Shown here piece by piece: positions 1 to 64,000 of a stretch of 64,000 nt of DNA (position 1 is its first letter; each line of letters starts with the position of its first letter). The notes under the pieces are model-generated. The model saw nothing but the letters and a program-made list of their open reading frames with translations. It was not told the origin of the DNA and searched no databases. A program made the translations under genes and the position numbers. This stretch comes from Gammaproteobacteria bacterium (GTDB lineage: Bacteria; Pseudomonadota; Gammaproteobacteria; Steroidobacterales; GCA-2729495), in the NCBI GenBank assembly GCA_030066665.1, contig JASJBD010000001.1, positions 1-64,000 on the forward strand. The letters are read 5' to 3'.

Positions 1-395
1 TGTTGACCGTCGAATACCGCCTCGCGCCGGAACACCCGTTTCCGGCTGCTGTCGATGATGCGCTGGCGGTCTATCGCCGGCGTACAGCATCTGCTGCTCG
101 CGACTCGAGCGTGCGATGGCAATGTCGAATTCGTCCAGCGTGTCGTGGGTATCGCCCTGTCCCGTGCGATCCGCGCCGGGCGATATCGCGACCAGCGCGC
201 CCGGCTGCGGCAGCCCCTCATCGCGGACGCGCAAAGCCAGCGCCAGCGTGAGCCCGCCACCGGCGGAATCGCCGAATACGCCAATCCGTCCGGGCTCATA
301 ACCACTTTCCAGTAGCCAGCGATAGACCGCCAGCGCATCATCGACAGCAGCCGGAAACGGGTGTTCCGGCGCGAGGCGGTATTCGACGGTCAACA
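1..395. repeat. 77-bp perfect inverted repeat: arms 1-77 and 319-395
   Basis: Positions 1-77 (tgttgaccgtcgaataccgcc...ctatcgc) are the exact reverse complement of 319-395; homology stops at 78/318. The left arm is cut by the window edge. Confidence 0.9.
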
Positions 396-855
396 CGGGA
401 ATACCGGACGCGACCCCAACACGGAGGGGCAATACGACGTTGGTCTTCGCCGAACCCAGTACATAGCCACCACCATGAAAGTAGATAAGGGCGCTGCCGT
501 TGGCATCGCGCGACTGACCGTCGCCCCGCATCCAGTAAGCCTCGGCACCAGAAATGTCAGCGCGTTCGAGATCGACACTGAGTCCCGCGCGTTCCGCATT
601 GCGCAGAAACATCTTGCCGAGGAACTCGCGCATGCGCGCCGCAGCGTCGGGGTCTCGCCAGTCGATCCCACCGCGCGGGCGGGGACGCCACGCGCGATAG
701 TAGGCCTGCGCTTCCTCACTGATGGTCGACGGAACCGGCGTTAATGGTTCAGCGGGAGGTGCCGCCTCGTCGACATGTGCGCCAGCGCGTAAGTTGCAAC
801 TGGCAAGCAGTGTTACCAGGAACAACGCGCCGCGATTCCATCGACTTGTGTCCAT
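1..855 (-). CDS. Alpha/beta hydrolase (hormone-sensitive-lipase/esterase type), predicted lipoprotein, disrupted/truncated at window start
   Basis: Reverse-strand ATG at 855; translation MDTSRWNRGALFLVTLLASCNLRAG (lipobox-like LLASC), HGGGYVLG oxyanion motif, LTVEYRLAPEHPFPAAVDDAL, GDSAGGGL nucleophile motif. Normal reading ends near position 80, where an inverted copy of its own sequence begins. Confidence 0.75.
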   Translation of the reverse strand, partial: MDTSRWNRGALFLVTLLASCNLRAGAHVDEAAPPAEPLTPVPSTISEEAQAYYRAWRPRPRGGIDWRDPDAAARMREFLGKMFLRNAERAGLSVDLERADISGAEAYWMRGDGQSRDANGSALIYFHGGGYVLGSAKTNVVLPLRVGVASGIPVLTVEYRLAPEHPFPAAVDDALAVYRWLLESGYEPGRIGVFGDSAGGGLTLALALRVRDEGLPQPGALVAISPGADRTGQGDTHDTLDEFDIAIARSSREQQMLYAGDRPPAHHRQQPETGVPARGGIRRST

Positions 856-974
856 GCTATCCCGCCCCCTGTTGTTGTTGTCCGGCTATCGCCCGTAGAG
901 CATACCCCGCTCTGGTGAAAAGGCGTAAACTCGAATGCGCCCAATCAACAAGTAACACCAAGGGAGAAACCGTG

Positions 975-2672
975 ATGCTGCTCCCACGCCTTGCGCTGAT
1001 CGGTCTGTTACTGCCGGGTCTAAACGCACTGGCCCAGTTTCACGATCCCCGCGCTTTGTCTGCGGATCCTGCCACCGCGACCGGCCCGATCGCGCCGAGC
1101 CTGACTGGCCTCGGCGACTACAGTCGCGCGCTGTCGAGTAAAGACGAAGCTTCCGCGCGCTTCTTCAACCAGGGTTTACGCCTGACCTACGCGTTTAACC
1201 ATTCAGAAGCCCTGCGCGCATTCAAGGAGGCCATTCGTCTCGATCCGGGCAATGCGATGGCGTACTGGGGCTGGGCACTGGTGCTCGGACCGAATCTGAA
1301 TCTGCCGATGCAACCGTCGCTCAATGATTCTGCGCACGCAGCAATCCAACAAGCCGTTGCGCTTAAGGGCAAAGTGTCGACGCGTGAGGCGGCCTTTATC
1401 GATGCACTCGCGACCCGCTATGCGGCTGACGCACCGGAGGATCGCAGCGCGCTCGACACGGCTTATGCCGATGCCATGGCAGCGCTGGTAGCTCGCTACC
1501 CCGACGATCTCGACGCCGCAACGCTTTACGCGGCGGCGCTGATGAACCTGAGCCCGTGGGACTACTGGTTCCCGGACGGCAAACCCTATCCGCGGACCGT
1601 GACTGTAATAGCGATGCTGGAGTCCGTGCTGGAACGTGACCCCGCCCATCCAGGCGCATTGCACTACTACATTCATGCCGTGGAAGCCCAGCGGCCCAAC
1701 GATGGCGTGCAGGCTGCCGACACGCTGCGCGACCTGATGCCTGCTGCGGGTCACATGGTGCACATGCCGTCGCATATCTACATGCGCGTCGGTCGCTTCG
1801 CGGATGGCTACGACGTCAATGTCGCGGCGACAGCAGCCGATGAAGACTATATCGCCCAGTGCCGGGCGCAGGGTCTTTACCCGGTCGGCTATTACCCGCA
1901 CAACCTGCATTTCCTGGTCTGGGCCGCCACGCTGCAGGGCCGTAGTGCGGTGGCGCTGGAACATGCGCGCAAAATGCAGCACGACATGCCCGGTTTTCTC
2001 GAGCTGCAGGGCGACGTGCCGCGGAACGTGACAGGGGACGCCTGGCGCATTCACGAGCACTTCATGAGCCAAACGCTCTACACGCTGGTGCGCTTCGGCC
2101 GCTGGCAGGAAATTTTGCGCCAGGCAGCGCCACCCGAATCAGCGCGCTTCATGACCGGCATTCATCACTACGCCCGCGGCATGGCGCTCGCCAATACTGG
2201 CCAGGTCGACGCGGCCCGCGCCGAACTCGACACGCTCAGCGCGATCCCGGATGAGGACGGCATGGCAGATTACTGGATCAATGCCAGTTCGGCGAGCAGC
2301 CTGCTGGACATCGCCGCCGAGATCCTGGATGCGGAAGTTGCCGCGGCGGCTGGCGACGAGGAGCGCGCCATTGCGCGACTGGAAAAGGCCGTCCGCCTGC
2401 AGGACAGCCTCGCGTACACCGAACCACCCGACTGGTATTTCCCGACGCGTCACTTCCTGGCCGCCGCGCTGCTCGCCGCCGACCGACCGGCGGAGGCGGA
2501 AGCAGTCTACTGGGCCGATCTCAAACAGAATCCTGACAATGGCTTCGCGTTGTTCGGCCTGGTGCAGGCGCTGCAGATCCAGGGTCGGACCGACGCGGCG
2601 GCGGCGGTGCGCGAGCGCTTCGATTTGGCATGGCAGGCAGCGGACGTCCAGTTAACCAGCTCGCGATACTGA
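975..2672 (+). CDS. Secreted tetratricopeptide-repeat protein
   Basis: Start chosen at ATG 975 (signal peptide MLLPRLALIGLLLPGLNALAQ); TPR-like helices (ALRAFKEAIRLDPGNAMAYWGWAL etc.). Confidence 0.75.
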   Translation: MLLPRLALIGLLLPGLNALAQFHDPRALSADPATATGPIAPSLTGLGDYSRALSSKDEASARFFNQGLRLTYAFNHSEALRAFKEAIRLDPGNAMAYWGWALVLGPNLNLPMQPSLNDSAHAAIQQAVALKGKVSTREAAFIDALATRYAADAPEDRSALDTAYADAMAALVARYPDDLDAATLYAAALMNLSPWDYWFPDGKPYPRTVTVIAMLESVLERDPAHPGALHYYIHAVEAQRPNDGVQAADTLRDLMPAAGHMVHMPSHIYMRVGRFADGYDVNVAATAADEDYIAQCRAQGLYPVGYYPHNLHFLVWAATLQGRSAVALEHARKMQHDMPGFLELQGDVPRNVTGDAWRIHEHFMSQTLYTLVRFGRWQEILRQAAPPESARFMTGIHHYARGMALANTGQVDAARAELDTLSAIPDEDGMADYWINASSASSLLDIAAEILDAEVAAAAGDEERAIARLEKAVRLQDSLAYTEPPDWYFPTRHFLAAALLAADRPAEAEAVYWADLKQNPDNGFALFGLVQALQIQGRTDAAAAVRERFDLAWQAADVQLTSSRY

Positions 2673-2690
2673 GGCGGAACGACACGCAGC

Positions 2691-3776
2691 ATGGACATCG
2701 ACATCATCCTGGAGGCCGACACCACACCGCAGCAAATGCGTGAGCTGGCTGTCGCGGCGGAAAAAATCGGTATCCGCGCGCTCTGGGCCTCCAACTACCA
2801 CCAATATTGGGATCCCTTTGTCTGCACGGTACCGGCTGCAGAGGTGACGTCGAAGATCCTGATTGGCCCGCTCGCCGTGAGCCCCTGGGAATTACACCCG
2901 CTAAAGATGGCCAATGCGCTGTTGAGCCTGAACGAAATCGCCGCCGGCCGGGCCATGATCGCCATTGGCGGCGGCGGCGGCGTATTTGGCGCCATCGGCT
3001 GGAAGGCTGACCCGGACGGCGATGCCTGGCCGATCAAACTACCCACCCAGGTCATGCGTACCCCGCCGCGACGCGTACGCGGCGTACGCGAGGCCATCGA
3101 AGTGCTAAAACTGGCACGGAGCGGCCAGATGCAGATGGGTTACCCGGGCGGTGTATTCGATATCAACCGGCCATTCCAGATGGCCTGGGCCGAACACGGG
3201 GGTCCGCTCGTTTACGGTGCCTGCAGCGGGCCCGGCATGATTCGAATGGGGGCGCGCGTCGCGGACGGCATTCAGTTCAGCGACTTCACCGTCGACATGA
3301 TGCCGGAGGCCATGGATAACGTGCGGGCCGGACTCGCGAAGCGGGACGAACCGGCGGAGAATTTCCGCATCGGCAATTTCTGGGCCTGGCACATCAAGCC
3401 CGAGCGCGACGTCGGCATGTGGGAGGCGCGCCGGGAATTGATCTGGCGCGGCGCAGTGATCAGCAAGGACGCGGAGGAGCTGCGACACTATTGCGACGAC
3501 GATGACGAACTCCAGCTAATCATGGACAACTGGAACAATTTCCGGAAAGCCAACTGGACGCGCAGCGGCGAGGTCGAGGGCGTACCGCAGGAACTGGTGC
3601 ACCGGCTCGTCGACGGGATGGCCTCGGCCGGCGGCTTCGAGGACCTCGACGGGGAAATCGAACGGTTCCTGGCTTTCAAGAAGGCGGGGCTGACGGAATT
3701 GTCGTTGCGCCTGCATGATGATCCGATGGATGCGTTGCAGGTCATCGGCGAACGCGTGCTGCCGGCAGTCAGATAG
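2691..3776 (+). CDS. LLM-class (luciferase-like) flavin-dependent oxidoreductase
   Basis: 361 aa; luciferase-like TIM-barrel features (ALWASNYHQYWDPF, RILIGPLAVSPWELHP, GRAMIAIGGGGG); paralogous to 4550-5569. Confidence 0.75.
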   Translation: MDIDIILEADTTPQQMRELAVAAEKIGIRALWASNYHQYWDPFVCTVPAAEVTSKILIGPLAVSPWELHPLKMANALLSLNEIAAGRAMIAIGGGGGVFGAIGWKADPDGDAWPIKLPTQVMRTPPRRVRGVREAIEVLKLARSGQMQMGYPGGVFDINRPFQMAWAEHGGPLVYGACSGPGMIRMGARVADGIQFSDFTVDMMPEAMDNVRAGLAKRDEPAENFRIGNFWAWHIKPERDVGMWEARRELIWRGAVISKDAEELRHYCDDDDELQLIMDNWNNFRKANWTRSGEVEGVPQELVHRLVDGMASAGGFEDLDGEIERFLAFKKAGLTELSLRLHDDPMDALQVIGERVLPAVR

Positions 3777-3788
3777 GAGTTTTCGAGC

Positions 3789-4541
3789 GTGCTGCGAGTC
3801 TTGGTAAAAATCGTTGGGGTGCTGCTGCTGATCGTGATCGGCAGTGTGGCGATGCTATACATCGTCGATGGCCAACCGCGGCCCGAGACCCGGGCGTTTC
3901 TCGAAGGTGACGGCTATACATCGACCATCAACGACGACGGCAGCCTGCTGTTCACGCCGGCGCAACCGAATGGCCGCGGCCTGCTGATCCTGCATGGCGC
4001 GCTGATCAAGCCATTGAGTTACGCGAATACCGCCGCCTATTTCGCCCAGCGCGGCTATACCGTCTACTTGCCGTACGGTGGGAGTGTCACCCGGTTACCG
4101 CTTGCCGCGCTCGAATCGACCGCCGCGTGGCTGGCAGCATCGCCCATCGACGACTGGGTCGCCATTGGGCATTCGCTGGGCGGCATGAGCACGCTGATGC
4201 TGGTGTCAGACCACCCGGAGGCCAAAGTCCGCGCGGCGGCCCTGTGGGCAGCCGGCATGCCCAGCGATTTCAGCAACCTGGGGTTACCGGTGCTCTATCT
4301 CTGGGGCGACAGTGACGGCATCCTGCCGCAGGAGCGTTTCGAAGACGGCAAGCGGTATCTGCCTCCCGACACGCAATACGAAACCGTGGCAGGTGCCAAT
4401 CACCGCGATTTCGCGATGTACACACACCAGTTCTTCGATCGCGACGGCCAATTGGGATGGGAACGGCAGATCGCTATCGCGAACGCCCTCACGGACGAGT
4501 TCTTCAACGCGCAAGCCACCAGTTCGACGGCGCCGCTCTGA
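3789..4541 (+). CDS. Alpha/beta hydrolase, membrane-anchored
   Basis: N-terminal TM, GHSLGG nucleophile elbow, C-terminal GANHRDF His; GTG start. Confidence 0.75.
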   Translation: MLRVLVKIVGVLLLIVIGSVAMLYIVDGQPRPETRAFLEGDGYTSTINDDGSLLFTPAQPNGRGLLILHGALIKPLSYANTAAYFAQRGYTVYLPYGGSVTRLPLAALESTAAWLAASPIDDWVAIGHSLGGMSTLMLVSDHPEAKVRAAALWAAGMPSDFSNLGLPVLYLWGDSDGILPQERFEDGKRYLPPDTQYETVAGANHRDFAMYTHQFFDRDGQLGWERQIAIANALTDEFFNAQATSSTAPL

Positions 4542-4549
4542 CCGTTCGA

Positions 4550-5569
4550 CTAACACAGCGCGGGAATGACCCGCTCGCCAATCAACCGAATCCCGTGTTC
4601 CTGGTGTTTCTTCAGCTCCAGCGAAACTTCCTGGATGCCGGCCGCTTTCATGTCGAGCAAGTGCTCGATCACGTGATCCATGTCGTCGACGCTCGCGGTG
4701 AGGGTCAGGTGATCGACACAGTCATCCAGCAGGCGATCAGGTAGCCCGTCGACCGAGTCCTCGTCTTTCGCGGCCATCGCGTAGATCTGCGGAATGAATT
4801 TCAGCAGCGTGTCGAAATCCTCGGCGCTCATGAACTCCCGCGTCATGTACTCGCGGAACAGCGCGCGGAAACCGATCCAGCGCTTGGCCTCATGACGCGC
4901 TTCGGCCAGATCGTCATACACGTACCAGGCCATGAAATTGTTGAAGCGAAACGCGGCGGGATCGCGGCCAAACTCGCGCAGATGCCCGAGCACGGCGTCA
5001 ATGGCGGGCTTTGCAAGCGTCGGCGACAGGTCACTCATCATGATGCCGTCGGACTTGCGTGCCGACATCTTCAACATCTGCGGCCGATTCGCCGCCGCGT
5101 ATACTGTCGGCGATGGTGCCGTCACCCATTTGGGATCGTAGCCTTCGATCTGATAGAGCTCGCCGTCGTAGCTGAACGGTCGGTTGTGAATCATGCCCTG
5201 CACGATATCGATGGACTCTCGCGTCGCCAGAACTCGACGGCGTTCCGGGGGAAAGCCCAGCGCCATGACGACTTCCCCGCCGGCACCGATGATCGCCTGC
5301 GCCCGGCCGGGACAGATCTCGTTCAGCGTCAGCAGCGCCATGCCCATCCGGAACGGGTGCAGCTCCCAGGGACTCAGGGCAATCGGCCCCAGCCTGATAC
5401 GGCTCGTGGCCCGCGCCGCTTCCGCGAGATTGGTAAATGGGTCCCTGCCGTCCAGGTAGCTGGCGCACCAGATCGCATGAATACCGTGCTGTTCAGCCAG
5501 TACGGCGAGTTCCGCAAGCCGTGACGGCGGCAGGCTCGAGTCCAGCACCAAATCGACATCCATGGGCAT
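4550..5569 (-). CDS. LLM-class flavin-dependent oxidoreductase
   Basis: 339 aa; similar along its length to 2691-3776 (PIALSPWELHPFRMGMALLTLNEI). Confidence 0.75.
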   Translation of the reverse strand: MPMDVDLVLDSSLPPSRLAELAVLAEQHGIHAIWCASYLDGRDPFTNLAEAARATSRIRLGPIALSPWELHPFRMGMALLTLNEICPGRAQAIIGAGGEVVMALGFPPERRRVLATRESIDIVQGMIHNRPFSYDGELYQIEGYDPKWVTAPSPTVYAAANRPQMLKMSARKSDGIMMSDLSPTLAKPAIDAVLGHLREFGRDPAAFRFNNFMAWYVYDDLAEARHEAKRWIGFRALFREYMTREFMSAEDFDTLLKFIPQIYAMAAKDEDSVDGLPDRLLDDCVDHLTLTASVDDMDHVIEHLLDMKAAGIQEVSLELKKHQEHGIRLIGERVIPALC

Positions 5570-5641
5570 TTCCCGTTGTTACGAAACCGTTTGTGCAACA
5601 GCTGCGAAAAGATCATCACGGTTCCACAAGGGAAAGCAAGT

Positions 5642-6511
5642 ATGGCAACGCCAATGGACCATGTTCTGGACTACGCTCATGGCCGCGCGTCGGTAACGGC
5701 GCCACGCCAGGCGCGGAGCACGGGACAGCGCCTGCTGGAACAACCAGCCATTTTTGACTACCAGGATTTCTGGCAACACACGCTGCCCATGCTGGACGTT
5801 ATTCGCGCCCGCTACGGGCATCTACGGGTTGACCAGCTCGGTGGCAGCTACGGCTGGTCGGTGCGCAATGACGAGCGACATGGCTATAACAGTCTCGCCG
5901 TCAAAACCATGGCCGAATACATCGATGCTTTCCGCGCTGGCGCCGCCGATCTGCCGTATCTGCGCCACATTTCAGTCAATCGCTGCATGCCGGCCCTGCG
6001 CAGTTACATGCGCCACCCCGCCGCATTCGAGCCCAACTGGGTGTCGGCACGGTGGCTGGACCGCCTCGGCGGCCCGGAGATTTTCGTTGGCCGCGCGGGC
6101 ACGAAATTTGGTTGCCTGCACCAGGACCACGCCAGCGTCCATATCGGTTTCGTGCAGTTACAGGGAGAAAAGGAGTTCGTGCTTTTCCCTCCCGATGATG
6201 GCCCGCACCTGTACCGGTGGCGCAGCCGGCAGTTTCCCTGCCAGCAGCGAAATTCCTGGTTAACCTATGACGATCTCACCGACTACGGCCGCTATCCACT
6301 ACTGCGACGCACGCACCCGCGTCGACTGGTGTTGCGGGCGGGTCAGGGTTTGCTCGTGCCCGCGGATTGGTGGCACACGACCTTGAACCTGACCGACTGT
6401 GTGAGCTACAGCATCCGCATCGTCAATGGATCGAACATCGGGCGCGTACTGAAACAGCACATCAAAGGTATTGGCCGGAAAATCGAAATGCGTCGCCAGG
6501 GACGGGACTGA
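5642..6511 (+). CDS. Cupin-like/JmjC-type (cupin_8) protein
   Basis: Start chosen at ATG 5642; HQDHASVHIGFVQLQGEKEFVLFPPDD and GQGLLVPADWWHTTLNL resemble JmjC/cupin_8 metal-binding motifs. Confidence 0.6.
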   Translation: MATPMDHVLDYAHGRASVTAPRQARSTGQRLLEQPAIFDYQDFWQHTLPMLDVIRARYGHLRVDQLGGSYGWSVRNDERHGYNSLAVKTMAEYIDAFRAGAADLPYLRHISVNRCMPALRSYMRHPAAFEPNWVSARWLDRLGGPEIFVGRAGTKFGCLHQDHASVHIGFVQLQGEKEFVLFPPDDGPHLYRWRSRQFPCQQRNSWLTYDDLTDYGRYPLLRRTHPRRLVLRAGQGLLVPADWWHTTLNLTDCVSYSIRIVNGSNIGRVLKQHIKGIGRKIEMRRQGRD

Positions 6512-6529
6512 TTAACCGGTCAGGAAATA

Positions 6530-6556
6530 CTGTGGCAGCCAGGACGACTGCCACAG
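6530..6556. terminator. Hairpin between convergent genes, candidate bidirectional terminator
   Basis: ctgtggcag-ccaggacga-ctgccacag, 9-bp perfect stem flanked by aaat.../...attt. Confidence 0.5.
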
Positions 6557-6573
6557 ATTTCCATTCACTATTT

Positions 6574-7734
6574 TCAGGCGGCTCCCGCCTTAATTTCACT
6601 GTCACGCCTGGCTGAGCCGACCATGGCGGGATCACCAGGCTGCAGCGGTACCGGGTCCAGGACCCAGTTGCCGGACTCGCGGCGCGCAGGGCAAGGGATC
6701 GTAAACGCAATATCGCCTGCTTTGTCTTTCATCGTCCTGAAGTCGATTCGCCAGCCGCGCGCGTCCCAGTCCTTCAGGTAATCACGATAACGCACGACCG
6801 CCGTATCGCCGGGCACGAGGATCTCCTTCGTATTCGTTTCCGGTGTACGCACCGGGTGCAGTCGCTCCAGGATCGCAACGTCTTCCTCGACGACTTCCAG
6901 CGTGACTTGCTCCACGCGGTCATCGTGCTTGTCCTCCATGAGCCAGTTGCGCATGTTGACGAAGAAGAGCCGTGTGCTCTTGTCATCCACCGGCGCTTCG
7001 AAAATATACTGGTGGAAGGAGTTTTCCTCTGTCAGGTCAATCCAGGTAACCAATTGATTCGGGCCCTGGTGCCAGGAACCGGCCGACCCCAGTTTCTTGC
7101 CATGTTTTTCATCGGCCAGGTCGGTGTTCTCGTCCTTGTCGCCGCCGAATTTCAGGTAGAACTTGCTACCCCAAGGGATATCTTCCATCGGCACCGGTTC
7201 TTTCTGTTTTTCCTCGGCCAGCATCGGCGCGCCCTGTTTGGGATGCACGAACTGGTTGTGAATTGGATCGAGGCCGTTTTCCATCGATCGCTCGTAGTAG
7301 GCGTTCAGGTTGATGACATAGAGCTGCGCTTTCCACGACGGATCGTCGTACTCCTCGATGTCGTACAGCGGCGGACGTTCCTCTGCGGGCAAGTCGCCGA
7401 GGAACGCAAATACGATGCCGTACTTGTCCGCGGTCGGGTAAGCATCGACTTTCGCCCGCGCCGGGATTTTCGCGCCGACCAGCGACGGCACGTGCTGACA
7501 CATGCCATCACCGGAAAACTCCCAACCGTGGTAGGGGCAGATTGCCCTGCCCCCGCGGACCCAGCCCGCGCTCAATGACCCACCGCGATGCACGCAGGTG
7601 TCTGCCAGCACGTGGGGCGTGCCATCCTCGTCACGAAAGGCCACGAATGGCAGGCCGAGCAGCTCGACGCGCAGCGGCTTGTCGGCGGTCACTTCTTCAG
7701 AACGGGCAATGGGGTACCAGAAATTGATGTACAT
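6574..7734 (-). CDS. Rieske non-heme iron oxygenase
   Basis: CVHRGG...CPYHGW Rieske ligands; ENGLDPIHNQFVH mononuclear iron motif. Confidence 0.9.
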   Translation of the reverse strand: MYINFWYPIARSEEVTADKPLRVELLGLPFVAFRDEDGTPHVLADTCVHRGGSLSAGWVRGGRAICPYHGWEFSGDGMCQHVPSLVGAKIPARAKVDAYPTADKYGIVFAFLGDLPAEERPPLYDIEEYDDPSWKAQLYVINLNAYYERSMENGLDPIHNQFVHPKQGAPMLAEEKQKEPVPMEDIPWGSKFYLKFGGDKDENTDLADEKHGKKLGSAGSWHQGPNQLVTWIDLTEENSFHQYIFEAPVDDKSTRLFFVNMRNWLMEDKHDDRVEQVTLEVVEEDVAILERLHPVRTPETNTKEILVPGDTAVVRYRDYLKDWDARGWRIDFRTMKDKAGDIAFTIPCPARRESGNWVLDPVPLQPGDPAMVGSARRDSEIKAGAA

Positions 7735-7881
7735 GAGTTTGACCCTGTTTCAATAAACGTACAGAGATGTTCGATTTCGGCTAATAATACGCTCACGGCC
7801 TGAGTTTGGATTCGGATTCTGCGTCCGGCCCGTGCGCCGGCACCGTAGAGTGGACGTCAGTGCTCGTCGGCCAGCCGGGAC

Positions 7882-8181
7882 CTAGTGGTCATGATCGTGC
7901 CCGGGCGGCTGGCCATGGCCATGATCATGATGTTCATTGTGATGTTCCGCGTGTGGCACGGCCTGATCAAACATGTGCCCCCGGCGTGTTTTGTGCACCG
8001 GCTTCTCCGCCTGCGGATTACGCCAGCCCTTGCCCTTCAACTGAAATCCAGGCGCGGACAGCAGCTTTCGCAAGGCGGACTGGCCGCACGCAGGGCAGTC
8101 GGTCAGCGGCGGTTCGGACTGCTTCTGCAGCACATCGAACGCATGGCCGCAGGCCTCGCACTGGTAATCGAAAATGGGCAT
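7882..8181 (-). CDS. FmdB-type zinc-ribbon protein with His-rich C-terminal tail
   Basis: MPIFDYQCEACGHAFDVLQKQSEPPLTDCPACG zinc ribbon; tail HAEHHNEHHDHGHGQPPGHDHDH. Confidence 0.8.
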   Translation of the reverse strand: MPIFDYQCEACGHAFDVLQKQSEPPLTDCPACGQSALRKLLSAPGFQLKGKGWRNPQAEKPVHKTRRGHMFDQAVPHAEHHNEHHDHGHGQPPGHDHDH

Positions 8182-8262
8182 GGGCGCGACTTTCTTCTGT
8201 GTCTTGTGGCCCCTTTATACTGCTTCAGCCCATGCATACCAACCCCGACAGGGAGTAGCACC

Positions 8263-9180
8263 ATGCCGACCCGTCGCAAGTTTCTGCAACAAACCGCCGC
8301 GGCGGCAGCGCTGAGTGCCGGGCTGTCGACCGCCGCCCGCAAGGCCCACGCCGCCGTCGCAACGATCGTCAAACCCATCCCGGCAAGCGGCCAAACCGTA
8401 CCCGTGATTGGCCTCGGGACAAATCGTTACGCCGTCGGGGACCCCGCCGACAACGCCCGCCTGACAGAGACGGTGGCAACGTTTGTCGACAATGGCGGCA
8501 CGGTCATCGACACGGCGCCAATGTACCGGAGCTCGGAAACGATTCTCGGCCGGATCACCGCGGAACTTGGCATCCGCAATGAACTGTTTCTCGCGACCAA
8601 GGCCGACCGGGACGTCGGCGATGGCGGTCGTGAACGGCTGGCGAACTCCTTCCAGCAATTGCAGGCCGACACGCTCGACCTGGTGCAGTCACACAACCTG
8701 CGTGGCGTGGACAGCATGTTGCCGGTACTGCGGGAGCATAAACAGGACGGGCGCATTCGCTACATTGGCATCACGACGTCACGCGTCGCGCAGTTTCCGG
8801 AATTCATCGACGTCATGGAGACTGAGGAACTGGATTTCATCCAGGTGAACTACAGCCTCGCTGATCGCGAGGCTGAAAAACGTATCCTGCCGCTCGCCGC
8901 AGACAAAGGCATGGCGGTGCTTGTCAACTTGCCGCTGGGCCGTGGCCGCCTGTTCAAGACGGTAGGCGAGCAACCGGTACCCAACTGGGCGCAGGAATTC
9001 GATTGCGACAGCTGGGCGCAGTTTTTTCTGAAATACGTGGTATCGCATCCGGCCGTGACCTGTGCGATCCCCGGTATGACCAAGGCACGACACGCGGCCG
9101 ACAATCTCGGGGCGGCCCGGGGGCGGCTGCCGGATGCCGCGCAGCGCCGCCGTCAGGAAACCTGGTTCGCCAGCTTGTAG
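8263..9180 (+). CDS. Aldo/keto reductase with Tat signal
   Basis: MPTRRKFLQQTAAAAALSAG Tat signal; GLGTNRYAVGDP, TAPMYRSSETILG, RYIGITTSR typical of AKRs. Confidence 0.8.
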   Translation: MPTRRKFLQQTAAAAALSAGLSTAARKAHAAVATIVKPIPASGQTVPVIGLGTNRYAVGDPADNARLTETVATFVDNGGTVIDTAPMYRSSETILGRITAELGIRNELFLATKADRDVGDGGRERLANSFQQLQADTLDLVQSHNLRGVDSMLPVLREHKQDGRIRYIGITTSRVAQFPEFIDVMETEELDFIQVNYSLADREAEKRILPLAADKGMAVLVNLPLGRGRLFKTVGEQPVPNWAQEFDCDSWAQFFLKYVVSHPAVTCAIPGMTKARHAADNLGAARGRLPDAAQRRRQETWFASL

Positions 9181-9297
9181 CGTCATGGCGGCGGCGGCCG
9201 ACGACCGGTGTCCCAGAGTTGACAAAAGGCGGTTGCCAAAATCGCCTGAGGGCCGCCATACTCGCGACCAGGCCCCACAACCAAAAGGAGGTGATCC

Positions 9298-9378
9298 ATG
9301 TCTAGTGAGATTCCGACGGTAAGCAACCAACCCTCGCGTTCTGGCTCGACAATGGAGCATCTTTCGCGAACGAGCTGA
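9298..9378 (+). CDS. Putative 26-aa leader/mini-ORF (MSSEIPTVSNQPSRSGSTMEHLSRTS)
   Basis: ATG at 9298 directly preceded by AAAGGAGGTGATCC (9284-9297), a 14-nt match to the anti-SD complement, GGAGG 6 nt from ATG. Confidence 0.45.
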   Translation: MSSEIPTVSNQPSRSGSTMEHLSRTS

Positions 9379-9434
9379 GTCTGAGCGCGAGGTTGGGGCT
9401 TACCCGATCTCACGGAGGCCCGCGAAAGCGGGCC
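9321..9434 (+). promoter_or_regulatory. Structured leader upstream of greB: long stem enclosing the end of the mini-ORF, then an intrinsic terminator
   Basis: 9321-9338 (aagcaaccaaccctcgcg) pairs imperfectly with 9386-9401 (cgcgaggttggggctt); inner gctcg/cgagc; followed by a GC hairpin. Confidence 0.4.
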
Positions 9435-9444
9435 TTCTTTATTT
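9417..9444 (+). terminator. Intrinsic terminator just upstream of greB
   Basis: ggcccgc-gaaa-gcgggcc followed by ttctttattt. Confidence 0.8.
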
Positions 9445-9477
9445 CGGCCACTCAGTTTTCGGTTATCGTGATTGGTT

Positions 9478-9969
9478 ATGGGCCGCTGGCGACCACCCCC
9501 ACCCAAGTCCTCGCCGTATATCACGCCGGCCGGCTATGCGGCCCTGCAGGACGAACTCAAGGGCCTGTGGCCGCGACGCGCCGACGTCGTGCAGGCCCTG
9601 GCCGCGGCGGCTGCCGAAGGCGACCGCTCCGAAAACGCTGAATACATCTACCGCAAAAAGGAACTGGCGGGCATCGACCGGCGGATCCGCTACCTGCAGC
9701 GGCGCCTGCCGGACCTCAAGGTCGTGGCAGAGACACCCAAGCCTGATCGGGTCTTTTTCGGTGCTAGGGTGACGGTGGAAGACGACGCCGGTCAGGCCAG
9801 CGAATATCGCATCGTTGGCGCTGACGAGGCGGATCCTGGCCAGGGAATGATCAGCATCGATGCGCCCTTGGCACAGGCGCTGCTGAAGACAGCTGTTGAT
9901 GACGAGATCGCGCTGCGCCTGGACGACCGCGAGCAGAGTTTCCTGGTCACTGCCATTCGCTACGACTGA
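9478..9969 (+). CDS. greB: Transcription elongation factor GreB
   Basis: YITPAGYAALQDELKGLWPRRADVVQALAAAAAEGDRSENAEYIYRKKELAGIDRRIRYL and VFFGARVTVED match the GreA/GreB coiled coil and C-terminal domain. Confidence 0.85.
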   Translation: MGRWRPPPPKSSPYITPAGYAALQDELKGLWPRRADVVQALAAAAAEGDRSENAEYIYRKKELAGIDRRIRYLQRRLPDLKVVAETPKPDRVFFGARVTVEDDAGQASEYRIVGADEADPGQGMISIDAPLAQALLKTAVDDEIALRLDDREQSFLVTAIRYD

Positions 9970-10020
9970 CACGGCGAACCGGCATGGCCAATTCGGAAAC
10001 ACGCCTGTATACTTATAGTC

Positions 10021-10629
10021 ATGGAAAAGGCGGTCACGCATCCGCGGCGACGCGGCGCAGTGCGCAGCCCGAAAGTCGTCCAGCGGCGGAGTCGCATCTA
10101 TGAGGAACTGCTGGCCGTCGGGGCCGAGCGCTTTGCGAACAAGGGGGTTGGCGAGGTCAGTGTCGGCGAGTTGCTCGAAGCCGTCGGCATCTCCCGGCGC
10201 ACCTTCTACGGTTTTTTCGAAAACAAATACCAGATCGTCGCGGCGCTGCTAAACCCGGTATTCGACGCCGGGACCCTGCGGCTGGACGCGCTCACGCGCG
10301 GACCGGCGAAAGTCGTGTTGCAAGGAGTCGTCGAGATGTACCTGGACCTCTGGCGCGAGCACGGTCCGGCGCTGCAGATCATTGCCACCGTAACCCCCGA
10401 AGCCTTCCCCTACATCGAGGACGGACACCGGCATTTCGGTCGCGCGCTGCGCGCGGCGCTCGCGAAGTGCGAGTCCGCGGATCTGCTGCTGAATGGCAGC
10501 GCCGACGAGAGCTTCCGGGTCATCAGCCGCACGGCCGTGCCACTGTTGAAGATCTATTGCGACCGGCCCGACCTGGCCGAGATCTACACGCGGTCAATGC
10601 TGGGCCTGCTGGCGAAACGCCGTGACTGA
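10021..10629 (+). CDS. TetR-family transcriptional regulator
   Basis: N-terminal HTH: RIYEELLAVGAERFANKGVGEVSVGELLEAVGISRRTFYGFFENK. Confidence 0.85.
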   Translation: MEKAVTHPRRRGAVRSPKVVQRRSRIYEELLAVGAERFANKGVGEVSVGELLEAVGISRRTFYGFFENKYQIVAALLNPVFDAGTLRLDALTRGPAKVVLQGVVEMYLDLWREHGPALQIIATVTPEAFPYIEDGHRHFGRALRAALAKCESADLLLNGSADESFRVISRTAVPLLKIYCDRPDLAEIYTRSMLGLLAKRRD

Positions 10630-11071
10630 AACCGCGCCTCCAGCATCGGACCCGGACGGGCGACCGCCACGCACGCCGGTGGAGCACGTCACTGCCAATT
10701 TGCGTCCGGGCCCGGCAATCCCGGGCGTGCTGGTGTTGCTGATGACCATCATGTTCACGATCGTGACGCGCGGCGGCCCCGACGCGGGTGAAACATCATG
10801 GATGATCCTGTTGGTGCCGGTCGGGATCCTGGCATCTTGCGGCCTCGCAATTGCGGCTGGTTTCTGCTCGTTTTTCCCGCAGCTCGCGTGGATAGCGTTG
10901 GCGACCTGGGCACTGCGGTTCACCGCGGCTGGTGGCCCGCTACCCGCCTACAATCGTTATGTCCTGATCGCCGGTATGGTCGCGGCCGCGGCCATGATCG
11001 GGCTGCAGTTCTGGCGCGTGCGGACAGGCAAATTCGTGCCTACCATCCGTGACCCGGAGGGTCACGAATAG
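10622..11071 (+). CDS. Small multi-TM membrane protein of unknown function
   Basis: 149 aa with about 4 hydrophobic segments; overlaps the TetR gene by 8 nt. Confidence 0.6.
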   Translation: MTETAPPASDPDGRPPRTPVEHVTANLRPGPAIPGVLVLLMTIMFTIVTRGGPDAGETSWMILLVPVGILASCGLAIAAGFCSFFPQLAWIALATWALRFTAAGGPLPAYNRYVLIAGMVAAAAMIGLQFWRVRTGKFVPTIRDPEGHE

Positions 11072-11083
11072 GGCGCGGGGAAT

Positions 11084-11130
11084 GGGGACATTCTTCATTA
11101 TCCGCAAGTCGGATAATGAAGAATGTCCCC
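11084..11130. repeat. Perfect 21-bp inverted repeat with 5-nt loop
   Basis: ggggacattcttcattatccg-caagt-cggataatgaagaatgtcccc between convergent genes; no U-tract on either side. Confidence 0.9.
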
Positions 11131-11135
11131 AAACT

Positions 11136-11501
11136 TTATCGGAGCTGCGACCAGAGATCCTGCACAGCTTCGGGCAACATCGCGTCGGGTTGCGCCCGGC
11201 AGAAATCCAGCATGTGACCGGTCAACGAGTCGAAATTCCAATCCGGACCGTCGACCGGCTGGTCGGCCAGGATTTCGTCGATAGTCTTGCCTGAGCGGGC
11301 ATGCATGTAGCCCTGCGCCCAGGTCAGCGCGGCCTGCTCCATTCCGGCCGGGCCCCAGGGATGGTATTCGACGAACTGTCCGCAGCTGATCGCGCCGAGG
11401 TCAGGCACGCCGGTCATGCCTGGTCGTAATGCCAGCGGCCCGGCAGCCAGCGCCGCGCCGCCGAGCAGTACCCCGAGAAAAAGAATCTTGCGCATTACCA
11501 C
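11136..11501 (-). CDS. Small secreted HdeA/HdeB-like protein
   Basis: Signal peptide; C-x(n)-WAQGYMHARSG...MLDFCRAQPDAMLPEAVQDLW resembles HdeA/HdeB two-Cys helical proteins. Confidence 0.45.
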   Translation of the reverse strand: MVMRKILFLGVLLGGAALAAGPLALRPGMTGVPDLGAISCGQFVEYHPWGPAGMEQAALTWAQGYMHARSGKTIDEILADQPVDGPDWNFDSLTGHMLDFCRAQPDAMLPEAVQDLWSQLR

Positions 11502-12430
11502 TCACCTACTTCGGATGGTTTCTTTGGTGCCTTGTAGATCATCACCGACATGATCGTGAAGGCGATCAGGAACAGCAGCAGTTCGAACCAGTACCGGGTG
11601 GGATACAACCAGATCTCGGTGAGAATGCCCCAGCGCGACGAGATTTCCACGCTGATCCACAGGATATTCGCAGTCGGGATCGCGTAACGCAGCGCCGACG
11701 ATGTGCGGCGGTACTTGATCAGCCGGCTGAAGCAGAAGCCGCCCCAAACGATCGACACGAACACCGTGCCGGCCTCGGCCCAGAACGCCGACTCGCCGAA
11801 GCCGACGAAGGCGGGATCGAATATCAGCAAATTCCAGCCATACATGAACCAGGTGACATAGAACGTCTCCATGAAGGTAATGATGGCGTAGTTGCGGTCG
11901 CGCGCCGTCTTCGTGCGCTCGCCGAGACCCTCGCGCAGGCCCAGCTTGTCCTGGATCCACACGAACATGTTGCAGCGTGTGTCCTTGTCGAAAATGTAGA
12001 ACGCGAGCATGGTCAGCAGCACGCCGATGGTGCCTGCCATGATCAGGTACTCGGGTTCGGTCGTGACCTCGCCGTTTTCGAAGCGCGGCATCATGCCGAA
12101 ATTCTTGCGGCCGTAGTACATGTAGAAGAACTCGACCCAGGCCATCCAGACCACGAGGCCGCCACCGAAACCCATCCAGGTGGCGAAGTTCTCATTGCGC
12201 GATTTGATCCCGTACCACAGCATCACGATGCCGCCGAAGCCGATGAAGATCGACGCGATGTAGGTGTTGTCGTGACCCAGGGCCTCCTCGATCGCCCGCA
12301 TGCCGGCATGGCCAAGCCCCACCGCGAACAGCATGATCAGGGTCGTTATCAGGCCCACGAAGGGCGGACGCCAGAGTTTCGACTTGCCCGGCTGGGCAGC
12401 CTTGGTCTCAGTGGGGGCCGTGCTGGCCAT
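11495..12430 (-). CDS. Polytopic membrane protein of unknown function
   Basis: 311 aa, several strongly hydrophobic segments; overlaps the 11136-11501 gene by 7 nt. Confidence 0.65.
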   Translation of the reverse strand: MASTAPTETKAAQPGKSKLWRPPFVGLITTLIMLFAVGLGHAGMRAIEEALGHDNTYIASIFIGFGGIVMLWYGIKSRNENFATWMGFGGGLVVWMAWVEFFYMYYGRKNFGMMPRFENGEVTTEPEYLIMAGTIGVLLTMLAFYIFDKDTRCNMFVWIQDKLGLREGLGERTKTARDRNYAIITFMETFYVTWFMYGWNLLIFDPAFVGFGESAFWAEAGTVFVSIVWGGFCFSRLIKYRRTSSALRYAIPTANILWISVEISSRWGILTEIWLYPTRYWFELLLFLIAFTIMSVMIYKAPKKPSEVGEW

Positions 12431-12551
12431 GGGATTGGCTCCGTCTTGGTGTTGTCAGCGCAAAAGGATACAGCCCTGTTTAATTAAACACAAGTGTTTC
12501 CTTTTTTAGGGCCTGGCCCGGGGCCGGCCCGGCTGGACCGACCCCCTATCA

Positions 12552-15500
12552 TCAGAACCGCAATGTGAAAAACGCACCTACGGATTGCTCGTCATAGTCG
12601 CTGTTGAAACGCCCGAGGTAGTCGAGGGACAGGCCGATCCGGTCGCTGCTCCAGGCGACCCCGGCACCGAACACGCCGCTCGTTTCGCCGAGCTGGCGCC
12701 CCTCCAGCTGGAGTACCGTGCCGGGCGCACCGGCATAGGAATAGCTGATCCGCGCGTCGTCGATGTCGAAGTCGTAGTTCAGGCCGGCTGACAGGTGCCA
12801 GTCAAGTTCCCCATCGCCGAGCTGGTGACTGCGGCCCAGGGTAGCACCCGTCTCGCCAAACAACGCGTCCGTCGAGCGGGCAGCGACGATCTGGTTCAGG
12901 CTGCCTGCACCCGTCTCGGTGAAGCCTTTCTCATCGAAATGCACGTACTGCAGTGTCGCGTACGGTTCGATGTATACGGCGTCGAACTCAAACAGCATGC
13001 CCGCACCGGCAAACGTGGCCAGCACGTCGCCCTTGTGGGAGCTGCTCGCGATCCGGGACAGGCCACCGACCTCGAGCAACCGGCGGTTGTCGATGTCCTG
13101 GTCGGTGTACGACGCGCCAAACTCAATGTAGTGGCGCGGTGTGAACCAGCTACCGTAGAGGCTGCCGTACCAACCTTCGATATCTCCCTCGGCAAACGCG
13201 TCGAACATGTCAATTTCGGTTTCGGCCTTGCCGACGCTGGCGCCAACGAGCCAACGTTCACCCAACCGGAAGTCATACCCGAGAGCGAATGCGCCGGTGT
13301 CCTGGTCAAAGGCGGTATAGCCATCCACCTCGTCGAACTTGCCCTTGGACATCAGGCCCAGCAGCCACGCCTGGGAGCGCGATTGCGCATTCGGCTTGCG
13401 TGCAGTCGGTCCGGATGCGCTCATGGCTGGCGCTAGTGCCCCGCCGCTGAATTCCCCGGTGTAGGCACGCGGCGCGAGGTGCGGGCCGCTGTTAAAACCG
13501 ACGCTGGCTTCACCGTTGCTGTTCAGCGACAGCCCGACATTGCCGAGACTGGGCGCCGCCCGTCGCGTGCCACGATACAGCCCGCGACTCATGCGCAAAT
13601 GCGACTGCAACAGGCTCGTGGTTTGCTGAATCATGGACGCACTCCCGACCGCGGAAACCTGGTGCGAATCCGGGCTGAGACTCTGGAAGGCCCGGTCGAA
13701 ACCGTCCTGCATGGACTGCATCCGACCCAGCACCTCGGCGAAGTCCCCGGTTGCATTGCGCGCCACACCATTGAGGTTTCGGGCAATCGTGTCCCGCATG
13801 GGATTCGTCGCGACCTTCTCGAACGGCTCTGCCACCGCCTCGAGTCCGAGGCTGTCGGCATCCTGATCGAGCTCAAAGCGCAGCAACGGCGTCGGTTCGG
13901 GCAAGGTCATCGTGGCAAAGGCATCGGTTACCGCGCCCGTCGCCTCGATCAGGTCGTACCGAGTACCGCCGCGCACAAACGTGTCGCCGCGTTTCTCAAC
14001 CTCGATGTCGCCATCCAGCGACGTGTCACCGTTGATGCTCAATTGGCCGAAGCGGCCGTCGGTGTAAACCGCGGTGACATACTCGCCATCTGCGGCAAAT
14101 TCGTAGTCGCTGTCGAGTGCCAGTGTCCCTTCGTCGACCGTGAGATGCCGCATGCTATCCATGCCGGGCAGCTGATACGTGCCAGCGCCGATCTTGCCGG
14201 CACGCTCGAAGCCCGTCGGGCTGCCGGCGAACGCGCCGGCGCCATTGAGCATCAGCGTATCCACACCACCTGCGGCCGCGGGATTGACCAGCGCGGGATT
14301 CGAATGCGTGATGGTCGGAGTACCCGACAACTCCAGCATGTCGTCGCCTTCGCCCAGTGTCACACTGCCGGTGATGTCGGCTTCGTCGCCGAGGTACAGT
14401 GTGTCATCACCGGCACCGAGGTCGATTGCAACCGTATCCGAGCGTTCCCCGTCGATCAGGATCTGCGCCGAGACAACACCATTGTTTCGCAGCGTGTCAT
14501 TGCCGTCGCCAGTCAGGATCCCGGCGGCCTCGACCACGCTGCTGTCGATGCCCTTGGCCTTGGTGAAGTCCACGCAGGCCTGGTTGCTGCAGCCGCTCAA
14601 TAGGTCCTTTGCCAAGACGGTCACTTCGCCTGTGTTCGTGACATCGTCATCGCCAGCGCCGGTTTCGATACCGATAGCCCGGGATGTGACGAACACGTTG
14701 ATGGTTTCGGAATTCTCCTGCCGCACGTCGGCGACGAATTCACCTTTGCGGTTGTCGGTACGCACCAATGGCGCCGCGGTAACAGTAATTTCGCCTTCGT
14801 TGGTAAAGGTGTCGGCACCATCCCCGCTGGTGATCCCCCTGGCGTCTGCGACCAGCGTCGCTTCGGCGGTGCCGATACCGTCGCCACCGCCGCCGCACCA
14901 CCAACCGAAGAACCAGATACAGATGTCGCCGCCCGAGGCCTCGGCGAAGGACTGCGTGGTCGGCTGGGCAAGCACGGTGATATCGCCGTTGTTCCACAGC
15001 ACATTGTCGCCATCACCGAGTTCGAAGCCGGTTGCGGCTGCTGCTCCAAAGGAAAACGCTTTGCCGGTTGCGTCACCGAAGTTATCGCCATCGGCGGCCA
15101 CGGCAAAAACCGCTTCCGCGGTGGCCGTCACGTTCACCAGGCCAGTGTTGGTCACGTCGTCCCTGGCGTCACCGAGCCGCATACCCCAGGCCGTGGCCGT
15201 GGCACGACTATTGCCTGTCGCGTTGCCGGTACCGCCCAGGCCATTACCATTGGCCGCAGCATAGGAAGGGAAGCTGTCGGCTTCCGCAACCGTCACAACC
15301 TGGATCTCGAGCCCTTCGATCCGCATGCCGTCGACGTCGCGGCCGTCGAACGGTTGCCAAGAATACGTGACTACCGGCGGGTCCTCGCTGTCGTCCGTAG
15401 TGACGTTGACTTCGTAATACGTGGCGGCGGCTTCCGCATCTTCGCCTACCAGGCCCGGATCACGCGTGCAGCCGGTCGACTGGCAGGCCACGACCGTGCC

Positions 15501-18500
15501 TTCCGGATAGAGGGCCTGGTTGGCCGGGTCATCCAGGTCGGGCAGATCCTCGACCGCGGCAAACACCTGCCAGCCGGGCGTGATGATGGTTTCGACGCTG
15601 ACTTCGAAAGGCTCGCTGCCGGCAGAATTCGTCGTACTGCAGGCCGTATCCGTGCAGTACAGGATCGTGCCGTCCGGGTACATCGCCTGGTTGTCCGGAT
15701 CGCTGAGGTCCGGCAGGAAGGCCGACGGGGCAGGCGCCGGATCCGTCGTACCATCGTACTGCCAGCTGAACTCGTCCGTCTCGGCCGCAACCACGGCCTC
15801 GTGGTAGTTACCCTTGCGGTTCACGTCCGTGTTGGGCACACACTCGGCCCCACCGCCGGTGCAGTACACGATTGTGCCGAGCGGGTACTTCTCGCTATTG
15901 GGCTGGCCGGTCTCCGGATCATTCTCGTTGAAGTCCGGCAGTTCCAGCACGACCTCCGGGATCAGGTCCGAATCCGGCTCGACTTCCTCGCTGTTCTGGC
16001 CCTGCAGCCGGTAGACCCGGAACGCCGTTTCCAGCGCCTTCGCGGTCCGGGCCGTCGCCTTGACGTCCAGCGTATTCTCGTTGGTGATCGTGCTGGCATC
16101 GTCGCCGTCCACAATGCCGACCGCGGTCGCCTCTGCCGTACTGCGACCGACCGATGTGCTGGTATTACCAATCGAAATGGTCTGTCCGCTGGCGTATCCC
16201 AGCGCATAACCAGTGGCGTCGGCCTCGACCAGCACCAGGCCCGAGTTTGTGAGTTCGTCGTTGCCTTCGCCGGTACTCAGACCCGTCGCCGTGGCTTTGG
16301 CCACGGTGACCGCGCCAGTCTCAGCGTCGCCGACAAACACGCCTGACTCGGCATTGCCGACCGCATCGGCGACCACGGTCACATCGATGTCGATGGCACC
16401 CGTGTTGGTCAGAATGTCGTCGTCGTCACCACCGTCCATGCCGATCGCGCGCGCAGCCGCTTCGGACGTGCCGACCGCCGAGCTGCCACCGATCGATGTT
16501 TCGGATCCACCATCGGACTTGAGATTGGCCGTCACCGACAGGCTGATATCGCCAGCGTTCTCCAGCGTGTCACCGCCGGCATCGCCGGTAATACCGACCA
16601 CTTCGGCATCACCGGTCAACACGGACGCGGCCGTCGAACCGCCGCCGAAGGTATAGGCGATGGATTCGGTACTCACGTCCGCCGTTGCCGTGATGTCGAT
16701 CTGCGCCCCGGTGCGATTCGCAATCTCGTCGTCTCCGGCACCGCCGCGCAGGCCGCTGGCCTTGACGATGCCGCCGGATACCGTGTTGCCGGACGACGTA
16801 CCAAAGGTCGCCTCCGACTCGCCGACAGAGTCCAGCTTCGCCAACGACTCGATCGAGATGTCGCCGGAGTTGTAGATACGGTCATCGCCCTGGCCACCGA
16901 GAATGCCATCCATCTCGCTCGTCGCTGCCAGTGAATTACCGGACTCACCGGTGCCGCCAAAGGTGTAACTGGAGCTATTCAGTGTCAGGGTCGACGTGGC
17001 ATTCAGCGTCAGCTCGGCCGCACTGTCGATCTCGTCGTCCGCGTCGCCACCGTCAATGCCGGCGCCCCGGGTAATCGCGCCGGTTTCCGCATTCACGTCC
17101 GAGGTGCCGAATACCGTGTCGCTGTCGCCCCTGGACACGAGCGTCGATTGCGCCGTAATCGTGATTGCACCGGTTGCCACGATCCGGTCCTCGCCGGCGC
17201 CGCCGCTGACACCGCGGGCAACCGTCTCGGCCGCCAGTGTCGCGCCAGCGTCGCCCGTGCCGGCGAAGGACGTTGTCCCGCCGTTCTGTACCAGGTTCGA
17301 ACGCGCCTCGATTTCCAGGCTGCCGTCTACGACGAATCGGTCGGCGCCTTCATCACCGCTCATGCCGGTTGCCACGGTATCGGCCGCCAGCGTCGCCGCG
17401 GCCTCACCCGTGCCGGCAAACGTGCTCGTCGTGCCATCCTGGTCCAGTGTCGACGTGGCATTCACGACCAGGCGACGCTCGCCTTGCGGTGCGCCGTCAT
17501 GAATACGCTCACACCCGTCGCTAACGCCACTGCCGATATGCAGGCAGTCATCGCCAACCCCCCCGCTCATGCCAACGGCTGCAGTGCTCGCGGTCAGCTC
17601 CGCGCCATCTTCACCCGTGCCGGCGAACGTGTTCGACGTGCCTTCCTGTTCCAGCCTGGACTCAGCCTCCACTTCCAGTGTTCCGCCGGATTGCAGCTTG
17701 TCGTTACCCGTACCGCCGGACAGGCCGCCGCCCGCGGTCACCGCTCCGGACAGGCCGCCGCCCTCCGACGTGCCGAAAGCGGTGCTGGATCCTGCATTCG
17801 TGGTATTCAGCGCCGTCGCCAGTACCCGCAAGTCGCCTTCGTTCGAGATGTCGTCGTCAGCGTTTCCACCATCGACGCCAATCGCATCGGTCGCGGCAAA
17901 AGCCGACGACTGGGCATCGAAGGCGCCGGCGAATCCGGAGGAAGACGAACTCGCCTCCAGCGTCGCCATCCAGCGCGCCTCGCCTTCTCCCGGCCCGACC
18001 TGCAGGTTGCCCTTGTTCAGGATCCTGTCCCCGCCGTCGCCACCATCGATGCCGGCCAACCGCGTTTCGACTTCCGTACCGGCCCGGGCTGTAGCATCAC
18101 CGGCTGCCGACGCGGAGGCGCCTTCGGCCAGGCTTCTCGATTCACCGTTGACGGCGATCGCGCCCTCGTTCGTGATCATATCGTCGCCCGCATCACCCGC
18201 GAGACCCGCCGCATCGATAAGAGTCAGCGTCTTTGCCGAGCCGTCCGCCAGGCCTGCGACGCTCACTGTCACGTTCTGCGCAACGACGTCGGCTTTGGCA
18301 TCGACATCGATCACACCCGATGCCGTGTTCAGTATCGTGTCGTTGCCTTCTCCACCGGAGGCACCGCCGGCAGACGCGTTCGCCACGGAATCCGCCGAAC
18401 CGATGGATGCGCCCACACCGGCCACAGAAATCGACCGGGTCGTGGTAATGGCCGTATTGGTAATTGTTACGGTGTTCGAATTGACCAGCGTGTCGACGCC

Positions 18501-21500
18501 ATCGCCGCCTTCCAGTGCGCTGCCGCCAACCGTCGAAGTCGCACTGGCATCACTGACTGCCGCACCAACCCCGCTGACGGCAAGCGCCTGGCCGCGCGAC
18601 TTTGCCGTCGCCGCCAGGTCGATCTCGCCTTTGTTGTCGACCAGGTCCTGACCTTCGCCACCGCGCAGACCGGATGTCGTTGCGGTCGCATTCGCATCCG
18701 CCTGCGCAATGCCACCACCCACCAGTGCGATGCTGATCGCCCGCGCCCGGGAGTCGGCCGTGACGGCGCCCGGGGCAACCGAACCGTCCCCGGCCGTCTC
18801 CACCGTGGTGATCGTACCGTCGTTGATCACATCATCATTGCCGGCGCCGCCACTCAGCCCGGCTGCGTCGGCAAAGGTCTCGGCATTCGAATTGGCCGCG
18901 GCAATCCCGCGCAGCGAGACCGCGACCGCGGTATCGACCGCCTTCGCCTGCGACTCGACACGGATATCGGCGTCGGCGGCGTTGGTCACAATATCCCTGG
19001 CGTCACCGCCGGCCAGACCAATGGCCTGCGAATCGGCCGTCGTGCCGGCTTCCAGCAATCCGGCAACCGCAATGCCGTCCAGTACCGCTGCGACGCTGAC
19101 ACCTTCACCGTCGGCCAGGCTCTTCGCGTACACGCTGCTCTCGTTGGTCACCGAATCTTCGCCGGCACCACCATCGAGACCGGTCGCGCGTCCGGTCGCT
19201 GTCGACGCGGCCGCCGCGCCGGCCATGCCGGTCAGCGTCGCCGCAGCGGAAACCGACAGGGTGTCCGCGTCGGCTACCGAAGTCACCTCCGCTGTGTTCA
19301 CGAGGCTGTCGATCCCGTCGCCACCCGTGATACCGGCCGCCGTCGCATTCGCCTTGGTGCCGCCATCCCAGACAGAATCGAAGGCGCCGGCGACACCCGC
19401 GCCGGTCACCGACGCGGCAACAGCCGATGCATCGGCATCGGCAATACTCATTATGTCGCTGGCATTGCGGACATCATCGTCCCCGACACCACCGTCGATC
19501 GCACTGGCGTCGGCATTGGCCGTCGATGTCGTCGTCGATGCGGACACGCCGACGCCGGTCAGCGACACGCCGACCGACACCGCATCGGCATCCGCGATCG
19601 CGGTCACTGTGTTCTCGAAGGCCGGCTCCTCAGCCATCGTTGCCGGGCCATTTTCTTCCGCCTCATCTTCCTCTGGCTCCGACACATCGCCCGAGCGAAT
19701 CAGGTCGCTACCCTCACCACCGGAGATACCGCTGGCCCGCGCACTCGCGGTCGTGCCGCCATCCCAGACGCTGTCGGCCGCCACACCGACGCCGACGCCG
19801 GTCACGGTCAGGCTCACCGCCGTCGCGCTTGCGTTCGCCTCGCCTTGCAGGTTGCTGGCATTGCGAATCTCGTCGTTGCCGAGACCGCCATCGATTGCAT
19901 GCCCGTCGGCGTCAGCCGTCGCCGTTGTCGTGGCGATCGATACACCGGCGCCGGTAATCGCCGCCGTGGTCGCGACGGTCGTCGAGTTCGCCGTCGCGTT
20001 GACTGTGTTCGGGATTGCCGGCTCGTCAGCCGTAGGCGCCGGGTTCTCCGGCTCGGCCGGGAATTCACCCGATGTGATCGTGTCGTTGCCGGTGCCGCCG
20101 CTGATTGCCCGCGCATCGGCCCGCGTCACGGTACCGCCATCCCAGACCGCATCCGCACCGCCGGCCACGCCGACGCCGGTCAGCGCCAGGTTAGCCGCCA
20201 CGGCCACCGCATCCGCGCTGGCATCGAGATCGCCGGTGCTGTTGATTCGGTCGGCGTCATCGCCGCCTTCGATCGCGTTCGCCGCGGCATCGCCCGTCGC
20301 CGTGGAGACGGCCGCGGCGACCCCGCCCGTGGTGTAGGCAACCGACAAGGTCGGCGCGACGGTAGTTGCGTTCGTCGTAATCGCCGCGCTGTTATCGATC
20401 TCGTCGACACCGCTGCCGGCATCGATACCGGAACTGCGGGCCACTGCCGTAGTGCCGCCATCCCAGGCATTGTTGCCAGCTACCGCTACACCGTAGGTGG
20501 CGCCTGCGACACTGATCGTGTTCGCGTTGGCAACCGACGTGACGTCGATGGTGTTGCTCGTCTCCGCATCGTCGTCACCGGCGCCGAGGTCGATCGCAGT
20601 CGAGTCCGCGGTCGCGTTTGCGGCCGTGATCGCGCCACCGACACCGCCGGCAGTCACTGACGCGCTGATCCCGGTCGCGGTAGCCACCGAATCGGTCGTC
20701 ACGGCACCGGTACTGGTCACATCATCGTCGCCGGCACCGACCTCGATACTGGTGGCGTCCGCAACGGCGGTCGTGCCGCCATCCCAGACATTGTTCCCGG
20801 CAACCGCGACGCCGAAACCGGCAAAAGACACCGCTGCCGAAGCCGCTATCGCCGTGGAATCGGCAGTCAGGTTCGCATCGCTGGTCACGACATCGTCGTA
20901 CTCGCCTTCACCGGCATCCAGACCGACGGCATCGGCTTCGGCGGTCGACGTCGCGACCGCGCCGGCCACGCCACCGACCGTGACTGCTACCGATGCCGAC
21001 GCGGCTTCCGCCAGCGTGCTCGCACTGACGTCGATGTCTTCGGTCGCACCCGCCGCCGTCTGGATCACGATGTCGTCTGCACCCAGGCCGGTCTCGACGG
21101 CACGCGCGCGTGTAGCGGCGCTGGTGCCACCATCCCAGATCGCGTCCGCAGCAATCGCCACGCCGGCCGGCGTAACCGCAGCGGTCGCGGTATTCGCAAG
21201 GCCCTTGGAAGCGGCGGTGATGTTGCCACTGCTGGTGACACTGTCCTCGTCGTCACCCTGGCTCACATCGATGCCGCTGGCATTGGCCTCGGCCGTCGAC
21301 GTATTGATGGAGCCCGCAACACCGGCCACGGTCACGCTGACCGCGGCGGAAGCCGCGATCGCATCCGCGTCCGCGTTGATCGAACCTTCGTTGTCGACCG
21401 TGTCGCCGCCCGACCCGCCATCGATACCGCGCGCCCGCGCGTCACCAGTCGTGCCGCCGTCCCAGACCGCACCACCGCTGGTGCCGGATACGCCGAATTT

Positions 21501-24500
21501 GGTCACCGCGACAGCAGCCGCGGTCGCCAGCGCATCGGCCTCTGCATCGAGCGTGCCGGTGTTGGTAATTGTGTCGACATAGTCACCGGCACCGGCATCG
21601 ATCGCGGTTGCATCAGCCGTCCCGGTGGAACTCGCGCTTGCCCCGGACGCACCTTCGATCGCGACCGAAACCGCCAGCTCGGCGACCTTCGAATCCGCAT
21701 GGACATCCACCAACCCGCTGTTGGTGATCTCGTCACCGCCTTCGCCAACGGCAATACCGGTGCTCTTCGTATTGGCCTCCGTGCCGCCGTCCCAGACTTC
21801 CCCGCCGGCGACGCCGACACCCGCTGTGGTTACCGACACGGCTGCGGCGATCGACAGGGCATCGGACTCGACTACCAGGTCGCCGGTATTCGTCACGGTG
21901 TCGACGGCATTGCCGTCACCGGCATTAATACCGATGGCCGTCGCGTCGCCGGTCGCCGTGGCTGTTGCTCCGGCCACCCCGGACACGGCGACACCGACTG
22001 CGGCCTCCGCCGACTTCGCGTCGGCGGTAATCGTCATGTCACCGTCATTGGTAACGTCGTCGCTGCCCTCACCGACGGCAATACCCTGGGCGTCGGCGGT
22101 TGCCGTCGTGCCACCATCCCAGGTCGCGCCGCCGGCCACGGCCACACCCGCCGTGGTAACACTGACCGCTGCCGTCGCCGCAATGGCGTCCGCATCGGCA
22201 ACCAGGGTGCCACTGTTGAATACTTCATCATCAGCATCACCGCTACCGGCATCGATCGCGACAGCGTCGGCTTCACCGGTGGACGTGGCGATTGCACCAG
22301 CCACGCCCTGCACCGCGACGGCGGTCGACAGCTCTGCGACGCGCGCAGTCGACAATGCGTCGACGTCGCCGGTGTTGTTGATTACGTCGGCACCACCGCC
22401 CGTTTCGATACCACGGGATTTCGCATCCGAACCGGTGCCACCATCCCAGACCGCGCCTGCCGCGAGCGCCACGCCCTGGTTCGTCACCGCGACGGTCGCG
22501 GTCGCCGCATTCGATTCAGCATCGGCGACCAGCCTGCCGCTGTTGGTCACCGTATCGACCGCATCGTTGTCTTCATCGCCCGCGTGGATTGCAGTTGCTT
22601 CCGCATCACCGCTGGAAGTTGCACTGGCGCCGGCCACGCCCTGCACCGAGACACCGACCGCGGCTTCCGCAGCGATCGCGTCACTGGTCGCGGTGATGCC
22701 ATTGGTGTTGGTAATCACGTCGGCACCATCGCCAACGTCGATACCTCGTGCCGTAGCCTCAGAGCCCGTGCCGCCGTCCCAGACGGCGCCGGTCGCAATC
22801 GACAAGCCCTGGTTCGTTACAGAGATCGATGAAGCGGCTGCAATCGACAGAGCATCGGCCGTCAATTCACCACTGTTGGTGACGGTATCGACATCGTCAC
22901 CCCCGCTGGCGTCAATTGCGACCGCATCAGCTTTGCCGGACGAAGTTGCGGACGCACCCGCGACACCCTTCATGCTGACCGCGATGCTCGCCGACAGCGT
23001 TTCTGCATCCGCCGACGCGCCGATCTCACCTTCGTTGGTGAGAGTTTCGCCACCTTCACCGAGGTCGATACCGCGGGCGGTCGCCGTTGCGCCGGTACCG
23101 CCATCCCACACGGAATCGAAGGACAGCGCGACACCGCCATTGGTCACACTCACGGAAGCCGCAGCCGCGCGCGCGGTCGAGTCTGCGGACAGTTGTCCCG
23201 AATTGAACACGTCATCCGTGCTGGCGCCGGCCCCGGCATCGATCGCGGTCGCCGTGGAATCCGCGGTTGCTGTAGACGTTGCCACGCCGACGCCCTTGGC
23301 GGCCACGGCCACACCGACCGAACCGGCATTCGCAGTCGCATCGGCATTGATCTCGCCGGTATTGTCGATGTCATCGACGCCGTCGGCGGCTACAGTCTCT
23401 TTCGTAAAGCTGGTGTCGTTGGTACCGATCGACAGGCGTGTATTGCGCGTCCGATCCCCACCGTCACCGGCAATACCGGTCGCCTCGGCTTCGGCCTTGG
23501 TACCACCGTCCCACACGGCATCCGCTGCCGCGGCGACACCCTGGTTCACGACCGCAACGTTGGCCGAGACTGCGTTCGCGTCTGCAGTGGCATTCAACAG
23601 GCCGCTGTTATCGAGCGTATCGTCACCGTCGCCACCACGGATCGCGTTAGTCTTCGCTTCGGCAGTGGACGTCGACACCGCGGCCGCGATTCCGGTCTTG
23701 TTCTCCTGGCCGAGGTCAACGGCGACGCTCAGCGACGGCGCCAGCGCGAAGGCGCTCGCATCGATCTGCCCGGTGTTCGTGACCTCGTCGTTACCGGCCG
23801 CCGCCTGATACTCGTCCGTATAGCGCACGTACGCGACGTCCGAATTGGCCTTCGCGTCGACCATTGTCGTCTTCTGTGCGCCGCTATCTGCGTCGATGCC
23901 TGTCGCGGCTGCTTCCGCCTTGGTGCCGCCGTCCCACACGGAGTTGGCCGCAATGGCGAGACCCTTGCCGGCCACCGCGACATTCGCGAGGATCGCCTCG
24001 GCATCGGCCGCAGCGGTGAGATGGCCGCTGTTGTCGACACTGTCGCCGAGGTTACCGGCTTCGATCGCGCTGGCAGTCGCCTCAGCCGAAGTGCGGCCGA
24101 TCGACAGAGCGACGCCCTCACCGGTAATGCCGGCGGCAACCTCCGGCGCCAGCGCGGAACTGGTTGCCGTTACGTCACCGCTGTTGATGATTTCATCGAT
24201 GCCGTCACCGGCCAGCGTGTCCTCTATCTTGGTGTAATTCGCTTCGACGCCGATGTCATCAAAGTTGATCGCGCCGCTGACCAACGTCGAGTCCTGGGAC
24301 TGACCGGCGCTGTCGATGCCGACCGCACTGGCCTCGGCCTTGTTGCCACCGTCCATCAGGCCGATGTTCGTGGTCGCATTACCGTCGGTCGTGACGGCAA
24401 CGCTCAGAGTCGCGGCGATCGAATCGGAGTCAGCCGTCAGGGTGCCACTGTTGTCGATGAAGTCGGCGCCGCCGCCGGCTTCGATTGCTTTCGAGTCGCT

Positions 24501-27500
24501 CTTCGCGCTGACGTTGACGGTGCTGCTGGCCGAGCCTTCGATCGCAATGGCCACGCCCGCGGCGCCGGCCGTCGAGGTCGCCTCGGCATCCACGCCGCCG
24601 CGGTTCGTAATCTCATCGTCGCCAGTCTGGGTGAACTTCTCGTTCGCATAGCTGCCGGCCAAGCCGTCGCGCGTGATCGACAGGTTGATGTCGGTCTGCC
24701 GGTTCTCGCCGCTGTCACCGGCAATGCCGACCGCGGTTGACTCCGCGGTTGCGCCGGCCTCGACCTCGGCCTTGCCCTTGGAGTTCTCGTCAGCATTCTT
24801 GTTGACTGCGACCGCAAGCGCGCCGCTGATCGCATCGGCACTGGCCGTCAGCTGACCCTCGGTGTCGATGAAGTCGTCTCCGCCGCCGACATCGACCGCG
24901 ACCGCGCGCGATACGGACTTCGCTTTGGCATCAGCCTTCGCGGGTCCGTCCAGGTCAACCGCGCCCGCGCCGGCGCCAGCGCCGGATAAAGTGAGCGCCG
25001 TCGCGGAGACGGCACCCGCATTGTTCACAGTGTCATTCGCAGCGTTCGCAGATTCTTCGTTGCTGTACGCCGTGATAATCCCGTCGGGTCCAATGCTCAC
25101 ATCGGTGGTTGACAACGCTGATTCGCGCCCGTCGTCCGTGGCGATGCCGGTCGCGTTCGCCTGCGCGTCGGACTTGCTCTCGGCCTTGGACTGCACCGCT
25201 TCGCCGGACGGCTGCGTGAAACTGATGGACACTGCACCGGCAGTCGCGTCCGCGGTCGCGGCTAGTGTGCCGCTGTTTGTGACGTCGTCGGCGCCGCCCC
25301 CAGTGAGCACGCCACCGGCCTCGGCCTTCGACTTCGCGTTGGTCTCCGATGAGGCTGTGCCCTCGGTATTGACCTTGACGTCGGCCGCACCGGCCAGCGT
25401 CAGCGCGGTGGCGCTGGCGGTCAAGTCACCGCTGTTGGTCACGTCATCGTCGCCGGCCGCGGATGTGAACTCGCGGTCGACGTCTACGACCAGACCTGCC
25501 GCACTGATGTCCACAACTACGCTGTCGGTCTGTCGGCCAGCGTCGCCCTCGCTGTCGATGCCGCTGGATCGCGCGGTTGCCTCCGCATTCGCCTGGCTAT
25601 TCGCGCTGGCAAAACGTTCCTTGATCTTGTCGAACAGGGTCGGCTTCTGCCCGGTTTCATCGGTAGGCTGCGCGACGCCGACGGTGACACCGAGCGCGGT
25701 AGCCGTCGCCGTCGACGAACTGCCCACGAGGGCCTGGTTGTCGATCGTGTCGCCGCCACCGCCAGTCAGGACACCGCTGGAGGTCGCATTGGCCTTCGAG
25801 TTGGCCTCGGCATCGATCGAACCGTCAGCATTGATCGCGATACCGAGACTGACCGCGCCACTCTCCGCATAGGCCGTGGCCGTGACTGCACCGGTATTCG
25901 TGACCGTATCCGTTGCCCCGAGTGACTCCTTATCCTGCGACCACTGGAAGTTCAGGCCGCTGCCGCTAATCTCCAGGCCGGCGGCGGTGCTGTTCAGGTG
26001 ATCCTTGCCCTCGGCATCGATGCCGATTGCGTTTGCGGTTGCGGTCGCGCTCGCATCGGTCTTGACGTTGGTCTTGTCTTTCTTGTTCTCGCCGTCGCCA
26101 CCGGGCGTCTCGCCAGCCGGTGGTTTGCTCGCCGACAGGCCAAAGCTCACCGAGTCGGCATCCGCGTCGGCGCCGACCAGCAACACGCCACTGTTCGTAA
26201 TCGTGTCACCGCCGGCACCAGTGGCCACACCGACGGCCTCGGCCTCGGCGACGGCCTTGGCTTCGGAGTTGACCGAGCCGACCGCGTCGATCTGGATGCT
26301 GGCGTCGACCGAGTCGGCTCCGGCACGGGCGTTCACGGTGACGCCGAACTCGTTCGTCACCGTATCGGTTCCGGCAGCTTTTGCCTTGTCACGCGACAGG
26401 CCAAATTCGAGGCCGTCGACACCGAGGCTCAGCGAACCGGTCGTTGTTTCATTCTCGCCCGGACCATCCGCGTCGATACCCGACGCCCGCGCTTTGGCCG
26501 TTGCGTTGTTCTCGGTCTTCGATGTGATCTTGTCGGGGCTGGCCGGCGTCGGCGGATCGTCCTGGCCACCGCCGTTCTGTCCACCGCTGTCGTCCACCGG
26601 CTGGCCGACTGCCACACCAACGCTGACCGCCGTCGCATTGGCGTTCGATTCCGTAGTGAGCAGGCCGAGATTCGTGATGATGTCGTTGCCGAAGCCGGTC
26701 GAGATCGCGCCCGCATAGGAATCGGCCTCGGCGTTCGCCTTGGCTTCGGCCGAGCCCGCGCTGGCGATGGTCACGCCAACTGCGCCGGAACCGGCGGTCG
26801 CCGTGCCGAAGGCCTGCAACGCGAAGTCGTTGGAGACCGTGTCATTGCCCTCCAGGTACTCGACGACCTTCTGGTAATCGATCACCAGCGCATTGTCGTC
26901 GATGCCAGCAGAAAAACTGGTGGTCTCGGAACGGGCATCGCCGTCAGCCGTGATGCCGGTTGCTTCGGCCTTGGCCTTGGCCGTGGCATCGGTGCTGCTC
27001 TTGCTTTCCTTGTCCTTGGACGGCGTCGGCGGTTTTGGCGCGCCGTTGTCGTTACCGTTGCTGCCGCCGCCGCCCGTCTGGCCGTTCTCATCCTTCGCGC
27101 CGATCTCGACAGCAACCGCGACCGACCCCGAAGTTGCAGTCGCCGTGGTCAGCAGCTCGCCGTTGTTGTCGATCGTGTCGCTGCCGCCGCCACCGTTCAC
27201 GCCGGAGCCGGTCGCTTCGGATTCGGCGGTGGCTTTGGTTTCGACACTGCCGTCGACCTGCACACTGACAGAGCCGGATCCGGCGCCGCTGGTTGCAGTG
27301 GCGTTGCCAGTCAAAAAGCCGTTGTTCGTAATGGTGTCGTCGCCACTCGGCGACGACACGGTCTTGTCGTATGTGACCTGCAGCCCGTTCAGGCCAAACG
27401 CGGAACTGTCCTTGTTCTCGTTTTCGAGTTCGGCTTCATCACCGTGAATGCCGGTGACCTCGGCCTTCGACGTCGCCTTTGCTTCAGTCGTAATGTTTGC

Positions 27501-28304
27501 GTCCTTGTCAGGTTTTGGCAGCGTATCGCCCGGGGCGGTAAGCCCCACTGCCAGCGCGCCGCTGGTCGCGGTTGTCGTCGTGCCGTAGGCAATGTTGTTC
27601 GTGATGGTGTCATTTCCGCCACCGCCCTGAATGCCGGTGCCGGTCGCTTCAGAGGCCGAGGTGGACTTGAATTCCGCAGACTCGCGCACTGTCGCGTTCA
27701 ATTCGCCGGTCGCGTTACCGGTCGTCGCGAAGCCATTGGTCGTCAGGATGCCGTCGTTCTCGAGCGTGTCGTTGCCGTCGCCGAGGTCCACGCCGAGCAT
27801 TTCGGTCTTGGTCGTGATCGATACGTCGACTTCTTTGTCGTCGCCGAGCGGGTCGATCTGCTGGAACTCCAGTATGGCCCCGTCGGCATAACCGCCGGTC
27901 GACGCGCCGAGCGCGTTAATGATCGAGTCGTTGTCAACGGTGTCATTGCCGTCGCCGGCCTTGATTGCAGTGCTTGTCGCGTTCGCCTCGGTCTCGTCAG
28001 GCTCCTGGGTCAACAGTGCGGTCGCAGTCGCATTCGAGTCCACGCCCAGCGTGCTGGTAATCGAGTCATCGCCATCCTTGGCATCAATACCGGTCGCGGC
28101 GGCGCTGACCTTTTCGCCGGTGTCGGTAATGACGGTGGCAACAGCCGAGAGTGGCAGGCCTGGCTCAATAACATCGGCAGCATCCGTGCCCGTGAGACCG
28201 GTATCGGTTTCTTCCTGGTCCGCGCGGACCGACAACGGCAGGTTCGAGACGAGGCAAAGGCTGAGGATGGACGCAGGTAGAGACCCGGCAACGATCCTTG
28301 TCAT
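12552..28304 (-). CDS. Giant repetitive autotransporter-type (type V) surface protein, 5250 aa
   Basis: Single uninterrupted ORF; Sec-like signal MTRIVAGSLPASILSLCLVSNLPLSVRA; long A/T/D/G-rich passenger with GGxGND/GDGDDTITN-type repeats; C-terminal about 270 aa look like an autotransporter beta-barrel (WLLGLMSKGKFD...GALGYDF-like strands) ending in ...VGAFFTLRF. Confidence 0.9.
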   Translation of the reverse strand: MTRIVAGSLPASILSLCLVSNLPLSVRADQEETDTGLTGTDAADVIEPGLPLSAVATVITDTGEKVSAAATGIDAKDGDDSITSTLGVDSNATATALLTQEPDETEANATSTAIKAGDGNDTVDNDSIINALGASTGGYADGAILEFQQIDPLGDDKEVDVSITTKTEMLGVDLGDGNDTLENDGILTTNGFATTGNATGELNATVRESAEFKSTSASEATGTGIQGGGGNDTITNNIAYGTTTTATSGALAVGLTAPGDTLPKPDKDANITTEAKATSKAEVTGIHGDEAELENENKDSSAFGLNGLQVTYDKTVSSPSGDDTITNNGFLTGNATATSGAGSGSVSVQVDGSVETKATAESEATGSGVNGGGGSDTIDNNGELLTTATATSGSVAVAVEIGAKDENGQTGGGGSNGNDNGAPKPPTPSKDKESKSSTDATAKAKAEATGITADGDARSETTSFSAGIDDNALVIDYQKVVEYLEGNDTVSNDFALQAFGTATAGSGAVGVTIASAGSAEAKANAEADSYAGAISTGFGNDIITNLGLLTTESNANATAVSVGVAVGQPVDDSGGQNGGGQDDPPTPASPDKITSKTENNATAKARASGIDADGPGENETTTGSLSLGVDGLEFGLSRDKAKAAGTDTVTNEFGVTVNARAGADSVDASIQIDAVGSVNSEAKAVAEAEAVGVATGAGGDTITNSGVLLVGADADADSVSFGLSASKPPAGETPGGDGENKKDKTNVKTDASATATANAIGIDAEGKDHLNSTAAGLEISGSGLNFQWSQDKESLGATDTVTNTGAVTATAYAESGAVSLGIAINADGSIDAEANSKANATSSGVLTGGGGDTIDNQALVGSSSTATATALGVTVGVAQPTDETGQKPTLFDKIKERFASANSQANAEATARSSGIDSEGDAGRQTDSVVVDISAAGLVVDVDREFTSAAGDDDVTNSGDLTASATALTLAGAADVKVNTEGTASSETNAKSKAEAGGVLTGGGADDVTNSGTLAATADATAGAVSISFTQPSGEAVQSKAESKSDAQANATGIATDDGRESALSTTDVSIGPDGIITAYSNEESANAANDTVNNAGAVSATALTLSGAGAGAGAVDLDGPAKADAKAKSVSRAVAVDVGGGDDFIDTEGQLTASADAISGALAVAVNKNADENSKGKAEVEAGATAESTAVGIAGDSGENRQTDINLSITRDGLAGSYANEKFTQTGDDEITNRGGVDAEATSTAGAAGVAIAIEGSASSTVNVSAKSDSKAIEAGGGADFIDNSGTLTADSDSIAATLSVAVTTDGNATTNIGLMDGGNKAEASAVGIDSAGQSQDSTLVSGAINFDDIGVEANYTKIEDTLAGDGIDEIINSGDVTATSSALAPEVAAGITGEGVALSIGRTSAEATASAIEAGNLGDSVDNSGHLTAAADAEAILANVAVAGKGLAIAANSVWDGGTKAEAAATGIDADSGAQKTTMVDAKANSDVAYVRYTDEYQAAAGNDEVTNTGQIDASAFALAPSLSVAVDLGQENKTGIAAAVSTSTAEAKTNAIRGGDGDDTLDNSGLLNATADANAVSANVAVVNQGVAAAADAVWDGGTKAEAEATGIAGDGGDRTRNTRLSIGTNDTSFTKETVAADGVDDIDNTGEINADATANAGSVGVAVAAKGVGVATSTATADSTATAIDAGAGASTDDVFNSGQLSADSTARAAAASVSVTNGGVALSFDSVWDGGTGATATARGIDLGEGGETLTNEGEIGASADAETLSASIAVSMKGVAGASATSSGKADAVAIDASGGDDVDTVTNSGELTADALSIAAASSISVTNQGLSIATGAVWDGGTGSEATARGIDVGDGADVITNTNGITATSDAIAAEAAVGVSVQGVAGASATSSGDAEATAIHAGDEDNDAVDTVTNSGRLVADAESNAATATVAVTNQGVALAAGAVWDGGTGSDAKSRGIETGGGADVINNTGDVDALSTARVAELSTAVAVQGVAGAIATSTGEADAVAIDAGSGDADDEVFNSGTLVADADAIAATAAVSVTTAGVAVAGGATWDGGTTATADAQGIAVGEGSDDVTNDGDMTITADAKSAEAAVGVAVSGVAGATATATGDATAIGINAGDGNAVDTVTNTGDLVVESDALSIAAAVSVTTAGVGVAGGEVWDGGTEANTKSTGIAVGEGGDEITNSGLVDVHADSKVAELAVSVAIEGASGASASSTGTADATAIDAGAGDYVDTITNTGTLDAEADALATAAAVAVTKFGVSGTSGGAVWDGGTTGDARARGIDGGSGGDTVDNEGSINADADAIAASAAVSVTVAGVAGSINTSTAEANASGIDVSQGDDEDSVTSSGNITAASKGLANTATAAVTPAGVAIAADAIWDGGTSAATRARAVETGLGADDIVIQTAAGATEDIDVSASTLAEAASASVAVTVGGVAGAVATSTAEADAVGLDAGEGEYDDVVTSDANLTADSTAIAASAAVSFAGFGVAVAGNNVWDGGTTAVADATSIEVGAGDDDVTSTGAVTTDSVATATGISASVTAGGVGGAITAANATADSTAIDLGAGDDDAETSNTIDVTSVANANTISVAGATYGVAVAGNNAWDGGTTAVARSSGIDAGSGVDEIDNSAAITTNATTVAPTLSVAYTTGGVAAAVSTATGDAAANAIEGGDDADRINSTGDLDASADAVAVAANLALTGVGVAGGADAVWDGGTVTRADARAISGGTGNDTITSGEFPAEPENPAPTADEPAIPNTVNATANSTTVATTAAITGAGVSIATTTATADADGHAIDGGLGNDEIRNASNLQGEANASATAVSLTVTGVGVGVAADSVWDGGTTASARASGISGGEGSDLIRSGDVSEPEEDEAEENGPATMAEEPAFENTVTAIADADAVSVGVSLTGVGVSASTTTSTANADASAIDGGVGDDDVRNASDIMSIADADASAVAASVTGAGVAGAFDSVWDGGTKANATAAGITGGDGIDSLVNTAEVTSVADADTLSVSAAATLTGMAGAAAASTATGRATGLDGGAGEDSVTNESSVYAKSLADGEGVSVAAVLDGIAVAGLLEAGTTADSQAIGLAGGDARDIVTNAADADIRVESQAKAVDTAVAVSLRGIAAANSNAETFADAAGLSGGAGNDDVINDGTITTVETAGDGSVAPGAVTADSRARAISIALVGGGIAQADANATATTSGLRGGEGQDLVDNKGEIDLAATAKSRGQALAVSGVGAAVSDASATSTVGGSALEGGDGVDTLVNSNTVTITNTAITTTRSISVAGVGASIGSADSVANASAGGASGGEGNDTILNTASGVIDVDAKADVVAQNVTVSVAGLADGSAKTLTLIDAAGLAGDAGDDMITNEGAIAVNGESRSLAEGASASAAGDATARAGTEVETRLAGIDGGDGGDRILNKGNLQVGPGEGEARWMATLEASSSSSGFAGAFDAQSSAFAATDAIGVDGGNADDDISNEGDLRVLATALNTTNAGSSTAFGTSEGGGLSGAVTAGGGLSGGTGNDKLQSGGTLEVEAESRLEQEGTSNTFAGTGEDGAELTASTAAVGMSGGVGDDCLHIGSGVSDGCERIHDGAPQGERRLVVNATSTLDQDGTTSTFAGTGEAAATLAADTVATGMSGDEGADRFVVDGSLEIEARSNLVQNGGTTSFAGTGDAGATLAAETVARGVSGGAGEDRIVATGAITITAQSTLVSRGDSDTVFGTSDVNAETGAITRGAGIDGGDADDEIDSAAELTLNATSTLTLNSSSYTFGGTGESGNSLAATSEMDGILGGQGDDRIYNSGDISIESLAKLDSVGESEATFGTSSGNTVSGGIVKASGLRGGAGDDEIANRTGAQIDITATADVSTESIAYTFGGGSTAASVLTGDAEVVGITGDAGGDTLENAGDISLSVTANLKSDGGSETSIGGSSAVGTSEAAARAIGMDGGDDDDILTNTGAIDIDVTVVADAVGNAESGVFVGDAETGAVTVAKATATGLSTGEGNDELTNSGLVLVEADATGYALGYASGQTISIGNTSTSVGRSTAEATAVGIVDGDDASTITNENTLDVKATARTAKALETAFRVYRLQGQNSEEVEPDSDLIPEVVLELPDFNENDPETGQPNSEKYPLGTIVYCTGGGAECVPNTDVNRKGNYHEAVVAAETDEFSWQYDGTTDPAPAPSAFLPDLSDPDNQAMYPDGTILYCTDTACSTTNSAGSEPFEVSVETIITPGWQVFAAVEDLPDLDDPANQALYPEGTVVACQSTGCTRDPGLVGEDAEAAATYYEVNVTTDDSEDPPVVTYSWQPFDGRDVDGMRIEGLEIQVVTVAEADSFPSYAAANGNGLGGTGNATGNSRATATAWGMRLGDARDDVTNTGLVNVTATAEAVFAVAADGDNFGDATGKAFSFGAAAATGFELGDGDNVLWNNGDITVLAQPTTQSFAEASGGDICIWFFGWWCGGGGDGIGTAEATLVADARGITSGDGADTFTNEGEITVTAAPLVRTDNRKGEFVADVRQENSETINVFVTSRAIGIETGAGDDDVTNTGEVTVLAKDLLSGCSNQACVDFTKAKGIDSSVVEAAGILTGDGNDTLRNNGVVSAQILIDGERSDTVAIDLGAGDDTLYLGDEADITGSVTLGEGDDMLELSGTPTITHSNPALVNPAAAGGVDTLMLNGAGAFAGSPTGFERAGKIGAGTYQLPGMDSMRHLTVDEGTLALDSDYEFAADGEYVTAVYTDGRFGQLSINGDTSLDGDIEVEKRGDTFVRGGTRYDLIEATGAVTDAFATMTLPEPTPLLRFELDQDADSLGLEAVAEPFEKVATNPMRDTIARNLNGVARNATGDFAEVLGRMQSMQDGFDRAFQSLSPDSHQVSAVGSASMIQQTTSLLQSHLRMSRGLYRGTRRAAPSLGNVGLSLNSNGEASVGFNSGPHLAPRAYTGEFSGGALAPAMSASGPTARKPNAQSRSQAWLLGLMSKGKFDEVDGYTAFDQDTGAFALGYDFRLGERWLVGASVGKAETEIDMFDAFAEGDIEGWYGSLYGSWFTPRHYIEFGASYTDQDIDNRRLLEVGGLSRIASSSHKGDVLATFAGAGMLFEFDAVYIEPYATLQYVHFDEKGFTETGAGSLNQIVAARSTDALFGETGATLGRSHQLGDGELDWHLSAGLNYDFDIDDARISYSYAGAPGTVLQLEGRQLGETSGVFGAGVAWSSDRIGLSLDYLGRFNSDYDEQSVGAFFTLRF
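15340..16000 (-). repeat. Cys-pair repeat insert in the giant protein (3 copies)
   Basis: LPDFNENDPETGQPNSEKYPLGTIVYCTGGGAEC / LPDLSDPDNQAMYPDGTILYCTDTAC / LPDLDDPANQALYPEGTVVACQSTGC. Confidence 0.8.
16440..17810 (-). repeat. F(A/G)GT(G/S)-type repeat block of the giant protein (about 9 copies)
   Basis: TSNTFAGTGEDGAELTAS, TTSTFAGTGEAAATLAAD, TTSFAGTGDAGATLAAE, SDTVFGTSD, SSYTFGGTGESGNSLAA and related in series. Confidence 0.7.
19340..23945 (-). repeat. VWDGGT repeat block of the giant protein (14 motif copies, about 320-420 nt spacing)
   Basis: 14 copies of (V/A/I/T)WDGGT counted in the translation; DNA signature gt(g/a)ccgccatccca near 19360, 19757, 20137, 20455, 20776, 21130, 21452, 21787, 22109, 22437, 22774, 23096, 23507, 23926. 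Confidence 0.85.
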
Positions 28305-28645
28305 TGTGACCCCCTTAATTTGTCACACGGTGAGACGGAGGACTTTGCGCCGGTGGCAGAATTCGCTTAGGGAAAGAGCGATAAATGCGTGCGGCTAATA
28401 ATGGTTTTGTCCTCGGGGAACAACGTAGGGTCGAGACAGAGACCTCTCAATAGGTACGAACCGTAATTGTCCCGGATGAAGGAATAGGGAGATAATTGGG
28501 GGGGTTTTTAGATAAATAGCCCCTCCCAATGCCAACGCACTGATACTGTTCATCTACCGGCTACAGCGCGCAGCCAGCGCGCCAGGCCGGTCCGCAATAC
28601 AGAAAATACGTTCCTCTTACATAAGAACAGCCAGAGGCACACACC

Positions 28646-29500
28646 ATGATTCTGCTAACCGGCGCCACCGGCAACACCGGCGGCGAAGCCGCCAAACACC
28701 TGGCTGCGGCTAAAGCTCCATTTCGCGTTCTGATCCGTAATCCCGACAAGGCCGGACCGCTGGAAGAGCTGGGCGCGGAGATTGCGATCGGCGATTTCGG
28801 CGATGCCGAGGCTCTGCGCCAGGCGCTCGCTGGTGTCGACAAGGCCTACCTGGTTACGCCGAACGAGGAAGATCAGCCACAGTGGGAGCGCCAGTTCATC
28901 GAGCTGGCACAGGAGGCCGGCGTGAAACACATTGTCTATCTGTCGTCGATGGAGTCCGTGCCGGGCGCCACGACGCAGGTCACGCAGGCGCACGTGGCTG
29001 CGGAACAGCAGCTCCGGGATTCCGGCTTGACCTGGACCATGATTCGGCCGACATTTTTCAACCAGCTGTTGCTGAGCACGGCGCGCGGCGTCAAGGCGAA
29101 AGATGCCATCGTGTTTCCGCTCGGGAGTGGCCGGCTGGTCACGACCGACGTGCGCGATATCGGTGAGGTCATTGCCAAAGTGCTGACCGAGCCGGGCCAC
29201 GAAAACCAGAGCTACGACATCACCGGGCCCGATCTGGTGACCATGACCGAGGTCGCCGAGAAGTTCTCGAAAGTGCTCGGCCGCCAGATCGACTACGTCG
29301 ATCAGCCGATCGAGGAATTCGCCGGCATCCTGCGCATGATCGGCATGAAGGACTGGCGCGTCGACGCGGTTTGCGAAGAACTGGCCATGATCGCCGCCGG
29401 TTCACTCGAGCATCGGACGGACACAATCGAGAAACTGCTGGGGCGCCCGCCGATCTCGCTTGACCAGTTCATCTCGGACTACAAGGCCGCCTTCGAGTAA
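28646..29500 (+). CDS. NmrA-family atypical SDR (NAD(P)-binding)
   Basis: MILLTGATGNTGGEAAKHLAAAKAPFRVLIRNPDKAG; HIVYLSSMES; TWTMIRPTFFNQ. Confidence 0.85.
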   Translation: MILLTGATGNTGGEAAKHLAAAKAPFRVLIRNPDKAGPLEELGAEIAIGDFGDAEALRQALAGVDKAYLVTPNEEDQPQWERQFIELAQEAGVKHIVYLSSMESVPGATTQVTQAHVAAEQQLRDSGLTWTMIRPTFFNQLLLSTARGVKAKDAIVFPLGSGRLVTTDVRDIGEVIAKVLTEPGHENQSYDITGPDLVTMTEVAEKFSKVLGRQIDYVDQPIEEFAGILRMIGMKDWRVDAVCEELAMIAAGSLEHRTDTIEKLLGRPPISLDQFISDYKAAFE

Positions 29501-29514
29501 CGGAGCAGCTGGCG

Positions 29515-29802
29515 GTGACCGTCTACGCCATCGCACAGGGCCGGATCACGGATCGGGAACAGTTCCAGCGCTACCTGGAAAAATCCGGTCCATCGCTGGC
29601 CGCCTATGACGGCCGGGTGCTGGCGGTCGATGAGCAGACGGCCACGATTGAGGGCGAGGCGGACTATCCGCGCACGGTCATCGTGGCCTTTGAGTCCGCC
29701 GATCAGTTTCACCGCTGGTACAACTCGCCGGCGTACCAGGCCGCGAAGGCCGAACGCGAGCATGCCAGTGTCGGGCGTTTCATCCTGGTGCACGGCATTT
29801 GA
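29515..29802 (+). CDS. DUF1330-like dimeric alpha/beta-barrel protein
   Basis: YAIAQGRITDREQFQRYLEKSGPSLAAYDGRVLAVD...FESADQFHRWYNSPAYQAAKAERE; GTG start; stop overlaps next start. Confidence 0.7.
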   Translation: MTVYAIAQGRITDREQFQRYLEKSGPSLAAYDGRVLAVDEQTATIEGEADYPRTVIVAFESADQFHRWYNSPAYQAAKAEREHASVGRFILVHGI

Positions 29803-30560
29803 GCAATAACCGAACGGACTTCGCGCATCCGCGCGACAGCTATATCGACCTGTTGCGCGACTTCTATGCCGGTATCAATGGTGCCGACGCCGCTGAACCC
29901 GTGCGCGAAGCCGCTGGCGACAACTGGTGCTGTCACACCGAGGTATCGCGGGGCGCGGTCCTGGAAAAGGCCGGTACGGTGTTGCTGCACATCGTCGACG
30001 GCAAGATCTATAACAGTCCCGGCAGCATCAAGCAGTTTGAGACCCTGGCCTATCCGGCGAATCCGCGGGTACCGGGTTTCGTATTCCTGATGAACTTGAA
30101 CGATACCGAGGCCGGGGGCCGATCGATCGTCTTGTTTACCGACATCATCCTGCAGACGGGTGAACGCAACACGACCGCAACGAACATTTTCCAGCGGGCC
30201 GTGCAGGCTGTTTACGAACGGCATCATCGGGATTTCGCGGACCGCTTCAAGACCCAACCCGGTAGCATCATGGCCGGCATCTCCGCAGAGTGCGGTGTGA
30301 TGGACTTTTTCCAGGAAACGGACGCCGAACCCTTTGTCGATGAATTGCTGCGGGCGGTACTGCCGGCGTATCGCGAAATCCTGGATACGACCGCCCAGGA
30401 ACCGGCGACTACCGACGACATCAACGCGATGTATGAGCACCGCGCCCGCCTGGTCGAGTGGCTGACACTGGACGATATCGGCATCCAGTTCGCCCGCGCC
30501 AGCGGCATGCCGCTGGCCGAAATCGAAGCCTACGGGTATCCGCCGGTAGTCCGCTATTGA
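29799..30560 (+). CDS. Divergent HemF (aerobic coproporphyrinogen III oxidase)-like protein
   Basis: SRGAVLEKAGTVLLHIVDG (cf. HemF RNGGVFEQAGVNFSHVHG), NPRVP (cf. HPHNPYVP), ARLVEWLTLDDIGIQFARASGMPLAEIEAYGYPPVVRY (cf. [39 protein letters not shown]). TTG start, 4-nt overlap with the upstream gene. Confidence 0.6.
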   Translation: MSNNRTDFAHPRDSYIDLLRDFYAGINGADAAEPVREAAGDNWCCHTEVSRGAVLEKAGTVLLHIVDGKIYNSPGSIKQFETLAYPANPRVPGFVFLMNLNDTEAGGRSIVLFTDIILQTGERNTTATNIFQRAVQAVYERHHRDFADRFKTQPGSIMAGISAECGVMDFFQETDAEPFVDELLRAVLPAYREILDTTAQEPATTDDINAMYEHRARLVEWLTLDDIGIQFARASGMPLAEIEAYGYPPVVRY

Positions 30561-30657
30561 GCCATCTCTTCGGAAACTACGTACGCCAGGCGGTCCTTTC
30601 CCGCAGACCCGTTGGCGGCGAACAGGCGTAGACTAATCTAATGTGTGGGGGAGCAGC

Positions 30658-31500
30658 ATGAAGCAGATTGCACTTTATGGCAAAGGCAGCATCGGCAAGA
30701 GCACCATTGCCACGCATCTGTCTTACGCCATCGCCGACGGGGGGCAACGAGTCTTTCAAATGGGCTGTGACCCGATGTCGGACAGCACCCACAACCTGCT
30801 CACCGAGTACCCCAAACCAATCCTCGACGTCCTGGCGGCAAAAGACTTCGAATACGAGGACATCGAGGTTGCCGACATCGTCCTCCAGTCACCCTTGCAA
30901 TTCGAGCACGATGGGTCGGTGTTCTGCGCCGAAGCCGGCGGGCCGGAACCGGGAATTGGCTGCGGCGGCAAGGGCGTGACGGAGGCGATCAACACGCTAA
31001 AGCGGCTCGAGGTATTCGATGAGCTCGGGCCCGATCTCGTCATCTACGACATCCTCGGCGATGTCGTGTGCGGCGGATTCTCGCAGCCGATTCGCGACGG
31101 CTTTGCCGAGACTACCTACATTGTCACCAGCGGCGAGCTTGAAGCGCTTTACCAAGCTGCAAACGTGATGGGCGCAGTGAACCGTTTCGCGCAACGCGCG
31201 GGTTCCAAACTGGGCGGACTGATCGTGAACCTGCGCGGCATGGATAGAGAGGAAGAGATCATTAACGACTTCGCCGCCAAGACCGGCACCCAGGTACTCG
31301 CAATGATTCCATTTAGCCAGCTGGTCAAGGAATGCGGTGGCCAGGGCAAAACGGTATTTGAGGACCACCCCGACTCCATCGAAGCGGGGCAGTATCGCCG
31401 GCTGGCCGAGCTGGTGATGGCCGGCGATTACGAGCCCACCACGCCGCAGCCGATGAGCTTCGAGGAGCTGTACGAGTGGTGGTGCCCCTACGTGAACTGA
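30658..31500 (+). CDS. NifH/BchL-like ATP-dependent reductase, paralog 1
   Basis: YGKGSIGKST P-loop, GCDPMSDST, GPEPGIGCGGKGVTEAI (Fe-S Cys), DILGDVVCGGF (second Fe-S Cys). Confidence 0.9.
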   Translation: MKQIALYGKGSIGKSTIATHLSYAIADGGQRVFQMGCDPMSDSTHNLLTEYPKPILDVLAAKDFEYEDIEVADIVLQSPLQFEHDGSVFCAEAGGPEPGIGCGGKGVTEAINTLKRLEVFDELGPDLVIYDILGDVVCGGFSQPIRDGFAETTYIVTSGELEALYQAANVMGAVNRFAQRAGSKLGGLIVNLRGMDREEEIINDFAAKTGTQVLAMIPFSQLVKECGGQGKTVFEDHPDSIEAGQYRRLAELVMAGDYEPTTPQPMSFEELYEWWCPYVN

Positions 31501-31516
31501 GGCAAGGCAAAGGCTT

Positions 31517-32362
31517 ATGCGACAAATAGCGGTCTATGGCAAAGGTGGCATCGGCAAGTCGATGATCTCGTCGCATATCAGTTTTGCCTTTGCCAGCAAC
31601 GGGCTGCGAGTCCTGCACCTGGGCTGCGACCCGAAGCATGACAGCACGCGGCTGCTGCTCGGGGGGCAAATGCCCCACGCGATCCTGGACGTGCTGCGGG
31701 AGGTTGGTTTTATGACGCAGCGGGTGAAGTTAGATGACGTCATCTACTCCAGCCCGCTGAATGACAGCGTGCCCGGTATGCTGTTCGGCGCCGAGAGCGG
31801 CGGACCGGTACCGGGTTCGGGTTGCGCCGGCAAGGGGGTCACGGAGGCCATCCACACGCTCAGCCAATTACATGTCGCGGACGAGCTGGAGCTGGACGCG
31901 ATGTTGTACGACGTGCTGGGCGATGTGGTCTGCGGCGGATTCACGATGCCGCTCAAGCGTGGTTACGCGAAGGAAGTTTACATTGTGACCAGCGGTGAGC
32001 TGCCGGCAATGTTTGCCGCCTGCAACATTTCCAAGGCGGTGGCACGATTTGCGCAGCGCTCCGGGGTGCGTTTGGGCGGTATCGTCGGCAACCTGCGCAA
32101 CATGGCGAATGAACGCGAAATCCTGAACCGTTTCGCCCAGCAGCTCGGCACGCAGATTGTCGGTTTCGTGCCCTATAGCGAAAAGATCAAGGCGGCTTCC
32201 GGCAGGGGGGAGACCCTGTTTCAGTATGCGCCGGATTCGCCCGAGTGCGATGCGATGCGACAGCTGGCAGACAATATCTACAACAACGAATCCATGGACG
32301 TCCCGGAACCCATGACCTTCGATGAACTCCATCACTGGTGGCAGGCGAACAAGGCGGCGTAG
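31517..32362 (+). CDS. NifH/BchL-like ATP-dependent reductase, paralog 2
   Basis: MRQIAVYGKGGIGKSM, GCDPKHDST (BchL-type), GSGCAGKGVTEAI, DVLGDVVCGGF. Confidence 0.92.
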   Translation: MRQIAVYGKGGIGKSMISSHISFAFASNGLRVLHLGCDPKHDSTRLLLGGQMPHAILDVLREVGFMTQRVKLDDVIYSSPLNDSVPGMLFGAESGGPVPGSGCAGKGVTEAIHTLSQLHVADELELDAMLYDVLGDVVCGGFTMPLKRGYAKEVYIVTSGELPAMFAACNISKAVARFAQRSGVRLGGIVGNLRNMANEREILNRFAQQLGTQIVGFVPYSEKIKAASGRGETLFQYAPDSPECDAMRQLADNIYNNESMDVPEPMTFDELHHWWQANKAA

Positions 32363-32372
32363 GAGAACACAA

Positions 32373-33611
32373 ATGCCGATCAAGAACTACGAGCATGGCT
32401 GCTCCACGACCCAGGCGCTGGCGACGTTGGGCAAGGTGGAAGGTGTGATCCCGCTGGTGCACGGCCCGCAGACCTGCGTGTTCGAGAACCAGATGTCCAC
32501 GCTGTACTGCCGTCCGGCGAAGCTGATTACCGCAGGTACCTTGCTGAGCAAGAGCGAAGTGATTTTCGGCGGCGACGAGAGCCTGAAGGAGCAGATTCGC
32601 AACGTCTACGAGAAGCACCACCCGAAGGTAATCGTGATCATCAATACCTGCATTCCACAGCTCAATGGTGACGATGTCCACGGCGTGAGCGTGGAGATGG
32701 AGCGTGAGCTGCCAGGCTTGCGGATTCGTTCGATCAACACGGGTTTCGTTTACACGGACGCGATGCTGCGTGGCTCGGACGCGTCCTGGCTCGCTATCCT
32801 GCAGACGCTGGACAAAACCGAGCACGACCCGGGCGCCATCGGCATCGTCGGTCGTTCCGGCCAGGACGCCGACAACATGGGCGCAATCGGCACAATGCTG
32901 CGAAAGGCGGGCCTGACGACGTACCTGTTCCCCGAGAGCCACATCGACGAGATGGCCAAGATCACCCGCGCTGAAAACGTCTACCCGATCCACCTGGGCT
33001 CGTACGAGAGCTGCAAGTATCTGACCAAGGAATTCGAGCAGGACGTGGAATTCATCGAGATTCCGGTGGGCGTCGACGGCACCACGAATTTCTTCCGGCG
33101 CGTTGCCGACAAGGAAGGGTGCCAGGCCCTGCACGATCTGGTGGACGAGGAGGAAAAGCGAGCTCGCGTGGAACTCGAAAAACTGAGGAAGAAGTTTGCC
33201 GAAGACCCGGTACGCATGCTGCTGGTCTCCGGCCCCGCCAACGAAATGTCCATGGGCAAGATCGTTGCCGAATTCGGCGCCGAGGTATTCGTGGTGCCGT
33301 CCATGAAAGACAAGTTCTACAAGCAGGAACGCGCCATCATGGAAGAGCGCTATGGCGTCAACTTTATCGACGAGGATTTCGGTTCGCTGGACGAGCTGAT
33401 CGAGGAAATTCAGCCGACCGTGATCGCCAACGAGATGCAGGCGCAGCCGGAATCTTCGGCGCGACTAATTCCGTCGTTCTGCATCTTCTTCCACCTGGCC
33501 GATTATGGCTATGACTGGGCGCTGAATTTCGGCAAGAACTTCAACAATATGACGAGTCCGTCGATCTGGAAACACTGGCGCGAACTGAACCATCGGTACG
33601 CCGCGCATTGA
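32373..33611 (+). CDS. NifD/BchN-like nitrogenase-family subunit
   Basis: HGCSTTQALATLGKVEGVIPLVHGPQTC, INTCIPQLNGDDV (cf. NifD SECPIGLIGDDI), C-terminal YGYDWALNFGKNFNNMTSPSIW (cf. [22 protein letters not shown]). Start at ATG 32373. Confidence 0.88.
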   Translation: MPIKNYEHGCSTTQALATLGKVEGVIPLVHGPQTCVFENQMSTLYCRPAKLITAGTLLSKSEVIFGGDESLKEQIRNVYEKHHPKVIVIINTCIPQLNGDDVHGVSVEMERELPGLRIRSINTGFVYTDAMLRGSDASWLAILQTLDKTEHDPGAIGIVGRSGQDADNMGAIGTMLRKAGLTTYLFPESHIDEMAKITRAENVYPIHLGSYESCKYLTKEFEQDVEFIEIPVGVDGTTNFFRRVADKEGCQALHDLVDEEEKRARVELEKLRKKFAEDPVRMLLVSGPANEMSMGKIVAEFGAEVFVVPSMKDKFYKQERAIMEERYGVNFIDEDFGSLDELIEEIQPTVIANEMQAQPESSARLIPSFCIFFHLADYGYDWALNFGKNFNNMTSPSIWKHWRELNHRYAAH

Positions 33612-33612
33612 T

Positions 33613-35139
33613 ATGAACGACAGCCAACCACAATTCAAGCGCCAGGAGCTGCACACGCCGTCGTCCTTCGAGGGCGTGGTGTGGGCGCTGGCCGGTATCG
33701 AAGACGCGCGCACGATCATTCATTCCGCGCCGGGCTATTACTTCAACGTCCACAACAACATGTTGCTGAACGACTGGCCAGCGGAACTCTATACCTCCCA
33801 CCTGAAGCTCTCTTCCGTCATGAAGGGGGGCGAGGAACAGCTCGCCGACGTGATCGATGCGATCACGGAGCAGCGGCCCGCCGCGCTGTTCGTGGTGACC
33901 GCCCCGGTGACCGAGACCAGCCAGGACGATGCAGAGGGCGTGTGCGCGCGTATCGGCTACCCGAACACCGTGGTAGTGCGGCCGGCTATCGGCCAGTCCT
34001 GTAATGAGGGCAAGGAAACAGCCTTCCAGGCACTGGTCGACATGATGGACGGCGATGCCGAAAAACAGCCGCGCTCGGTAAACCTGATCGGCCCGGCGCT
34101 GTGCATGTTCAACTGGCGGGCGGATGTCTACGAGCTGCAACGCATGCTGAATGACATTGGTGTACACGTGAATGCGGTGCTGTCGGGAGGCGCGACCTTC
34201 GAGGAGATTCGGAACGCACCCGCAGCCGAGCTGAATATCTGCATGTACCCCTACGATTGCGGGCAGGAAACCGCGGCCGTGATGCAGGAAAAATTCGGTA
34301 TCCCCTACATGGCCGACATCGTGCCTATCGGGTTCGACAACTCGCTGCGCTGGCTCGAGCAGATCGCGGGACACTTCGATTTGGACATCCGGGATCATCT
34401 GGCTCGGTGTGTAAAAAACGCCACGCACTTCATTCGCTCTAACATGATATTCGGGAGTACCTTCGAGCTCAGCACGGCGCTGTCCTTCGAAAATCACAAT
34501 ACCTACGCGCTCGGGATTGCCGAGTGCTTCAAGAAGGAAGTGGGAATTCGCGTACCGCTGGTGTCGTTGAGCAACGCCGATGCTGCGGAACGCGTGGCGG
34601 CGAGCTGCGACGAAGTACTGGTGTCGCCCACATTAGACCTGAAGAAAGAAAAAATCGTGAATTCCGGGCCAAACCTGATATTCGGCAATTTCTACGACCA
34701 GAAAATGTCCGCGGAGGAAGGTTTCCAGAATTTCGTCGTCGCCGATATCCCCACCGCCGGCTATGTCTCATCGGAAGTCGGTCCCTTCATGGGGCTGATG
34801 GGCGCCAAGCACCTGGTCCAGACCGCAGTCAATAGCACCGTCACGAAGTTGTTGATAGAGACCAAGGGCGATGTCGCCGGTGAGGTCTCGGCAGGCGGGG
34901 TGGACTGGGACGTGGCGGCGGAACAGGCCCTGCATCAGGTCTCCCACGCGGTGCCCCACTTCGTGCGTACGTTTGCGGTAAAGAAAATTCACGAGGCGTC
35001 GCAGAAGCTCGCGCGCGAGCGCGGCACCCACGTAACGGTAGATGTCGTCCGCGACGCGGCGGAGTCCTTCACCCCGGCGCGGTTCCATGCGAAATTCGCG
35101 GCGATCTTCGACGCAGCCGAGCTGGATGGCGGGAGCTAA
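33613..35139 (+). CDS. NifK/BchB-like nitrogenase-family subunit with PCP_red-like C-terminus
   Basis: NifK/BchB-like core; C-terminal WDVAAEQALHQVSHAVPHFVRTFAVKKIHEASQKLARERGTHVTVDVVRDA resembles the PCP_red domain of BchB/BchZ. Confidence 0.85.
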   Translation: MNDSQPQFKRQELHTPSSFEGVVWALAGIEDARTIIHSAPGYYFNVHNNMLLNDWPAELYTSHLKLSSVMKGGEEQLADVIDAITEQRPAALFVVTAPVTETSQDDAEGVCARIGYPNTVVVRPAIGQSCNEGKETAFQALVDMMDGDAEKQPRSVNLIGPALCMFNWRADVYELQRMLNDIGVHVNAVLSGGATFEEIRNAPAAELNICMYPYDCGQETAAVMQEKFGIPYMADIVPIGFDNSLRWLEQIAGHFDLDIRDHLARCVKNATHFIRSNMIFGSTFELSTALSFENHNTYALGIAECFKKEVGIRVPLVSLSNADAAERVAASCDEVLVSPTLDLKKEKIVNSGPNLIFGNFYDQKMSAEEGFQNFVVADIPTAGYVSSEVGPFMGLMGAKHLVQTAVNSTVTKLLIETKGDVAGEVSAGGVDWDVAAEQALHQVSHAVPHFVRTFAVKKIHEASQKLARERGTHVTVDVVRDAAESFTPARFHAKFAAIFDAAELDGGS

Positions 35140-35303
35140 CGGCTGCGGGTGAGTCTCCCCAGGCCGATCGCGCATAACAAACCGACGTCCATCTCAATTG
35201 CGCATCTCCTGCAACAGCGTCAGGCGGAGAAGCGTATCGCGTGGGTCTGTGATCGCTCGGATTCAACACACGCGATTCAATTTGCGTACGGAGGCACGGA
35301 TCA

Positions 35304-35726
35304 TTGAAACCACAATTTGAAATGGAATGGCCGGATTTCGAGACCACGATAAGCGCCTCTTTGGTGGAGGATGAGAATCCCGAAGTCTGCAAAGCCTTCG
35401 TGGATCTGCTCCCCTTCACCACCGTGTTTGCTGCCTCGATGAGCGCTGGGCATATGTTCAAGGTACCAATTCCCAGCATGTTGCCCGATGCGGATCTCGA
35501 CAACCTGGTGCCGCTACCAGATGAACCGGAGGGCAGCATCTTTTCGCTCGGTTACGGCAGTCTTCTCATCAAGTACGGCACGGTGGTCGAGCCGTTCAGG
35601 CTGCCGCGGCTTGCAACGATCGACGCTGCCGAGCTGGCGCGTTTCCAGGTCATCGCCACCAAGCTGACCGACGCGTACTTCTTCTCAAAAGCTATCAACC
35701 AGGTGACGTTTCGGATGAAGCCCTGA
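35304..35726 (+). CDS. Cyclophilin-like fold (DUF3830-like) protein
   Basis: ISASLVEDENPEVCKAFVDLLPFTTVFAASMSAGHMFKVPIP...GSIFSLGYGSLLIKYG resembles DUF3830/TM1367-type cyclophilin-like proteins. Confidence 0.5.
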   Translation: MKPQFEMEWPDFETTISASLVEDENPEVCKAFVDLLPFTTVFAASMSAGHMFKVPIPSMLPDADLDNLVPLPDEPEGSIFSLGYGSLLIKYGTVVEPFRLPRLATIDAAELARFQVIATKLTDAYFFSKAINQVTFRMKP

Positions 35727-35747
35727 AGTCGGCCGAAGGAGTTTGAA

Positions 35748-36284
35748 ATGGCAGCCGCGAACAACTGGCAGGAAATCAAGGCAGAACTGGAAGCAGAAAC
35801 CCAGCGCATCTTTCTGGAGTGCCCGGACGAAATCAAGCGCTTCCATTACGGCATCATCAGCCACTCCGATGCCGGCAAATATGCGAAGGGACAGTACTTC
35901 GGGCACTGGACCCACGTGTATGCCGAGTATTACTCGTACGCCGGGGCGGAATTGAGCGGCATTATCAGTTGGGCATCAGATCCCGATTTCACTCTGCCAC
36001 AAATACAGAAAATCTTTATGGCCCTGTCTATCGGTGCGTTCGGCCTGGGCGAGTACGGCGGCCAGAAGACGCTAGGGCGATTCGCACAGGCGATCGCGGC
36101 TCTTTTTGAAACCGATGTCACCAGGGAACAGATGGTGCTCGTGTTGAAAGCCTATCAGGCCCTGGTCAGCCGCTTGTATTGGTGGGTGCACTGGTATTTC
36201 CCCTGGGGGATCGGGCCGGTGCTCTGTCGCCGACTGGAACCGGAGGACATCAAGGAAATCGCCCGCTTGAGCGAGACTCCCTGA
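35748..36284 (+). CDS. Uncharacterised helical protein, possibly related to the cucumopine synthase C-terminal helical domain
   Basis: 178 aa, predicted mostly helical, Trp/Tyr/His-rich (YFGHWTHVYAEYYSYAG, LYWWVHWYFPWGIG); 21 nt after the DUF3830-like gene. Confidence 0.45.
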   Translation: MAAANNWQEIKAELEAETQRIFLECPDEIKRFHYGIISHSDAGKYAKGQYFGHWTHVYAEYYSYAGAELSGIISWASDPDFTLPQIQKIFMALSIGAFGLGEYGGQKTLGRFAQAIAALFETDVTREQMVLVLKAYQALVSRLYWWVHWYFPWGIGPVLCRRLEPEDIKEIARLSETP

Positions 36285-36320
36285 TTCAAAGGAGACTCCC
36301 GGTTCATCAGGGTCAAGGGC

Positions 36321-37943
36321 GTGCACCGACGAATCTCGACATTGGCTATCGCCGCAACGATTCTCCTGGTCGCCTGCACGACTGGCGTTTCGCGTGCCGC
36401 GGATGGGCCGGAGACCGGCGTCGGCATCGACCTGCTGACAGCCACGCCCGAGGCGTTTTGCACGACAGCCCAACGCATTGTCAGCAACACGAAAATCGTT
36501 GGTCAGGTCACGGTTCACGCCGACGTCGATGACTTCGTCAGGTCCAAGACCGGCATCCGGCCACTGAGCCTGCATGGATTTGTCTGGACTGATCAACGCG
36601 GCCGTGCGGTGGCGCTTTCCTGCAAGCTCAAAAGCGCCGATCACCTGAACGCGATTCATGGCGACGGTGCCGCGGGACCCGACGGCCTGTGCCAGGACAT
36701 GAACCGCGCAACCTACCACCAGGTACGGCAGGCGCTCGGTGCCGGTACCGCACCACGGGTCCTGTTCGACGCGGATGAGGACGTCTTCGACGACGCCGAT
36801 CCGGCCAGCACTGGCAGGCGCTGGCTGGAGCGTTTCGAACTGGCTTACCTGGATGCGGCGGGGAACCTGCATGTCCGCGCGAAGGGATTTCGCGTCGACT
36901 GGACCGATCCGCGTTTCGCCATGCTGGAAGGCCGTGGACGCGGGGTGCATTACTGTCACTTCATTGCGCCTGGCTATCTCCTCGATATCGCCGCGGGTCG
37001 CGCGGATGCGGGCGCCACGGTGGGCAGAGCGGTGGTCGCGAAGGCGGCGGCGCCGACAGCGAAAACCCCAGCCGCCGATACGCTGCGTTACTCCACGGTT
37101 TCCGGATCAGATGGCGTTCCACTCAACGTGGTCGAGGCGGGTCCGCCAGACGCTCCGGGTATTCTCTTTATCCACGGATTCTCCCAGACCTACCTCAGCT
37201 TTGATGCGCAACTCCGGGATGTGGACCTGGCGAGAGAATTTCACCTGGTTGCATTCGACCTGCGTGGCCACGGAAACTCGGGTAAACCCTGGGAGACCGC
37301 GTCCTATTCGGACCGGCTCTTCGCCGACGATGTCATGGCAGTCATGCGGGCGACGGGCCTCACGCGACCGGTCGTGGTCGCCTGGTCCTTTGGCGGGCTT
37401 GTCACGATGCATTACATCCGCCATTACGGTGCGGACCAACTCGGTGGTTTGAACCTCGTTGGTACAACCGGCCGCCTCGTGCAGATTCCGGTGCGCGAGC
37501 CGGGCGATCCACAAAACCCCATGGATACCAACTGGGCCCGGCTGACATTGTCCAACAGCATTGCCGACAATCTGCACGCAATCGATCTGACCATCGACAT
37601 GCTGACGGGCCGACCCATGCCGGACGAGTGGCAACACCGGACGCGGAATGCCGCGATGACGATGCCGGCCTATGCCAAACGCGCGATAGGCGCCGACCCG
37701 GGAGACAACACGGATCTGGCCGGGGCGATCGATATACCGTTGCTATTCAGCGCCGGGTGGCGCGATCCGATCGTACCGTTCGCCGACGTCCTGACGACAG
37801 CGCAAGCGTTAGCCCGGGTGCGCGTTTCCGTCTATGACGAATCCGGACACTCACCGTTTGCCGAAGAGCCCGAACGCTTCAACGGTGAACTCGCGGCGTT
37901 TGTGCGCGCGGCGCAAGACGGCGAATTCCCCGCCGAGCAATAG
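36321..37943 (+). CDS. Secreted alpha/beta hydrolase with N-terminal four-Cys domain
   Basis: C-terminal half: GILFIHGFSQTYLSFD, DLRGHGNSGKP, VAWSFGGL, YDESGHSPFAEEPE. N-terminal half is homologous to 59007-59699. Confidence 0.8.
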   Translation: MHRRISTLAIAATILLVACTTGVSRAADGPETGVGIDLLTATPEAFCTTAQRIVSNTKIVGQVTVHADVDDFVRSKTGIRPLSLHGFVWTDQRGRAVALSCKLKSADHLNAIHGDGAAGPDGLCQDMNRATYHQVRQALGAGTAPRVLFDADEDVFDDADPASTGRRWLERFELAYLDAAGNLHVRAKGFRVDWTDPRFAMLEGRGRGVHYCHFIAPGYLLDIAAGRADAGATVGRAVVAKAAAPTAKTPAADTLRYSTVSGSDGVPLNVVEAGPPDAPGILFIHGFSQTYLSFDAQLRDVDLAREFHLVAFDLRGHGNSGKPWETASYSDRLFADDVMAVMRATGLTRPVVVAWSFGGLVTMHYIRHYGADQLGGLNLVGTTGRLVQIPVREPGDPQNPMDTNWARLTLSNSIADNLHAIDLTIDMLTGRPMPDEWQHRTRNAAMTMPAYAKRAIGADPGDNTDLAGAIDIPLLFSAGWRDPIVPFADVLTTAQALARVRVSVYDESGHSPFAEEPERFNGELAAFVRAAQDGEFPAEQ

Positions 37944-38957
37944 TCAAAAAGCACCCGGGCCGACCCGCCGTTCGATCGACACCAGCTGCGAATCCAGGCG
38001 ACCGCTGAGGAAATCGCCGATGTCGGTCTGCGCCTGGTCCGGGATCTCGAGGTAGAGGTAGTGACCAACGCCCGTGTATTTCTTCAGATACGTTGGTGCG
38101 TTCACCAGCCAGTGCTGAAACACATCGGCTTCCAGGTGCATTACGGTGGCGTTCTCGAGCCCCCACAGGATCAGCGTCGGTGCTTTGACCTGCGCCAGCG
38201 TCGCTTGCGGATCACCAGTGCGGAAATTCCGCAGCTGCATGGCCATGGCCTCGCGGCGCCCAGCGCGGCGCCACATGTCGTAGTTCATGTCCACCAGCCA
38301 TTCCGGCGGTTCGTGAGGCTCGACGAAGTTCATGTCCAGCGTGCGGCGCACCGCGCGGCGAGTCATGTAGCGAGCCTGGACCCAGTTGGCCAGGCCGCCG
38401 CGCCGCGCCCGTCGGTTCGGATCTGTAGCAGCCGAGCGCGGCATGCCGGCAGAATTGATCAACACCAGCCGCTTGACCCGCCCGGCGTGTGCGGCCGCGA
38501 GATTGAAGGCGATGATGCCGCCCGACGACGTCCCGACAACTGAAAAGTCGTCGATACCGAGGCGATCCATCAGGCCCAGGGTGAGCGCGCGATTGCGGTC
38601 CATCGAGTAGTCGTCGCGTGGATCCGGACCGGTCAGACCGGAAATGAGCAGGTCGAGCCGCACGACGCGATGCTGCTCAGCAAGTGTCGCCGCCATGCGG
38701 TCCCAGGTGCGGAGGTGCATGAAGGACGCGTGCAGCAGCAGCACTGCGGGGCCGGCACCCTGGTCCATGTAGTGCAGGCGCACGCCGTCGACGTCCAGAA
38801 ACCTGGACTCCGGCGTGGCATACATGGCTTCCAGTTCGCTCAGGGGCACGCTCATTGCGCCCGCGTCCAGCAACCACGCAGCTACACCAAGGCCGAGCCC
38901 GGTGATTACGACGGCTATAAGTACAATCCACGACGGGCGTACTGTCGCTCGGGTCAC
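37944..38957 (-). CDS. Alpha/beta hydrolase
   Basis: VDGVRLHYMDQGAGPAVLLLHASFM, VVGTSSGG, GVGHYLYLEIPDQ. Confidence 0.85.
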   Translation of the reverse strand: MTRATVRPSWIVLIAVVITGLGLGVAAWLLDAGAMSVPLSELEAMYATPESRFLDVDGVRLHYMDQGAGPAVLLLHASFMHLRTWDRMAATLAEQHRVVRLDLLISGLTGPDPRDDYSMDRNRALTLGLMDRLGIDDFSVVGTSSGGIIAFNLAAAHAGRVKRLVLINSAGMPRSAATDPNRRARRGGLANWVQARYMTRRAVRRTLDMNFVEPHEPPEWLVDMNYDMWRRAGRREAMAMQLRNFRTGDPQATLAQVKAPTLILWGLENATVMHLEADVFQHWLVNAPTYLKKYTGVGHYLYLEIPDQAQTDIGDFLSGRLDSQLVSIERRVGPGAF

Positions 38958-39056
38958 GCCGACTCCCTTAGACTGTCCAGCCTGCTTCCTCGTGTGCTGG
39001 AAGCATAACGTAGAAGTGTCAACCAGACCGGTGATTGAAGAGCGGAGGTAGTCATA

Positions 39057-40484
39057 GTGAAAACAACACGACGAACATTCCTGGGCGGCGCTACTGGCAC
39101 GGTCGCTACGTTGGCACTACCGGGCTGCGCCCGCGACATGGAAACCGCTGATGTCGTCGTGATCGGCGCCGGGATTTCCGGTTTGCACACGGCCCGATTA
39201 CTCGAGAAGGCCGGCGCATCGGTCGTCGTGCTGGAAGGTACTTCGCGAGTCGGGGGGCGCATCGAAACGCTATTTGATTTGCCCGGCGCCCCGGAGATTG
39301 GCGCCGCGGATATCGGCACTATCTACTACCGCATGCTTGGCGTCGTCGAGGAACTCGGGCTCGAAGCCGAGCAGTGGCCAAGCATGACGCCGAGCTACTG
39401 GTATCACTTCAACGGCGAAGGCTTCACGGCGAAGCAATGGCCCGAAGTTGCAGCCAACACCCTCGAAGGCAAGCTGCGCAACATCGCGCCGAGCGGCATG
39501 GGACAGTACTTCATTCCGCAACCGTTGCCGTTACCAACCATCGATGCCTGGTCGGCAGAGGAGTCGGCGAAACTCGATGTTCCCTACGGGCAGTACCTGC
39601 GCGACCAGGGGGCCAGCCCCGAAGCCCTCAAATTGATAATGACTGGTTGGCAGTACGACGAGCTGGACGAAATTTCGGCGCTCTGGCATCTGCGGCTGTT
39701 GAAATGGGGCATGTACGGTATGGAGCAGGCCTTCGAGAGCGGCGCGCCACTGCGATACTACCTGAAAGGCGGCATGAGTCGCCTGACCGACGCAATGGCC
39801 GCATCTCTTGCGAACGAAGTGCGACTCGATCACTGGGTGACCGGCATCGAGCAGGATGATAGCGGCGTGACCGTTAGTTGTCGCAATGGATCGAAAGTCC
39901 GCGCGCGATATGTGATTTGCACGGTGCCGCTGACGATCCTGCGAAACATCGCCATCGAGCCCGCCCTGCCCCAGCTCCTGGCCGAAGCGGTGAACGAAAT
40001 ACCGTACGGCATGGGCACCAGCGTGCTGTTGCACATTGCCTCACCCTACTGGGAAAAAGACGGCCAGCCGCCAAATTTCTGGACGGACCTGCCCATGGTC
40101 GAGACGGCGTTCGTCAACCCGTCCCCCATCGGCGGGGAAGATCACCTGTGGGTATTCACGACCGGCCGACTGGATGCTTCGCGGGGCAACCTGTCCGAGG
40201 ATGAAATCTTTCAGGCGACGATCAAGGAACTCGCCCGCGTTCGGCCCGCCACCGAAGGCGCCCTGGAGCCCCTGGCTCTCCGGTCATGGACCCGGGATCC
40301 GTTCACACTCGGCACGTACGCATCCCGCGCCCCCGGTCAGCCGCATCGCTTCGCGGACGTCTTCAACCAACCTTCAGGACGCTTGGTGATTGCTGGTGAA
40401 CACGCTTGCGTCCGCCATGTCGGCCTGGAAGGGGCGATGGAGTCGGCAGAACTCTCCGCCAACGCGGTCGCGGCGCTTCTGTAA
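39057..40484 (+). CDS. Flavin-containing amine oxidoreductase
   Basis: DVVVIGAGISGLHTARLLEKAGASVVVLEGTSRVGGRIET Rossmann/FAD; C-terminal RLVIAGEHACVRHVGLEGAMESAELSA. Confidence 0.88.
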   Translation: MKTTRRTFLGGATGTVATLALPGCARDMETADVVVIGAGISGLHTARLLEKAGASVVVLEGTSRVGGRIETLFDLPGAPEIGAADIGTIYYRMLGVVEELGLEAEQWPSMTPSYWYHFNGEGFTAKQWPEVAANTLEGKLRNIAPSGMGQYFIPQPLPLPTIDAWSAEESAKLDVPYGQYLRDQGASPEALKLIMTGWQYDELDEISALWHLRLLKWGMYGMEQAFESGAPLRYYLKGGMSRLTDAMAASLANEVRLDHWVTGIEQDDSGVTVSCRNGSKVRARYVICTVPLTILRNIAIEPALPQLLAEAVNEIPYGMGTSVLLHIASPYWEKDGQPPNFWTDLPMVETAFVNPSPIGGEDHLWVFTTGRLDASRGNLSEDEIFQATIKELARVRPATEGALEPLALRSWTRDPFTLGTYASRAPGQPHRFADVFNQPSGRLVIAGEHACVRHVGLEGAMESAELSANAVAALL

Positions 40485-40501
40485 CGCGGCGTCGCCGCGG
40501 C

Positions 40502-41035
40502 TCAGCCGCCCGGCGCCGAGTTCTCCGCGACGAGCCACGCGGCAACGTCAGTGATGTCCTCATCCGACAGCGTCGCGGGAATTCGCATGTGCCCGGTTTC
40601 GCCGGCGAGAATGGCCCTGATGTACGCTGCCAGTCCGTCCGCCTTGTAAGTTGCGAAGTTGTCGATCGCGTGGCAACCCAGGCAGCTGCGGCCCCGGCGC
40701 TCGCCGTTGGCGAGATTGGCTGGTGTATCGGCATCGGGCGCTGACCCGGCGCTGACGAGGTACGCGGCAATATCCGCCACATCCTGTTCCGACAGCTTCT
40801 GCGAAATCGGCATATGCGGTTTTTCGCCGGCGAGAATGGCTGAAATGTCAGCAGCCAGAGCGTCGGCCTCCGAAGCTGCGAAAGCGTCTTCGGCGTGGCA
40901 ATTCAGGCAGCCTTTGGCCTTGAGCTCTCCGTTCTCCAGGTTAGCTTCTGCATAGGCCCCCGACGCGACCGCGCCGATCGCCATGCAGCCAACGAGAATG
41001 AAGGTAGCCGGGAAGTAGCTTCGGTCTCTGGGCAT
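40502..41035 (-). CDS. Secreted di-heme cytochrome c
   Basis: CLNCH and CLGCH heme motifs in two tandem similar domains; start chosen at ATG 41035 (signal peptide). Confidence 0.8.
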   Translation of the reverse strand: MPRDRSYFPATFILVGCMAIGAVASGAYAEANLENGELKAKGCLNCHAEDAFAASEADALAADISAILAGEKPHMPISQKLSEQDVADIAAYLVSAGSAPDADTPANLANGERRGRSCLGCHAIDNFATYKADGLAAYIRAILAGETGHMRIPATLSDEDITDVAAWLVAENSAPGG

Positions 41036-41160
41036 TGTCACCTTTCCTCTTTTACGGACGCTACGCGTACACACTTTAACTATGGGGCCCGATGCTGACC
41101 CGTGCAATAAGGACAATCCGCGCTAGACGCATCCAATCCGGAACTCAATGGAACGATCAC

Positions 41161-42645
41161 TCAGACTTGCCCCAGGTAGCCGTGGAATACGCCGTTGGGA
41201 TCGTATTTCTTGCGCGCGTCAGCCAACTTCCGCCAGTTCTCTTCGGTGAAGCATTCACGAATGTGCGTGGGATGCCGCCGCAGCTCGACCTCATTGATAT
41301 ATCGCCCCGCCTGGTAGCGTTCCAGGTGCGGTATTGCCCCGTCGAGCCAGTCGAAATTGGCATCGTCCTGGGTTTCGTCCTGCCAGATGATGAATGCACC
41401 GACATAGTGCCGGGCATTCCAGGACAGGCAGGAATCGTCACGCGTCTCGAGGTTCATGCCATAAGCGCCGAGCACGTGATTGATCGGTGACGGAGTCGAG
41501 CGGAAGTGGTCGGCCACGTCGACGAAGATCTTGCCCGGTTCATTGGTCAGCACCCCATCGACCCCGTACCGGCCGTGGGCCCCGCCCGGCGTATCCGGCG
41601 TGAAAAACTTGTACAGGCCGGGGAAATCCAGCTTTTCGTATTCGACCAAGGCGATGCTCTTGCGCGGCAGGATCGAACGCGCGAGCGGCCGGAGCAAGTC
41701 CCGGGACTCCGCCACCGTGTCACCAAAAGCATAGGCCGTGACGATAAAGATCTTGGACTGTTCGGGCGGAGCATCCGGCGGCGCTACCGGACTGTGCATC
41801 AGCGCGGCCATGATCTCGACCCGGTCATCCTTGCCTTCATGTAGCTGATCCAGCGCCTGCGTGGCTGCCTCCAACTCCTCCAGCGGCAGGATGTATGTAT
41901 TAGCCAGAATGCCTTGCGCGGTCGGATACAGCTTCAAGTCATAGCGGGTCACCACGCCGAAGAAGCCGGGACCACCGCCGCGAACCGCCCAGTAGAGGTC
42001 CGGGTTCTCATCCCGCGTGGCCATGACGATTTCACCGTCGGCGGTGACAATCTCGGCGCCCTCGATCGACAGTGCGGCGAAGCCGTCGCGGGCCGTGTAG
42101 TTCAGACCAATACCGCCCCCGAGCACGAAGCCACCGATGCCGACAGTCGGGCAATGCGGCACCGGGAAACTGAAACCGCGCGCGCCGGCCTGCGCCGTCA
42201 GCTGGATACCTTTCGTGCCGGGCTGGGTCAGCGCCAGCTGGCGGTCGTCATCGATCTGCACGTCGTTGAGGGGAGACACATCGATACAGACCCCGCCATC
42301 CCGCAGCGACGCCCCGAGCGCGTTGTGCCCGCCGCTGCGAGTCGTGACCTTGAGATTGTTGTCCGCCGCGTATCTCACCGCCGCCTGCACATCCTCGACC
42401 GACGTCGCCTGGACGATCATGTCGGGATAACGATCAGGCTTGGAACGATGGAACACCATGGACCGGCGCCAGCTTTCGTAGTCGCTGTCACCTTTGCGAA
42501 TAACGGATCCACCGACCCGTGGCCCCGGACGAGGCTCGTGGCCGGCGGCCAGTATTGAGCCGGAATATAGCGATCCGAGCGCACCGATCACGGTGCCCGA
42601 TGCCCAGTATTTCAGAATGTCGCGACGCGTTGATTTCGAATACAT
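41161..42645 (-). CDS. FAD-binding oxidoreductase (BBE family)
   Basis: VRYAADNNLKVTTRSGGHNALGASLRDGGVCIDVS, GGGIGLNYTARDGFAALSIEGAEIVTADGEIV; C-terminal DPNGVFHG; start at ATG 42645 with Tat-like TRRDILKYW. Confidence 0.85.
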   Translation of the reverse strand: MYSKSTRRDILKYWASGTVIGALGSLYSGSILAAGHEPRPGPRVGGSVIRKGDSDYESWRRSMVFHRSKPDRYPDMIVQATSVEDVQAAVRYAADNNLKVTTRSGGHNALGASLRDGGVCIDVSPLNDVQIDDDRQLALTQPGTKGIQLTAQAGARGFSFPVPHCPTVGIGGFVLGGGIGLNYTARDGFAALSIEGAEIVTADGEIVMATRDENPDLYWAVRGGGPGFFGVVTRYDLKLYPTAQGILANTYILPLEELEAATQALDQLHEGKDDRVEIMAALMHSPVAPPDAPPEQSKIFIVTAYAFGDTVAESRDLLRPLARSILPRKSIALVEYEKLDFPGLYKFFTPDTPGGAHGRYGVDGVLTNEPGKIFVDVADHFRSTPSPINHVLGAYGMNLETRDDSCLSWNARHYVGAFIIWQDETQDDANFDWLDGAIPHLERYQAGRYINEVELRRHPTHIRECFTEENWRKLADARKKYDPNGVFHGYLGQV

Positions 42646-42785
42646 GTTGTCACCCCCCCAAGCAGCCAAGGAGCGCAGCCTAGGTGGGCTGCCGTCTGCC
42701 TCGCCACTACCCGATCGGGTAGTTGTCGGTATTCCCCAATCGTAACTAATGTGACTACACCTGGCATCTGTCGGCAGAGGAGCAT

Positions 42786-43898
42786 GTGATGAGCAAGCGG
42801 AGCAAACGGATCGGACAATACATGGCGCTGGCACTGCAGCCGGTGATGCGCGGCGCGCAGCAGCGTTCAGACATTCAGCGCAACCTGGATCACATCGCCG
42901 AACTCACGCGGGCCGCAATCTGGCTGACGTCCATCGACCTGCCGGTGCGCCTGATCGCCATCCCGGAAGGTGCCCTGCAGGGCTTCACCGACGAGATCTT
43001 CGACTGGGATCACGTAGAGTATGTCGAGCGCACCGCGATCGATCTCCCCGGGCCGGAAACCGAGTACCTCGGCGACCTCGCCCGCGATGTCGATGCCTAC
43101 ATCGTGGCACAGGCCAAGGCAAAGCATCCCGAATTCCCCGAACGATTTTTCAATTGCGCATTCGTCATCGATCCGCGCGGCGAACTCGTGCATACCCATT
43201 ACAAGATGCAGGTATTTGCCCGGGAACATTCCACCGTGCCGCATGACGTCTGGGACAAGTGGGTCGAGCTCTATGGTGAGGGACTGGACGCGTTTTTCCC
43301 GGTAACCGACACGGATATCGGTCGTATTGGTTGCATCATCTGCATGGAAGGCAGTTATCCGGAAACGGCCCGCGGCCTGGCCATGAACGGTGCCGAGATT
43401 GTGTACCGGCCCAGCTACCCGGAACCGTACGTCGCCAACCAGTTGTGGGAAGTGCAGAATCGCGCGCGGGCCCTCGACAACACCATGTTCGTCATTGCGC
43501 CAAACCCCGCGTCCTATCTGCCGATGCCCGACTCGCCGTTTCCGCTGGATACGTTCGGCGGCAATTCGATGATCGTCGACTACCAGGGTCAATTGATCTC
43601 GAATCATGCTGCCGGGGGCAGCGCCTCGTACGCGGCCGGCATCATCGATATCGAGGCGATGCGCGAGTACCGGGCGCGCTCGCTGTGGGGCAACTGGATG
43701 AAGGATCTCCGGACGGAGCAGTACCGGCTGATCTACGACCAGCCGCTGTACGAGCGCAACCGTTGCCTGCTGCAGCCGCCGTTGAAGCACGCGGACAACG
43801 ACCGCGTGGTGCATGCTGCCGTCGAGCGCATGTACGAACGGGACATCTGGAAGCGGCCGGCCTACATGACGCAGGAAACACCAGGGTTACACGATTGA
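42786..43898 (+). CDS. Nitrilase/carbon-nitrogen hydrolase
   Basis: LIAIPEGALQGF (Glu), THYKMQVFARE (Lys), IGCIICMEGSYPE (Cys). Confidence 0.85.
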   Translation: MMSKRSKRIGQYMALALQPVMRGAQQRSDIQRNLDHIAELTRAAIWLTSIDLPVRLIAIPEGALQGFTDEIFDWDHVEYVERTAIDLPGPETEYLGDLARDVDAYIVAQAKAKHPEFPERFFNCAFVIDPRGELVHTHYKMQVFAREHSTVPHDVWDKWVELYGEGLDAFFPVTDTDIGRIGCIICMEGSYPETARGLAMNGAEIVYRPSYPEPYVANQLWEVQNRARALDNTMFVIAPNPASYLPMPDSPFPLDTFGGNSMIVDYQGQLISNHAAGGSASYAAGIIDIEAMREYRARSLWGNWMKDLRTEQYRLIYDQPLYERNRCLLQPPLKHADNDRVVHAAVERMYERDIWKRPAYMTQETPGLHD

Positions 43899-44875
43899 TT
43901 CTCCGAGCTGTCGCCTATGCCGGCTGCCTGGCACTCGCCGCGCTGTTGCTCGTCACGGCCCATGCGGAGCAGATTCGCAAGCTGGATCTCACGGACGATA
44001 TTCATGCTCGCATCCTTGCGCTGACCAAGAGTTACTACCAGGCGTGGTCATATACGCAGGACAGCACGGCATTCGATCGTGCCGGGCGGTTCTATTCAAA
44101 GAATCAGGACAACGTGTATTGGGACCCCATGCCGCCGTTGGAGGGATTTCGCGGTTGGGACGAGTATCAGCATGTCGTGGAGACCGTGTGGATTCCCGGC
44201 GGCATGGTAGCCGCCGGGATCCTGTTCGCGTCGGACGGCTCGTTCCAGGCCTGGCGGCACGCCAACGTCGTCTGGACCGCCAGCAACTGTCTCGTTCATC
44301 CGCAAATGCAGGACGGCAGCACGAGCACGATCCCCTGTCGGGGCTCACAGGTCTGGGAACGGTCGACCGGTGACTGGCTCGTTGTACACGAAATCTTCTC
44401 CGCGCCGGTGCACATTGCCGGCACTCTGTTCCGCAGTCCGCGGAAAGCCGATGAGCGGGTCAGACCCGACGCTGAATTTACACGGCTTGGCCGCGAAATC
44501 GCCGCGCGTTGGGGCGATGGCCAGGCCGCCGACGCGGCCAGTCGCCTGCGGCCCTATTACGGGCCGGACGACACGCTGCATCTGTATATGCCCTGGGCAC
44601 CCCATGATGGGTACCCCGACTGGGCGTCGTTCGTCGCCGGGCTGCGCGACTACGTTGCTCTGGGGGTCGAACGGGTGCAAATCAGCCCGAATGATGACGT
44701 GGAGGCGACCCGCCGGGGCGACATCGCCTGGAGTCACGGTACGGTCCACTTCGAATTCACCACCACCGGTGGTGACGTGGTTGCGGCAGACGGCCGGCAG
44801 AGCCGCGTCTGGCGGCGGCAGAATGACGGCTGGCTGATCGTTCACGAGCACCTGGCGATTCCCTTGGGACACTGA
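43895..44875 (+). CDS. Secreted SnoaL-like/DUF4440-like protein, two tandem domains
   Basis: TTG start overlapping the upstream stop; two regions ending WLVVHEIFSAP and WLIVHEHLAIP typical of the NTF2-like fold. Confidence 0.6.
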   Translation: MILRAVAYAGCLALAALLLVTAHAEQIRKLDLTDDIHARILALTKSYYQAWSYTQDSTAFDRAGRFYSKNQDNVYWDPMPPLEGFRGWDEYQHVVETVWIPGGMVAAGILFASDGSFQAWRHANVVWTASNCLVHPQMQDGSTSTIPCRGSQVWERSTGDWLVVHEIFSAPVHIAGTLFRSPRKADERVRPDAEFTRLGREIAARWGDGQAADAASRLRPYYGPDDTLHLYMPWAPHDGYPDWASFVAGLRDYVALGVERVQISPNDDVEATRRGDIAWSHGTVHFEFTTTGGDVVAADGRQSRVWRRQNDGWLIVHEHLAIPLGH

Positions 44876-44952
44876 CCTGCGACCAGGAAATTGACCGTCG
44901 CGTGGCGCGGCCTTACAGTGGCTCGACAACAATTGGCACACCGCCAGGCATT

Positions 44953-45684
44953 ATGGTCCGAGCCAACGAACCCGCGCTGCGCGAGCCGCTGGTGCTCACG
45001 CTGTCCCGCATCCACCGCAGCCGTTCGGTGGATCAATTGCGACAGGTGTTTCTGCACGATATTCCGCGACTGATTCCGGCCGACGCCTACGGCATGTATC
45101 TGTTCGACGACGAATTGAATACCCAGTCTGTATTCGCCTATCGCGCCAAGCCCCGTTTCCTGTCGGAATACGAGGAACAGCGCGCCCTGGACCCGTTGCT
45201 GCGGCATGTGCTGAAACGCAAGAAGTTCACGCATTCGCTGGCGATGTACAGTGAATCCGAATGGGTGCGACAGCCGCTGTATGACTTCCTGTCGCGCTGG
45301 GGCCTGCAGTTCTCCATCGAAGCGCCGCTGGTCGCGAACGGGTCAGTCGTTGGCACGATCAACTTCGCCACCAGCAACAAAGCCTATTTTTCGGACGAGA
45401 CGTTGAGCCTGGCCCGGTTTCTGTGCGAGGAACTGGATGTGTGCTGCGGCCGGCTCGTCGAGCTCGATACCCTGCGGCGACAGTCGGTGCAGGCGCGGTC
45501 TATCGAATCATTACCCGGTCGGGCGGGTCAGGTCATGCAGCTCGCCGCCGAGGGTTTGCCAAACCACGCCATCGCTCACCAGCTTGGCATTAGCGAGAAC
45601 ACGGTGCGCTACCACATGAAGCGCATTTACCGGCGGCTCGGTGTCAACAACCGCGCGCAGCTCGCCGGACGTGTGCACCAGTAG
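44953..45684 (+). CDS. LuxR-type transcriptional regulator with GAF-like sensor
   Basis: C-terminal LPGRAGQVMQLAAEGLPNHAIAHQLGISENTVRYHMKRIYRRLGVNNRAQL HTH; N-terminal GAF-like. Confidence 0.85.
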   Translation: MVRANEPALREPLVLTLSRIHRSRSVDQLRQVFLHDIPRLIPADAYGMYLFDDELNTQSVFAYRAKPRFLSEYEEQRALDPLLRHVLKRKKFTHSLAMYSESEWVRQPLYDFLSRWGLQFSIEAPLVANGSVVGTINFATSNKAYFSDETLSLARFLCEELDVCCGRLVELDTLRRQSVQARSIESLPGRAGQVMQLAAEGLPNHAIAHQLGISENTVRYHMKRIYRRLGVNNRAQLAGRVHQ

Positions 45685-45702
45685 TTTGCGCGGCGGGCGC
45701 GC

Positions 45703-46137
45703 CTAGTCCGATCGCGGTTCCACCAGCTCGATCAGGTGCCCGGCAGTGTCCGCCGGTTCGAGATACGCAACCTTGCTGCGACCGTTATCGAAAATGCCGT
45801 TCTTCGTGATGTAGCCCAGCCGGAACCCCTTCTCTGCCATCGATTCGACCACCTGCTCGATATTGTCGACCTGCAGGGCAATATGGCTGATCCCGGGCGC
45901 CGGATCGCCGCACAGGGTGCGCACGTCGTCAGACACCAGCTGGATGAGTTCCAGTTCCACGCCCGGTAATTTCACGAAACCGAAGATGCCGGTCCCGCCG
46001 GTTTCCTCCGCCGTCATGACGCGAATATTCTCGTCGGGCACATCAAACAAACGCTGAAACATGTCCAGCGCTGCATCCATGTCCTGGACGAAATAGCCGA
46101 CGTGACGAAGACCCTTGAAATCTGCGTTGATTGTCAT
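45703..46137 (-). CDS. VOC/glyoxalase-family protein
   Basis: GLRHVGYFVQDMDAALDMFQRLFD..., LELIQLVSD, HIALQVDNIEQVVESM; ATG 46137. Confidence 0.8.
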   Translation of the reverse strand: MTINADFKGLRHVGYFVQDMDAALDMFQRLFDVPDENIRVMTAEETGGTGIFGFVKLPGVELELIQLVSDDVRTLCGDPAPGISHIALQVDNIEQVVESMAEKGFRLGYITKNGIFDNGRSKVAYLEPADTAGHLIELVEPRSD

Positions 46138-46246
46138 TCGTTGCATCTCACCCAGTTCGCCGGTCGTGGCCATCCTGGCGATCGGCTGATCTCCCATCCG
46201 ATGTCACGTCGGGCTCGAACATCAAGTCCAGCTCCATTGCGGTCCC

Positions 46247-47455
46247 CTACAGCGACACGACAAGTATGAACAGGCTGGCCACAACACCAATGACCGGCAC
46301 GGCCAACGGCACTGGCCGCACACCGTCCGGCACCGGGTCCCGCGTCTTGATCCGCCACAGGCACAGGTTCACCAGCGTGAATACCACCAGAACCATGGCG
46401 CTGGTGGTTTTGGCCAGGCTGACCAGCGGCAACAGCAAGGCCAGCGCCAGCACGATCGCGCCGGCAAGAAATGTTGACCGCAGCGGTGTGTGCGTCCGCG
46501 GATGGACCACGCTCAGTGCAGCCGGCAGCCAGCCATTGCGACTCATGCCGTAGAAGATCCGCGATGCCATGATGATTTGTATCAGCGCCCCGTTAATAAC
46601 CGCGACCGTGCCGATGAGACTGAGCAATAACGCTGGCCGGTTGGTCGCGGCGGTATACACCGCGGCGAGAGGCGCGTCACTCTCAGCCAGCTCGGCCGGC
46701 GGCATCGTCACCATCGACACTACAGCAATCAGCACATACAGCACCGTGGAGAAGCCAAACGCCAGGATAATGCCGAGCGGAATCGTGCGTTGCGGCTGCT
46801 TGACCTCCTCGGCAATGTTGACCATGTCCTCGAAGCCGATGAATGCGAAAAATGCGAGGAATGCGCCGGCCAGCACGCCCTGCCACGCGGCATTATCCAA
46901 CGGCACCACATCGGCCAGGGCAAAATCCGCGACGTGCACGAAATTCGGCGACGCCACTGCGATCACCCAAAGCAGCCCACCCGCCTCCGCAATCGTGAGA
47001 AATGCCGCCACGCGCGCCGATTCAGCGATGCCGCGCGCGGAAACCAGCGTCAGTATCGCGACCAGGACCAGGATAATGAGCCAGGCTGGCCCGTCGATAA
47101 ACACATGGAAGTAGCCAACGAAGCCATTCGCGAGAGTCGCCGCAGACACCAGCCCGGCCAGCGCAATCAGCAGTCCCACGGCCATGGCCAGACTGCGCCG
47201 GTTGAAAGCCTTGTGCAGATACACGGCTTCGCCGGCGCTGACCGGAAAGCGCGCGGCCAGTTCGCCGTAACTCAGGCCGGTAAAGATCGCGATGAATGCG
47301 GCGACCATGAAGGCGAAAGGAGCCAGAATGCCGGCTTCGCCGGCCACCTTGCCAACGAGGACGTAAATGCCGGCGCCGATAATATTGCCTGCGCCGTACA
47401 GCGCGAACAGGGTCAGACCAACGTCGCGCTTGAGTGCTATTCGTCGGTCATCCAT
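46247..47455 (-). CDS. APC-superfamily amino acid permease
   Basis: GAGNIIGAGIYVLVGKVAGEAG, SYGELAARFPVSAGEAVYLHKAF, GFEDMVNIAEEVKQPQRTIP. Confidence 0.88.
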   Translation of the reverse strand: MDDRRIALKRDVGLTLFALYGAGNIIGAGIYVLVGKVAGEAGILAPFAFMVAAFIAIFTGLSYGELAARFPVSAGEAVYLHKAFNRRSLAMAVGLLIALAGLVSAATLANGFVGYFHVFIDGPAWLIILVLVAILTLVSARGIAESARVAAFLTIAEAGGLLWVIAVASPNFVHVADFALADVVPLDNAAWQGVLAGAFLAFFAFIGFEDMVNIAEEVKQPQRTIPLGIILAFGFSTVLYVLIAVVSMVTMPPAELAESDAPLAAVYTAATNRPALLLSLIGTVAVINGALIQIIMASRIFYGMSRNGWLPAALSVVHPRTHTPLRSTFLAGAIVLALALLLPLVSLAKTTSAMVLVVFTLVNLCLWRIKTRDPVPDGVRPVPLAVPVIGVVASLFILVVSL

Positions 47456-48246
47456 CGCGCCATGCCGGCCATGCGCTGCACGAATTCGACCGGGTCTTTA
47501 TCCCGAATCTGCATCGCCTGCAGGGCCGGCTCGATACCGATGACCAACTCGTAGTCCCTGTTCAGGATGCCGTCGACAACACGGTCCGCACACTCCTCCG
47601 CCGACATGCCGTTGCCGTCGTCCCAGTCGCTGGCGCCATACTCGGAACCATCACCCGTTAACGCGTGCCGAAAAACATTGCTCTTGATGCCGGCTATCAC
47701 CAGCATGGTCACGTGGATATTGTCGTCGTAGTGCTCGACACGCAGGGTGTCAAAGTAGCCGTGCAGCGCGTGTTTCGCGGCGCAATAGGCGCTGTGATGA
47801 GGGACCGCGTGCTTTCCCGCCACGGAGGATGTCACGACGAGGTGGCCGCCCCCCTGTTCGAGCATGCGTGGCAGCACCAGCTTGGTCAACGCCACCGGGC
47901 CGAAGAAATCCACTTCCATGATCCGGCGATCGACTTCCAGCAAGGTGTCCTTTGCTGCTGACCGCTGGCCAATTCCGGCATTGTTGACCAGCACGTCGAC
48001 TCGATCGAATTCTTGCAGCACTTCACGCGTTGCGGCTTCGCGCTGCGCCTGATCCGTGATGTCAAAGGGCAGCACGTGAACATCAGCACCGCTGGCGGTA
48101 CAGCCCTTTTTCACGCGCTCCAGCTCGGCGCGGCGGCGGGCGGAAATGATGAGTTCGGCCCCCTCACGATGGAACACGTTGGCCATTCCTTCGCCCACGC
48201 CGGATGAAGCGCCGGTGATCCAGATCGTCTTATGTGCAAGCCTCAT
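47437..48246 (-). CDS. Short-chain dehydrogenase/reductase
   Basis: TIWITGASSGVGEGMA, NNAGIG, SAYCAAKHAL. Confidence 0.9.
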   Translation of the reverse strand: MRLAHKTIWITGASSGVGEGMANVFHREGAELIISARRRAELERVKKGCTASGADVHVLPFDITDQAQREAATREVLQEFDRVDVLVNNAGIGQRSAAKDTLLEVDRRIMEVDFFGPVALTKLVLPRMLEQGGGHLVVTSSVAGKHAVPHHSAYCAAKHALHGYFDTLRVEHYDDNIHVTMLVIAGIKSNVFRHALTGDGSEYGASDWDDGNGMSAEECADRVVDGILNRDYELVIGIEPALQAMQIRDKDPVEFVQRMAGMARWMTDE

Positions 48247-48434
48247 GGGAGTCGTCGTTACGTGCCCCGATAACATCAGACTGTACTTTTACATAACTGA
48301 CTTTGTAATCCGTGGAAACCGCATAGGTAATGGGTTTCCGCGAAAACGCTGGATCCGGGCGGGCGGCTTCGGGGAAAATTGCAGGTAAGAAAATCCTGCC
48401 CACACAGGCACAACAAGAAGCGACAATCAGAATC

Positions 48435-48806
48435 ATGAAGAATATTCACTCGCGCACCTCGCGGTCCGTCTTGCTGGCGATCCTGGCCTCTCTGCTATTG
48501 ATGACGCCCGTCGCTTCCTTTGCGAACGAGGACAGTGACGACAAAGCCGAGTGGATTCAGATGTACGAAGCCGTCGTTGCCGAAATCGGCTGGGACATGA
48601 TCGACAAATACTGGGATAAGATTGTCGTCTGGCTCAAGAAAAAATGGCCGGACGTTGACTGGCAGAAGCCGATCCGCCCGGACATCGGGCCCAGGCCCGG
48701 CGTACCCGAGCTGAACGCCAGCGCGGCTGCGGCGGCACTGATGCTCAGTTGCGGTGGCGCACTGGTCCTCACCGGACGGCGGCGTCGGGAACGTCGACCC
48801 ATCTGA
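48435..48806 (+). CDS. Small secreted protein with C-terminal sorting-signal-like tail
   Basis: Signal peptide; C-terminus VPELNASAAAAALMLSCGGALVLTGRRRRERRPI (motif + TM + Arg cluster). Confidence 0.5.
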   Translation: MKNIHSRTSRSVLLAILASLLLMTPVASFANEDSDDKAEWIQMYEAVVAEIGWDMIDKYWDKIVVWLKKKWPDVDWQKPIRPDIGPRPGVPELNASAAAAALMLSCGGALVLTGRRRRERRPI

Positions 48807-48845
48807 TATCACCACCCGGGCCAACGCCGGCCCCCCCCCGCGCAC

Positions 48846-49658
48846 TCAATCGCAATCGTCCAGGAATTCGACCGTCAGGTGCGCCGGCGTACGTAGTATC
48901 CAGAATGCACCGGATTCCGTGCCGGATTCCGGTCCGCTGTGCGCAATTCCCGCCGGACGGTAGAAATAACCGCCCGGGGCATACTCGCCCAGTACCGGAC
49001 CATCCGGCAAACACTCACCGACGCGAAAATCGCCATCGAGCAGAAATCCTTCCTCTGCCGACGTGTGCACTTCCCACGGAATCTCGAAATCCGTATCGAC
49101 TCGTAATAGCCAGGTGCGCTGCCCGGTCGCGTCGACCAGTCGCAGGTCCTTGATCTCGAGCGCCAGCGCGCGGCCCATGTCCCGCACCGCGACCGTGGCT
49201 GGTTGCCACGGCGCGCGAGCCGAATCGACCAGTTGCGCGGTCGAGCCATCGGTGTCCCGTGGCGGGTCCAGAAACAGCAACACGCGCGCGCCGGCATCCC
49301 CGACAACCAGCAGCGGCGACTCGGCCGCCGCCGGCAAATGAGCGTAGTCATAGGGCCCCAGCCCGGTGCCCTGCCAATCGAGCTCGCCCTCCAGGACCAG
49401 TGCTTCCACGGTGTGCGCGCGCTCTGCCGGTAGTTGCCTCGCCCAACCGCCGGGCAGTTCCGCCAACGCCACCCGGCGCCCGTCGCGCGCTTCGTTCAGC
49501 AAACGTACCGGCGTGTCACCCAGCAACTGGATGGTGCCAACCGGCGAGTCCGCGGCCTGGCGAAACAGCACGAGATCCGGGTGCGCGCCGTCGGCGTTCG
49601 CGGCCATCGCAGGCAGCAAACCACTTGCCAACAGCGCCGCAAAGCTAGGAATGCGCAT
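48846..49658 (-). CDS. Secreted cupin-like (DUF4437-like) protein
   Basis: Signal peptide; two cupin-like stretches (LEGELDWQGTGLGPYDYAHLPAA; HTSAEEGFLLDGDFRVGE). Confidence 0.5.
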   Translation of the reverse strand: MRIPSFAALLASGLLPAMAANADGAHPDLVLFRQAADSPVGTIQLLGDTPVRLLNEARDGRRVALAELPGGWARQLPAERAHTVEALVLEGELDWQGTGLGPYDYAHLPAAAESPLLVVGDAGARVLLFLDPPRDTDGSTAQLVDSARAPWQPATVAVRDMGRALALEIKDLRLVDATGQRTWLLRVDTDFEIPWEVHTSAEEGFLLDGDFRVGECLPDGPVLGEYAPGGYFYRPAGIAHSGPESGTESGAFWILRTPAHLTVEFLDDCD

Positions 49659-49749
49659 CGACAGTCACCCTAATCAACATATGCCCCATTCTCCGGTGCG
49701 ACGCTCAGAAGATCCAGCCCGCCCCGTGTTTCTGCGCTACGATCGCCCC

Positions 49750-50715
49750 ATGATAAAAGCAGTTCTGAAGACTGTCGGCGCTTTGCTGGTGCTGGGCGTG
49801 CTCGCCGTCGGCGGCGTTTACCTCTACTACTTCGTGATCCTGCCGCCCAATATTCCGGCGACTGATCTTGACGTCGAAATCACGCCTGCGCGAGTGACCC
49901 GCGGAGAATATCTCGCGAACGCGGTATTCGGCTGCATGTACTGCCACTCGGAGCGCGACTGGGAGTTGTTTGGCGCCCCACCGAAACCCGGCACGCTGGG
50001 CAAGGGTGGCGAAGTATTTGATCAAAGGGTCGGCATTTCGGGCGTGCTGATCTCGCCGAACATCACGCCAACCGGGATAGGCGACTGGACCGATGGTGAG
50101 GTGTACCGCGCCGTCGTGAACGGCCTGCACCCCGATGGCTACGCATACTTCCCGATCATGCCGTTCGACGTTTATCTGCACCTCGAAACCGAGGACGTCT
50201 ACTCGATTATTGCCTATCTGCGCACTCTGGACCCGCTGCCGGGTGAGTACCGCGGCCGGCGCTTGACACCGCTGATGGAATTCATCGCCAACTCCCGCGT
50301 GTTGCCGGCCGATCCCTGGGATGTCGATCATAGCGATCCGGTCAGCCGCGGTGAGTACATAACGATCATCGCTGGTTGCCGCTTTTGTCACACGCCTGCG
50401 AATGAACGCATGCAGCCCTACGAAAACATGCGCTTCGGCGGCGGGCTCGGCATGATCGCGAATGGCCGGAAAGTCTACTCCGCCAATATCTCGGCCGACC
50501 CGGAAACCGGCATCGGCAGCTGGTCCGTCGACGACTTCGTCGCACGGTTCCGGGCGTATGAAAACGTGGTGATTCCGGTCAGCGAGATCGGCTATCAAAC
50601 GCAGCACGCGTGGACAGAGTATGCGAAGCTGACCGATACAGATCTCGCCGACATCTACGCCTACATCATGGCGCAGCCGCCGGTCCGCAACGAGGTCAAC
50701 CTGCTCGGCAACTAG
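49750..50715 (+). CDS. Membrane-anchored di-heme cytochrome c
   Basis: CMYCH and CRFCH motifs; N-terminal TM; start at ATG 49750. Confidence 0.8.
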   Translation: MIKAVLKTVGALLVLGVLAVGGVYLYYFVILPPNIPATDLDVEITPARVTRGEYLANAVFGCMYCHSERDWELFGAPPKPGTLGKGGEVFDQRVGISGVLISPNITPTGIGDWTDGEVYRAVVNGLHPDGYAYFPIMPFDVYLHLETEDVYSIIAYLRTLDPLPGEYRGRRLTPLMEFIANSRVLPADPWDVDHSDPVSRGEYITIIAGCRFCHTPANERMQPYENMRFGGGLGMIANGRKVYSANISADPETGIGSWSVDDFVARFRAYENVVIPVSEIGYQTQHAWTEYAKLTDTDLADIYAYIMAQPPVRNEVNLLGN

Positions 50716-51611
50716 GGCGCCCGTCCGGACGGGCCCGGCTGTTTGCCGAACAGCCGACGAAAGCGCACCAGGTCGGTGAAGTTCAGGCCGCCCGACCCGT
50801 CGAGATCGGCATCGACGTTGCCGCGACCGAACGCCGCGCGATAGAAGCCCAGATCGGCAAAATTCACGAAACCGCTATTGTCGAGATCCGCGTCGCAGGC
50901 ATTGCCGTAGCCATCGCCATCGGTATCGCGCTGGCTGAACCCACCAGCGTCAGGAATCCGCGGTCCATTCGGGATCTCGATGCAGTTATCCAGCGCGTCG
51001 TCGATACCGTCCGCGTCCCGATCTCCGGCCCTTACCATGATGATGTCGTCGAGGTTGTACAGAAACGCGCCGTTGCCCCGGGTCAACAGGTCCGCCCTTG
51101 AGAATCCGGCATCGTGATCGATCAGCCCGAGGAACCACACGCGCGAACCGTCGGCGAGTCGCCGCTGCACATTGGCCGCTTCGAGCGCCGCGGTGCCACC
51201 ACCGGCAACGAGCAGCACATCGCCATCGTGCAGTTGATCCCGGCTAATGACATAGAGCCCGATCGCACGTGTACCGGCAAAGCTCATGCCCAGGTTGTCG
51301 CGATCCTGGAGAATCGCCGCCGTCGTCTTGCCGAGGAATCGCGAGCCCGAAGTTGCGTGGTAGTCATCCGCGACCTGCAGCGACTCGCCGCCAAAATCGA
51401 AGTGAAACGTGATATTGCCGGCGCGCCCGCCGCTGACGATGACCGCGCCGGCGTCAATAGCTTCAAAATCCTGCAGGTTGGCGGCTCCTGGCAACGACGC
51501 TTTGAAGTCCGCTGCGTTCGTGTAGGCATACGCCGCCGCCACCGCGGCATTCGACGGCAGTGTGAGCAACAGGATCGCAATCGCACCACAATGCAATCGC
51601 TCGGGACGCAC
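50712..51611 (-). CDS. Secreted protein with thrombospondin-type-3/dockerin-like Ca-binding repeats
   Basis: DRDADGIDDALDNC, DTDGDGYGNACDADLDNSGFVNFADLGFYRAAFG, DADLDGSGGLNFTDLVRFRRLFG. Confidence 0.7.
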   Translation of the reverse strand: MRPERLHCGAIAILLLTLPSNAAVAAAYAYTNAADFKASLPGAANLQDFEAIDAGAVIVSGGRAGNITFHFDFGGESLQVADDYHATSGSRFLGKTTAAILQDRDNLGMSFAGTRAIGLYVISRDQLHDGDVLLVAGGGTAALEAANVQRRLADGSRVWFLGLIDHDAGFSRADLLTRGNGAFLYNLDDIIMVRAGDRDADGIDDALDNCIEIPNGPRIPDAGGFSQRDTDGDGYGNACDADLDNSGFVNFADLGFYRAAFGRGNVDADLDGSGGLNFTDLVRFRRLFGKQPGPSGRAP

Positions 51612-51763
51612 GTTTTCTTACCTATTGTTATAGGGCTTCCTGTCCGCGCCAAAGCTTCCGTGCTGAAATTACTCTAGCAACCGGCAACGTGGTTTAGAAG
51701 CGCGATTGTCGACGCACAGGCTGCGTTCTTGACATAACGCTGGAAAAATCCGAATCGCCGTGC

Positions 51764-52075
51764 CTAATCCGGCGAATAGTTCGGCCGATCCTCGCCGTAG
51801 TGTTGCGCCAGGTAATCGAGAATACGGTCGCGGACGGGCCCCTGAATATTGGCCATGCCGTGCTCCTCGACCATCCAGTCGAGCAACTCGTCCCAGGCGG
51901 CCCGACTGAGTCCCTGCTGGGCGATGATCTTTTCCGAGTGGCAGGCAATACACACGCCGTAGGTCTCGGCTGCACCGTCAGCGTCGACGAGCACTCCGAA
52001 CGGCGCATCGCCGGCAGCGTGACTAGACAGCAACACGGACGCGAAGGCGACACCGAGGCGTGTTTCCTCCCGCAC
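51764..52075 (-). CDS. Small mono-heme cytochrome c
   Basis: CIACHSEKIIAQQGLSRAAWDELLDWMVEEHGM; overlaps the molybdoenzyme stop. Confidence 0.65.
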   Translation of the reverse strand: MREETRLGVAFASVLLSSHAAGDAPFGVLVDADGAAETYGVCIACHSEKIIAQQGLSRAAWDELLDWMVEEHGMANIQGPVRDRILDYLAQHYGEDRPNYSPD

Positions 52076-53298
52076 TAGGTCAATCTCACGGCAACCCGGT
52101 GCATCGTATTGTTCAGGTAGCCCTTCGGGTTCCAGTCGATTGCATGCGGTTGTGCGTCACCGGCCGTGTCTGTCGCGCGCGCCCAGATCTCGTAATAGCC
52201 AGCCTGCGGTAAACGAACCGTGGTACGCCAGTTCTGCCAGGCACCGGCGTTGAACGGGGGGTCCAGTTGCGCACGCTGCCAGCGCGCCCCGAAGTCGAAC
52301 GACACATCCACGCTCGCTATCGCACGGTCGCCAGACCACGCGTGACCGCGCACTGCCACGACAGATTCATTGGTCTCCACGCCGGTTGCCGGGCTCGTGA
52401 TCAGCGACTTCACCGGCATGCGCTCGATAATCTCGAAATTCTGCTCATCGACCTTCTCGCCCGGCGCAACCGGTCGGTTGGGTACCCGGTAGGACTTGCC
52501 AGTCATTTTCGGCCCGTCGTGAACGATGTCGCGCAGCTGGATTCGGGTCAGCCACTTCTGCGAACAGGAACCCGGCCAGCCGGGCACCACCAGTCGCAGC
52601 GGCGCGCCATTCATTGGATGCAACGGTCCATCGTTCATTTCAAATGCAATCAGCACGCCATCCGTTAGGGCCTTGGCGATTGGTACGCCCCGCGAAATTG
52701 GCAGCCTGGCCGGATCGCCCGACAGATGCGTATCGGCACCGTAATGAGCGGTATAGACAACATTGTCATCGACGCCGGCCGCAGCCAGCACGTCTTTCAG
52801 GCGCACGCCGGTCCAGAGGGAACACCCCACCGCGCCGTATGTCCACTGGTTTCCGCGTGCCGGGGGATCGAAAAACGCTCGGCCGTTGCCACCGCATTCA
52901 ATCACCAGCGCCAGGCGAACCACTTCAAAACGTTGTTTCAGATCATCGATGCTCAGATCGAACGGCGTTTTCACCAGGCCGTCGACTGCGAGGCGCCAGG
53001 CGTCTGCGCTTGTATCCGCCGGTGGATTGCCGTTGTTGCGGATGAAGTGGCGATGGGTCGGCGTAATTGCATCGTCCAGTAATGCCGGCGGTGTCTCTGC
53101 ATTCAGCGGCCGATCGTTGAGCACTGACAGTCCTGCCTTGCCGGCAATGGTCAGGTCGTCGGCAATGACAACCGGAACGAAACCGCGCGGCAGATGACGA
53201 TGAAAGGGTATGGCCGCACCGACCAGCGCCGACAGCGTGGCGAGACTGGCGCCCTGCAGAAATGCGCGCCGGTTCGACCGAGGATACCGCGGTATCAC
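52075..53298 (-). CDS. SoxC/SorA-like sulfite-oxidase-family molybdoenzyme, Tat-exported
   Basis: NRRAFLQ Tat motif; VIECGGNGRAFFDP, WTYGAVGCSLWTGVRLKDVL, WPGSCSQKWLTRIQ. Confidence 0.85.
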   Translation of the reverse strand: MIPRYPRSNRRAFLQGASLATLSALVGAAIPFHRHLPRGFVPVVIADDLTIAGKAGLSVLNDRPLNAETPPALLDDAITPTHRHFIRNNGNPPADTSADAWRLAVDGLVKTPFDLSIDDLKQRFEVVRLALVIECGGNGRAFFDPPARGNQWTYGAVGCSLWTGVRLKDVLAAAGVDDNVVYTAHYGADTHLSGDPARLPISRGVPIAKALTDGVLIAFEMNDGPLHPMNGAPLRLVVPGWPGSCSQKWLTRIQLRDIVHDGPKMTGKSYRVPNRPVAPGEKVDEQNFEIIERMPVKSLITSPATGVETNESVVAVRGHAWSGDRAIASVDVSFDFGARWQRAQLDPPFNAGAWQNWRTTVRLPQAGYYEIWARATDTAGDAQPHAIDWNPKGYLNNTMHRVAVRLT

Positions 53299-53846
53299 GG
53301 CGCGGCTTCCTCCTGCGGCAGGAGGTAACGTTCGAATTCGCGCTCGAATGCGAGCAGCCGAGTATCGCTGAGTCGATCGACGTACAGCTTGCCGTCCAGG
53401 TGATCGAATTCGTGTTGGAATACGGTGGCGAAGAAGCCCTGCAACTCCAGCTCCCGTGACTCACCCCGGTCGGACGTGTAGCGAATCATGACGTGTTGCG
53501 GCCGCTCGACGTAGCCGCGCAGGCCCGGCACTGACAGGCAGCCTTCCCAATAACCGCGCGGAGCGGGATTCAGCACTTCGATGACCGGATTGATGAATAC
53601 GGTCAGCGGCATTGGCCCGAGTTCGCCATAGCGCGTCGGGCCACCGGCAATCTCGATGATCGCGAGGCGCACGGACTCGCCAATCTGGGGGGCAGCCAGG
53701 CCGATACCGCCATAATCGTGCAACGTATCGACCATATCGGCGATGAGCCTGGACGTCGCGGGCGTACCGATCTCGTCGGGTTGCAGGGGGCGGGCCACGT
53801 CTCGCAGCAGCGGGTGACCCATTCGCAGAATTCGCCTGACCGCCAT
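53295..53846 (-). CDS. def: Peptide deformylase
   Basis: GIGLAAPQIG, EGCLSVPGLRG, VFQHEFDHLDG: the three deformylase motifs. Confidence 0.93.
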   Translation of the reverse strand: MAVRRILRMGHPLLRDVARPLQPDEIGTPATSRLIADMVDTLHDYGGIGLAAPQIGESVRLAIIEIAGGPTRYGELGPMPLTVFINPVIEVLNPAPRGYWEGCLSVPGLRGYVERPQHVMIRYTSDRGESRELELQGFFATVFQHEFDHLDGKLYVDRLSDTRLLAFEREFERYLLPQEEAAP

Positions 53847-53873
53847 CGGTACAGAATAGCGAATCGGTGACGA

Positions 53874-54791
53874 CTAATCCGCGCCCGCGCCGGTTTGGGT
53901 CACGGACCAGTCCCACAGACGTTTGCGGGCCTCCGGATCTTGTGCCTGCGCGGAAGTCTCCTTGACCTTTTCGTGCTCGAAATATGTCGCCGTTACCTGT
54001 TCCAGCGCGGGATCTGTCGCGAGCTTGACGTAGGTCTTCGCGCTGCGTTGTGGCGTATTGAGTCCGAACACGGTCCCGAACCCGAAGACGACCCGGGCGG
54101 CGAGCATGAAGATGCCCGACATGTTCCGGTAAATGCTGGTATTGACGAAGTAGCCCGGCGATATCGCGTTGATGGTCACGCCGGTTCCAGCCAGGCGCTC
54201 GGCCATGCTGTGCATGAAGTACAGATTACTCAGTTTGGCGCGGTGATAGGCCTGAAAGGCCGCACCGTTTGATGGTTTGTCGTGCGCCTTCCAGAGCTTT
54301 TCATTGTTGAGGTCATCGAAATCGAGACCCGGACCGGCTTTGTGCGCGTCGGATGAAATCATGATGATGCGCGACGGAGCGGATCGCTTCAGCAGGTCCA
54401 GCAACAGGTGCGTCAACAGGAAATGAGCCAGGTGACAGGTCGCCAGGTGCATTTCGAAACCATCGAGGCTCACGCGCCGCACTGGATCTGTGATACCGGC
54501 ATTGTTGATTAATACGTCCAACCGGTCGTAGTTCGCATCGACCCACGCGGCCAGTTCACGCACCTCGTCCAGCGACGACAGGTCGCAGTACCGAAACACC
54601 GCCGAACCGGGACGCGCGGCATTGATCGCGTCGCGCGTCCGCGTGCCGGCCTCCCCTTCCCAGTCGACAATTATCACGTGCGCGCCGCGGCTGCCCAGCA
54701 CCCGAGCCGTCTCGCAGCCCATGCCGCGCGCGCCACCGGTGATCAGTATCACGTGCCCCGTCAAATCATCCGCCACCACTGCCCCCGTCAA
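53874..54791 (-). CDS. Short-chain dehydrogenase/reductase
   Basis: VILITGGARGMGCETARVLGSRG, NNAGIT, YHRAKLSN. Confidence 0.88.
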   Translation of the reverse strand: MTGAVVADDLTGHVILITGGARGMGCETARVLGSRGAHVIIVDWEGEAGTRTRDAINAARPGSAVFRYCDLSSLDEVRELAAWVDANYDRLDVLINNAGITDPVRRVSLDGFEMHLATCHLAHFLLTHLLLDLLKRSAPSRIIMISSDAHKAGPGLDFDDLNNEKLWKAHDKPSNGAAFQAYHRAKLSNLYFMHSMAERLAGTGVTINAISPGYFVNTSIYRNMSGIFMLAARVVFGFGTVFGLNTPQRSAKTYVKLATDPALEQVTATYFEHEKVKETSAQAQDPEARKRLWDWSVTQTGAGAD

Positions 54792-55036
54792 TCCAGCCTG
54801 CTGACCAGCCGGTGTCCCGCCACCAGGATACCGACCCCGATATAAATCCCGATCAGGGAGACCACCATCAGCAGGCCGACCTCCGGCGTGATGACCTTCG
54901 AACGCGACAGGAAAATAATGCCGGCCACGAGGACCGGGAACATCCAGGCCGCGGTGATCAGTTTCCAGGGCAGCTTCTTTTTGGTCATTGCTGCCATGAT
55001 AGCGCCGACCGGCCCCGGCGACCCGAATCGCCCCAC
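54788..55036 (-). CDS. Small two-TM membrane protein
   Basis: 82 aa with two hydrophobic segments; overlaps the SDR start. Confidence 0.5.
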   Translation of the reverse strand: MGRFGSPGPVGAIMAAMTKKKLPWKLITAAWMFPVLVAGIIFLSRSKVITPEVGLLMVVSLIGIYIGVGILVAGHRLVSRLD

Positions 55037-55119
55037 GCCAGGGCCCTGCAGGGCCCGCCGGCCCGGCTCATCCGTCCGCCTCGAGTCGTCGAAATATCCC
55101 GCTGAGGGGATTTATTTCG

Positions 55120-56511
55120 ATGAGCCTTTCGGAAAACAAGCCGTTACTGATCCTGCTGTTCGTGGGCGTGCTGATGGGCGCCCTCGATATCGCCATCATC
55201 GGACCGGCGCTGCCGGCGATCCAGGCCGAATTCGACACGACCGGCCGACAGCTCGCGGTACTGTTCAATGCCTATGTGCTGGGCCAGCTCATTGGCACAC
55301 AGCTATTGGCCAAGCTGTCCGACCGCTTCGGGCCGCGGTCGATCTACATTTTCAGTCTGGTTTGTTTCGGCGGCGGCTCACTGTTACTGGTCATGGCCGG
55401 CGAAATCAATGCCCTTTATGCCGGTCGGGCAATCCAGGGCTTCGGCGCCGGCGGTATCTTCCCGGTGGCGACGACCGTGATCGCCGCACAAATGTCGGGC
55501 CGCGACCGAGGTCCGGCCCTCGGCTTGATTGGGTCGGTCTGGGGGCTGGCGTTCTTTATCGGACCGATCCTGGGTGGCATCTTCCTGAACCTGTCATGGC
55601 GCTGGCTCTTCCTGGTCAATCTGCCGATCGCCGGGTTGTTGATCGCGGGTGCCTGGCGGCTCTTGCCGAAAACGGGCCCCGGGTCGCAGCGGCCCTTCGA
55701 CTTGGTCGGCTTGGGCACGCTCATGGCCGCGGTGGTGGCGTTGGTCGTCGCCATCAACAATTTCGACGCCACCGATGTCTGGAACAGCGTGACGAGTTTC
55801 GGGGTCGCCGCACTGCTGGGCGCTGTGACGATCCTGCTCCCCCTGTTCTGGTTCGCAGAAAAGCGCGCCGCCGACCCCATCATTCGACCCGGCCTGCTGC
55901 AAACCCGCCAGGTTGCGCTCGCCTGTGTCGTGGCCGGCGGTGCCGGTGCCATGCAAACGGCGAGTGTGTTCTACCCCGCGATGGCGGTTGCGTCGATCGG
56001 TGTCAGTCAGTCAACCGCTGCGTTCATGTTGTTGCCCGGCGTGGTCATTTCGACCCTCGGCTCGATCGCGGTCGGCCGCTTGATCAACGTGGTCGGTACC
56101 CGACTGCTCGTGCTAGCCAGTCTTTGCCTGATCTTCACCAGCTTCATGATCTATGGCCGCGCCGACCTGGATGTGCCGACATTTCTGCTGGCAAACATGA
56201 TCAGCGGACTGGGCAGCGCCGGACTGATCGGCGCACCCCTGCGCTGGACGATCCTGAACGAGTCCCGGCCCGAGGAACGCGGGGCAGCCCAGGGACTGTT
56301 GAGTAACATCACATCGGTTGGCCGACTCATTGGTGCCGCGGTGGTCGGTGCCGTGATCACGTCTCAGGGTGGCGGTGTGCCCGGCTACCAGGCCGCATTT
56401 GTCGGCATGGGAATCTTCGCGATTGTCCTGTTTGCGGTGGCGACCTTGCTGAAGTCGCGCAGCGCCGAGCAGCTGCTGAGTGATGAGATGCCCAAGCCCG
56501 CGACCGCGTGA
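55120..56511 (+). CDS. MFS transporter (multidrug-efflux type)
   Basis: LMGALDIAIIGPALPAIQ, KLSDRFGPRSIY, GRDRGPALGLIGSVWGLAFFIGPILGG. Confidence 0.88.
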   Translation: MSLSENKPLLILLFVGVLMGALDIAIIGPALPAIQAEFDTTGRQLAVLFNAYVLGQLIGTQLLAKLSDRFGPRSIYIFSLVCFGGGSLLLVMAGEINALYAGRAIQGFGAGGIFPVATTVIAAQMSGRDRGPALGLIGSVWGLAFFIGPILGGIFLNLSWRWLFLVNLPIAGLLIAGAWRLLPKTGPGSQRPFDLVGLGTLMAAVVALVVAINNFDATDVWNSVTSFGVAALLGAVTILLPLFWFAEKRAADPIIRPGLLQTRQVALACVVAGGAGAMQTASVFYPAMAVASIGVSQSTAAFMLLPGVVISTLGSIAVGRLINVVGTRLLVLASLCLIFTSFMIYGRADLDVPTFLLANMISGLGSAGLIGAPLRWTILNESRPEERGAAQGLLSNITSVGRLIGAAVVGAVITSQGGGVPGYQAAFVGMGIFAIVLFAVATLLKSRSAEQLLSDEMPKPATA

Positions 56512-56522
56512 CGCTGGGCGGC

Positions 56523-57362
56523 TTACGGGCCGGCTGCGACGGCTGAATGACGGCCGCGTCCGTCGCGCGTGACCGTGGCCAGTGAGCACTCCGGATCGTG
56601 CTCAAAGAAGAGCTTGAGCTTCAGCTCGATCACCAGTTCGAGAATCCGCTGCTTTTCGTCGATGAGCAGCTCCGGGTTCCGGTCGTAGCCCATCGTGACC
56701 GGCAAATGTACCCAGGGCCGGCCCGGCATCAGGTCGGAACAGAACAGGACCCCGCCCTTGCCGCCAATCTGCGCCATCATCAGCCCGGGCGTGTGACCAT
56801 CGCTGTAATGAAAGCGCACCGCATCGCCGAGACTGATGGCGTGTTCGCCCTCGACAAGTTCAAGCCGGCCACTGTCCAGCAGCAGCTGCGGCAGCGCGGG
56901 AATGAATGATGCGCGGTCGCGCGGATGCGGTTGGCGCGCGCGTTCGAACGCTTCCGTGCCGACGAGAATGCGGGCGTTCGGAAACAACAGGCTCGGTTCC
57001 CGTCCCTCGCGATAGGGCGCCAACAAGCCGCCCGCATGATCGAAGTGCAGGTGACTCAACACCACCAGGTCGATTTCGTCGTGTGACGTGCCAGCATCCT
57101 GCAGCGAGCCCAGCAGCACGTGCTCGTCCTGGTAGACACCGAAACGTTCGCGCAATTTGGGCTCGAAAAAAATGCCGATTCCCGTTTCGAACAGCACCGA
57201 TTGACCATTCAGATCCGGCACATAAAGACCACGAGTTGCCAGTTCCACGCGGTTGTGCTCGTCCGGTGCCAACCACTGCGACCACAGCGCACGTGGCACA
57301 TTACCGAACATGGCGCCGCCATCGAGGCGCTGGTGATTTCCTTCGACGCTAACGAAATTCAT
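56523..57362 (-). CDS. Metallo-beta-lactamase-fold hydrolase
   Basis: [15 protein letters not shown]. Confidence 0.85.
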
Positions 57363-57365
57363 CCG

Positions 57366-58058
57366 TTACAGGCTGTCGTCCACCGCGTGAAACGTCTGGT
57401 TCAGGCACGACGCATTGTTAAGGCACTGCATCGTGAGCGCGGCGAGGTCCGGCCGCGTGATCGATGCGAGCACGGTATCGTCCTCGGTGAGCCGCGCCGT
57501 GCCGGTTGCCGGCGTGCCATCGCGCAGGATGCGACCATTGCGAATGATGGTGTAATTCATGCCACTGGCTCGCAGCATATCCTCCGCCACACCCTTGTCA
57601 CGCAGTGTCTGCTGCATGCTCCCGAACGGCACGTCGGGGAAGTTCTCGATATTGTCGCCGGCACCAACGGAGCCGTGCAGGATAAATTGCTGCACTTTGC
57701 TCTCGGCCAGTGCCGCCAGGATATTGCCCATCGCGACGTCGTAGAAATTCTCCTGGCTGCGATCCTTTGCGGATGCGTCGATCACGTAGCGAAACGGCTG
57801 ACCGCTTATCGCGGCCGACACGCTCTCACCATCCAGCAAATCACCGACAACGTAGTCGACATCCAGGCCCTCCAGTCGGGCGCGATCGGACGTCGGCCGC
57901 ACGAAGACGGTGACCGCGTAGCCCCCGTCGACGAGCAGCTGCACAATCGGCGCGCCAAGGCGGCCAGTGCCACCGAATACCAGAGCCTTGTCAGCGTTGT
58001 CCGCTACGGTTGCGGGCATGGCGAGGAGCCCGAGAAGACAGGCGGTAAATCGAAACAC
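57366..58058 (-). CDS. NmrA/atypical SDR with signal peptide
   Basis: ALVFGGTGRLGAPIVQLLVDGGYAVTVFVRPTSDRARLEG; YTIIRNGRILRDG. Confidence 0.8.
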   Translation of the reverse strand: MFRFTACLLGLLAMPATVADNADKALVFGGTGRLGAPIVQLLVDGGYAVTVFVRPTSDRARLEGLDVDYVVGDLLDGESVSAAISGQPFRYVIDASAKDRSQENFYDVAMGNILAALAESKVQQFILHGSVGAGDNIENFPDVPFGSMQQTLRDKGVAEDMLRASGMNYTIIRNGRILRDGTPATGTARLTEDDTVLASITRPDLAALTMQCLNNASCLNQTFHAVDDSL

Positions 58059-58117
58059 GCGGGAATTCTAACCGGAACCAATGCCAGGTGCCGGCGGGGA
58101 CGACGCGTAGGGTCGTA

Positions 58118-58840
58118 TCAGCGGGCGCGTCGGCCAAACCAGCCCAGCAAGCCCAGCCCGCTCGCAAATAACCAGGCGGCCGCGGGAACCGGAATTGGGG
58201 CAACGTCGAAAATAATGGCGCGGAAGTCGTTGAACTGCTCCGGATTCGTGGCCGTATTGAAAGCACGAAAGCCGATGCCAGCGCCCACGAAATCATCGAG
58301 GTCGGGAATAGTCTCGGGTGGGTCGGTATTGGGGATATTGCCGCCGACGAACGCGAGGTTCAGGCCCCAACGACGGTCGGAGCCGGGCGGGCCCGCCGCG
58401 CCGGCGCTGAAGCCGTAGCCGTCCCAGACGCCGAGCAGCGGATTTACTTCCTCGAAGGGCACCGTGCTGACAATGATGCCGCCGTCAGTCAGCCCGCCGC
58501 CGGACTCCAGTGTCTGGCCTTCAACGTCGATACTGGCAAACGTAACACCGCCGGAATAGACGAGATCCTCCGCGCGTTCGTTCGGGAAACAACAGGGCAC
58601 ACCCGGCCCCAGGGTTTCCGGGTCGAATGTCAGCACGATCGTCACGACTTGCTCCAGCGCGGGCGTCGTCGGGAAAAATGCATCCAGGTAGCCATCGGTG
58701 TTGTTGACCCGATCGATTTCCGCAATCGCGCGGAATGTGACCGGGACAGCGGTCGCCGCCGGCATCGCGCCGATCAGGACTACCGCCAGTAATACGCCAA
58801 CAATTCGCTGGATATAACTCGAGCGCCGGTGGTTATTCAT
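58118..58840 (-). CDS. VPLPA/PEP-CTERM-type sorted exoprotein
   Basis: N-terminal signal and C-terminal PIPVPAAAWLFASGLGLLGWFGRRAR. Confidence 0.8.
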   Translation of the reverse strand: MNNHRRSSYIQRIVGVLLAVVLIGAMPAATAVPVTFRAIAEIDRVNNTDGYLDAFFPTTPALEQVVTIVLTFDPETLGPGVPCCFPNERAEDLVYSGGVTFASIDVEGQTLESGGGLTDGGIIVSTVPFEEVNPLLGVWDGYGFSAGAAGPPGSDRRWGLNLAFVGGNIPNTDPPETIPDLDDFVGAGIGFRAFNTATNPEQFNDFRAIIFDVAPIPVPAAAWLFASGLGLLGWFGRRAR

Positions 58841-58890
58841 TGCTGACTGGTCCCCTTTGTTGTTGTGCGTGCAGCGACGAACGACAGACG

Positions 58891-58922
58891 AAAAAAAACG
58901 CGAAGCTCCGGCAAGAGCCGGA
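58891..58922 (-). terminator. Intrinsic terminator downstream of 59007-59699
   Basis: Minus-strand hairpin tccggc-tctt-gccgga followed by gcttcgcg and T8. Confidence 0.45.
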
Positions 58923-59006
58923 ACGGCGCGTCATCTGGCAATTATTCGACCACAGGGTCGCAGGCATTGCAAACCTGCTGACCCCGTGACAATTCAGGAT
59001 TTGAAA

Positions 59007-59699
59007 CTACTGCGGCGTTACCGGCGCGTCGTCAGCCGTAGTCATGACGGTGCCCGGCTCCATTGCCCCGGTCGCCAGGGCCTTCATGTACGCCACGGTC
59101 GGGATGTGGCAATAGCTCTGGCCCTGAAACGCCTCCGGCAGCATCCACGTCATCCAGCTGTCGTAGTCCTGGTACAGGCCCGGTGAGTTGAAGTGAACCT
59201 TGCCGTCATCGCCAATAAAGCTCAGCTGAAAATCGGCCAGGTAGTTACGCCCGGTCATGAACGGCTCGTTGTCGTCCACGACGAATGCCGCTGCCCTGGC
59301 TGCCGCTGCCGGATCCACGCCTTGTAGTTCGGCGACGGCCTGCGCCTGCGCGCGCCGAGTGATTTCCGGGCAATACTGTTGCTTACCCGCGGCGTTTTCC
59401 CCGAACGCGTCCCGCAGGTGAGCGGCTGTTTTCACTTTGCATGAAACCATGACGGGCATTTGTCCCTGGTACGTCACAACCTGGAAAATCTCGAGAGGGT
59501 CGACCATCGGCTTGGAGGCCCGGTAAGCCGGCATGTCGCTGAAAACCGTGTTTTGCCCATCGATCGCAGTGTCGGCCAGGATTTTTTGCACCGCGACGCA
59601 GAATTCGTCGGAATCGGGCGCCGGCAACTGGGCGGCAGCGGTAGTCGACCAGAGGGCGAGCGGCACGAATGCCAGCAGGCAGCGCGTTATTATTGTCAT
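59007..59699 (-). CDS. Secreted four-Cys-domain protein of unknown function
   Basis: Signal peptide; FCVAVQKILADT, VMVSCKVKTAAHLRDAFGENAAGKQQYCPEI, GQSYCHIPTVAYMKALATG; homologous to the N-terminus of 36321-37943. Confidence 0.7.
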   Translation of the reverse strand: MTIITRCLLAFVPLALWSTTAAAQLPAPDSDEFCVAVQKILADTAIDGQNTVFSDMPAYRASKPMVDPLEIFQVVTYQGQMPVMVSCKVKTAAHLRDAFGENAAGKQQYCPEITRRAQAQAVAELQGVDPAAAARAAAFVVDDNEPFMTGRNYLADFQLSFIGDDGKVHFNSPGLYQDYDSWMTWMLPEAFQGQSYCHIPTVAYMKALATGAMEPGTVMTTADDAPVTPQ

Positions 59700-59741
59700 G
59701 GCATTTCCTTTGACGTACCCCGTAGAACCGGAGCGAGTGTA

Positions 59742-60701
59742 ATGCGCTGTGAACCAGGCACAATACCCCGATCTGCCCGCGTGCGGCAGTTGGCCATGGC
59801 GCTAGCGGTCTTTTTGCTAACGAGCCTCGTCCTGCTGCCGGCTCAGGCCGACTCCCACGCAAACCGGCTCATCCTGGTCGCCGGCGCGACCGGTACGCAG
59901 GGCGGCGCGGTCGCGCGTGAACTGCTCCGGCGCGGCTACGGGGTCCGCGGCCTGACGCGCGACCCGTCCAGTGACAGAGCCGTCGCGCTGACTGAACTTG
60001 GCGCCAAAATGGTTGCGGGCAATTTCGACGATCCGGCGTCCCTGCAGTCTGCAATGCGCGGCGCCTACGGCGTATTCGCGGTCACGGATTTCTGGGAACA
60101 CGGCTACGACAAAGAAGTGGCGCACGGCCGTGCGCTCGTTGACGCGGCAGAGAATGCCGGCGTGAAACACTTCGTCTACACCTCGGTCGCGGGTGCCGAT
60201 GAAAACACTGGCGTAGCGCACTTCGACAGCAAGTACGACGTGGAGCAATACCTGGCTGCATCCGATCTGACCTGGAGCGTCATTCGGCCGGTGTCTTTCA
60301 TGAACAACTGGTACTGGCGCCAGGACGAGATTCGGTCTGGCAGTTACATCGATCCGGCGGAACCGGAACAACGGCACCAGTGGATTGCAGCGGCCGACAT
60401 CGGTTTCTTTGCGGCCGAAGCCTTTGACCAGCCGGAATCCTGGGCCAGACGAGCCGAGGACATTGCCGGTGACGAACTGACGCTGGCGGAATTCGCCGCG
60501 TTGCTAAGCCGGGTAACTGGCCGTGAAGTACAGCATGAGCAGATCAGCTGGGCCGATTACGAAGCCAAGAATGGCGAGGACATGACGACCATGCACCGCT
60601 GGTTCGCCGAGCACGGCTACTCGGTGGATATTGCCGCGCTCCGCACGCGTTACCCAGGGCTGCAAACCGCGGCGCAGTTCCTCGAGGCAATGGACTGGTA
60701 A
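59742..60701 (+). CDS. Secreted NmrA-family atypical SDR
   Basis: Signal peptide then RLILVAGATGTQGGAVARELLRRGYGVRGLTRDPSSD; start at ATG 59742. Confidence 0.85.
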   Translation: MRCEPGTIPRSARVRQLAMALAVFLLTSLVLLPAQADSHANRLILVAGATGTQGGAVARELLRRGYGVRGLTRDPSSDRAVALTELGAKMVAGNFDDPASLQSAMRGAYGVFAVTDFWEHGYDKEVAHGRALVDAAENAGVKHFVYTSVAGADENTGVAHFDSKYDVEQYLAASDLTWSVIRPVSFMNNWYWRQDEIRSGSYIDPAEPEQRHQWIAAADIGFFAAEAFDQPESWARRAEDIAGDELTLAEFAALLSRVTGREVQHEQISWADYEAKNGEDMTTMHRWFAEHGYSVDIAALRTRYPGLQTAAQFLEAMDW

Positions 60702-60714
60702 CCGCCGGGCTCGA

Positions 60715-61827
60715 CTATGTCGACCAGGCCTTGACGCGCCGATAGATCACCAGCGATAACGCCCCCAGACCGAATAGCAACACGAAGGTCGACACCACGA
60801 TACCGACCGGCCGCAGGATATACAGCAGGCTCATGATGACGGTCACGACGGCAATGCCCGCCCAGGTCGCGCCGAGACTGGGATTCGCATCATCACGAAA
60901 CCGCTGGTGACCGAAGCGCGCCACCAGCACAATCCCCGACAGACCCCCGAGCAGGATTGCCAACAGGTAATCCAGCAGCACGACCGTGCCCAATAGCGCG
61001 CCGATACCGCTCAAATACAGCAGGAAGATAACGACCGGGGTGATTGCCAGCACGGCGAAGCCGACACCGAGCGTCATCCAGGGTGTGGACTTCAGCGTCG
61101 CGAGGCAATCGGCGCAAATCCCGCGAAACAGTGTATACAACACACCGGCGGCGAAGATGATCCCGAGCAACGCGTAGATGCGCGACAGGAACCCACGCCG
61201 CGGCCGGAAATCCCGCAGGGGCGGCCCCTCGCGGATTTCGCCTGCAATCAGCGCATCGTCGCTGATCCGTGGCTTGTTCTCACTTCGCCAAACAAGATCA
61301 CCATTGATCACGGCACCGTCGCCGATCCGAATGCGCTCGCCCCCCAGCTCGACGTCACCATCGACCTGGCCAGAAAACTCGATGCTCCCACCGACCGCTT
61401 TGACTTCACCGCCTATGGTGCCGGCAATATAGACCCGGCCCGCGGCAATCCAGGCCCAGTCCTCGATGCTGCTGCCCGACTCGATGCGAGCCTCCCCGCC
61501 GGCAATCACAGCGTGTCCGGCAACGTTGCCGGACACGGTTACCGTGCGCCCGGCCAAACGGACGTCGTCGGCAACCGAACCGCTGACCCTGATCGTGCGC
61601 CCGGCAGCGATGACGTCGTTGTCGACCGCACCGGCGACCACCACGGTCTGTCCCGCCAGCACCGCATCGCCGCCAATTGCTGCCTGAACCTCGACATCTC
61701 CCCCGGCCGCGTAAAGGTCATTGTCCATCGCGTCGCGCACGATCACGCTGCGACCGAATTCCTGCGCCGTAGTAGTCAACGGCAGCAAGCAGAGCGACAA
61801 GAGCAATAGACGGCGGGAGCTGCGCAT
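60715..61827 (-). CDS. Bactofilin/polymer-forming-like beta-helix membrane protein
   Basis: Signal peptide; hexapeptide-like repeats (AVDNDVIAAGRTIRVSGSVADDVRLAGRTVTVSGNVAGHAVIAGGEARI) followed by several TM segments. Confidence 0.65.
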   Translation of the reverse strand: MRSSRRLLLLSLCLLPLTTTAQEFGRSVIVRDAMDNDLYAAGGDVEVQAAIGGDAVLAGQTVVVAGAVDNDVIAAGRTIRVSGSVADDVRLAGRTVTVSGNVAGHAVIAGGEARIESGSSIEDWAWIAAGRVYIAGTIGGEVKAVGGSIEFSGQVDGDVELGGERIRIGDGAVINGDLVWRSENKPRISDDALIAGEIREGPPLRDFRPRRGFLSRIYALLGIIFAAGVLYTLFRGICADCLATLKSTPWMTLGVGFAVLAITPVVIFLLYLSGIGALLGTVVLLDYLLAILLGGLSGIVLVARFGHQRFRDDANPSLGATWAGIAVVTVIMSLLYILRPVGIVVSTFVLLFGLGALSLVIYRRVKAWST

Positions 61828-61909
61828 CGGTCGTCTCCTTTTTGTTATTGAGTGCGTCCAGTCACTATACGCGCTTGCTGTTTGGGCCGAAAGCGACCCT
61901 CTGGCGAGG

Positions 61910-62878
61910 CTATAGCGTCGGTATCCAGTCGCGCAGCGCCCGCCCAATAGCCTCTCCTGACACCTCCTGCACGAAGTGTCCACCGTAGACGCGGACCGTC
62001 TTCTGATTCGGCAACCGGCGCGCGAACGACAACAGTTCCTTGACGCTGAAAATAATTCCCGGCACGGCCTGCACGAATAGCTTGGGGACCTCGTTTGTTG
62101 CCAGCCAGGCTGAGTAGTCACGAATAATCTTGTCGTTGGCGGCTGGTTCTCCGCCCTGCGGCAATTCGCGGGGCCAGGAAAGCATGGGTCGGCGACTCTC
62201 GCCGGGTTCCAGAAACGGTCGCTGGTATTCCGCTTTGTCGGCGTCGCTAAGGTACAACCCGACTTCGCGCAACAGGCCTTGCATGAACATGTTGTCCTCC
62301 AGGATGGCTTTTTCGCCCCGCTCGGAGCGCAGCATCCGGAAGAACGGACTGGGTTCCGGATCGTATTCAGGATCCGGCGGCCGCAATAGGGCCTCCATGT
62401 ACGCAATGCCCCGGACACGGTCGGGATTCAGGGCAGCCCAGTTGAAACCCATCGCCGATCCCCAGTCGTGAATGACCAAGACGACGTTATCTTCGATGCC
62501 CAGCTTGTCCAGCAGGCCGAACACGTAGTCACGGTGCTGCAGGAATGTGTACGAACGCGGGCCGGCGTCCGGCAGTTTTTCCGAGTCACCCATGCCGATC
62601 ATGTCCGGCGCGATGCAACGCCCGAGGTGCTGCACCTGGGGTATGACCTTGCGCCACAAATAGGACGACGTGGGATTACCGTGCAGGAATACGATCGGAT
62701 CGCCGTCGCCGACCTCGTACCAGGCCATTCGTAACCCGTTGATCGTGGTGAAACGTTTGCTAGCCGACCAGGAACTCGCCGGAGCCTCGGCACCATTCGC
62801 GCGCCCCGTCAAACCGACGGCGGCAGCCGCTGCACCACCCGCAATGAGGCCACGCCGTGACAAGGTCTGCCTGTTCAT
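61910..62878 (-). CDS. Haloalkane-dehalogenase-like alpha/beta hydrolase, Tat-type signal
   Basis: PIVFLHGNPTSSYLWRKVIP, VIHDWGSAMGFNWA (Asp nucleophile + Trp), C-terminal GGHFVQEVSGEAIGRAL. Confidence 0.85.
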   Translation of the reverse strand: MNRQTLSRRGLIAGGAAAAAVGLTGRANGAEAPASSWSASKRFTTINGLRMAWYEVGDGDPIVFLHGNPTSSYLWRKVIPQVQHLGRCIAPDMIGMGDSEKLPDAGPRSYTFLQHRDYVFGLLDKLGIEDNVVLVIHDWGSAMGFNWAALNPDRVRGIAYMEALLRPPDPEYDPEPSPFFRMLRSERGEKAILEDNMFMQGLLREVGLYLSDADKAEYQRPFLEPGESRRPMLSWPRELPQGGEPAANDKIIRDYSAWLATNEVPKLFVQAVPGIIFSVKELLSFARRLPNQKTVRVYGGHFVQEVSGEAIGRALRDWIPTL

Positions 62879-62925
62879 ATTGCCCTCTCAGTCAGTTGTC
62901 GCTCCCCGCCTTGTAAGATACACCC

Positions 62926-63873
62926 ATGTCCGACCCGATCTGCTGGCTAATTGGCCGTCGCGCAATGATCGCCGCTATTCTCGCGCTGCTCGCCGCATGC
63001 GGACCAACGGCGCCGGAGCAACTGCCGGAGAATACGGAACGCGTGGCCGACGACGTGTATTTGTTCCGGCATGGGGAGCATCGCAGCCTGTTCCTGGTGT
63101 CGAACGATGGGGTCATCGTTACGGACCCCCTCAATGCCGCCGCGGCACGAGAGTATCGGCGGGCGATCGCAGCCATTACCGATCAGCCGGTGAAATTCGT
63201 GGTCTATTCACACTATCACTGGGACCGGGTATCCGGCGCCGAGGTGTTCACCGCGGACGGCGCCCAAGTCATTGCGCAGGCACGCTGCGGGGCGCGGTTC
63301 CGCGACAATCCCAATCCCGCGGTGGTCACGCCGGATACCACCTTCGACGATCGTTACGACGTTACCGTGGGAGAACAAACGCTGGAACTGCACTACTTTG
63401 GGCCGGCACATGGCGACTGTCTAACAGTGTTTCTCGTCCAGCCAGCCGGTCTAATGCAGATTGTCGATCTGGTCGAGCCCCCGCACGCGGCGTTTCCACC
63501 CGACCCGAATGTACCGTATGTAAAACCGCACAATCTGCGGCAGTTTTTTGCCGCAGTCGAAACGCTGGTGGATGACAGGCGCGTTAGCCAGGTGCTGGCC
63601 AGCCATGCGAGATTAATCGACGATGGCAGCGGCGGCCAGCAAGTATCGCCCCCGACTGCTCCGGCTGCCATCATCGCGGATCAGGCGCGGTTTTGGCAGG
63701 CAATCTATGCAACTGTTGAATCGGCTAAACGGGAGGGCCACGTTGGCATCGACAGCTTCGTGCGCATGCGCAAGGTCGACCTGACACCGTTCGAGTCGTT
63801 CGACGGCTACTCGAAAGACGACCTGCGAATCATCATGCGGCGGTTCGTCGGCTTCTACGACATGGGTCGCTAG
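62926..63873 (+). CDS. Metallo-beta-lactamase-fold lipoprotein-like hydrolase
   Basis: N-terminal LLAACG lipobox-like; FVVYSHYHWDRVSGAEVF; YFGPAHGDCLTVFL. Confidence 0.8.
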   Translation: MSDPICWLIGRRAMIAAILALLAACGPTAPEQLPENTERVADDVYLFRHGEHRSLFLVSNDGVIVTDPLNAAAAREYRRAIAAITDQPVKFVVYSHYHWDRVSGAEVFTADGAQVIAQARCGARFRDNPNPAVVTPDTTFDDRYDVTVGEQTLELHYFGPAHGDCLTVFLVQPAGLMQIVDLVEPPHAAFPPDPNVPYVKPHNLRQFFAAVETLVDDRRVSQVLASHARLIDDGSGGQQVSPPTAPAAIIADQARFWQAIYATVESAKREGHVGIDSFVRMRKVDLTPFESFDGYSKDDLRIIMRRFVGFYDMGR

Positions 63874-63877
63874 CAAA

Positions 63878-64000
63878 ATGACTATGAAGACACAGGCACT
63901 CGTGCTGCTGGCTGGCCTGCTGCTGTCATTGCCAGTGACGGCGCGGACGCCGGCCGACGAAGTGCCCCTGCTGATGCCGGGCACCAGGTTTCCATTCAAG
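63878..64000 (+). CDS. Partial secreted protein running off the window
   Basis: MTMKTQALVLLAGLLLSLPVTARTPADEVPLLMPGTRFPFK, open to the window end. Confidence 0.5.
   Translation, partial: MTMKTQALVLLAGLLLSLPVTARTPADEVPLLMPGTRFPFK

What the first reader, a model, noticed from the sequence alone, without database searches (positions are those of the whole stretch)
12552..28304. Single 15.75-kb gene for a 5250-aa autotransporter-like protein
Seen: uninterrupted ORF covering almost a quarter of the window, with signal peptide, repetitive acidic A/T/D/G-rich passenger and a C-terminal barrel ending in Phe. Many repeats contain GGxGND/GDGDDTITN elements similar to RTX-type Ca-binding nonapeptides. 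Combining RTX-like repeats with a type V barrel in such a long passenger is unusual.
Basis: partly seen in the sequence, partly recalled or inferred. Interest (0 to 1): 0.7.

Follow-up and report, generated by a model that had tools for sequence, protein, structure and literature searches.

The report
Giant autotransporter with 53-residue solenoid repeats
One 15.75-kb bacterial gene encodes a very large, probably surface-anchored protein that carries its own outer-membrane exit barrel and about 75 imperfect copies of a 53-residue unit, each with a single calcium-toxin-like GGxGxD loop; the gene is real and rare, and its repeat seems undescribed, but the way it gets out of the cell is a known one.

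Summary
The gene is real. It lies on the MINUS strand, 12552-28304, with 5250 aa and no stop. It has an N-terminal signal-like segment, an acidic passenger (pI 4.05) and a C-terminal PF03797 barrel (E=9e-48) ending in Phe. Misassembly is unlikely: no 25-mer recurs in its DNA, and seven homologues of about 2,850-4,530 aa occur in other genomes, one on a single-contig 5.4-Mb chromosome. The passenger is about 75 copies of a ~53-aa unit, each with one RTX-like nonapeptide (GGxGxDxU; D 88%, two glycines 79% and 86%). These are never in tandem and no HemolysinCabind match exists, so it is not an RTX protein by definition. AlphaFold2 gave confident solenoid-like models of two stretches (pLDDT 94), including a divergent one from a seven-ortholog alignment; PDB Foldseek found no match. 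The simplest reading, one wide coil per repeat, would stack the GGxGxD loops along one edge, as in the one-sided calcium roll of MpIBP; this is unproven. Best explanation: a giant type Va autotransporter, most likely an adhesin or surface stalk, with a passenger found in no profile library searched. Its length is not a record (BigE, 10,429 aa). In one same-genus genome the site holds a short different ORF instead.

The parts
12552..28304 (-). Complete gene, 5250 aa, about 513 kDa
   Evidence: codon-position GC 0.64/0.55/0.76
28310..28316 (-). Shine-Dalgarno-like AAGGGGG, 5 nt before the ATG
   Evidence: sequence read directly
28221..28304 (-). Probable Sec signal peptide, aa 1-28 (MTRIVAGSLPASILSLCLVSNLPLSVRA|DQEE)
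   Evidence: hydrophobic stretch and an A-D-Q junction shared with orthologs G018, G092 and G099; no predictor run
14466..28106 (-). Repeat region, aa 67-4613: about 75 copies of a ~53-aa unit, consensus stAtAtAtGIdgGdGdDtitNsGtitvtAtAtagavsvavtvaGvasadatvt
   Evidence: iterated repeat HMM
19356..23936 (-). aa 1457-2983: repeats grouped in ~109-aa pairs, every second one ending in a WDGGT motif (14 copies)
22110..23096 (-). aa 1737-2065, first AlphaFold2 segment (six repeats), pLDDT 93.8, pTM 0.89
16308..17237 (-). aa 3690-3999, second AlphaFold2 segment (divergent repeats, seven-ortholog alignment), pLDDT 94.3, pTM 0.88
15210..16040 (-). aa 4089-4365: non-solenoid insert with three ~60-70-aa modules (xPDxxDPxNQAxYxDGxIVxC...C...YxVxV...YSWxxxDG), a candidate ligand-binding or disulphide module
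   Evidence: no Pfam match, no significant PDB sequence match
13371..14129 (-). aa 4726-4978: pre-barrel region (autochaperone-like stretch plus linker) inside the TIGR01414 match
   Evidence: TIGR01414 E=3.4e-22 over residues 80-604 of the C-terminal 604 aa; the autochaperone reading is inferred
12618..13370 (-). aa 4979-5229: PF03797 autotransporter beta-domain; the protein ends ...FFTLRF
   Evidence: E=9e-48; 3.5e-49, the only PF03797 place in its genome
11495..12430 (-). Flanking gene: membrane protein of unknown function; marks one side of the variable site
28646..29500 (+). Flanking gene: NmrA-like NAD(P)-binding protein; marks the other side of the variable site

Best explanation
This is a giant monomeric (type Va) autotransporter. 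Steps inferred from family knowledge: Sec export, barrel insertion by BAM and possibly TAM, C-to-N passage of the passenger, and folding outside, nucleated near the barrel. The passenger is an unusual beta-solenoid: one ~53-residue repeat contributes a 10-residue strand, a six-residue GGxGxD loop, a 4-residue strand ending in a conserved Asn, a tight turn, and a long (25 or more residue) strand run. If one repeat is one coil, about 73-77 coils make a rod of roughly 35 nm with an unusually wide cross-section, decorated near the membrane by small Cys-containing modules. Most likely use: a surface-anchored adhesin or biofilm stalk; repeat number changes by whole units and the gene comes and goes as a single unit. 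Shown: gene, barrel, repeat, family, presence/absence. Predicted: solenoid. Inferred: secretion, one coil per repeat, function.
For: PF03797 and TIGR01414 matches; C-terminal Phe in all eight proteins; TamB present in the own genome. Seven homologous giants: about 48% identity (G018), 49% (G576), 42% (G099 = G545), 40% (G578) and 39% (G092) in the C-terminal 604 aa; about 35% for G100, a Rhodocyclales MAG; and G989, a single-contig 5.4-Mb chromosome. The window protein and G018 align over 4351 residues at 51% identity, pN 0.35 against pS 0.59, and the large indels are 120, 126, 138 and 445 aa, close to whole repeat pairs. 457 repeats in eight proteins share one profile. Two AlphaFold2 models agree; the second used only seven orthologous sequences of about 26-49% identity.
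Against: No wet data. AlphaFold2 can give confident but false beta-solenoids for near-perfect random repeats (PMC11795689); ours are imperfect and supported by orthologs, which lowers the risk but does not remove it. Signal peptide judged by eye. Adhesin function is by analogy.
Confidence: 0.6

Rival explanations
1. Calcium-ladder version: the GGxGxD loops of successive coils stack on one edge and bind Ca2+ as in one side of an RTX beta-roll, so the passenger folds or stiffens only outside the cell where calcium is high. It would work like RTX while using a type V barrel.
For: The loop keeps the RTX pattern in 457 repeats: Gly 79% and 86% at the two positions that need positive phi, Asp 88%, hydrophobic residue 99% two residues after the Asp. 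In RTX rolls the calcium is shared by same-edge loops one coil apart, and MpIBP has a continuous roll with calcium on one edge only, with motif xGTGND-xUxU (PMC6891781). Passenger strongly acidic.
Against: Loops are ~53 residues apart in sequence and never in tandem. The first Gly of the motif is Gly in only 48% of repeats, although it is preferred in canonical RTX (MpIBP tolerates x there). All three loop residues Gly-x-Gly-x-Asp are intact in only 46-69% of repeats per protein. GxGxD can also be an ordinary glycine-rich turn with an Asp cap. Requires one coil per repeat, which is unproven.
Confidence: 0.25
2. Ordinary autotransporter beta-helix: each 53-residue repeat is two (or more) conventional coils, with the GGxGxD turn once every second coil; only size and sequence are new.
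For: 53 is about twice a common coil size; the hydrophobic alternation shifts phase around profile positions 34-36, as a corner would; most type Va passengers are beta-helices (general knowledge; PMC5767081).
Against: Both models show no break in strand assignment across the long segment; insertions are rare between profile positions 28 and 50, although two coils per repeat should expose turns there; Foldseek found no PDB beta-helix, best TM-score 0.14.
Confidence: 0.3
3. AlphaFold2 artefact: the passenger is largely disordered or built of separate small beta domains, and the solenoid is the known bias for repeats.
For: Documented AlphaFold2 blind spot for beta-solenoids (PMC11795689); composition is low-complexity (A/G/T/D/S about 60%).
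Against: The bias was shown for perfect repeats; here repeats in the second segment are about 30% alike, no DNA 25-mer recurs, positions alternate small-inside and polar-outside as a solenoid needs, and five models of each segment all scored 89 or above.
Confidence: 0.1
4. Assembly or gene-calling artefact: the frame or repeat number is wrong in the real genome.
For: The genome is a fragmented assembly, 171 contigs, 87% complete.
Against: No repeated DNA 25-mers, one trivial tandem array, coding-like codon positions, uninterrupted giant homologues in seven other genomes including a single-contig chromosome.
Confidence: 0.03

Closest known systems
Type Va (classical) autotransporters, PF03797 / TIGR01414
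   Same: C-terminal barrel ending in Phe, pre-barrel stretch within the TIGR01414 match, N-terminal signal-like segment, long passenger
   Different: Passenger has no Pfam or NCBIfam match of its own; 53-aa repeat, predicted structure without PDB match
BigE, the 10,429-aa autotransporter described by Celik et al. 2012 (PMC3419190)
   Same: Giant type Va autotransporter enlarged by internal repeats
   Different: BigE has an eight-fold copy of a common passenger domain and eight 69-residue repeats; here about 75 copies of one 53-aa unit. The two sequences were not compared here
RTX proteins and RTX adhesins (type I secreted)
   Same: GGxGxDxU loop, acidic, repetitive, extracellular
   Different: Loop once per ~53 residues, never in tandem; no PF00353 match; C-terminus is a type V barrel
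MpIBP ice-binding region (atypical one-sided RTX roll; PMC6891781)
   Same: One calcium-type loop per coil, all on one edge, in one continuous solenoid (if our one-coil reading holds)
   Different: 19-residue coils against ~53; type I secretion; calcium binding shown there, not here

Membership tests
Type Va autotransporter | C-terminal PF03797 beta-domain above the curated cut-off | tested here: met
   163.7 bits against cut-off 26, positions 1-254 of 255
Type Va autotransporter | Terminal aromatic residue (Phe) of the barrel | tested here: met
   Phe in the window protein and all seven homologues
Type Va autotransporter | N-terminal Sec signal peptide | tested here: inconclusive
   Hydrophobic stretch and conserved A-D-Q junction by eye; no predictor available
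Type Va autotransporter | Passenger in the same polypeptide, N-terminal to the barrel | tested here: met
   Single open frame
Type Va autotransporter | Passenger actually reaches the cell surface | not testable with these tools
   Needs surface labelling or proteomics
RTX protein | Nonapeptides GGxGxDxUx in tandem | tested here: not met
   0 tandem pairs in 20-23 strict or relaxed matches, and in all five of the proteins scanned; loose 5-residue pattern gave one tandem pair in G100 only
RTX protein | PF00353 (HemolysinCabind) match | tested here: not met
   No match reported at E up to 10 in any passenger piece; HMMER filters drop most very weak matches
RTX protein | Type I secretion, C-terminal uncleaved signal | tested here: inconclusive
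   The C-terminus is a PF03797 barrel, which makes a type I signal unlikely; type I machinery was not searched
RTX protein | Calcium binding | not testable with these tools
   Pattern compatible, binding unmeasured
Classical beta-helix passenger (pertactin, pectate-lyase-like) | Structural match to solved beta-helices | tested here: not met
   Foldseek against the PDB: no match at E<=0.001 for either model, TM at most 0.14

The most novel reading that the evidence does not exclude
An autotransporter whose passenger is a beta-solenoid with one coil of about 51-58 residues per repeat, on one edge of which some 70 GGxGxD loops stack into a one-sided RTX-type calcium ladder: an RTX-like calcium-dependent folding principle moved from type I to type V secretion, in a fold without a PDB match.
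Probability: 0.18. Interest if true: 0.72.

Novelty: new variant of a known kind. Interest (0 to 1): 0.45.

Why it matters
Passenger folding outside the cell is thought to help drive type V secretion, and calcium-triggered folding does so for RTX proteins in type I secretion. A type V passenger with about 70 stackable RTX-type loops would let one ask whether calcium can pull a half-megadalton chain through a single barrel. The repeat is also a confidently predicted all-beta structure without a PDB match, so it is a good target for structure determination, and its eight-protein repeat profile (457 copies) gives a ready family model for databases that now see only the barrel.

Tried and rejected
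Tandem RTX nonapeptides: none. Pfam and NCBIfam on the passenger: nothing significant; one sub-threshold Calx-beta match, 18.6 bits against cut-off 27, E=0.002. Repeat profile against PDB sequences: nothing significant. Foldseek against PDB with both models, and against viral models with the first: no credible match, best TM about 0.2. Repeat in plasmid or phage records: no match; plasmid matches to the C-terminus are generic barrels below 31% identity. A second autotransporter in the own genome: none. An alignment of overlapping repeat windows (A3) misaligned and was discarded for the seven-ortholog alignment A4. Terminal repeats at the edges of the variable site: only 7-8-base chance matches. 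DNA tandem arrays as assembly hazard: none that matters. Literature on Woeseiaceae autotransporters: no paper in the library. The insert modules recall small carbohydrate-binding modules; not tested beyond Pfam and PDB sequence searches.

Full report
WHAT IS THERE. Window 12552-28304, minus strand, is one open frame of 5250 codons without a stop. A Shine-Dalgarno-like AAGGGGG lies five bases before the ATG. GC by codon position is 0.64/0.55/0.76, as for a coding gene, and across eight homologues the third position ranges from 0.62 to 0.93 while the second stays near 0.53-0.61. The long plus-strand frames listed over the same stretch (up to 1170 aa) are most simply shadows of this GC-rich gene.

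DOMAINS. The C-terminus matches the autotransporter beta-domain (PF03797, E=9e-48, 163.7 bits against a cut-off of 26), and TIGR01414 extends the match upstream through the pre-barrel region. The last residue is Phe in all eight homologous proteins. The own genome has no other PF03797 place and encodes TamB. No Pfam or NCBIfam model matches the passenger significantly; the one weak Pfam signal, Calx-beta at 18.6 bits, is below its cut-off of 27.

THE REPEAT. An iterated profile HMM finds 75 copies of a 53-position repeat in the window protein and 457 in eight proteins (50 shuffled passengers gave a single domain of at most 6.6 bits). Consensus: stAtAtAtGIdgGdGdDtitNsGtitvtAtAtagavsvavtvaGvasadatvt. 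Positions 12-20 read GGxGxDxUx: Gly 48%, Gly 79%, x, Gly 86%, x, Asp 88%, x, Ile/Val/Leu about 97%, followed by Asn 80% at position 21. The median distance between successive Asp residues is 53.5 residues. The strict nonapeptide is never followed by another nine residues later. Outside the loop, small residues (Ala) alternate with polar ones (Thr, Asp, Ser, Asn). Insertions fall mainly after positions 14, 16, 20-22 and 26 and between repeats, and rarely between 28 and 50.

REALITY AND RELATIVES. No exact 25-mer recurs in the 15.75 kb of DNA and TRF finds only one 36-base array, so collapse or expansion by a short-read assembler is unlikely. Giant homologues with uninterrupted frames occur in G018 (about 4526 aa), G576 (frame 4238), G099 (frame 4435; the same contig place and score as G545, so counted once), G578 (frame 4339), G092 (4242), G100 (frame 2868) and G989 (3359, single-contig 5.4-Mb chromosome). 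Named records behind some of them: Chromatiales MAG JAEUQA010000055.1, Woeseiaceae MAG JABDOQ010000040.1, gammaproteobacterial MAG JAOTYE010000020.1, Rhodocyclales MAG JACRIZ010000056.1. In sampled genomes the family is rare: 6 of 396 in the order including the own genome, and in a 369-genome class sample only generic barrels besides the own gene. Window protein and G018 align over 4351 residues at 51% identity with pN 0.35 and pS 0.59 (pS is near saturation, so this is only a rough sign of selection); their large indels are 120, 126, 138 and 445 aa, near whole repeat pairs.

A VARIABLE SITE. In same-genus genome G004 the two flanking genes (83% and 78% identical at protein level) are neighbours 729 bp apart. 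That gap holds a different open frame of about 220 aa and no giant gene; the DNA match stops near both flanking genes, with no terminal repeats beyond chance. In G018 the giant gene lies beside an AMP-binding enzyme instead. The gene therefore behaves as a single-gene presence/absence unit. Gain and loss cannot be told apart from this.

PREDICTED STRUCTURE. AlphaFold2 on aa 1737-2065 with 62 repeat-register rows gave pLDDT 93.8 and pTM 0.89: strands of 10, 4 and 25 residues per repeat. A stricter second test on aa 3690-3999 used only seven orthologous sequences (26-49% identity) and gave pLDDT 94.3 and pTM 0.88 with the same pattern; the only regular non-strand elements per 51 residues are the six-residue GGxGxD loop and a two-to-four-residue turn after it. 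Foldseek against 350,542 PDB chains returned nothing at E<=0.001 for either model, with TM-scores up to 0.14. Lack of a Foldseek match is negative evidence only. AlphaFold2 is known to give confident false beta-solenoids for perfect random repeats (PMC11795689); the low repeat identity and the ortholog alignment speak against that here but do not exclude it.

MECHANISM. Shown: gene, barrel, repeat family, presence/absence at the site. Predicted: beta-solenoid passenger. Inferred: type Va export; if one coil equals one repeat, a rod of about 35 nm (73-77 coils at 0.48 nm), wide in cross-section; adhesin or biofilm-stalk use. In RTX rolls, calcium is held between same-edge loops one coil apart, with ligands from two Gly carbonyls and the Asp, and MpIBP shows a continuous roll with calcium on one edge only (PMC6891781). 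The conserved Gly-x-Gly-x-Asp here would be in place for such a one-edge ladder, but the first Gly is only 48% conserved, the full Gly-x-Gly-x-Asp is intact in 46-69% of repeats depending on the protein, and calcium binding is untested.

INSERT. Near the barrel (aa 4089-4365) three modules of about 60-70 aa, mostly with a Cys pair, interrupt the repeats; G092, G099 and G578 have two each at the same place and G018 one without Cys. No Pfam match and no significant PDB sequence match. They are the best candidate for a ligand-binding part.

VERDICT. A real, rare giant type Va autotransporter family with a repeat that no library searched here describes. It is a new variant of a known kind. Size is not a record (BigE 10,429 aa, PMC3419190). 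The RTX label is not met by definition; an RTX-like calcium ladder remains an open and testable possibility.

Noticed in passing
window 30643-35139 (+): Four-gene nitrogenase-like cluster: two tandem NifH-family iron proteins followed by two Oxidored_nitro-type subunits. All score far below every NCBIfam equivalog cut-off (nifH 282 and 301 bits against 394; BchB 154 against 490), so it looks like an uncharacterised nitrogenase-like system with two Fe proteins.
   Followed up: partly
window 15210-16040 (-), aa 4089-4365: Three tandem ~60-70-aa modules, mostly Cys-paired, inserted in the solenoid near the barrel, conserved in several orthologs and without Pfam match.
   Followed up: partly
L063 (G004:C147), between the two flanking genes: In a same-genus genome the site of the giant gene holds a different ~220-aa open frame, so the place looks like a variable site with alternative content.
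   Followed up: partly
window 2691-3776 (+), 4550-5569 (-), 6574-7734 (-), 36321-42834: Surroundings rich in LLM-type oxidoreductases, a Rieske oxygenase, alpha/beta hydrolases and FAD-linked oxidases, as in a catabolic region.
   Followed up: no
window 11495-12430 (-): 311-aa hydrophobic membrane protein without Pfam match, with several paralogues in relatives.
   Followed up: no
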